Source: Chthonomonadaceae bacterium
GTDB lineage: Bacteria > Armatimonadota > Chthonomonadetes > Chthonomonadales > Chthonomonadaceae
DNA length: 33,185 nucleotides
Direction of reading: 5' to 3'
Assembly: GCA_027450145.1 (NCBI GenBank)
Contig: DAIDKH010000046.1
Span: 1-33,185, forward strand
In this document: one piece after another, positions 1 through 33,185 of the stretch
Numbering within the stretch: position 1 is the stretch's first letter
How the letters are laid out: each line of letters begins with the position of its first letter
Position numbers and translations under genes: made by a program
Notes under the pieces: generated by a model
Seen by the model: the letters and a program-made list of their open reading frames with translations, nothing else
Told to the model about the DNA's origin: nothing
The model's database searches: none

Positions 1-1
1 G

Positions 2-142
2 TACCTCGTGCAGTCGAGAAAGCTTATCAATGAAGGTCGAGTCTCCGACGCGTTGAGCTTTGCAACTATGGCAACGAAGATATCGCCAAACTCGCGTGCC
101 TGTAGGGTAAATCTCTTGCGCGTGCGCCAAGAGGCAAGATGA
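2..142 (+). CDS. C-terminal end of a TPR-like protein (cut by window edge)
   Basis: An open frame enters from the left edge and ends at TGA 140-142, giving 46 residues. The stretch LINEGRVSDAL..A..A.KISPN has the spacing of a tetratricopeptide repeat (small residues at the helix packing positions, Pro-Asn at the turn). The N-terminus lies outside the window, so the function is unknown. Two further TPR-like frames follow within 1.4 kb, so it may belong to a decayed or repeated TPR cluster. The call rests only on the repeat pattern in a short fragment. Confidence 0.4.
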   Translation, partial: YLVQSRKLINEGRVSDALSFATMATKISPNSRACRVNLLRVRQEAR

Positions 143-248
143 TCGAATTGCTTTAATATCGGAATGCATTGCGAATCCGGAGGTTATTTTCCACAAGAAT
201 GACTTCGTGGTGTATTAAAGTCGCCGCTTAGGCTACACCCTGGTATTA

Positions 249-281
249 GCCGTCGAGTTTCAGAACTAGGAACTCGACGGC
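249..281. repeat. Perfect 11-bp stem-loop
   Basis: GCCGTCGAGTT (249-259) and AACTCGACGGC (271-281) are perfect reverse complements around an 11-nt loop. Neither side has a T-tract, so it is a poor intrinsic terminator. It lies between the partial TPR frame and the gene at 320, and could act as an mRNA 3' end stabiliser or an operator. Confidence 0.6.
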
Positions 282-319
282 ATATCCTTAAGACGAATGA
301 CGGCAGGATCACTTCCACT

Positions 320-685
320 ATGCTCAAACATGTATTGTGCAATATAAACAGCGTAATCAGCGACTACAAGATTGCCACATCGTTCACTATTGGGCTGCTA
401 ATCGTACTTGTAACCACTATATACTCTGGTAAGATCGCTCAACGAGGCCGACACGCGGATGAATATCATTGGGAGCAATCTGTCCGTGAAATGGGTTTCG
501 CATTGGACGCATCGAGCAACAAGAATTACAAACGAGCTGAACATCTAGCACGGGCGGCTGTCTGCATGGAACCACTCGACGTGCAGTACCACCTGACTTT
601 GGCACGCATTTACGCTCTTAACGACAAGGTCGATCAATCGCGGGCGGAGCAGGAAATAGCGCGTCGAATCGAAAGCCTAAATTGA
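320..685 (+). CDS. Small membrane-anchored TPR-like protein
   Basis: The predicted protein has 121 residues. A hydrophobic segment at about residues 19-36 (TSFTIGLLIVLVTTIY) looks like a single N-terminal membrane anchor. The remainder carries a TPR-like helix pair: NYKRAEHLARAAVCMEPLDVQYHLTLARIYALNDKVDQSRAEQEIAR, with the canonical Pro after the first helix and A/L/Y packing positions. Such proteins usually act as protein-protein scaffolds; no enzymatic motif is visible. The upstream AGGA is about 12 nt from the ATG, so the ribosome binding site is weak. It may be an orphan or the intact remnant of a larger TPR gene family whose other pieces flank it. Confidence 0.55.
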   Translation: MLKHVLCNINSVISDYKIATSFTIGLLIVLVTTIYSGKIAQRGRHADEYHWEQSVREMGFALDASSNKNYKRAEHLARAAVCMEPLDVQYHLTLARIYALNDKVDQSRAEQEIARRIESLN

Positions 686-959
686 GTAGATGACGATACC
701 GCGTAACAGGTACTCGCTTGAAACCCTATTGCATCTGTTGCCACGTATTTTCTGTACCTACCGGCAATAGTGTCTTTTACGTACCGTGCTTCTTGCCAAT
801 ACAGTGCCTCTCGGGTGAGGGGATGAATCATGGCCCACGATGCCAATGGCGACGCCGTGTCGCGGAGCAAGCTGGTGTGTTTGAAAATGTAGTTCGTGAA
901 GTGAGTTGCGCTCGCCAAGGTGCTGTATGTAACCGCTATCTCTATTAAGGGGCTGAAAC

Positions 960-1471
960 ATGCAACGACGCAACCCTGTTGTAAATCACTATTCGGCATC
1001 GCTGCCGTTACCTACCAACGCAACAATCTACGAATTGACCGACGGGTCGATACAGATAACACCTCCTGCTCCCACTGACACTGTCATTGCCAATTTTCAT
1101 TCGGCGATCCGCGCCTCTGAGAATGATCCAGGGTTGCGAGTATCTTTTGCGATGTCGCTTATTCAAGCCGGTCGGTGGAAGGAAGCAGGAGCACAGGTCC
1201 ACGACGGCTTGCACTACAACACCACGAGGCCGATCTACATATGTTGTGAGCGGAAATAAGTGAACACAATGGAATACTGCTGGCAGCTGTTCGCGAGGGC
1301 AGACTTGGTATCTCGTACATGCAACAGAAGCCGAAAAGTTCAAGGCTACGTGGTGGCGCAGAGGCTGTGGAGAATAGACTGGCCAAAGGACACATCCGGC
1401 CAACTGCATTGTTGCACGTTCGGGAACCTACCAGCGGGATTGTCCGCGACGCATATTACTCGGTTCGTTGA
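960..1471 (+). pseudogene. Probable decayed TPR gene
   Basis: An ATG at 960 has a good AAGGGG site 7 nt upstream and opens a 99-residue frame ending at 1259. Residues ~44-83 (AIRASENDPGLRVSFAMSLIQAGRWKEAGAQVHDGL) are TPR-like. From about 1226 the similarity appears to continue in another frame: EADLHML, an in-frame TGA at 1247-1249, then AEISEHNGILLAAVREGRLG, running open to TGA 1469-1471. The Ala-Asp-Leu-His-Met-Leu..Ala-Glu pattern is typical of a following TPR helix. A frameshift plus a nonsense codon would explain this. Alternatively the 99-residue product is a genuine short protein and the downstream similarity is chance. Confidence 0.35.
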
Positions 1472-1532
1472 CATGTACGGTGTAGACGGTATGTTCATCG
1501 ACATGCCAGGATGTCAAGTCGCGGATACGACC

Positions 1533-2603
1533 TTAATACGAAGGTAATCTCGTGGGGCGATAGATAAGGTCTTTGTATTCGGCGGTAATCGTGGTCGCTG
1601 GTTGGGTGCCACCCCAATTGGAGTTGCCAGTCCAGTCGTTGGCCATTACCGCCAACCCGTCGCCAGGTAACTGCGCATCGGAAACCTTCTGTGTTTGTAC
1701 AGGTTTGCCGTCGATATACCAGGTCGCCGTGCCAGGTTGAAACAGGATACCGTATTTATGAAATTTGGCACTGGGATTAAACGGAAGCTGGAATCGCTTT
1801 GAACCGTTACTGTGCCCGGTGCGATCGTAAAGCGTGAACCACACCACGCCCCGATGACTACCGGGTCGATCCCACCGCCCGTTCGTTAGAAACTCGATGT
1901 CAACTTCGGGATTAACAAGGTTACCATGTGAAAGGCCCTTAAGAAAAAAGCTTTCGGTTGTGCCTGTACCGCCAGCGGAACTGCCCGGTATGCCGTTGGC
2001 CGGTCCATAGCCCGTCTTCATGGTGATCGCATAATAACCATAACCGTATCCTACTCGCCCATAGGGGTACGTTTTTCCGCTGTCTGGAGACATGCCGGCG
2101 TCTGTTTCCCACTCGCCCGCGTTACCTGTGCCGCCAGGTACAGACAACTGTAACACAGTACCGCCATCTATCCATTTGGCGTCGGACTGCAATATCCTGC
2201 CGCCCTTACAGTAGGGTGAGGGCCAGTCGCCGTTAATATGCACGGTACCGTCATCGGCCTGCTTCCAATGAAAGGGCCCCACGCTTCTCACGGGGAACGG
2301 CCCACGGAGGGCGTCCTGAATTGCAGTTGGCAGTACAGCCCGGCTGGAAGGCTCGTTGTTCGTTGGTGGTGGGCTACCCGCAGTGTCAATCAGCACCGAT
2401 ACGGGCACTGTACTACCTGTAGGAGCGTTCGTGATAGGGTACGTGCCGTGATGTGTTGTTGCTTTTAGCCGTATTGAACGCGACATCCCTTGCAGATTTG
2501 ATTTCAAGTGAAGGGCTCCTCCGTGTCTGCTACACCAACCAGCACACGTGAATCCTGCCGCTGCCAGGCAGGACGCGATACCCAATTGAGCTGCGTATCT
2601 CAT
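1533..2603 (-). CDS. Glycoside hydrolase family 16 (beta-glucanase-like), secreted
   Basis: The protein has 356 residues. The N-terminus (MRYAAQLGIASCLAAAGFTCAG) looks like a signal peptide or lipoprotein-type leader, followed by a low-complexity Thr/Pro linker to about residue 95. The GH16 jelly-roll domain fills the rest. The catalytic signature ExDxE is visible as E233-V-D235-I-E237 in NPEVDIEF; family knowledge assigns the first Glu as nucleophile and the last as acid/base. WYIDGKPV (~295-302) is the usual strand following the active site. GH16 enzymes cleave beta-1,3/1,4-glucans, agar, carrageenan or xyloglucan; the substrate cannot be chosen here. The start has AAGGAGGG six bases upstream. 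It is divergent from the GH20 gene. Confidence 0.9.
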   Translation of the reverse strand: MRYAAQLGIASCLAAAGFTCAGWCSRHGGALHLKSNLQGMSRSIRLKATTHHGTYPITNAPTGSTVPVSVLIDTAGSPPPTNNEPSSRAVLPTAIQDALRGPFPVRSVGPFHWKQADDGTVHINGDWPSPYCKGGRILQSDAKWIDGGTVLQLSVPGGTGNAGEWETDAGMSPDSGKTYPYGRVGYGYGYYAITMKTGYGPANGIPGSSAGGTGTTESFFLKGLSHGNLVNPEVDIEFLTNGRWDRPGSHRGVVWFTLYDRTGHSNGSKRFQLPFNPSAKFHKYGILFQPGTATWYIDGKPVQTQKVSDAQLPGDGLAVMANDWTGNSNWGGTQPATTITAEYKDLIYRPTRLPSY

Positions 2604-2929
2604 GCGATGCCCTCCTTCGAGGTGCTGAACGCTAGCGCCCAGCGTGTACTACACGACTTCCTGCATAGTTCACTTATGCATTAAAGTGTTCCTGCTGAAC
2701 TTTGACGGCCCGCCTTGGAAATCGGATTGGAGTGTTGTACCATTTCGAAACTAGATGTTGGTTATTCAGATGAGCTCTGTTTAGTAGAGCCTGCCCCGAC
2801 AGTATCGAGCCACACTGACCACGTGAAGTGACAATGTGAGCAGGAACTTAGGAATAAAATGACGAAATGCCGTCATATCACGCGTTGAAATGGCGGTTAT
2901 TGCTTCCGCAGAGATTAAAGGTCATAACG
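2604..2929. other. Divergent intergenic region between GH16 and GH20
   Basis: This gap holds the promoters of both divergent hydrolase genes, but I see no convincing -35/-10 pair. The clearest structure is an inverted repeat at 2859-2876: ATGACG, six bases, CGTCAT. It lies 54 bp upstream of the GH20 start and could be an operator. Confidence 0.4.
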
Positions 2930-4501
2930 ATGAAATTTCCTAAGGTTGCCTTGTTGTATTTGTTGGGGTTGTCCATTCTATCCACAGGGGCACAAGCTCA
3001 AACAGGCCTTGCCGCTAAAGCTTCAGGAGGTTTTGTGATGCCGCGGATTGTCGAAGATGGCACAGGACAGTTCAGTTCTCCCGGTGGGCAAGTAGTTTCA
3101 CTGGGTCGGCGACTGCGCGAAAACGCCTCGTCACTTTCTAGGCTGCTCAAGTGGCTGAACGCTTCAATTCCGCCCAATAATAGCGTACAAGCGGCGACGA
3201 CCAAGCCGCACGTTTACATCGGTCTGAGCGCGGATGGTGAGAGGTACCGAGCACTTATGCGGCACTTTGGTGCGATGATTCCTCGTGGTACGCTTGGAGA
3301 TGAGGCATATGTGCTGCACATCACTCCTGCATCTGTCGAACTAGCTGCGCGCAAGCCTGCAGGTATTTTCTATGGAGTATTGGAGCTGATGTCCCTGAAT
3401 TCTGCTGCCGCACCGGCTCTCGATTTACACGCCGCGACGGTAGTTGACTGGCCTGCCATGCGGTGGCGCGGGGTGCATGTTGGTGTAGGATCGCGTGCTG
3501 ATATTCCCCTGTTGGATGACCTGATCAGCAAATACATGCCAGCTCTTCATCTAAACCAGTTAATACTGGAGGTTGATTACCACTTTCAATACAAATCTCA
3601 TGCGAAGATGGATGATCCTAGCGGGTTAACGGTTGCCGATTGTCAAAGACTCACCTCACTTGCCGCTGACAACAACGTACGCATCATTCCTATGATTGAC
3701 TGCCTTGGCCATCAGTCCTGGGCCGCTCATACCAATAGACTTTTGCGCGAATACCCACAATTTGACGAGTCGCCAAATGTACCTGCAGACAATAGCGGGA
3801 TTTACTGTAGGAGCTGGTGCCCCAGTGATCCTGCGGTTTACCGAGTGGTAGACGATTTGATAGGGGAGTTAATTGATGCCTTTCATGCCACCGCGTTTAA
3901 CGTGGGAATGGATGAGGTATTCATTCTTGGTGAGTGTCCGCGATGCAAAGGCACAGCGAATGATGTTCTCTTTGCCCGCGCGGTAAACCACCTGCACGAT
4001 TACATTGTAAAGCAACGGCACGTGCAGATGATGATGTGGGGTGATAGGCTGCTAGATGGAAATAAGACAGGATATGGATCCTGGGAGGCGAGCACGAACG
4101 GAACGGCGCCAGCGATCAACATGATTCCACACGATATTGTAATGTGTGACTGGCACTATCAGTCGTTCTACAATGGCAAGAAGTCCGACTTTCCCTCCGT
4201 AGATTATTTTATAAAAAAGGGTTTCAGGGTTTGGCCCACGGGGTGGAATGAACCCGACGCCGTGGAGTCTCTAGAGGCTGTGAGCCTTCAGGCTCATTCG
4301 CCGAATATGGTGGGGTACCTGGCCAGTACCTGGATTGGGCTTGCATCCGTGGTAAATGGGCTTGCCGGCGATGCAACTGCCCTTGCAGATAAGGGTACAG
4401 CGAGTGTCGTGAGCGCCATAAATCTTGGCGCGCGTATCGCCTGGGAAGGTCATTCTGCTCTGGTCGCAGCGGCCCCATCGGTTGCACCTGCAGCACAGTG
4501 A
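2930..4501 (+). CDS. Glycoside hydrolase family 20 (beta-N-acetylhexosaminidase-like), exported
   Basis: The chosen ATG at 2930 begins a classic signal peptide (MKFPKVALLYLLGLSILSTGAQAQ) with AAAGG eight bases upstream; an in-frame ATG at 2867 would add 21 residues before it. The mature part has a GH20b-like alpha/beta domain (HVYIGL..., AYVLHI..., AGIFYGVLEL) and then the TIM barrel from WPAMRWRGVHV. The paired catalytic residues Asp-Glu are in FNVGMDEVF (D328-E329 from this start); the Asp orients the substrate acetamido group and the Glu is the acid. HQSW and MMMWGDR are further barrel-strand ends. Two cysteines (GECPRCKG) lie just after the catalytic pair. Likely role: release of N-acetylhexosamine from glycans outside the cytoplasm. 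Confidence 0.87.
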   Translation: MKFPKVALLYLLGLSILSTGAQAQTGLAAKASGGFVMPRIVEDGTGQFSSPGGQVVSLGRRLRENASSLSRLLKWLNASIPPNNSVQAATTKPHVYIGLSADGERYRALMRHFGAMIPRGTLGDEAYVLHITPASVELAARKPAGIFYGVLELMSLNSAAAPALDLHAATVVDWPAMRWRGVHVGVGSRADIPLLDDLISKYMPALHLNQLILEVDYHFQYKSHAKMDDPSGLTVADCQRLTSLAADNNVRIIPMIDCLGHQSWAAHTNRLLREYPQFDESPNVPADNSGIYCRSWCPSDPAVYRVVDDLIGELIDAFHATAFNVGMDEVFILGECPRCKGTANDVLFARAVNHLHDYIVKQRHVQMMMWGDRLLDGNKTGYGSWEASTNGTAPAINMIPHDIVMCDWHYQSFYNGKKSDFPSVDYFIKKGFRVWPTGWNEPDAVESLEAVSLQAHSPNMVGYLASTWIGLASVVNGLAGDATALADKGTASVVSAINLGARIAWEGHSALVAAAPSVAPAAQ

Positions 4502-4556
4502 ATACCGCAGCTTGGAAGGTCAAAACACTTTCTGTCCCACCGGACCATGCGTGATG

Positions 4557-4596
4557 AAAAAGGAGCCGCCGTACGAGGGATCGTACGGCGGCTCCT
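4557..4596 (-). terminator. Rho-independent terminator of the SQR-like gene
   Basis: A perfect 16-bp stem (4561-4576 with 4581-4596, four-base loop GGGA on the + strand) is followed on the minus strand by TTTT. It lies 21 bp beyond the stop of the flavoprotein gene, and 55 bp beyond the stop of the convergent GH20 gene. It may also help end GH20 transcription, though the + side has no T-tract. Confidence 0.9.
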
Positions 4597-4617
4597 GAAT
4601 TGTAGATGCTAACTACG

Positions 4618-5907
4618 TCATGGAAGTCGTACCGCGCCAACCTTCATCTTCCAAATAAAGTATTTTTCGAAAAGAAGTTTGCCCCAGTGAATCCATGGGC
4701 CAGGTATCAATATTTGTATCTTGCGGTTTTTGGGCGCGTAGATACGGTCGGTAACCATCATCACCCCGTTGTTACCAGCATCCATTAGGCACAGGGCGTC
4801 TATCTTTCCTGCCGGCTTGGGGATGAGAGGCTCCCCATTTATCGTGGCAGCAATGTTGCGCGCTGCTCCCTTTGCCATCACCTCGCTAATGTACCCCGTC
4901 TTCGGAACGGCGCATCCTGCCTCACATTTGTCCGTTGGAGCGACTGCCACCGAGACGCCCGCCGCATAAACCTCTGGATTGGAAAGCGTGCGGAAGTAGT
5001 CGTCGACGACAATGAAGCCGCGCTCGTTACCTAAGCCTGATCGTCTAACGACATCGGTACCCAAGAAGGGGGGAATTATCATGCCGAAGTTGAATGGAAG
5101 ACTCTTGCCTGCCATATCTTCCACCTCCTCCGCCGATCCCTTCGCCCTATGTCGTTTGCCGGCCTTGAAGTGAACGGAGCACTCTTCCACGTGATCTATC
5201 ACGGCATCTGTAACCCAGTCGATGTTCAGGTGGCGGAAAAACCACTCGGTCATCGGCTTTGAATTGGTCATACCGGATATTCCGAAATGTCCCGCGTACG
5301 GCTCCGACGTCACGTATGTGACCGGGCACCTATCCCGCAGGTGCAGCTTCCGCAGGGCGAACTCCGCATTGAACACGAATTCATAGGCTGCACCATAACA
5401 CGCCGCCCCCTGGGTCGCCCCGATGATTACGGGGCCTGGATTTTTCGTGAATTTTTGCCAAGCTTCGGCTGTGTGCTCCGCATGCTCTAGATTACAAATG
5501 GAGTAGGTATTCCCATATGCTGGTCCCAAGCCTGGAACTGCTTCAAAGTCCACATGCGGTCCCGTTGCAATTACTAAAAAGTCATACGGCAACTGGGAAG
5601 GCTTACCGCTGGCTGTCTCCAAAATATCTACTGTATGCTGATCTTTATTTATTGTTGTAATGGCTGCCTGGATGAAGCGAATGCCTTTGCGCTGAAGCGC
5701 TGGGCCAATTGGAAACGTAATCTGACTTCGGTTTCTCCACCCGAATGGCAGCCATATGAGCGACGGTATAAATGTAAATTGAGCCGATCTGTCTACAACG
5801 ACAATGTCGTGCTTGCCTTTTAGCAGGCGCTGAAGTTCATAAGCGGCGGTGAGACCCGCAAAGCTACCGCCAAGAATTACAATTCGTTTAAAGTTACCAT
5901 CCTTCAT
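4618..5907 (-). CDS. sqr: Sulfide:quinone oxidoreductase-family flavoprotein
   Basis: The protein has 429 residues. The FAD-binding Rossmann motif is at 10-18 (VILGGSFAG) and a second flavoprotein signature is at ~111-117 (LVIATGP). Three cysteine positions characteristic of SQR are present: C138 and C170, 32 residues apart as in canonical SQRs (128/160), and a C328/C332 pair before VPKTGYISEVMAKGAA. The C-terminal segment (PWIHWGKLLFEKYFIWKMK) is amphipathic, as expected for a monotopic membrane enzyme. SQRs oxidise sulfide to polysulfide/S0 and reduce quinone. The extra nearby cysteine suggests a non-type-I clade. AGGAGG sits 8 bp upstream of the ATG. Lower-probability alternative: a type II NADH dehydrogenase relative, though those lack the cysteines. 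Confidence 0.85.
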   Translation of the reverse strand: MKDGNFKRIVILGGSFAGLTAAYELQRLLKGKHDIVVVDRSAQFTFIPSLIWLPFGWRNRSQITFPIGPALQRKGIRFIQAAITTINKDQHTVDILETASGKPSQLPYDFLVIATGPHVDFEAVPGLGPAYGNTYSICNLEHAEHTAEAWQKFTKNPGPVIIGATQGAACYGAAYEFVFNAEFALRKLHLRDRCPVTYVTSEPYAGHFGISGMTNSKPMTEWFFRHLNIDWVTDAVIDHVEECSVHFKAGKRHRAKGSAEEVEDMAGKSLPFNFGMIIPPFLGTDVVRRSGLGNERGFIVVDDYFRTLSNPEVYAAGVSVAVAPTDKCEAGCAVPKTGYISEVMAKGAARNIAATINGEPLIPKPAGKIDALCLMDAGNNGVMMVTDRIYAPKNRKIQILIPGPWIHWGKLLFEKYFIWKMKVGAVRLP

Positions 5908-5929
5908 GGTGACGCCTCCTGGGGTGCTT

Positions 5930-5988
5930 GTTAATCATTAACCCCGTTTGAGCTACACCTACATTATAGAGCATTCACTATATTGTGA
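5930..5988 (-). promoter_or_regulatory. Promoter/operator region of the SQR-like gene
   Basis: On the minus strand a perfect TATAAT (-10) occupies 5963-5968. Just upstream, in the -35 region, is a palindrome TCAC-N6-GTGA (5975-5988). Between -10 and the ribosome binding site is a 13-bp perfect palindrome GTTAATGATTAAC (5930-5942). No good -35 hexamer is seen. Two palindromes flanking the -10 suggest control by dimeric regulators; the identity of the regulator is unknown. Confidence 0.55.
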
Positions 5989-6035
5989 TATCCTCTTTTT
6001 GACGGATTGTAACCGAATTGTTTCTTTATTATTTC

Positions 6036-6506
6036 TTACGAGTCGTCGCGGTACGAACCAATTCTCAACGTGGTATGAGAGTGGGCTACGATGACATGGC
6101 CCGGCAGTGCTTTACCGGCTGGAACCGCAGTAGCTACTGTCCAGCGTTGCTCGCTGGGTGAGTGACAGGTGCTCTCCACCTCGAACCGGCTGCATTCGCC
6201 GTTCAGAACCGCTTTGAGGCCATGTGCAAATGCCTGTGCTTCGTGGGAGTTCGATGCGCTGTCGCAGGAGGCCAAATAACTTGTTCCCACGGCACCCGTA
6301 TTCGCTTTACCTCCGTTTTGGCGAGCAAATGTTTCCCATGCCTGGTTAACTGCAACAATCAAGCCGTTCCGATTTACTATGGCCATCAGTGTATTAGGAT
6401 CGTGTTCGCGGCCCTGCAGCCGTGTATGTGCAGTATACAGTGAACAAAGAGCATTTCGTGATACAGTGTCATTTTTTATGCCGTTTAGAAGTGCCGGTGC
6501 TGCCAT
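6036..6506 (-). CDS. Stand-alone PAS-domain protein
   Basis: The protein has 156 residues and is essentially a single PAS domain (about 40-147). Diagnostic stretches are GLIVAVNQAWETFARQNGG (49-66), VGTSYLASCD (73-82), AVLNGECSRFEVE (99-111) and the STCHSPSEQRW motif (112-122). The same pattern heads many bacterial PAS sensor kinases and PAS-LuxR proteins. No kinase, GGDEF or DNA-binding output domain follows, and the last residues are polar. It probably binds a small ligand or signals by protein contact. It lies 128 bp upstream of the SQR-like gene on the same strand, but the promoter between them argues against strict co-transcription. GGAG is about 8 nt before the ATG. Confidence 0.75.
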   Translation of the reverse strand: MAAPALLNGIKNDTVSRNALCSLYTAHTRLQGREHDPNTLMAIVNRNGLIVAVNQAWETFARQNGGKANTGAVGTSYLASCDSASNSHEAQAFAHGLKAVLNGECSRFEVESTCHSPSEQRWTVATAVPAGKALPGHVIVAHSHTTLRIGSYRDDS

Positions 6507-6967
6507 GCTTTATCTCCATTGTTTTTTCATGTCACGCTGGTTTGATAGTCGGTGTGCCCGCATAAGTGCGTTACCGGCTATATTGCGGTGTTTATGGGGT
6601 AATATTCGCGCTGTGTTCTCTATGGCGCGCAGCGAAAGGGCTAATTGTTCGGCGTGTTAAATAAACCGTCCATGGTTGCAACTAACGTGCATAGTCTGGT
6701 CTTGTAGCACCGTGGAAAACTGCAGCTGATTTGTGCTGGACGAGGTACCCATAAATTTCCTTCAGTCTATGAAGCACGTCTTGTGGGAAATGCAGCGTTT
6801 TTATTGTTTCACTTTATGCAGGTTCGAACGTTGATCTCCGTTGAGGTGTTCGAAACAGGAATGACCCGCGAAATCACATCGGTTAACAAAGGACCAACGT
6901 AAACGCCGGATTACATCTTAAGCGTTAAGCGTTAGGGGCAACTACATAACGGACGGGGGCGAACAGA
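6507..6967. other. Intergenic region upstream of the SDR gene
   Basis: I find no gene or recognisable remnant in this stretch between divergent PAS and SDR genes. The only structure is a tandem heptamer TTAAGCG-TTAAGCG-TTAGGGG at 6918-6938, about 30-50 bp before the SDR start, which could be direct-repeat regulator half sites. Confidence 0.5.
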
Positions 6968-7741
6968 ATGTACGAGAACAGTCGTGGTATGGTCCGTACT
7001 GCACTTGTGACGGGTGCATCCAGGGGGATTGGCGCTGCCATAGCAACGCGGTTAGCACTACACGGTGTTCGTGTAGCGATTCACTACAACACGTCACACG
7101 ACGATGCGATGCAGCTTGCGGCAATTCTGCGGTCGCAAGGTGCACCAGACCCCATCGTGGTGAAAGCTGACGTAGCATCTGCCGATGCGGTTCGAGACCT
7201 TGTCATACAGTGTGAAGATGAACTCGACGGACTGGATCTGCTAGTGAACAACGCAGGTATCTTTATTGATACGCCGTTTGAAATGCCGAATTTTGATGAA
7301 TGGGCGGACGCATGGACAACGGCGTTAAATACGAACCTAATGAGCGCAGTTCATGCCGTTCACACGGCACTGCCTGGCATGCGTGCTAGGGGATTCGGGA
7401 AGATCGTAAATGTTGCCAGTCGGTCGGCATTCAGAGCTGAAATCAGCGCACCAGCCTACGCCGTGAGCAAAGCGGGTATGGTGAACCTGACACGCTGCTT
7501 GGCGCGTTCCGAGGCCGCGAACGGAATAAGGGCGTACTGTATCGCACCCGGATGGGTTGAGACGGCAATGGCACGCGACACGGTCGCCGCCATGCAGGAC
7601 GAGATCGTTTCGCAAATACCCATGGGCCGTATCGCGACAGTACAGGACGTAGCTGGTGTCGCCGCATTTCTAGCCTCAGCCGATGCCGACTATCTCACGG
7701 GAATTACCATTGACGTGAACGGTGGAAGTTATCTACACTAG
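6968..7741 (+). CDS. Short-chain dehydrogenase/reductase (FabG-like)
   Basis: A classical SDR of 257 residues. Cofactor motif TGASRGIG is at 15-22, NNAG at 94-97, the catalytic Ser is in NVASRS (S151/S153), and YAVSK gives Y164 and K168. PGWVETAM (194-201) matches the conserved post-catalytic PG motif and LTGITIDVNGGSYL is the usual C-terminal strand. The lack of an acidic residue after the second strand (VRVAIHYNTS) fits NADP(H). It resembles 3-oxoacyl-ACP reductase or sugar/alcohol dehydrogenases; the substrate cannot be set. GGGGG lies about eight bases before the ATG. It has no obvious operon partner: the next gene is convergent GH43. Confidence 0.9.
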   Translation: MYENSRGMVRTALVTGASRGIGAAIATRLALHGVRVAIHYNTSHDDAMQLAAILRSQGAPDPIVVKADVASADAVRDLVIQCEDELDGLDLLVNNAGIFIDTPFEMPNFDEWADAWTTALNTNLMSAVHAVHTALPGMRARGFGKIVNVASRSAFRAEISAPAYAVSKAGMVNLTRCLARSEAANGIRAYCIAPGWVETAMARDTVAAMQDEIVSQIPMGRIATVQDVAGVAAFLASADADYLTGITIDVNGGSYLH

Positions 7742-7839
7742 TTACCTGCCCACGCACCGAATTGAACAGCATTATCCTGTGCCAGTGTAGGTACCTGGTC
7801 TGGCGCCTGGGGATCTTCTGCTCCCTTATGTGGACAGTC

Positions 7840-8817
7840 TTACCAAATTGGTTTACCCAAGGTTGGCCAGCCTGCAGCTGTGAACCTGAGAGGGCGCAAC
7901 TGAAGGGTAGGGACACCGTGGGCGGCCCCGTCATAATAGTGGTAAACCAAGTATGCTTGGTGGGCTGTTTTTAGAACAGAACAGTGACCAGGACCGATGA
8001 AATCCCCTTGTGTAGCCAGCAGCGGCGTTCCGCCTCCCTGCATCAATGGCCTGCCGGAGGCATCTACGTAGGGTCCCTGAAGGTTGCGGGCGCGCCCCAC
8101 GCGGATGTTGTAAGTGCTGTGCACACCCCGGCAGCAGTAGTCGAAGGAAAGGAATAAATAGTACCAGCCAGCGTGGTAATAGAGGCATGGAGCTTCAATG
8201 GCGTTGGAGCCAGGCCGGTAGGCAAGTGAGTGTAACGTGGCTTCCGGTACTGCCAAACCTGTCGCTTGATCCAGGTTGACCATCTTGATTCCTGACCAGA
8301 ATGAGCCGAATGCCAGGACATGTTGCCCTTGGGGCCCATTGAATGGGTAGGGATCAATTGCATTAAAGTCCCCTGTTCGGTGGCTCTGCACTACAATTCC
8401 CTGGCTATGCCAATGGTACTTCGGCGAGTTAGGGTTGAGTGTGGGAGTGGTAACCAACCCTATGGCTGAGTGGTTAGAGCCAAAGGTGGAGACCGCATAG
8501 TACAGCCTGTACTGGCCATTTATATGAGTAATTGACGGTGCCCACACACCGGTACTTCCTGGGATCACTTTGTGCGCCCACTGGGGAACGTTCGCCTTGA
8601 AGACTTTGCCCAGGCGCTGCCAATGCATCAGGTCGCGAGAGCGGTGGATGAAGATACCCGGGCCAGTGGAATAGAGGTAGTACCACCTTCCATCACGGGC
8701 GATCACGGGGTCATGAATGTGGCGCGCAGGTGAACTTCCGTTAGGCACTGCACCTAGGCTCACTAGCATTGCCATAACACCAACGAAACACGCTGAAAGT
8801 CGCCTCGTCTCATTCAC
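7840..8817 (-). CDS. Glycoside hydrolase family 43 (arabinan endo-1,5-alpha-L-arabinosidase-like), secreted
   Basis: The frame is open to an ATG at 8871, but an AGGAGG at 8829-8834 lies inside that extension. I therefore favour GTG at 8817 (11 nt spacing) or TTG at 8823 (5 nt). From GTG the product is 325 residues with a signal-peptide-like N-terminus. GH43 five-blade propeller hallmarks: HDPVI (general base D36), WAPSI, AIDPYPF (pKa-modulating D155) and NAIEAPCLYY (acid E208), followed by the blade-5 GPGH motif. This arrangement is typical of endo-arabinanases that cut alpha-1,5-arabinan in pectin side chains. It is convergent with the SDR gene, 98 bp apart. Confidence 0.88.
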   Translation of the reverse strand: MNETRRLSACFVGVMAMLVSLGAVPNGSSPARHIHDPVIARDGRWYYLYSTGPGIFIHRSRDLMHWQRLGKVFKANVPQWAHKVIPGSTGVWAPSITHINGQYRLYYAVSTFGSNHSAIGLVTTPTLNPNSPKYHWHSQGIVVQSHRTGDFNAIDPYPFNGPQGQHVLAFGSFWSGIKMVNLDQATGLAVPEATLHSLAYRPGSNAIEAPCLYYHAGWYYLFLSFDYCCRGVHSTYNIRVGRARNLQGPYVDASGRPLMQGGGTPLLATQGDFIGPGHCSVLKTAHQAYLVYHYYDGAAHGVPTLQLRPLRFTAAGWPTLGKPIW

Positions 8818-8871
8818 TACCAATGATGCCTCCTGCGGTGAACACACTTGCCAGCTGTTACATACTACCAT

Positions 8872-9179
8872 GCCGTGAGTGCTCAGGATTTCGCGGCCCC
8901 GTTAACGTAAGAGAATGCCGCATCACCGACACCCTATCCAAGTGCTTTGGCTTTACGTCAGGAGCCACTCCCAGGTAGTTAGACCAGTCCTCACAGTGGT
9001 TCACCAAACCGACTCAGTTCTTGAACTTAAGGTGTCCCTGGGGCTCCTGAAAAACCCAATTCAAGCGTTGTTGGTGTGCTGTTGTCGGTGCGATAGCTCA
9101 AGAGGTGGCACTCATTACGCCGTTGGCGGCCGCTGATTCTGCTACACCACGCGATGGGTGGGCTATAAAGACCGTGATT
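8872..9179. other. Intergenic, no feature recognised
   Basis: No convincing ORF, RNA gene or promoter was found here. A tRNA-D-arm-like string around 9095-9120 was examined and rejected. Confidence 0.4.
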
Positions 9180-9701
9180 TCACCTCGGCTGAAGTTGCAA
9201 CGCTATCTCTTTAAGCCTGACAATGGTGTTGAAGTTGCGGGCCGTACCCTCCTTAGCCGCAGGTATTTTAAGCTTTGAATCTGCAATACTATCCGGGTAA
9301 TACACGTAGATCTCTCGAACACCAAGGTGTAAGACTTCGCGATTTACACCAGTCGCCTCATCTAAAGCGTTTTGCGGCGGACTGCTATCCAGGAAGATGG
9401 CGACTGTGCGGTTAGGGGGAGTGTCCTTGAACGGGTTTTCGTCGACAAGGGCGCAAAGCTCGTCCAGCGTGCGAACAACCACTGCGACAGGCTTTCCCGC
9501 GTATTGCTTCAATCGCAGTTCCATCTGGTACTTAACCTCTGGTGCGTCGGTTTCGGCCTGCAACACTACATTACCGCTTGCAATGTATGTGGTCACGTGA
9601 GAAAAGCCGGCATCCACGCACATCGCGGTCAGTTCGTTCATCGGTAATCTACCTGTTCCACCCACATTCACTGCTCTTAACAGGGCGATATAGATCGGCA
9701 T
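9180..9701 (-). CDS. DUF1697 domain-containing protein
   Basis: The 173-residue product starts at the ATG at 9701 (MPIYIALLRAVNVGG), seven bases after GGAAGG; the longer frame to 9764 adds unrelated residues. IALLRAVNVGGTGRLPMNEL, VTTYIASGNVVL and the late KIPAAKEGTARNFNTIVRL are the signatures of the DUF1697 family, which spans the full protein. The family is a small cytosolic alpha/beta protein with no established biochemical role. No operon partner is evident. Confidence 0.88.
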   Translation of the reverse strand: MPIYIALLRAVNVGGTGRLPMNELTAMCVDAGFSHVTTYIASGNVVLQAETDAPEVKYQMELRLKQYAGKPVAVVVRTLDELCALVDENPFKDTPPNRTVAIFLDSSPPQNALDEATGVNREVLHLGVREIYVYYPDSIADSKLKIPAAKEGTARNFNTIVRLKEIALQLQPR

Positions 9702-9950
9702 TGTGAACCTTCCCAGGAAACTCAACCGCACCCGCAGTGTGCGTGCTACCATACAGGATCGCACTATTGGGAAGGACTCTCAAACGGGCCGAAACTCGTC
9801 ATAGGTTACCGTGCCAGTGTTTATGTGAGAAATCCTTTGCCCACGTCGTTCAGTCTACCATAGAGAACTTGGCTGCAAATCAGCAAGTGATCAACGAGGG
9901 GCAATCAATGGCGAGGGGGCGGCGCCGCTAATCAGGTCAACGCAAAACCG

Positions 9951-10121
9951 TCATGGCGCGCAAACGCACATCTTGGAAAGGTTTTGAAGAACGTCTGACT
10001 CCTTAACGGTAGGATCGGTTAGGTCGAGACCGCGCCGTCCTTTCGCCTCAAACCGATCGGACGCGCCGACTGGCAGGCTGTGCAGAATGAATTCCTCGTC
10101 CCAGTCTGCAGCGGGCTTCAT
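9951..10121 (-). pseudogene. Truncated AlbA_2/Schlafen-type DNA-binding domain gene
   Basis: A 56-residue frame begins at an ATG with AGGAGG six bases upstream (10128-10133) and ends at TGA 9951-9953. DWDEEFILHSLP..ASDRFEAKGRRGLDLT and VLQNLSKM match the start of AlbA_2-like putative DNA-binding/ATP-binding proteins, where the next expected residues are roughly VCAFAN-GG. Here the frame breaks at exactly that point. Shifting the frame near 9965 restores CAFARHDG before another stop. The intact start signal and 5' part, with loss of the remainder, indicate recent inactivation. Alternatively it is an independent short protein. Confidence 0.6.
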
Positions 10122-10554
10122 GAATGGCCTCCTTCATGGTTGAACCACACTTCCGCAAATGGAGTGATCTGGACGGTGCCGATCTTCATAGTGTCATTGG
10201 GATTTTAGGAGCTTCTCCGCATTCTACGAACTGCTTTGCCGCGGCATCAACACAATGAGCAGGGCTATAATGCGCTACGTTGACTTGATTTATTTACCAT
10301 AATAGTGGGTAGATTTGGCTTAAATAATGAGAATTTTGCATACAAATCTACGCGAGCTATTATTTACATCGCTTCATGAATGCGTAAACGATTGATGACA
10401 GCCGCCAACCTTTACCACGCCTGTACTGCTATAGAGACCATAACGCAAAATGCAGGGTGTCATAGGGTAAGCTATCTCATGCAAATTGCGTTTTTTCGGC
10501 ATTCATAATGCGGACATGAAATAGGCGTTCTCACCCGTACGAAAGGCAACCTAT
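10122..10554. other. Intergenic upstream of DUF3592 gene
   Basis: No gene was seen. AT-rich compared with the surroundings, especially 10280-10370, where a bipartite inverted repeat is reported separately. Confidence 0.45.
10299..10363. repeat. 65-bp bipartite inverted repeat
   Basis: The outer arms ATAATAG (10299-10305) and CTATTAT (10357-10363) and the inner arms GTAGATTTG (10309-10317) and CAAATCTAC (10343-10351) are perfect complements, separated by short unpaired spacers and a 25-nt loop. It could be a small palindromic mobile remnant, a regulator site or an RNA hairpin. Confidence 0.65.
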
Positions 10555-11016
10555 ATGAAGAAGAATTCACTGCTATTGCCTGTTGGGATGTTGACAATCA
10601 TGATGGTACTCGCCCTCACCAGTATGGCAATTCTTTATCACAGGAGCGATACCACCGTGCAAATAGATAAAGCACTTGAATCGAGTGGCGCCACTGCAAA
10701 GGGAGTAGTAACCGACGTCTCTACCTATAAGAGCGACACCTTCCTGCATTATTCTTTTGACGTGCAGGGAGAAGCCTATAACAAATATCAGTCCGTTCGA
10801 CGGGGAGATATTCTGCCAGTCAACAGCCCGGTTATAGTGCGGTATTTGGTGAGTGATCCATCGCAAAATTTGGCAATGGTGGGCGATCCTGCTGCATCGG
10901 CAAGGACTGGTAGGAACTTCTATAAATACGTTGCAATGTTTCTGGTTCCAGCCTACGGGCTTGCCGTGGTACTGCTGTGTACATCGCAAAAAAAGCGAGC
11001 GGTACTGCCTGCGTAA
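10555..11016 (+). CDS. DUF3592-type membrane protein
   Basis: The protein has 153 residues. Membrane helices are at about 8-29 and 124-143, with an extracytoplasmic-type beta domain between. GATAKGVVTDVSTYKSDTFLHYSFDVQGEAYN, then GDILPVNSPVIVRYLVSDPSQN matches the DUF3592 pattern (a variable first strand, Y-x-F, and V.V.YL..DPS.N). The family is of unknown function and usually sits in the cytoplasmic membrane. AAAGG is eight bases before the ATG. No neighbour suggests a pathway. Confidence 0.75.
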   Translation: MKKNSLLLPVGMLTIMMVLALTSMAILYHRSDTTVQIDKALESSGATAKGVVTDVSTYKSDTFLHYSFDVQGEAYNKYQSVRRGDILPVNSPVIVRYLVSDPSQNLAMVGDPAASARTGRNFYKYVAMFLVPAYGLAVVLLCTSQKKRAVLPA

Positions 11017-11303
11017 CTAGCCATTTGCACCAGGCCCAGCCGTCTGCAGTAGTTCGCACACTTGCGCTCCCACATCGTTCCACTATTAGTTTGGTGTGAC
11101 AAGATAGGGATGGTGGGCCGGCACATCGGTTAGGAACTGACGCAAATGCCAGGTGAAAGGCGATTGTCTTCCACTAAGCCGAGTAGTAATGCAGGGCACG
11201 GATGCGGTGTGCGTTGCTACGTTTGCGTTGGGTGATTGACTAGTCGCGAGGCGGCTAACGTGGAGATGAAACCTCAAGGCGAAGACGTTGTCGCGCCTAA
11301 TGA
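11017..11303. other. Gene-poor stretch before methyltransferase remnant
   Basis: No gene is supported. One short open stretch (ending ...KPQGEDVVAPNDVINVSLFQARADM) has no convincing start or recognisable family. It is probably degraded coding sequence like its neighbour. Confidence 0.35.
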
Positions 11304-11540
11304 TGTAATCAACGTGAGTTTGTTTCAGGCACGTGCAGACATGTGATTCTAGCGACAATTGCACCTGACGGCCCACTCACTTGCAGTGGCCTGAATGTTT
11401 GCCGATGGGGATTCCAGAAATTACATGCAGAATTTGGCTCAATGTTCATGCTTGAAGGTAGCTTTGCAGAAACGCATCGTTCGCCATTCAGAGCTGACGT
11501 GCGGGTTAGCTACTGTTGTTGCGGCAGGACCACGCTCTAA
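11304..11540 (+). pseudogene. C-terminal remnant of a SAM-dependent methyltransferase
   Basis: After two stops (11298-11303) the frame encodes HVILATIAPDGPLTCSGL, NVCRWGFQKLHAEFGSMF, MLEGSFAETHRSPFRADVRV and SYCCC. This matches the last ~65 residues of a common class I methyltransferase subfamily, where the pattern is GG-VI-ATIAPDGP--CSGL-V-RY----L---FG--F-L-----E-H-TPFG-------Y. The SAM-binding N-terminal half is missing and no ribosome binding site precedes it. It is therefore a decayed gene fragment. Confidence 0.6.
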
Positions 11541-11636
11541 TTCCACCGAGATCTAGCGGGTTGGTAAGTCGCAAGGATCCTCGGTTCCATTTGATTTCAG
11601 GGAATTTTTAAGACAATGCAAATGCTGCAAAATAAA

Positions 11637-11668
11637 GAAACCGGATAGCGTCATTGCCATCCGGTTTC
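11637..11668 (-). terminator. Intrinsic terminator of the initiator tRNA
   Basis: A 10-bp perfect stem GAAACCGGAT/ATCCGGTTTC with a 12-nt loop is followed on the minus strand by TTTATTTT. It begins a few bases after the tRNA 3' end. Confidence 0.85.
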
Positions 11669-11671
11669 AAT

Positions 11672-11748
<77 letters not shown>

Positions 11749-11798
11749 TCGTTCAATCATTCGCCTTGGATACACTCACCTCAGCGGATGACACGAGT

Positions 11799-11827
11799 AG
11801 TATGCCACAGCTCCGCCGGTTTGTCAA
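11799..11827 (-). promoter_or_regulatory. Sigma-70-type promoter of the initiator tRNA
   Basis: On the minus strand a consensus -35 TTGACA (11822-11827) is followed after exactly 17 bp by CATACT (11799-11804, 4/6 to TATAAT). The expected start is near 11792, about 44 nt before the tRNA. This is the best promoter match noticed in the window. Confidence 0.8.
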
Positions 11828-11913
11828 GGCACGGGGCTGGCTGATGCCGCCAGCGCTAAAGGCCCATGCTGATACGGTGAGGGTTCCATAGGCTGCGGTA
11901 CCTCGCAGTCATT

Positions 11914-13755
11914 TTATTGCTTACCCGGTGCGGTGTGGTGCGTTGAACCCTTCAGCAGTAGCATGTCCCAATACCTGAGATTGATTAGCGTAACGTCGAT
12001 CCAGCCAGCGGTGGGAGAGCCTCCGCGGTGAAAGTTAAGCCGCTGCAACTCGCCCGTGGCACTATCCGGCGTGCCCACGAATACATCCGTTACGTCCTGA
12101 GTTCCGGTATAAATGCGCACCTTAAGCGGTCCTGTGGGCTTTGGCGGGCGGCACGTTTGATCGTTGTCACGCCATGCGTCGGTGGTGGTGTTCAGCATAT
12201 TGATAAGGTGCACGGTACGCCAGTGGTCGCTGCTTGTGCCGAATGTCCATATAACGCCTGGTTTGGCCGTACCGCTTGTAAGATAGTTTGCGATCTCCAC
12301 ATGTGCCGGGCGAACCACCGATCCACTTTGCAAGACTGCTTCGTTGGCTGTGAGGAATGTGTACCATCGACGTAGACATGAAAGGAGAGTGTGACCCGCT
12401 ACCAAGTTTGCATTTGGAAAGTATTCGTTGCCCAACAGCCGCACATCATCGCCTAGTTCAATGTGCGAGGCACCCGACGCAAATATTGTGGCATCGGTTA
12501 GCAGGACGCCGGGAGTGTTGAAGCGAACAGGCGTTTGGCCAGTTTTACGGTTTGAAACGGCCCTATCCATATAGGCAGCGAGAATCACTGCCTTGCCCTT
12601 GCTCCATACGTGTGCGTTATTTATCACATTCTGGAGCTGCTGAAACGTATGCTGATCTGGTGGCCAACATTCTACATAAACGGCATCCTCGTTAGAGTGT
12701 GCTGCTGTGTCATACAGGCCGTATCCCCCTACGTTATTAAATATCAACGCCTTATGCAATACACCACGTGCCCGAGCGAGAAACGGCGCGAAGGTTTTCC
12801 ACAACGTAATGGGGGTACCGTCAGACGTGTATACCTGGCCCAAGTTACCAACCTGGTCCGCCTGCCATCCATCAAACGCATACGAGCTAAACACCCGCTC
12901 TTCCTGATTAAGCAGCCAGTTCTGCCAGTCCTTATTGGCGGGATTGAACAGGTCGATCGCCTTGGTATTCCACGACGTTGGCATTGGCAGGCTCACCTGG
13001 TGATGCACCTGGCCATCGCTGTACAGTCCCCATGCCGGCAACACGCCTAGATCGGCATAGTTTGCCCAACCGCCGTAAATGAGATTGTAGTTCATGCAAG
13101 CCATGCCCTCAGCGTGGGCAGCCGCTATTAGTCTGCGTATGGTTGAGCCGTAAACCTTGCGGCCTGCGATATCTTCCCATTGGCGTGCAGGAGCATTGTC
13201 CTCGATTTTAATTGGTTCGTCATGTCGGTACTGCCAGTCGTAGAACTGGATGCAATTGATGTGGAAGGCAGCCAGGTTGCGCATTACGGTCGGCGCACTT
13301 GTTCCTACCTGCTTGTCATAACTCGAGAGAAAGCCGTATCGCGGGTACTTGGTCCAGGTAGATGAAACGTCTACGGCAGTGGATGCCTGAAGAGGCTTGG
13401 CCGCGGTGGAGAGTGTTGCCATGACGAGGTAACCGCAGAAATCGGTACGCGGTGGAAGCCATGTCAAGTGCATTTCATAGTTTTGGCGGGCTGGTACGTT
13501 TACCGGAACAGAGGGCGCTGTGTACACGGTGACACCCAGGTTAAACGCCATGACTTTCAGCGTGCCCGTGAGTGGAACGGCCCCAGAAGTCACCTTGATG
13601 GTTAGCCGAACTGGTTGCCCAATATCATAGCGGGATGCGCTTTGCGAAATGGATATTGCAGGGAGCCTAGTCACCGATTGAGTGTGCTGAGAGGTTGCAG
13701 ATGCACCTCCTGAAATCGCGGCGGTCAAGATGGTGGCGGCAAGCGTCGCCACCAT
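11914..13755 (-). CDS. Glycoside hydrolase family 66 (dextranase-like), secreted
   Basis: The preferred start is ATG 13755 (MVATLAATILTAAISGGASA, a signal peptide), eight bases after AGGA. The open frame continues upstream to 13968, but that would overlap the maturation protease in another frame. The product has 613 residues. An N-terminal beta domain with GQPVRLTIKVTSG precedes the catalytic barrel, marked by PRYGFLSSYDK, INCIQFYDWQYRHDEP and MNYNLIYGGW. FDGWQADQVG supplies the probable nucleophile (D300) and DAVYVECWP the probable acid/base (E362). GH66 members are endo-dextranases or cycloisomaltooligosaccharide glucanotransferases acting on alpha-1,6-glucan. It lies 13 bp after the protease stop, so it may be read from the hox operon. 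Confidence 0.87.
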   Translation of the reverse strand: MVATLAATILTAAISGGASATSQHTQSVTRLPAISISQSASRYDIGQPVRLTIKVTSGAVPLTGTLKVMAFNLGVTVYTAPSVPVNVPARQNYEMHLTWLPPRTDFCGYLVMATLSTAAKPLQASTAVDVSSTWTKYPRYGFLSSYDKQVGTSAPTVMRNLAAFHINCIQFYDWQYRHDEPIKIEDNAPARQWEDIAGRKVYGSTIRRLIAAAHAEGMACMNYNLIYGGWANYADLGVLPAWGLYSDGQVHHQVSLPMPTSWNTKAIDLFNPANKDWQNWLLNQEERVFSSYAFDGWQADQVGNLGQVYTSDGTPITLWKTFAPFLARARGVLHKALIFNNVGGYGLYDTAAHSNEDAVYVECWPPDQHTFQQLQNVINNAHVWSKGKAVILAAYMDRAVSNRKTGQTPVRFNTPGVLLTDATIFASGASHIELGDDVRLLGNEYFPNANLVAGHTLLSCLRRWYTFLTANEAVLQSGSVVRPAHVEIANYLTSGTAKPGVIWTFGTSSDHWRTVHLINMLNTTTDAWRDNDQTCRPPKPTGPLKVRIYTGTQDVTDVFVGTPDSATGELQRLNFHRGGSPTAGWIDVTLINLRYWDMLLLKGSTHHTAPGKQ

Positions 13756-13768
13756 CTTGCGGTTCCTG

Positions 13769-14200
13769 CTAATCTGCTGCCAACAGGTTACCGAGGGCAA
13801 CGGCAGCCTGTTGAAGCGCACACGTGCCAACAACCGAAAGCCCCTGGCGAAGTTCAAAGCTATGTCCGGGAATGGCGATGATCCATGCTTCCGGTTGTGC
13901 ATTATAGAGTGTATCGGCAAGTGCAAGAAGTGCTCCCGGTGTATAGAGATGACTTTCCGCAGATGCACCAGCGTCGGGCTTAATGCGATCTACGAGCATC
14001 TCGCGGTGCATAGATGCGTCGGCGAATATTACCCGTTCACTTGCTGCAATGTCTATTGCGAGCTCCGGAGTGAGCTGATGCACTACTTTGGTGGTAAGAC
14101 CGCTTAGACCCTTGGTAGCTGCGAGTTCCACCAGTGCTGGTCCCAAAGCATCATCCTCGCGCAACGGGCTGCCGCAGCCAACTAGAAGTGTCCGTTTCAT
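13769..14200 (-). CDS. hoxW: [NiFe]-hydrogenase maturation protease
   Basis: The protein has 143 residues. It is an endopeptidase of the HyaD/HybD/HoxW family that removes the C-terminal tail of the hydrogenase large subunit once nickel is inserted. VGCGSPLREDDALGP (7-21) is the N-terminal signature; the expected nickel-probing residues are an acidic residue in that loop (E15-D17), D61 in VIFADAS and H84 in ESHLYTPG. Its ATG overlaps the stop of hoxH by four bases (ATGA), so it is translationally coupled to its substrate. It is the last hydrogenase gene of the nifJ-hox operon. Confidence 0.92.
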   Translation of the reverse strand: MKRTLLVGCGSPLREDDALGPALVELAATKGLSGLTTKVVHQLTPELAIDIAASERVIFADASMHREMLVDRIKPDAGASAESHLYTPGALLALADTLYNAQPEAWIIAIPGHSFELRQGLSVVGTCALQQAAVALGNLLAAD

Positions 14201-15621
14201 TGCCGACTGACCTCCTTCACAACCATGCCTTTGCTGTCGACCATCTGCATACGAATGGGCATCTGACCGAACGCATGCGTCGAGCAGCTCAGGCAGGGGT
14301 CGTAGGTGCGAATGACGGCTTCAACTCGGTTGAGCAACGGCTCGGGTATGTCGAAACCCGAGATGTAGTGTTTGGCAGCCTGCGTGATACCCTTGTTCAT
14401 AGCCAGGTTGTTGTGACCGGTGGCGATAATTAGGTTCGACCAGGTGATAAGACCGTTCTCGTCGATTTTGTAATGGTGCATAAGCGTGCCGCGTGGGGCT
14501 TCACTTACTCCTATGCCCTCGCTACGGTTTGGTTCCGCATGCGCCCGAACGTGTGTATCCAGGATATCCGGATCGGATACGATCTCTTTGATACGCTCTA
14601 TACCGTAGAGGACTTCGATCAATCTTGCCCAATGGTAGTGGAAAGAGCTCATTCGCTCCTCCACGGACAGTTGTCGATACTCCTCCAGCTCCGCGTCAGC
14701 TAGCGGTGTTCCGCAACGGCCTACCATGTTGAGGCGTGCCAGAGGCCCTACACGGTAGATGCCATCCGGGTAGCCATCCTGAAGGAAGTAGGGGAATTTC
14801 AAATAGGTCCAATCCTCTACCGCCTCGCCAATGAACTCATTGAACCTTTCGGGAGCGACGTCCTCCATTCGCGGGGTACCGTCTGGCTTGGCAAACCGAA
14901 GCCTTCCATCGTAATGCTCAAGGTCACCGCTTGGGGTAACGAGCCCCATGAGTAGTGTTGGGAAATTCGCAAAGACACCAATCTCCTCCCTGAATTTCTT
15001 TAAGGAAGGTTTGAACCACGCGAGCGTACGTTGTACCGCCTCCATGGCCTCAGGAATGGTGGCAAGAATCTCGTCGCGATGCTCTTGAGTGAGTGGTGCG
15101 CTCACCCCACCTGGCACTATCCATGCGGGATGAATGCGCTTGCCACCCAATAGCTCAATGATATGCTGCCCAAAACGGCGCAGAGCTATTCCGTCTTTCG
15201 CTGCCTGCGGGTGGGAAGATACAAGAGCCATGATATTTCGGCTTGCAGGAGACGCGTCCATCCCTAGGAGAAGATCGGGGGCGGACAAATGGAAGAAGCT
15301 GAGGCTATGAGACTGAACAATTTGCGCCAGGTTCATAATACGGCGCAGCCTGGCGCCAGTTTCCGGTACTGCAACGGCAAGTAGTGCGTCGCATGCTTTT
15401 GCCGAAGCGACCAGGTGGCTTACCGGGCATATACCGCATATGCGGGCCATTAACGAGGGCATTTCATAAAATGGACGGCCCTCACAGATTCTCTCAAAAC
15501 CCCGAAATTGGGTGATGTGGAGACGGGCTTCATCGACGGTGCCGTCGTCATTCATCATGATCGTGATTTTGGCGTGCCCCTCTATCCGCGTAACGGGGTC
15601 TATGGTAACAGTTTTGCTCAT
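14197..15621 (-). CDS. hoxH: Bidirectional [NiFe]-hydrogenase large subunit HoxH
   Basis: The start is ATG 15621 (MSKTVTIDPVTRIEGHAKI), seven bases after AAGGA; the longer frame reads into hoxY. The product has 474 residues. Nickel ligands come from the L1 motif RICGICPVSH (C62, C65) and the L2 motif DPCLSCSTHAFG (C443, C446). Maturation should cut after H449, releasing a 25-residue tail. RIEGH near the N-terminus is conserved in group 3 enzymes. HoxH carries the NiFe(CN)2CO site where H2 is made or oxidised, in the cytoplasm, with HoxY. All metal ligands are intact, so it is expected to be active. Confidence 0.95.
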   Translation of the reverse strand: MSKTVTIDPVTRIEGHAKITIMMNDDGTVDEARLHITQFRGFERICEGRPFYEMPSLMARICGICPVSHLVASAKACDALLAVAVPETGARLRRIMNLAQIVQSHSLSFFHLSAPDLLLGMDASPASRNIMALVSSHPQAAKDGIALRRFGQHIIELLGGKRIHPAWIVPGGVSAPLTQEHRDEILATIPEAMEAVQRTLAWFKPSLKKFREEIGVFANFPTLLMGLVTPSGDLEHYDGRLRFAKPDGTPRMEDVAPERFNEFIGEAVEDWTYLKFPYFLQDGYPDGIYRVGPLARLNMVGRCGTPLADAELEEYRQLSVEERMSSFHYHWARLIEVLYGIERIKEIVSDPDILDTHVRAHAEPNRSEGIGVSEAPRGTLMHHYKIDENGLITWSNLIIATGHNNLAMNKGITQAAKHYISGFDIPEPLLNRVEAVIRTYDPCLSCSTHAFGQMPIRMQMVDSKGMVVKEVSRQ

Positions 15622-15632
15622 GGTTTTATCCT

Positions 15633-16166
15633 TCACGCACCAAACCGCGTGTGAGTTTCCAACTCCGGCAGTCTTCCTGCCAGAAGCTCGCTCACTACGT
15701 AGTAGATTGTGCTGGCAGATGGCGGACATCCCGCAACAATGACGTCCACTGGCACGACCTGATGAACCGGCTTCACGGTGTCCAGCAGCGCGGGGACGGC
15801 TCCATGGGGCTTCTGAGGATGCAGCGTGACGTTCTGGTTGTATGCGCGAGTAAACAGTGGCTCGACACCGATAGCATTTCGCATGCCGGGCACATTGCCC
15901 GTTACCGCGCAATCGCCCAACGAAACCAGAATGCGGCTGCGCTCACGTACCTGCAGAATTTTGTGCAGGTCACCTTCGTTGCTTACTGAGCCCTCAACCA
16001 GGGTAACGTCCACGTCCTCGGGAAACTCCTTAAAGTCAACCAGCGGGCTATAGACCAGATCCATCTTCTCTGAGAGCTCAATCAACCGTTCATCAAGATC
16101 TAGAAATGACATATGACAGCCGGAACATCCATCCAGCCATATTGTCGCAACCTTCGCTTTACTCAT
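15633..16166 (-). CDS. hoxY: [NiFe]-hydrogenase small subunit HoxY
   Basis: The protein has 177 residues, short as is typical of HoxY (group 3d), with no Tat signal, so it is cytoplasmic. Four cysteines for the proximal [4Fe-4S] cluster are visible: C14 and C17 ([10 protein letters not shown]), C86 (LGDCAVTGN) and C147 (VAGCPPS). It passes electrons between HoxH and the HoxFU diaphorase module. The start overlaps the hoxU stop by four bases; the stop is 11 bp before hoxH. Confidence 0.94.
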
Positions 16167-16891
16167 TTCGGCACCTCGCGCATAGTCTTAAGGTAGGGCA
16201 GAAACTGACGGCGCTTGGTCATCTCGGCAACCGACACGCCTTTCTCAAATAGTGCGCCGGTCGGGCACACCTGTACGCACTTGCCGCACGAGGTGCAGGT
16301 ATCCGATTCACCCCACGGCTTGCCCAAGTCGGTTATTACTCTGGAGTCCACGCCCCGCCCCATGATGTCCCACGTGTGGGCGCCCTCAATTTCATCGCAG
16401 ACCCTCACGCATCGCGTACACATTACGCAGCGATTGGGGTCCATTACGAATCGTTTATGCGATGCATCTACCTGTAGCTTGGGCGCGAGATAGGGAAGGG
16501 TTACTTCCTGCATACCGCACTCTACTGCCAAATTCTGAAGGTCGCAGTGGCCATTTGAAACGCATACAGAGCAGACGTGATTACGTTCTGCAAAGAGCAT
16601 CTCAACAATCGTTCGCCGGTGAGCACGCAGTCGATCGGTATGTGTAGATACTGTCATACCTTCCGAGACTCGGGTGACACATGCGGGTTGAAGTTTAGGA
16701 CTTCCCTGTATCTCTACAACACAGAGTCTGCAGGCGCCAATATCGCTAAGACCGCTTATGTGGCAAAGCGCTGGTATTCGGATGCCCTGTTCCTCGGCCA
16801 CCTCCATAATCGTCTCATCGGTACGAGCGCTTACCTCCTGCCCATTGATCGTGAGGGTTACTACCTCAGAACTAGTAAGTGTTTCAGGCAT
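16163..16891 (-). CDS. hoxU: Hydrogenase diaphorase iron-sulfur subunit HoxU
   Basis: The protein has 242 residues, homologous to the N-terminal part of NuoG. The [2Fe-2S] ferredoxin fold has C43, C54, C57 and C71. The His-Cys3 cluster region follows (H91 candidate, C107, C110, C116). Two [4Fe-4S] ferredoxin motifs close the protein: C155/158/161/165 and C199/202/205/209. It wires electrons from HoxF to HoxY. The length is as usual for HoxU. The start overlaps the hoxF stop by eight bases. Confidence 0.94.
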
Positions 16892-18539
16892 GGGTAGTTA
16901 CTCCTTTGCGGGCGTTCATGGGGCAGACCCCAGCGGGACATACGCCCTCATTTACGTGCGCGAGGTATTCATCGCGGAAGTATCTTAGAGTGCTGATGAC
17001 AGGATTAGGCGCCGACTGCCCAAGACCGCACAGGCTCGTCTCCCTAACCATTTCGCACAGTTCTTCCAGCTTGGCAAGGTCATTCATGTTCGCCTCACCT
17101 GTAGCGATTCTGGTGAGCAGCTTATACATTTCGGCGGTTCCTACGCGGCAGGGAATGCATTTGCCACAGGACTCACTCATGCAGAACTCCATGAAGAACC
17201 GGGCGACATCCACCATACAGGAAGTTTGATCCATTACGATCATACCGCCGGAACCCATGATAGAACCGACCTCCCGCAGTGACTCATAATCAACTGGCAT
17301 GTCCAGGTACTTTTCGGGTATGCATCCGCCGGATGGCCCACCGGTTTGAACTGCTTTAAATGTGCCGCCGTTAGGTATGCCGCCGCCAATGTCGAACACG
17401 ATCTCGCGCAGAGTAATACCCATGGGTACTTCAATGAGCCCCGTGTTTTTTATGGCGCCGGTAAGACAGAAGACCTTTGTTCCGTGGCTTTTCTCGGTGC
17501 CAATACCCGCATACCATGGCGCTCCACAGCGAATGATTGGTGCAATGCTTCCCAGCGTTTCCACGTTGTTAATAAGTGTGGGACATCCCCACAGCCCTGA
17601 CATGGCGGGATAGGGAGGTCGTGGACGCGGCGTTCCTCGGTTTCCCTGTACAGAAGCGATTAGCGCGGTTTCTTCACCACAGACGAAAGCGCCGGCACCT
17701 ACCCTTAGGTCTATGGTGAAGCTGAAGCTTGTTCCGGCGATGGAACTGCCCAGCAATCCCTGTCGTTCCGCTCTCGATATCGCAGTTTTCAGCCGCTTGA
17801 TTGCACGCGGATATTCAGCTCGCACGTAGATATAGCCGTGGTTCGCTCCCACCGCATAGGCAGCAATGGCCATTCCCTCCAATACCCGATGGGGGTCATC
17901 CTCCATCACAGAGCGGTCCATGAACGCTCCAGGATCGCCCTCGTCACCATTGCACACTACATACTTTCGCGGCCCTGTTGCCTTTGCGACTGTTGACCAT
18001 TTAAGACCTGTGGGATAGCCTGCGCCACCTCGCCCGCGCAGACCGCTCTGCGTTATGGCCGCCACTACGTCTGCCGGAGACATCTCGGCCAGAACGTGCA
18101 ACAATGCTCGGTACCCATCCCGGGCGATATAGCTCTCTATGCGATCGCTCTCAATATATCCTGCGTTCTCTAAAACAACCCTATTCTGGCGTGTAAAGAA
18201 GGGCTGCTTCTCGTTGCACACCGTTATTCCGGCAGCCTCTCCGGTAAGGGAGTCGAGAACGTTATCCGCCAGGTTTGGCGTAACATTCTGGTAGAGCGTG
18301 TCGGTGGCATCTACCTTTACCAGTGGGCCTTCAGCACATAGGCCCAGGCAGCCCACCTCGGTTACGGTTACTTCGCCCTCCAGGCCGCGTTCCTTTGCCC
18401 TTTGGCGCAGCGCCTCGGTTAGCCGATCGCTCCCCGCGGAGGCGCACCCTGTTCCAGTACACACGCGCAGTCTGCATTTCTGCCCAGCGCATTGCTCGCG
18501 TTCGCGTGCGGCAGTGCTCTCAAGTTCGTCAAGGTTCAT
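16884..18539 (-). CDS. hoxF: Hydrogenase diaphorase flavoprotein subunit HoxF
   Basis: The protein has 551 residues. An N-terminal thioredoxin-like [2Fe-2S] domain (C27, C32, C64, C68) precedes the NuoF-like core. [13 protein letters not shown] (169-181) and [14 protein letters not shown] (196-209) bind FMN and [13 protein letters not shown]...LCGLG provides the [4Fe-4S] ligands C458, C461, C464 and C504. It interconverts NAD+/NADH for the hydrogenase. The tail ends with [10 protein letters not shown] (C534, C539), which resembles the beginning of the ferredoxin-like extension of HydB/HndC-type flavoproteins but stops there. The start overlaps hoxE by four bases. An alternative label is the beta subunit of an electron-bifurcating hydrogenase, but the HoxYH partners make HoxF more likely. 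Confidence 0.93.
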
Positions 18540-19051
18540 TGTGCTGCCTCCTCGGTCTCATCCAGGGCGCAGATGGCCTCAACAAGCTGATCAGGGCTGA
18601 GGTGAGGCAGTGTCTGACCATCCAACACCGAAACGGGTGCAAGGCTGCAGGATCCCACGCAGCGTGCGGTAAGCAGCGACAGTTTGTTATTTGGCGTTGT
18701 CTCTCCGCTGCGAATTCCAAAGCGTTTCCGTACGGCTTCCAGGAGGTTGCTGGAGCCCTTAATGTAACAGGCAGTGCCCAGGCATACCACACACGAGTGC
18801 TCGCCTTGTGGCTTTAGTTGAAAGTGGTGATAAAAGGTTGCCACCCCATACACCTTGCCGAGTGGTACGCGCAGGCTGGAGGCAACATAGCGCATACTTG
18901 GTTCGTCAAGGTAGCCAAACGTCTCCTGTATTGAGTGCAGCGTCTCAATTAATCCGTCCGGTGCGTAACCATTTCGCCTCATGGCGGTGTCCACAATTCG
19001 CCAACGTTTATCTGAAGTTGGTGGTGCGGTTTTTGGTAGAAGGTCTCGCAT
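18536..19051 (-). CDS. hoxE: Hydrogenase diaphorase subunit HoxE (NuoE-like)
   Basis: The protein has 171 residues and belongs to the NuoE/HoxE thioredoxin-like [2Fe-2S] family. The four ligands are C90, C95 ([11 protein letters not shown]), C131 and C135 ([10 protein letters not shown]). The N-terminal helical part with [16 protein letters not shown] and [11 protein letters not shown] is conserved. HoxE makes the complex a pentamer (HoxEFUYH) and is implicated in ferredoxin or alternative electron-donor contact. GGGGAG precedes the ATG; it begins 26 bp after the DHOD-like gene. Confidence 0.93.
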
Positions 19052-19077
19052 GTCTTTCTCCCCTCAATGTGCCAGGG

Positions 19078-20094
19078 TTAGCGGCTCCAGCCGGTTGGGT
19101 CCGGCTTAAAGCTGTTTAGTACCCGCATGTAATTCGTGCGCAGGTAGGCATTTGCGTCGTCTACATGCTTTATGTTCATGCTGCCGCGCATCTGGTTGCA
19201 CGAAGTGTATTCGAACTCTGTCATCCACTGATCGATGGCCTCAGCTACTGTGCCGAGCCTTCCGGGCCCGTTTTGCAAAACCTCGCTGGTCATCTGCACG
19301 ACTGTGGCACCTGCCATGATCGCCTTCACGGCATCTATTTGAGTGTGTACTCCGCCACTTACGGCAATATCCGCATCGATTTGCGAGCTGAGGATTGCTG
19401 CCCAGTGGAGTGGCAACCTTAGATCATAGGAGCTTGACAGCACCAATGAAGGCACGGCCTGCAGGGTTTCCAGGTTGAAGTCTGGCTGATAAAACCTGTT
19501 GAATAGAGTGAGGCCCTTAGCCCCGAGTTCCACAAATTTCTGTGCGATATTCGCAGTGGAGGTGAAGTAAGGGCTTATTTTAACTGTAACAGGAATGGTA
19601 ACCTGGTCTGTTGCAAGGGCCACTGTTTCGAGGTAGATTCGCTCGATATCGGCGCCGCTCAGCCCAGGATCTGTAGGTACAAAGTAGATATTAAGTTCCA
19701 ATGCAGCTGCACCGGCAAGTTCCAATTCCCGCGCGTAACGAGCCCAGCCACCAGTCGTTACTCCATTAAGGCTGGCCACTACAGGAATACCCACTGCATT
19801 TGCTGCCTGGCTCACCAGGGTAAGGTAATGTTCGCCACCAAAGTCGTAACCGGGTGCGTCGGGCAGGAAGTTGAGGGCCTCGCCAAATGACTCAGAGCCA
19901 TATGCAAGATAGTGGTCCAGCACGTAGCTGTCGTGAGTAATCTGCTCTTCAAACAGCGAATACATTACAACTGCCGATGCGCCGCCATCCTCCAGTTGTT
20001 TAATACCGTCCAGTGTGCGAGATATTGGGCTTGCGCCCGCAACAACGGGGTGCTTAAGAGTAAGTCCCAACCAATTCGTCTGTAAGTCTGCCAT
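19078..20094 (-). CDS. Dihydroorotate dehydrogenase-like flavoprotein lacking the catalytic SCPN motif
   Basis: The chosen ATG at 20094 has GGAG eight bases upstream and gives 338 residues starting MADLQTNWLGLTLKHPVVAGASP, the usual N-terminus of class 1 DHOD/PreA-like FMN barrels. Conserved FMN contacts are present: VKISPYF (K172), VSGGVHT (245-251) and GATVVQMTSEVL (262-273). Where true class 1 enzymes have N-x-SCPN with the catalytic Cys, this protein has ELNIYFVPTDP (133-143), with no Cys or Ser base. It is thus unlikely to make orotate. Its place between nifJ and hoxE, on the same strand with gaps of 86 and 26 bp, suggests a redox or accessory role linked to PFOR and hydrogenase. The true reaction is unknown. 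Confidence 0.88.
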   Translation of the reverse strand: MADLQTNWLGLTLKHPVVAGASPISRTLDGIKQLEDGGASAVVMYSLFEEQITHDSYVLDHYLAYGSESFGEALNFLPDAPGYDFGGEHYLTLVSQAANAVGIPVVASLNGVTTGGWARYARELELAGAAALELNIYFVPTDPGLSGADIERIYLETVALATDQVTIPVTVKISPYFTSTANIAQKFVELGAKGLTLFNRFYQPDFNLETLQAVPSLVLSSSYDLRLPLHWAAILSSQIDADIAVSGGVHTQIDAVKAIMAGATVVQMTSEVLQNGPGRLGTVAEAIDQWMTEFEYTSCNQMRGSMNIKHVDDANAYLRTNYMRVLNSFKPDPTGWSR

Positions 20095-20180
20095 GATATC
20101 TTCTCCCGTAAAGAGGGCAAAGGTTGTCGGATTTAAAGTGGGTGAGCGGATCACAATTTACCGCGCACCCACAGCGTTCG

Positions 20181-23100
20181 TCACAACTGGGCGCGCGAAG
20201 CGGCCATGCGGCTGTAGTCGGCCCACCTGTGGTTGACGTCTTCCTGCGCATAAGCGAGGAGCTCTTCGGCGTGAGCCGCATCCGTCTGCTGCAGAACCCG
20301 GTAGCGTGTCTCGTTGTAGATGTACTGCTTCAACGGAATAGTGGGAGCCTTACTGTCAAGTGTAAGCGGGTTCTTCTCTTCTGCTTCCAGGCGCGGGTCA
20401 TATCGGTACAAGAGCCAGGCTCCGCTTTCAACAGCAAGTTTCTGCTGATCAAGACCGTGGCTCATATCAATTCCATGGGCAATACAGTGACTGTAGGCAA
20501 TAATGATGGAAGGACCAGGGTAGCTCTCGGCGTCAATAAACGCCTTCATTGTCTGCGAGTCGTTGGCACCCATCGCCACCTGTGCCACGTACACGTTGCC
20601 GTAGGCCATGGCCATACGCCCCAGGTCTTTTTTGGCGGTGCTCTTACCGCTTGCCGCAAACTTGGCAACCGCTGCACGTGCAGTTGACTTGGAGGCCTGG
20701 CCGCCCGTGTTTGAGTAGGTCTCGGTGTCTAGAACCAGGATATTGACGTTCTTGCCCGACGCGAGGACGTGGTCCAGGCCGCCGTAATCTATGTCATAGG
20801 CCCAGCCGTCGCCACCAATAATCCATATCGAGCGCGGTGTAAGATTGTCGGCGACGGCGAGCAGATCCAGCGATTCGGCCGATAGGTTTCCTCCCAGAAC
20901 GCCGCGCAGTGCGGCAACCCGCTCTCGCTGTTGTTCCAGTCCGTGCTCGCCTGTGCAATCCGCGTCTAGCAATCCGTCTGCAAGGTCGTGGCCAATTGTA
21001 TCCCGCAGTCTCTCTACGAGGGTGCGCGCGTAGGTTGTTTGGGCATCCACAGAGAGACGCATACCCAGTCCAAATTCTGCGTTGTCCTCGAACAGTGAGT
21101 TGGACCAGGCGGGGCCGCGACCTACGGCGTTGCGAGTATAAGGGGTGGTTGGCAGGTTGCCACCGTAGATGCTGGAACAGCCAGTGGCGTTTGCGATAAT
21201 GGCCCTGTCCCCATAAAGCTGGCTGACTAGCTTGATGTATGGGGTTTCGCCGCAGCCCGCACATGCGCCGGAGAACTCAAAAAGCGGCTGTAGAAGCTGG
21301 ACGTTCTTAATGGTGTTGAAGTGCATCGAGTCCGTTGACCGCGATTGATCTGGTAGGCTGAGGAAGTAGTCCCAATTGCGAATTCCGTCCTGCTTAATAG
21401 GTGCTTGATCCTGCATGGCCAACGCTTTTCTGCTGGCGTTGGATTTGTCTTTAGCGGGGCATACCTCAACACAAAGCGTGCATCCTGTGCAGTCCTCAAC
21501 GGCCACCTGGAGCGTGTACTTCTGGCCAGATAGCTCCCTCCAGCGTGCCGGTGCTGACTTAAAGCCCTCTGGCGCATCGCCAAGCAAGTCAGCTTCCACA
21601 GATTTTGCGCGTATGACCGCATGTGGGCATACCATAACGCATTTTCCGCATTGTATGCATAGGTCCTCATCCCAAACCGGTATCTCAAGCGCAATATTCC
21701 TCTTCTCCCACTTGGCTGTTCCAGTAGGGAACGTTCCGTCCGCAGGAATTGCGCTTACTGGTATTGTGTCACCTCGACCAGCTATAATCTCCGCAGTGAA
21801 CTTCTGTACAAATTCCGGTGCGTCTTTTCGAACAGTCGGCGGAAGCTCTACACCCCGGGGCTCAGCGGTGGGTATAGTTACCTCGTACAAATTGGCCAAT
21901 GTTGTGTCCACAGCTTCATAGTTTCGCTGTACCACGGCCTCGCCTCGTTTACCGTACGACTTCTTTATAGTCTCTTTTATCTTTGCTATCGCTTCTTCGC
22001 GCGGAAGTACGCCCGATATAGCAAAGAAGCAGGTTTGCATCACCACGTTTATTCGATTGCCCATTCCTACCTGTTTTGCTATTTCGTAAGCATCAATCAC
22101 GAACAACCTGGCGTGAGCAGTTTGGAGCTTATTCTGTACAGTTTTGGGAAGTTGGTTCCATACTTCATCCTTGCCATAGGGGCTGTTAATGAGCATCACG
22201 CCACCATCTGCCAGGGCGTCAGCCACGGGATACCGCTCTATGAATCCAAACTGATGAACACCCACAAAGTTCGCGGTGTGAATTAGGTACGGGCTCTTAA
22301 TAGGGCGAGGACCAAATCGTAGATGAGAGGTGGTTATGGAACCAGACTTTTTGCTGTCATACACAAAATATCCCTGGGCAAAGTTGTCTGTCTCTTCACC
22401 TATGATCTTAATGCTGTTTTTGTTCGCACCTACAGTCCCATCTGCACCCAGCCCCCAGAACATCGCTCGTACGACATCCTGTGGCTCAATATCAAATGAG
22501 TTGTCCACCGTCAGGCTTGAGTGTGAGACATCGTCGGTTATTCCTACCGTGAAATGCGACTTCGGCGACGGTTTCTGCAGCTCATCGAATACCGCTTTAA
22601 CCATCGCTGGCGTGAACTCTTTCGACGAGAGGCCGTATCGACCCCCGATTACTCGCGGCATCGTACTCACGGGCGCATTGCCCTGCGCAATGTACTCACT
22701 AAGTGCTGTTACAACGTCTACATAGAGGGGCTCGCCCGATGCGCCAGGCTCTTTGGTGCGATCGAGCACTGCCAGGGCACGTGTGGTTGGTGGTAAGGCG
22801 GAGGCAAGCGCTGCAGCAGGAAATGGTCGGAACAGCCGAACCTGAAGCACGCCAACGTTGTAGCCACGGGCGTTAAGATAGTCGACAGTTTCACGTACAG
22901 TTTGTGCACCGCTGCCCATCACGGCAATGACCTGTTCGGCTTCCGGTGAGCCGTAGTAATCTACAAGATGGTATTGCCTGCCGGCTACTTCCGAAAATCG
23001 CGTCATCACCTGTTCCACGATTGCGGGAATGGCCTCGTAATAAGGCGAACAGGCTTCACGGGCCTGGAAGAAGATATCCGGGTTCTGTGCAGATCCGCGC

Positions 23101-23744
23101 ATGAAGGGACGATCTGGTGACAATGACCTGCTGCGATGCTGTCGAACCAACTCATCGTCAATCATCGCACGTAACTGTGTTTCGGAAAGCACCTCTACGC
23201 CGTTAACCTCGTGCGATGTGCGAAATCCATCGAATGCGTGAATGAATGGAACTCGGGATCGAAGAGTAGCTGCCTGTGCAATAGCCGCGAAATCGTGAAC
23301 TTCCTGTGGTTCGCTTGAAAACAGGATCGCCCAGCCGGCGCTTCGTGCCGCCATTACATCGCTGTGATCGCCAAATATGGAGAGTGCGTGCGTAGCTATT
23401 GTTCGTGCTGATACATGGAACACCGTGCTTGTTAGTTCGCCAGCGATTTTGTACATATTCGGTATCATGAGCAGAAGGCCCTGGCTGGCCGTAAAGGTTG
23501 TAGTGAGCGATCCAGCTTGAAGAGCGCCGTGCACCGCTCCTGCGGCGCCTCCCTCGCTCTGCATCTCCTGCACAAGAGGTACCTGTCCCCAGAGGTTTTG
23601 CTTTCCCGCTGCCGACCATGCGTCCGCCAGTTCACCCATGGTTGATGAGGGGGTTATAGGATAGATGGTCATGACTTCGTTAATTCTATAAGCGGAAGAG
23701 GCAGCAGCCTCGTTGCCATCCATCATTGTCAGGTTCTTTGCCAT
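20181..23744 (-). CDS. nifJ: Pyruvate:ferredoxin (flavodoxin) oxidoreductase
   Basis: The start ATG 23744 (MAKNLTMMDGNEAAASSAYR) has AAGGA eight bases upstream; the product is 1187 residues, the normal length for a single-chain PFOR. It decarboxylates pyruvate with CoA to acetyl-CoA, CO2 and reduced ferredoxin or flavodoxin. IYPITPSSTMGE opens domain I. Two [4Fe-4S] ferredoxin motifs are C696/699/702/706 and C752/755/758/762. The third cluster uses C828, C831, C856 and C1087, spaced exactly as in Desulfovibrio africanus PFOR (812/815/840/1071). The TPP/Mg motif is GGDGWAYDIDYGGLDHVL, then YSNTGGQ. It is first in the nifJ-hox operon, downstream of a Rex-like operator. Confidence 0.96.
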   Translation of the reverse strand: MAKNLTMMDGNEAAASSAYRINEVMTIYPITPSSTMGELADAWSAAGKQNLWGQVPLVQEMQSEGGAAGAVHGALQAGSLTTTFTASQGLLLMIPNMYKIAGELTSTVFHVSARTIATHALSIFGDHSDVMAARSAGWAILFSSEPQEVHDFAAIAQAATLRSRVPFIHAFDGFRTSHEVNGVEVLSETQLRAMIDDELVRQHRSRSLSPDRPFMRGSAQNPDIFFQAREACSPYYEAIPAIVEQVMTRFSEVAGRQYHLVDYYGSPEAEQVIAVMGSGAQTVRETVDYLNARGYNVGVLQVRLFRPFPAAALASALPPTTRALAVLDRTKEPGASGEPLYVDVVTALSEYIAQGNAPVSTMPRVIGGRYGLSSKEFTPAMVKAVFDELQKPSPKSHFTVGITDDVSHSSLTVDNSFDIEPQDVVRAMFWGLGADGTVGANKNSIKIIGEETDNFAQGYFVYDSKKSGSITTSHLRFGPRPIKSPYLIHTANFVGVHQFGFIERYPVADALADGGVMLINSPYGKDEVWNQLPKTVQNKLQTAHARLFVIDAYEIAKQVGMGNRINVVMQTCFFAISGVLPREEAIAKIKETIKKSYGKRGEAVVQRNYEAVDTTLANLYEVTIPTAEPRGVELPPTVRKDAPEFVQKFTAEIIAGRGDTIPVSAIPADGTFPTGTAKWEKRNIALEIPVWDEDLCIQCGKCVMVCPHAVIRAKSVEADLLGDAPEGFKSAPARWRELSGQKYTLQVAVEDCTGCTLCVEVCPAKDKSNASRKALAMQDQAPIKQDGIRNWDYFLSLPDQSRSTDSMHFNTIKNVQLLQPLFEFSGACAGCGETPYIKLVSQLYGDRAIIANATGCSSIYGGNLPTTPYTRNAVGRGPAWSNSLFEDNAEFGLGMRLSVDAQTTYARTLVERLRDTIGHDLADGLLDADCTGEHGLEQQRERVAALRGVLGGNLSAESLDLLAVADNLTPRSIWIIGGDGWAYDIDYGGLDHVLASGKNVNILVLDTETYSNTGGQASKSTARAAVAKFAASGKSTAKKDLGRMAMAYGNVYVAQVAMGANDSQTMKAFIDAESYPGPSIIIAYSHCIAHGIDMSHGLDQQKLAVESGAWLLYRYDPRLEAEEKNPLTLDSKAPTIPLKQYIYNETRYRVLQQTDAAHAEELLAYAQEDVNHRWADYSRMAASRAQL

Positions 23745-23832
23745 TTCCTGCATCCTTTTCCATGCTCTCCTGCAATGAGGGGAGTCATCCAAACGCTTCT
23801 AACCAGAGTATAGCGATTTACAACCGGCCATA

Positions 23833-23856
23833 CATCCGCACTAAGGAGGATTGTGC
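23833..23856 (-). promoter_or_regulatory. 24-bp element A, shared with the hyp operon
   Basis: On the minus strand: GCACAATCC, two bases (TC), then CTTAGTGCGGATG. The same string with GT in the variable positions is found upstream of hypF (26702-26725). It overlaps the right arm of the Rex-like palindrome and lies 88 bp before the nifJ start. The identity ends at the element's borders. Confidence 0.7.
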
Positions 23857-23868
23857 AAAAATTCACAA
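23851..23868 (-). promoter_or_regulatory. Rex-like operator (NADH/NAD+ sensing)
   Basis: The 18-mer TTGTGAATTTTTGCACAA on the minus strand matches the Rex consensus TTGTGAA-W4-TTCACAA with one mismatch. It sits about 15-33 bp after the start predicted from the TATAAT at 23890-23895, a repression position. A CRP/FNR-family site (TGTGA-N6-TCACA) is a weaker alternative; those activators normally bind upstream of -35. No rex gene is in the window. Confidence 0.7.
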
Positions 23869-23889
23869 TGTTATTTTAAGCTGGCACAA

Positions 23890-23895
23890 ATTATA
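23890..23895 (-). promoter_or_regulatory. -10 element of the nifJ-hox promoter
   Basis: A perfect TATAAT on the minus strand lies 145 bp upstream of nifJ. No TTGACA-like hexamer is found 16-18 bp upstream, so the promoter may need an activator. The predicted start is near 23883. Confidence 0.55.
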
Positions 23896-24414
23896 ACGGT
23901 AAATCATAACGGCCCACGGTGAGCTGTGGTTTGAGTTCGCCGAGGAGCAATCGATATAGAGAGGATCTGCTGCCACAAGGGGATCGTGATGAGCGTAATG
24001 AGTTGGTGCTATCTAGCACGGACGATGGGGAGCGACTCCACTAGTTTGTAATGACTAATACCGTGGCCCTACCGACGGATGGACCCGATAGTCATTGGTA
24101 GATTGGTCTTAGAGATCCTGGCGAAGATGCTCAAAAACCGCACTGGAACCAGACGTGGACTCATCCAAGCCATGTAATTTAACTGATCATTTTGGTGAGC
24201 CGCACGCGCCGATTGCTCCCTCGGTGGCTATTAGAAGCTACCCGGCGGTCGCATACCCTTCTTGGAGGAAGTGACCTCCGGATGCACAGAGGTGTGGTAC
24301 TGCTTTTAATGGCAGCGGAGTGGGAGGATTTGAGAGTAAACCTGCAGAAATAGGCTTCGTGGTCCAAGTGGCCCTATTCTGGTCGGACTGATGGGTAGTC
24401 ACAAAGGGGGCAGT

Positions 24415-25473
24415 ATGCGACATCATTTTTTGCACTCATGCGCGGCAGCAATTCTGTTGTTTCTCGCTGGCGCCACGTATGGCACAGCCCGCGCCGAGGG
24501 AGCGGCCCCGGGTACTTCACTACCAACAACCGTGGAGAACCTTTCGAGCTTACCCCTTCTGGTGGATGGCGCGGTGGGTGGTGACTATACAGTACGTCCG
24601 CCGTACCGAGCGGCGCCAGAGCTTACGCGTGATCCCAATGCGCCAGTTGGCTCGGTATTCCACTTCATAATGCACTCTAGCACGAGCAAATTCTACCCAG
24701 GAATAAGCAAAATGCAACCGGGTAAGGTCGTACCCTATAATCGGCGTGTAACCGTTTACGTTCCAGCTCAGTACAAACCTGGCACACCAGCCCCATTTTT
24801 GATATCGCAGGACAGTATGGCACAGGGTATTCTCCCCACAATTCTTGACAATATGATCTATAAGCACAGACTACCGGTCATGGCGGCGATAATGATAGAT
24901 TCGGGAGGTGGGGATGCACAGGGCAGTGAACGCGGACTGGAGTATGACACCGTTTCCAGCCGGTACGCCGATTTCATTGAACGTGAAGTTCTACCGGAGA
25001 TATCCCGTCGCTACCACATCCTATTTACACGCGATCCCGATGGTCGCCTGGCAATGGGTGGCAGCTCGGGTGGCGCCTGTGCCTTCACCATGGCCTGGTT
25101 TCGACCAAACTACTACCACAGGGTGCTTACTTATTCAGGTACCTACGTCAATCAACAGTCGCCGTTCAACCCCAAGTCCCCCCATGGCGCTTGGGAGTAT
25201 CACGAACACTTCATTTTGCAGAGTCGAGTTCGTCCCATAAGGATCTGGCTGGAGGTTGGACAAAATGATCTAAGGTCGCACGATGATATATCTACGCTCC
25301 ACAATTGGCCGCTTGCAAATGAACGGATGGCCGCAGCGTTGAAATTGCGCGGGTACCGCTACCAGTTTGTTTATGCCCAGGACGCGGGTCACGTGGACTG
25401 GCGCGTAGTGCAGCAGACGCTGCCCGAAGCGTTGGAGTGGGTCTGGCGGGGGTATCGTCCCTCGGGGCGATGA
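24415..25473 (+). CDS. Secreted esterase, alpha/beta hydrolase (enterochelin esterase/esterase-D-like)
   Basis: The start ATG 24415 (MRHHFLHSCAAAILLFLAGATYGTARA) gives a signal peptide and has AGGGGG four to five bases upstream; an ATG at 24391 adds only eight residues. The product has 352 residues. RRVTVYVPAQYKPGTPAPFLISQD is the entry strand of the esterase fold. The nucleophile elbow is MGGSSGGACA (S217), with the acid D285 in EVGQNDLR and H326 in DAGHVDW. Relatives include carbohydrate esterases (feruloyl or acetyl) attached to polysaccharide utilisation and IroE-type esterases. With GH43 and other hydrolases in the window, a carbohydrate-ester role is plausible but unproven. Confidence 0.85.
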   Translation: MRHHFLHSCAAAILLFLAGATYGTARAEGAAPGTSLPTTVENLSSLPLLVDGAVGGDYTVRPPYRAAPELTRDPNAPVGSVFHFIMHSSTSKFYPGISKMQPGKVVPYNRRVTVYVPAQYKPGTPAPFLISQDSMAQGILPTILDNMIYKHRLPVMAAIMIDSGGGDAQGSERGLEYDTVSSRYADFIEREVLPEISRRYHILFTRDPDGRLAMGGSSGGACAFTMAWFRPNYYHRVLTYSGTYVNQQSPFNPKSPHGAWEYHEHFILQSRVRPIRIWLEVGQNDLRSHDDISTLHNWPLANERMAAALKLRGYRYQFVYAQDAGHVDWRVVQQTLPEALEWVWRGYRPSGR

Positions 25474-25814
25474 CGTGACCTTGATGTACTGGTTTACGAC
25501 AGTTCACCACGGAATGCGCAAATAATTGGCACGGTACAGGAGGCGGCTTCCAGCGAATAGGTGTGCCAAAGTACACCCTGTGGTAGAGGGTCAAACTACC
25601 ACGCGATTGCATTCCTACTGTGCACCATAGCCCGGGGCTAATACCTCCTTGACCAGCAGCGCGCCGAAGGTGATCGAACCGCAAGCCACTCCGCCGCTAT
25701 CGGGTCGCTCGACATTGCAATCAGGATCTGCGCGCTGGCGGCATGGTGGTAATTTGTGGCTGATGGATGTTGCAGAAACCTCCGAGGACGCCCCGACCGA
25801 GTTTTTGAACGCCC
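25474..25814. other. Intergenic, no gene recognised
   Basis: No supported gene on either strand. On the minus strand an AAGGAGG near 25644-25650 has no start codon at a workable distance. A weak 5-bp stem (ACCCT/AGGGT, about 25575-25593) lacks a T-tract. Confidence 0.4.
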
Positions 25815-25943
25815 TCATCTTTTACGCAGCGACTTTAATAATACGAATACTAAGCAGTACCAAAGCGTCACGGGTATCGATATTATGAACGTGAACACGA
25901 CAATGAAAAACGTCATGCGCAGGATAAGGTCAATCACTCCCAT
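25815..25943 (-). CDS. Small membrane protein, 42 residues
   Basis: An ATG at 25943 is preceded by AAGGAG with six-base spacing, a near-ideal ribosome binding site. The product (MGVIDLILRMTFFIVVFTFI, then ISIPVTLWYCLVFVLLKSLRKR) is almost entirely hydrophobic with a basic C-terminus, giving one long or two short membrane helices with the tail probably cytoplasmic. It starts 96 bp after the stop of the membrane protein at 26040-26495 on the same strand, so the two may be co-transcribed. No family is recognised. The strong start signal and membrane composition support a real gene. Confidence 0.6.
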   Translation of the reverse strand: MGVIDLILRMTFFIVVFTFIISIPVTLWYCLVFVLLKSLRKR

Positions 25944-26039
25944 TGTAGTCTCCTTCAAATTGGCTATTGCCGCCTCAGTGCGCATAGACTGCGCAGTATC
26001 ATCCTAAATCTTTAGGTTACGTTTGCTTTGGGCTAGCTG

Positions 26040-26495
26040 CTAGGGAATTAGTGGCTGAGGCGTCGCTTCGTTCTGGTTTTGCTGTTGGGTATTACCCTGG
26101 TCCGGCTGTTGGCCAGAGAGGGCGTCCCCTTGTTGGTTTGGAGCTGGCTGCTGTTGTGGTGGTTGCACGGTCCCGGATACCGGTGGGGATATTTGTGAAG
26201 GTGTTCCATAGAGCCCGTTAGCAGGAGGTGCGGTCATGTTACCAGGGAAAGGTGCTTGTACTGTAGTTGGGTTCTGTTTGAATATATCATGCAGTGCACT
26301 CGATCCGGCTTCTGCGGCGGTACCAACCGCCGCACTTGTCGCAACCACGGCGCAACCGCCGAAAAGCAGTGCAAATGAAAAGTAGAGAATAACTAAGCTA
26401 AGCGCGATGATCGCAAGGAATGTGACTGGATTTTGTCTGATCCATGCATCTGGGCTCTTCCTGTAGTTGGGATCCGGTATTCGTGGTGTATTCAT
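26040..26495 (-). CDS. Membrane protein with Pro/Gln-rich tail, function unknown
   Basis: The start ATG 26495 (MNTPRIPDPNYRKSPDAWIRQNP) has GGAAAG nine bases upstream; a TTG at 26657 would extend it. The product has 151 residues. One transmembrane helix (about 24-48, FLAIIALSLVILYFSFALLFGG) is followed by an Ala/Gly-rich segment. The tail from about residue 85 is rich in Pro, Gln and Asn (PPQQQPAPNQQG..., QQQNQNEATPQP). Such tails are usually disordered and extracytoplasmic. No domain is recognised. It is divergent from hypF. Confidence 0.65.
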   Translation of the reverse strand: MNTPRIPDPNYRKSPDAWIRQNPVTFLAIIALSLVILYFSFALLFGGCAVVATSAAVGTAAEAGSSALHDIFKQNPTTVQAPFPGNMTAPPANGLYGTPSQISPPVSGTVQPPQQQPAPNQQGDALSGQQPDQGNTQQQNQNEATPQPLIP

Positions 26496-26701
26496 GCTGG
26501 TGAGCTTTCCAATAGGGCATTCTATTTTGTTTAATCTCCTGACTAAGCCGGATTTTCGTGTTTTGTCGTCCTTTATTTCAACTTCCTTGTCTCCGCCGGG
26601 GGTAAGAGGTGTGAGAGTACATGACCCCAATAGCCAGGGTTTAATTTCGGGCCCCAATTGCCCAAATTAGCCAGTAATTGGCTTAATGAAGGGCATCGTT
26701 G

Positions 26702-26725
26702 GCACAATCCGTCTTAGTGCGGATG
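26702..26725 (+). promoter_or_regulatory. 24-bp element B, shared with the nifJ-hox operon
   Basis: GCACAATCC, two bases (GT), then CTTAGTGCGGATG: 22/24 identical to the element at 23833-23856, and in the sense orientation of hypF, as the other copy is for nifJ. It ends 45 bp before the hypF start and 20 bp upstream of a TACAAT, a position suited to an activator. The Rex-like left arm (TTGTGAA) is not present here. Confidence 0.7.
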
Positions 26726-26745
26726 AGGCTAATTGCGCCGCTCTG

Positions 26746-26751
26746 TACAAT
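26746..26751 (+). promoter_or_regulatory. Candidate -10 of the hyp operon
   Basis: TACAAT (5/6 to consensus) lies 20 bp before the hypF ATG. No TTGACA-like -35 is found; element B covers that region. If used, the leader would be very short (about 12 nt) yet still include the GGGAGG ribosome binding site, so a promoter further upstream is also possible. Confidence 0.35.
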
Positions 26752-26770
26752 GAGTACGGGAGGTATCCTG

Positions 26771-29086
26771 ATGGAAGAAATGAACCAGCCGGCTCAGCTT
26801 TCGCGCCTTTCTATTGATGTACGCGGAGCAGTGCAAGGGGTGGGATTCAGGCCTGCCGTTTACAAACTAGCTGTTGAACTTGGACTTTGTGGAACTGTGC
26901 AGAACAATTCACAGGGCGTTGCGATTGAGGTGGAGGGTGATGCCAGTTCGGTTGATACATTCCTGGTTCGACTGCCGAGAGAGAAGCCGCCGCACGCTAT
27001 CATATTGAGTATTGAGCCGCGGTGGCTTTCTCCTGTTGGGTACAGTGCCTTCGCGATTTTACCTAGTGCCGAGGCAGGAGTTCAAACAGCGCTCGTTCTA
27101 CCAGATCTCGTGACATGTGCAGAGTGCGTTGCAGAGCTGTTTGACCCCGGTAACCGTCGGTACCGCTACCCGTTTCTGAACTGCACCCATTGCGGCCCGC
27201 GCTATACAATTATCAAGAAGATGCCTTATGACAGGGGCAGTACCACTATGGCGCCATTTGTGATGTGTGAAGACTGCAGGGAGGAATACGAAGATCCCAC
27301 AAACAGGCGTTTCCATGCCCAGCCAACGGCGTGCCCAATTTGTGGCCCGCGGGCGCGACTGTGGGATCACGAGGGGCGAGTGCTGGGTGAGGGCGACACG
27401 GCAGTACACGCCGGGGTCGCTGCGATTCTAAGGGGTGAGATAGTCGCTATAAAGGGGATAGGGGGATTTCAACTGCTGGCAGATGCCCGAAGCGATGAGG
27501 CCGTTCAGCGATTACGACAGCGTAAACATCGCGATGAAAAGCCCTTTGCCATCATGGTTGCAAGCCTGGAGGCGGCACGTGATTTGTGCAAAGTATCGTC
27601 GCTGGAGGCGAGACTTCTACAAGGAAGCGAAGGGCCAATCGTACTGCTAGAGCGAAACCCCTCATCTGCAATATCCGCTCTGGTGGCGCCGGCATCTGAT
27701 CGACTGGGGGTAATGCTGCCTACCACACCGTTGCACCACCTTATTTTGCGGGACTCCAATGTACCACTCATTGCAACCAGTGGAAACATCTCAGATGAGC
27801 CTATCTGTATCGACGAGCGTGAGGCCTTGTGGCGGCTTCATGGTGTAGCCGACCTGTTCCTTGTTCATGATAGGCCAATCCTTCGGTATGTAGATGACTC
27901 GGTAACTCAGGTGGTAATGGGCCGTGAAATGGTGCTACGACGATCCCGAGGCTATGCCCCGCTTCCGTTGCCCCTCCCCAACGACGCAGTGTCGGTAATG
28001 GCCGTGGGCGGTCATTTAAAAAACACAGTCACGCTTACTTGCGGCAGTATGGCCTTCATGAGTCAGCACATCGGTGATTTGGAGACACGGGCTGCGCTGG
28101 ATGCCTTCTGCAGGACTACAGATGACATGCGCGAGCTGTTTGATATCGTCCCAGAAGTGACCGCTTGCGATCTGCATCCCGACTACATTTCTACGCGTTC
28201 CGCCGAGGGTATGGGCATTCCGCTGATTCGTGTGCAGCACCATCGTGCGCATGTACTGGCATGCATGGCCGAAAACCGTGTAACAGAGGATGTTCTTGGT
28301 GTGTCGTGGGATGGCACAGGTTATGGAGACGACGGAGAAATATGGGGCGGCGAGTTCTTCGTTGGCTGCGACTACAAAATGCAGCGTATCGCCCATTTTA
28401 GGTCGTTTGCCCTTCCCGGCGGGGATGCTGCAGTGAAAATGCCTGCTAGAACCGCTCTCGGACTGTTATACGAAGTCTTTGGCGATGAGGCAATGGCACA
28501 ACACGACTTACCTCCGTTGCATTGGTTTGCAAAGCCACAACTTGCCCTCGTTCACGCTGCCCTCGAAAAATCGATTAACTGCCCGCGAACCACCAGCGCT
28601 GGGCGGTTGTTCGATGCTGTTGCGGCATTGATCGGCCTGCGTCAGCAGGTAAGTTTTGAGGCTCAGGCGGCGGTTGAGCTAGAGAAGTGCTGTGCAGATG
28701 ACTCCTCAATAGATGGCTACCTCATGCCTCTGCGCAGAGGAGGTCCGCCTTACGTAATCGACTGGGAGCCAATGCTTCGTGCGCTACTTATGGATTACCG
28801 CGCCGCAATCTCATCGTCTATCATAGCAGCCCGGTTTCATAGAGGAATGAGCGATGTAATCCTGCAGGTCGCCAAGAGTGTGGGCATTCGTAAAGTGGTA
28901 CTCTCAGGGGGGTGTTTTGTCAACCGCAAACTGTTGACCAACACGGTTGTTCTACTTCGGCGGGAGGGGTACGAGGTGTTTTGGCCCCAACGAGTACCGC
29001 CAGGCGACGGTGGAATCAGTTTCGGGCAGGCTGTTGCGGCTGCGCAGCAAAGGAGCGACAAAAATGTGCCTGGCAATACCCGGTAA
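26771..29086 (+). CDS. hypF: Carbamoyltransferase HypF
   Basis: The start ATG 26771 (MEEMNQPAQLSRLSIDVRGAV) is seven bases after GGGAGG. The product has 771 residues, full family length. Domains in order: acylphosphatase (GAVQGVGFRP, 19-28), two zinc ribbons with C116/C119/C138/C141 and C166/C169/C188/C191, a YrdC-like domain (~200-380), and a Kae1-like carbamoyltransferase domain with HHRAH and WDGTGYGDDGEIWGGE. It uses carbamoyl phosphate and ATP to carbamoylate the C-terminal Cys of HypE, the first step toward the CN ligands. It is the first gene of hypFCDEAB. Confidence 0.96.
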   Translation: MEEMNQPAQLSRLSIDVRGAVQGVGFRPAVYKLAVELGLCGTVQNNSQGVAIEVEGDASSVDTFLVRLPREKPPHAIILSIEPRWLSPVGYSAFAILPSAEAGVQTALVLPDLVTCAECVAELFDPGNRRYRYPFLNCTHCGPRYTIIKKMPYDRGSTTMAPFVMCEDCREEYEDPTNRRFHAQPTACPICGPRARLWDHEGRVLGEGDTAVHAGVAAILRGEIVAIKGIGGFQLLADARSDEAVQRLRQRKHRDEKPFAIMVASLEAARDLCKVSSLEARLLQGSEGPIVLLERNPSSAISALVAPASDRLGVMLPTTPLHHLILRDSNVPLIATSGNISDEPICIDEREALWRLHGVADLFLVHDRPILRYVDDSVTQVVMGREMVLRRSRGYAPLPLPLPNDAVSVMAVGGHLKNTVTLTCGSMAFMSQHIGDLETRAALDAFCRTTDDMRELFDIVPEVTACDLHPDYISTRSAEGMGIPLIRVQHHRAHVLACMAENRVTEDVLGVSWDGTGYGDDGEIWGGEFFVGCDYKMQRIAHFRSFALPGGDAAVKMPARTALGLLYEVFGDEAMAQHDLPPLHWFAKPQLALVHAALEKSINCPRTTSAGRLFDAVAALIGLRQQVSFEAQAAVELEKCCADDSSIDGYLMPLRRGGPPYVIDWEPMLRALLMDYRAAISSSIIAARFHRGMSDVILQVAKSVGIRKVVLSGGCFVNRKLLTNTVVLLRREGYEVFWPQRVPPGDGGISFGQAVAAAQQRSDKNVPGNTR

Positions 29087-29327
29087 GATCGTGAATATCG
29101 ATGTGCAGAACGTATGGACCCGAAACGGCCTGGTGGACTTCGGCGGTGTAACACGAGACGTTAACCTTACGTGTGTTCCCGAGGCGGCGCCGGGCGATTA
29201 CGTATTGGTGCATGTGGGAATGGCTATAAGCTGTATTGACGCCGAGGAGGCGCAGCAGGTGTTTGCCTACCTTAGGGAGATTGGCGAACTTGCGGACCTG
29301 GAGTTAGGCGAGGAAACAACGCAATGA
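29064..29327 (+). CDS. hypC: Hydrogenase assembly chaperone HypC
   Basis: The protein has 87 residues. [10 protein letters not shown] is the defining N-terminus, with C2 as the Fe/HypD/large-subunit contact. [31 protein letters not shown] is the conserved OB-fold core. It carries the Fe(CN)2CO unit between HypD and HoxH. It overlaps hypF by 23 bp with AAAGGAG upstream and overlaps hypD by four bases. Confidence 0.95.
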
Positions 29328-30424
29328 AATACATGGATGAGTACCGCGACCCGGAAGCAGTTAAGCAGCTCGCCGATGCAATTCACAACACGGTGAAGCG
29401 GCCCTGGACGCTTATGGAGATATGCGGGGGCCAGACGCATGCCATTGTGCGTTTCGGTTTGGATGAACTACTCCCTAAGCATATTACGCTGTTGCACGGG
29501 CCCGGCTGCCCTGTGTGCGTTACTCCGGTAGAGAAGATAGATCGTGCCATCGCTATTTCTAGAATGCCTGGCGTCATCTTCTGTTCGTTTGGCGACATGC
29601 TGCGAGTACCTGGTACCACCGGCGACCTACTGCAGGCGCGCGCCCAAGGTGCTGATGTGCGTGTTGTTTACTCGCCCACGGATGCCGTGCGAATTGCCCA
29701 AGACAATCCGGACAGCCAGGTGGTCTTCTTTGCGGTAGGATTCGAGACCACGGCGCCCGCAAATGCCATGGCAGTCATCACTGCGTTTCGTCAGGAGGTT
29801 CCCAACTTTTCCATGTTGGTGTCGCATGTGCTGGTTCCGCCGGCAATGGAGGCAATCCTTTCCTCACCACAGTGCCGCGTGCAAGGATTTTTGGCTGCGG
29901 GGCATGTGTGCTCCATCATGGGCACCAGCGAGTATCTCCCTATTGCCCAGCGCTATCGCATTCCGGTTGTGGTCACAGGCTTTGAACCTATTGACTTGCT
30001 GCATGGTATATACCTGTGCGTTAAGCAACTGGAAGAAGGTCGCTTCGAGGTTGAGAATGCCTATGTGCGCGCGGTAAAGGACGACGGAAATGTTCCTGCG
30101 CAGCAGCTGGTAGCCGATGTGTTTGAGGTGACAACACGCACCTGGCGCGGGGTGGGCGACATCCCGTTCAGCGGGCTGCACCTGCGGCCGGAATTTCGAC
30201 AATTTGATGCCGAGGTGAGGTTCGATGTGGCGGATACGGTTGCCAAGGAGGATGCAGAGTGCCGCAGCGGACTGGTGCTGCAGGGGTTGTTAAACCCTAC
30301 CGATTGCCCCGCATTTGGCAAGCGTTGCACACCAGAGCATCCCCTGGGGGCTACGATGGTCTCAAGCGAGGGCGCATGCGCTGCTTATTATCGTTACAGG
30401 CGTTATGCGCGGGAGGTCAGGTAA
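29324..30424 (+). CDS. hypD: Fe(CN)2CO scaffold protein HypD
   Basis: The protein has 366 residues. CGGQTHA (C34) and [11 protein letters not shown] (C62, C65) are the conserved thiols that build the cofactor with Hyp[23 protein letters not shown] and TGFEPIDLL are family blocks. The C-terminal cysteines (C in [23 protein letters not shown]) match the [4Fe-4S] site. It overlaps hypC (ATGA) and abuts hypE with no gap. Confidence 0.95.
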
Positions 30425-31483
30425 ATGAATACAGAGAACCTTCAGGCGTGCCCCGTGCCTTCGTTCGCACCAGATGCCGTAGTGCAGATGGCGCACGGAG
30501 GCGGCGGACGGAAGATGCAGCGCCTCATCGACGAGGTGTTTACCAGCACGTGGGCAAATCCTACCCTGCTTACGCGCCACGATGCCGCTCTGCTCTCGCT
30601 CCCCACAGACTGCGAACGCATCGCGATGACTACGGACTCGTATGTCGTGCATCCGCTATTTTTTGCTGGCGGAAGTATTGCCAGCCTGGCGGTGAATGGT
30701 ACGGTAAACGATCTCGCAATGGGTGGCGCACGTCCGCTCTGGCTGAGCGTGGGCCTCATATTGGAGGAGGGTACCGAGATCAGCACGCTGCACCGTATCG
30801 CTGCCGAGATGCGTGAATGCGCCGATCGTGCGGGAGTTGCGATTGTTACGGGTGACACTAAGGTGGTGGAGCGAGGACATGGCGACACAGTATTCGTTAA
30901 CACAACAGGTGTTGGGGTGCTGGAGCATTCCAGTGTCATTGGGCCGTCGATGGTGCAGCCAGGTGACGCCGTGATCGTATCAGGTGACCTGGGTAGGCAC
31001 GGCATAGCCATCATGGCGGCGCGTGAGGGCTTGGTGGATGCATGCGATGTGGTGAGCGACTGTGCCCCCGTTGCGGCGCCAGTTTTGGACCTGCTGGCCG
31101 CTGGTTTGGATATTCACTGCATGCGTGATCTTACTCGTGGAGGATTGGCAAGCGCCACGGTTGAGATTGCAGAGCAGGCGGGTGTAAATATCCAGTTAGA
31201 GGAGTCAAAATTGCAGGTTACAGAGGCCGTGCGTGCAACCTGTGAGTTGCTGGGCTTCGATCCGTTGTTTGTTGCGAATGAGGGAAGATTCCTGGTAATT
31301 CTACCGGCAGCTCAGGCTAACGCTGCACAACACATTCTGTCTACCCATCACGTTAGCATGGGAGCATCCATTGCTGGAACTGTCACCGATTCCGGCCCGG
31401 GGCGTGTTACTTTAATGGGCCGGTTCGGTACCGAGCGAGTGGTGGATATGCTAAGCGGTGAGCAATTACCGCGGATATGCTGA
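30425..31483 (+). CDS. hypE: Thiocarbamate dehydratase HypE
   Basis: The protein has 352 residues of the AIR-synthase/SelD-like fold. AHGGGGRKMQRLI near the N-terminus and TTDSYVVHPLFFAGGSIA are conserved. The C-terminus is PRIC with C352 as the residue that is carbamoylated by HypF and dehydrated with ATP to thiocyanate. The motif is intact. Its start immediately follows the hypD stop. Confidence 0.95.
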   Translation: MNTENLQACPVPSFAPDAVVQMAHGGGGRKMQRLIDEVFTSTWANPTLLTRHDAALLSLPTDCERIAMTTDSYVVHPLFFAGGSIASLAVNGTVNDLAMGGARPLWLSVGLILEEGTEISTLHRIAAEMRECADRAGVAIVTGDTKVVERGHGDTVFVNTTGVGVLEHSSVIGPSMVQPGDAVIVSGDLGRHGIAIMAAREGLVDACDVVSDCAPVAAPVLDLLAAGLDIHCMRDLTRGGLASATVEIAEQAGVNIQLEESKLQVTEAVRATCELLGFDPLFVANEGRFLVILPAAQANAAQHILSTHHVSMGASIAGTVTDSGPGRVTLMGRFGTERVVDMLSGEQLPRIC

Positions 31484-31498
31484 ACGGAGTGTCTGACG

Positions 31499-31870
31499 AT
31501 GCATGAGGCCTCGATAGTGGAGGAGATGCTGGAAATTGCTGATCGAGAAGTGATATTACAGGGTGCGCAACGCATCAATCGCATCTCACTGCAGGTAGGT
31601 GTTCTTTCCGGCGTCGTTCCGGAGGCGCTGCAGTTTGCCTTTGGCAGTCTCACCAAGGGGACCCTGGCGGAAGGAGCGGTCCTCGACATCGTGCGGGTAC
31701 CCCTTACGCTACGGTGCGATAGGTGTGAGGGGCTTTGGGATGGAGAACATCCGGGGGATCTCTGCCCTGTTTGCGGTGCAGAGCTACCGTCAATTGTGGC
31801 CGGCCAGGAGTTAAGGCTGCTGGAACTGGACCTGGAACTTGTGGAGACCGCAGATGAGCGCAACACATAA
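31499..31870 (+). CDS. hypA: Nickel chaperone HypA
   Basis: The protein has 123 residues. MHEASIVEEML gives the N-terminal nickel ligand H2 (with E3). The zinc site is C73/C76 and C89/C92 (RCDRC, CPVC). It delivers nickel to the large subunit with HypB. Its end overlaps hypB by 17 bp. Confidence 0.94.
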   Translation: MHEASIVEEMLEIADREVILQGAQRINRISLQVGVLSGVVPEALQFAFGSLTKGTLAEGAVLDIVRVPLTLRCDRCEGLWDGEHPGDLCPVCGAELPSIVAGQELRLLELDLELVETADERNT

Positions 31871-32546
31871 AGTCGTGGTGATGGGTGACACCATCCTTGG
31901 GAGAAACGATAGGCAGGCTAGCGAGACTAGGCGCAAACTAACCGAGGCCGGCATTTTCTCTATTAACCTTCTCTCCTCACCAGGAGCGGGTAAAACCGCG
32001 TTGTTGGAGCGCACGCTAGGCGATTGCGCGGATAAATGGGCAATGGCAGTGGTGGTGGGCGATCTGCAGACGGACAATGATGCAGTTCGATTAAGCAGGT
32101 TTGGCGTACCCGTTGTACAGGTAGTGACCGGAGAAGTATGTCATCTCGATGCGCAGATGACGGCAACAGGCATAGATGAGGTGGGCACGGATGACCTGGA
32201 CATCCTCTTCATCGAAAACGTTGGTAACCTTGTGTGCCCTGCCGCGTTTGACCTGGGGGAGGCCTCACGGGTCGCGCTTCTGTCTGTAACCGAAGGCGAG
32301 GACAAGCCCCTAAAATACCCTTCAGTATTTGCGACCGCTTCCCTGGTAGCAATCACGAAAGTCGATATTGCGAACACTCTTGGTGTAGATATGCCTCTCA
32401 TGCGTGACAACATCCGCAAGGCGGCGCCGCGGGCAGAAATACTCGAGCTCTCCTCTCGTACTGGAGAGGGAATGCCCAACTGGTATGCCTGGTTGAATAC
32501 CAATGTGCAGCACGCCCTGCGTAACCTGCAGCTTATTGTCCGGTAG
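31854..32546 (+). CDS. hypB: Nickel-insertion GTPase HypB
   Basis: The start ATG 31854 lies seven bases after GGAG and gives 230 residues; an ATG at 31839 would add five. The SIMIBI GTPase has Walker A SSPGAGKT (41-48), the metal pair C96-H97 in GEVCHLDA, ENVGNLVCP with C128, and TKVD (168-171) in place of NKxD. It lacks the His-rich N-terminus and the CxxCGC motif of E. coli HypB, so it should not store nickel. It is last of the hyp operon. No clear intrinsic terminator follows. Confidence 0.93.
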   Translation: MSATHKVVVMGDTILGRNDRQASETRRKLTEAGIFSINLLSSPGAGKTALLERTLGDCADKWAMAVVVGDLQTDNDAVRLSRFGVPVVQVVTGEVCHLDAQMTATGIDEVGTDDLDILFIENVGNLVCPAAFDLGEASRVALLSVTEGEDKPLKYPSVFATASLVAITKVDIANTLGVDMPLMRDNIRKAAPRAEILELSSRTGEGMPNWYAWLNTNVQHALRNLQLIVR

Positions 32547-32597
32547 CCGCTTGTAACTTCACTATGATTTAATCCAAACAGCGCGCTTCGGTTATGC

Positions 32598-32715
32598 CTT
32601 GTGCACAAGCGATGGCAGGAAGTGGGACTCTCGGATGGCTGCGGTGTGGCGCTCCCGGGTATTTGGCCTATCGACTCGGGTTTGTGATCCCGGGCCGATA
32701 GGCGAAACTCCCACT
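32598..32715. other. Nested inverted repeats after hypB (structured region)
   Basis: The palindrome CTTGTGCACAAG (32598-32609) is followed by an outer stem AGTGGGA/TCCCACT (32621-32627 with 32709-32715). It encloses a hairpin GCCTATCG/CGATAGGC (32666-32673 with 32696-32703) with additional CGGG/CCCG pairing inside. No T-tract follows on either strand. It could be a small structured RNA, a 3' end stabiliser or remnant of a palindromic element. Confidence 0.45.
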
Positions 32716-32820
32716 GGTGGGTTAGGGCCGATCCGCGGCGTACGTGCTGCCCTGTAGGCGGTCCTCGCGGTGTAGTAACGCTCGGATGCTGCGTACATTG
32801 CTTTTCAGCGTTGCGGTGCG

Positions 32821-33185
32821 TTAGTTGCCTTGAGCAGCATCGGATACAGCTGCCCATTCCTCCCACTCCGCCAGGCGCTGAGCGTATGCTTCGCGGGTAC
32901 GTGGAAGTAACTGATTACCCAGGAAGATGCGCAAAGGCGGGTTTGGAGAATCAACAATGGCAAAGATCGCATTTGGCGTTGCTTGGGGATCACCCCGTTT
33001 AACGGTCTGTAATCCCTGGAACACCTGCTCGCGCAGGTCGTTGTAGATCTCCATCTCCTTAGCCTGTTTGCGGGAGGCCGGGCTGCCGAATTCCGTGGCA
33101 TATGCAGCAGGTTCTACAATCGTGACCTTAATGGTCGAACTCGACTCGTCCGTGGCCGACGGGCCGCAGAGCGTGATCCTGCCGC
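32821..33185 (-). CDS. C-terminal part of a short-chain dehydrogenase (cut by window edge)
   Basis: The frame is open from the right edge to TAA at 32821-32823. KVTIVEPAAYATEFGSP is the conserved SDR segment after the catalytic helix, followed by the C-terminal part typical of the oxidoreductases that end DPQATPNAIFAIVDSPNPPLRIFLGN. Residues just before KVTIVEP do not look like the expected catalytic helix, while another frame reads VEFDH there, so a frameshift near 33125 is possible. The catalytic YxxxK lies outside the window. Confidence 0.7.
   Translation of the reverse strand, partial: GRITLCGPSATDESSSTIKVTIVEPAAYATEFGSPASRKQAKEMEIYNDLREQVFQGLQTVKRGDPQATPNAIFAIVDSPNPPLRIFLGNQLLPRTREAYAQRLAEWEEWAAVSDAAQGN

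Follow-up and report, generated by a model that had tools for sequence, protein, structure and literature searches.

The window, by which we mean the whole stretch of 33,185 nucleotides that was analysed, carries a hydrogenase operon on the minus strand, hydrogenase maturation genes on the plus strand, and the following short elements and neighbouring genes.

4618..5907, minus strand: FAD/NAD-linked oxidoreductase (Pyr_redox_2; resembles sulfide:quinone reductase at a score under the curated cut-off), also predicted as a target
5963..6011, minus strand: third, weaker predicted site with its -10 box, TACAATCCGTC-N5-GAGGATA-N20-TATAAT, before 4618-5907 and conserved in G011 and G012
14197..20154, minus strand: DHOD-like protein, HoxE, NuoF/HoxF-like protein, HoxU, and small and large [NiFe] hydrogenase subunits (profile matches)
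20181..23744, minus strand: NifJ, pyruvate:ferredoxin oxidoreductase, first gene of the hydrogenase operon (NCBIfam TIGR02176, 1789 bits)
23807..23812, minus strand: predicted -10 box TATACT, 20 nt after the nifJ element (spacing test)
23833..23856, minus strand: predicted operator before nifJ-hox (PWM score 33.7, 0/200 shuffles)
23851..23868, minus strand: Rex-operator-like TTGTGAATTTTTGCACAA, which overlaps the nifJ element at its left end (leader alignment)
26702..26725, plus strand: predicted operator before hypF (PWM score 35.8, 0/200 shuffles)
26746..26751, plus strand: predicted -10 box TACAAT, 20 nt after the hypF element (spacing test)
26771..29086, plus strand: HypF (TIGR00143, 785 bits)
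29324..32546, plus strand: HypD (TIGR00075), HypE (TIGR02124), a small ORF, and a CobW/HypB/UreG-family GTPase (PF02492)

The second gene of the nifJ-hox operon codes for a dihydroorotate-dehydrogenase-like (DHOD-like) protein, and the best models for the small and large [NiFe] subunits are VhuG and VhuA, with scores below the curated cut-offs. Within the hyp operon, the GTPase is probably HypB, and the small ORF stands where HypA would be expected and is a putative HypA.

An earlier note on this DNA had drawn attention to a 24-bp element shared by the leaders of these two operons. A recount bears out both copies, their identity at 22/24 positions, and their placement in the sense direction of each operon: the minus-strand copy before nifJ-hox reads GCACAATCC-TC-CTTAGTGCGGATG, and the plus-strand copy before hypF reads GCACAATCC-GT-CTTAGTGCGGATG. 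The note had put the odds of so good a chance pair in 33 kb at about 1 in 100, and this estimate is correct because 0.011 pairs as good as 22/24 are expected anywhere in a random window of the same composition. We agree that the location at both leaders lowers chance further than this figure. Shuffled windows searched at three or fewer mismatches gave no matches to the element, and the flanks of the two copies differ in the leader alignment, as they should if no duplicated segment is involved.

When the genome (4.14 Mb in 168 contigs) was searched with up to three mismatches, the element was found in exactly two places, which are the nifJ and hypF leaders. In two genomes of the same genus, G011 and G012, it is retained at the unchanged leaders and at the unchanged distance to the start codon, with upstream flanks that have diverged. 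The hypF-leader copy of G011 is identical and its nifJ-leader copy carries two mismatches; the nifJ-leader copy of G012 is identical. Close relatives thus keep the element and the genome holds no random scatter of it, so that neither outcome named in the earlier note as fatal to its proposal was seen. Matches in more distant genomes were set aside as chance, one at three mismatches in G004 because it falls inside an ORF, and those in G001 and G003 because they look like the coding sequence of a repeat protein (ALKADGTVWAWGYN-like).

GENERALISING the element through an alignment of the nifJ leaders of other genera yielded diverged forms of the type CACAAT...GGATG, each followed by a -10-like hexamer at a constant distance. 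The general form from relatives is (C/T)ACAATCCGCC-N5-GCGGATG, which includes the dyad ATCCGC-N6-GCGGAT. In the consensus, AATCCGCC-N5-GCGGATG, the dyad is extended leftwards by CACA. With the -10 box included, the pattern gives 38 matches in 17 family genomes versus 1 for a reversed control, and a refined pattern gives 69 matches in 31 order genomes versus 2 for the control. To avoid circularity, we also searched eight genomes for the dyad alone, with no -10 box required. The hexamer TANNMT stands exactly 20 or 21 nt after GCGGATG in 45 of the 149 dyad matches, against 2.6 expected from shuffles and at most 8 at any single offset. Across these 45 sites GGATG is strongly conserved. Of the two interleaved complements that the earlier note had described, ATCC/GGAT stands as the conserved dyad, whereas GCAC/GTGC is incidental and its GTGC word is not conserved.

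This geometry points to a promoter. The module has no recognisable -35 box, and by the position of the -10 box the centre of the dyad lies near -42.5. With a -10 box 20-21 nt downstream of it, the element takes the place of the -35 box; as predicted from these positions, it is the upstream half of a regulated promoter and is placed like a class-II activator site. At hypF, only about 13 nt separate the inferred start from the ATG, which we counted against the explanation that we prefer. Two known promoter and operator types were tried and rejected for the pair of leaders. By inspection, a sigma-54 promoter does not fit, in that the TGGCAC start at hypF lacks a TTGC partner and nifJ lacks TGG. 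As for Rex as the shared regulator, the near match to TTGTGA-N6-TCACAA occurs in the genus only at nifJ, where TTGTGAATTTTTGCACAA is conserved, and neither hypF nor the generalised motif shows it.

As an independent test, we built a position weight matrix (PWM) from 38 sites after removal of all nifJ and hypF sites. This matrix finds a match before nifJ in 7/7 tested site-carrying family genomes (G000, which is the genome of the window, G011, G012, G008, G006, G005 and G013) and before hypF in G000, G011 and G008, with 0/200 shuffles matching in each case. No site was found in the nifJ leaders of G022-G027 and G018-G020, and the nifJ leader of G021 also lacks the element by this matrix, although the regulator described below is 77% identical there. 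The order nifJ-DHOD-hoxE-hoxF is kept in G008. In G005 and G006, the element precedes nifJ, yet the region read shows no hox after nifJ-DHOD, and G013 has the nifJ site although no hypF match was found in its genome. Because of these three genomes, we conclude that the site belongs to the regulation of nifJ with or without a hydrogenase.

A candidate for the protein that reads the element emerged from the best site in the genome (6876), which lies 10 bp after a response regulator gene (G000:C73:6195-6866). The predicted product has the REC and GerE domains (Pfam PF00072 and PF00196) of the NarL/FixJ family, as do DosRS-type regulators, and the gene directly before it codes for a kinase with GAF, HisKA_3 and HATPase domains that is related to DosS and DosT. 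The nearest solved structures to the kinase GAF domain are those of the DosT/DevS GAF domains (E 3e-30). In DosS, His149 is the proximal heme residue and Tyr171 the distal one (PMC4082495). Alignment shows that the equivalents of both are conserved in the regulator-adjacent kinases, as the histidine of an HP.M motif and the tyrosine of an LYL motif, and that they stand 22 residues apart, as in DosS. With these residues, the kinase would bind heme and is a putative heme sensor. The regulator itself is not closest to DevR among its characterised relatives: against solved structures it scores 142 bits with NarL, 141 with VraR and 135 with DevR, and NarL is the closest full-length structure (E 1.5e-40). 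The prediction that the system works like DosRS is well supported, but with NarL and VraR marginally closer than DevR the regulator is not established as an ortholog of DosR.

In six genomes (G000, G011, G008, G006, G040 and G053), a site is found no more than about 100 bp from the regulator gene. We also examined co-occurrence in 291 genomes of the phylum, taking sites at two or fewer mismatches and the regulator at E <= 1e-60. Sites occur in 18/291 genomes, the regulator in 30/291, and both in 15 (Fisher p = 2e-14, a value that is optimistic because the genomes are related and hence not independent). Three site-bearing genomes yielded no regulator. One is G012, which is 74% complete, belongs to the same genus and has clear sites; the others, G176 and G236, have single weak matches in the phylum scan that look like chance. 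Conversely, 15 of the 30 regulator-bearing genomes have no site at two or fewer mismatches, and clear sites are lacking in G016 and G018-G020 even though their regulators are 65-66% identical with almost the same recognition helix.

These exceptions leave some room for a different transcription factor, either another LuxR-type protein or one of the CRP/FNR type, that would read the operator while the DosR-like gene was merely a member of the regulon near a site. The broad response-regulator family is abundant, with 3-43 matches per order genome, and a dyad with N6 spacing at a class-II-like position would suit a CRP-type dimer too. We nevertheless consider this alternative unlikely. The co-occurrence is with one specific ortholog group, the site adjoins the regulator gene repeatedly, and the content of the regulon is typical of DosR. 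Moreover, the element presumably does not match the textbook CRP or FNR box, which we counted against a factor of that type.

The predicted regulon rests on approximate assignments: for each site, we took the longest ORF with a start no more than 420 nt away. Universal stress proteins (USPs) follow sites in at least six genomes. In the pooled genomes, sites also precede genes for an Acg-family (Rv3131-like) FMN oxidoreductase (nitroreductase), Hsp20, 6-phosphofructokinase, cytochrome b/c, 2-oxoacid:ferredoxin oxidoreductase, corrinoid proteins, acetyl-CoA hydrolase, BON and beta-CASP proteins, hemerythrins, phosphoketolase, acetate kinase and cytochrome bd (CydA, CydAB). The predicted targets in the genome of the window are nifJ-hox, hypF and the FAD oxidoreductase (site 5963-6011), together with two USP loci, on contigs C73 and C51, an operon for corrinoid proteins on C5 and, on C31, a gene for cytochrome b. 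As predicted by site in the pooled genomes, the combination of USPs, Hsp20, Acg nitroreductase, phosphofructokinase and redox proteins is that of a DosRS/DevRS-type regulon, and the list is typical of the DosR dormancy/hypoxia regulon.

This list bears directly on the proposal of the earlier note that the element serves a regulator common to the synthesis and maturation of hydrogenase. The first half of that proposal holds: conservation in close relatives, the fixed promoter position and the non-random distribution in the genome strongly support the prediction that the element is the site of a common regulator. The second half, a regulator dedicated to hydrogenase, is already contradicted and in our judgement very improbable. 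It gains from the fact that at three or fewer mismatches only the two hydrogenase-related leaders match in this genome, but the module also precedes stress, respiratory and fermentative genes, including those for USPs, CydAB, cytochrome b and Hsp20, and the nifJ sites with no hox after them in the stretch that was read, like G013 with no hypF match, speak against it as well. Equally doubtful is the idea that the upstream block is the -35 region of an alternative sigma factor rather than an activator site. The fixed spacing to the -10 box and the strong conservation of GGATG would fit such a promoter, but the -10 box is sigma-70-like, the spacing varies between 20 and 21 nt, and a conserved block of about 20 bp with a dyad, reaching to about -56, is too long for a -35 element. 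Weakest of all, and hardly credible, are an RNA leader element acting by pairing or as a riboswitch, to which the short complementary words had lent some appeal in the earlier note, and chance or duplication: a -10 box follows both copies and the element, counted from the inferred start, spans roughly -56 to -33 and hence is not expected in the transcript, one of its words (GTGC) is not conserved, and the pair statistics and differing flanks given above count against the other two.

Several known systems resemble the predicted one. DosS/DosT-DosR (DevS-DevR) of Mycobacterium tuberculosis likewise places a NarL-family regulator beside a GAF/HisKA_3 kinase, with DosT/DevS the best match to the GAF domain here, and its targets also include USPs, an Acg-type oxidoreductase, Hsp20 and phosphofructokinase. 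Its Dev box is of the GGGAC..GTCCC type, from which the operator here differs. The kinases described here have one recognisable GAF domain and sometimes an N-terminal PAS domain, unlike DosS/DosT; the host phylum, probably Armatimonadota, differs as well, and the predicted targets extend to corrinoid proteins and to the PFOR-hydrogenase and hypF operons. The position of the element, at a fixed 20-21 nt from the -10 box, resembles that of the DevR boxes in M. tuberculosis, which overlap the -35 region of their promoters (PMC3029386). In Streptomyces coelicolor, the DosR-type system OsdK-OsdR has USPs, a nitroreductase and alcohol dehydrogenase clustered around the regulator, and OsdR, which binds AGGGCCGATCGGCCCT, controls USP and nitroreductase genes in the vicinity of its own (PMC5069765). 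Its architecture and USP/nitroreductase targets are alike, whereas the consensus here is neither a Dev box nor an OsdR box. The [NiFe] hydrogenase cluster Hyd3 of Mycobacterium smegmatis (MSMEG_3931-3927) lies beside a DosR-type gene cluster and is induced at low oxygen (PMC2799521); there the link is induction and neighbourhood, whereas here it is a shared operator, read from sequence. The nitrate-responsive regulators NarL and NarP belong to the same protein family as the regulator, but the kinase here is a GAF protein with no recognised nitrate sensor domain. We also take the operator to be distinct from the NarL heptamer. A search of a literature collection for DosR together with Armatimonadetes returned no relevant paper.

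Taken together, these observations make it highly probable that a DosR-like (NarL/FixJ-family) response regulator reads the element as its operator, and that the element marks the regulated promoters of a low-oxygen/stress regulon. According to this model, low O2 (or NO/CO) would be sensed by the cytoplasmic GAF-heme kinase encoded beside the regulator, and the kinase would then phosphorylate the regulator. A dimer of the regulator would bind the dyad over the -35 region and recruit RNA polymerase, and thereby turn on all targets together, among them nifJ-hox for fermentative H2 metabolism and the hyp maturation operon. With less assurance, although we still lean towards it, we propose that this is a DosRS-type heme-sensing dormancy/low-oxygen regulon outside Actinobacteria with an operator code of its own, and that it exerts direct control over a fermentative, PFOR-linked [NiFe] hydrogenase and its maturation genes, such that H2 metabolism would be a core output of the dormancy switch.

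An anonymous 24-bp repeat has thereby been developed into a predicted regulon: its operator and promoter geometry are defined, a regulator and a sensor are proposed as candidates, and its predicted targets are listed. DosR-type switches are known mainly from mycobacteria and streptomycetes. If our interpretation is true, such a low-oxygen/dormancy switch is also used by a distant and little-studied bacterial group, where it would govern hydrogen metabolism and pyruvate oxidation besides the familiar stress proteins, and the operator would offer a handle for predicting low-oxygen genes in these mostly uncultured bacteria.

The window's hydrogenase genes (14197-19051) join HoxE/HoxF/HoxU-like diaphorase subunits with catalytic subunits whose best-scoring models are VhuG/VhuA (F420-non-reducing hydrogenase). 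They are preceded by nifJ and a dihydroorotate-dehydrogenase-like gene:

Window 19078-20154, and L100-L129: protein of the PRK07565 family, directly after nifJ.

This gene lies immediately 3' of nifJ in all relatives examined, whether or not hydrogenase genes are present.

Two proteins are encoded downstream of predicted operators elsewhere:

L193:5961-6197, L196:10436-10684 and L247:7602-7880: small conserved protein of about 80-90 aa, motif ..CDG.NC......VAL..
L265:4578-5714, L261 near 2100 and L277:1578-2690: membrane protein, N-terminus DPIP.PAP.WLMK..S.VTLALHFSAVM

The first is encoded between the operator and a universal stress protein gene in three genera, and its copy in the window's own genome has no Pfam match. 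The second, likewise without a Pfam match, follows the operator in three other family genomes (G005, G006 and G013).

The reading frame of the GAF kinase (GAF-HisKA_3-HATPase) in the window's genome and in same-genus genome G011 runs upstream into conserved LVLDTANRVALDILASRTGVEAL (L193, approximately 4000-4168; L256). No ATG, GTG or TTG precedes this extension in either genome, and thus an unusual start codon, or a problem in the sequence, is possible.

A further operator-like sequence overlaps the predicted operator ahead of nifJ-hox:

Window 23851-23868, minus strand: TTGTGAATTTTTGCACAA, one base from the Rex consensus, overlapping the nifJ element at its left end.

This sequence resembles the operator of the redox repressor Rex. 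Alignment of nifJ leaders shows that it is conserved in same-genus genomes G011 and G012, in the form TTGTGA-N6-GCACAA, enclosed in a longer conserved block, TTAAAATAACATTGTGA. nifJ-hox may be subject to a second regulatory layer, exerted by a repressor through this Rex-like site.
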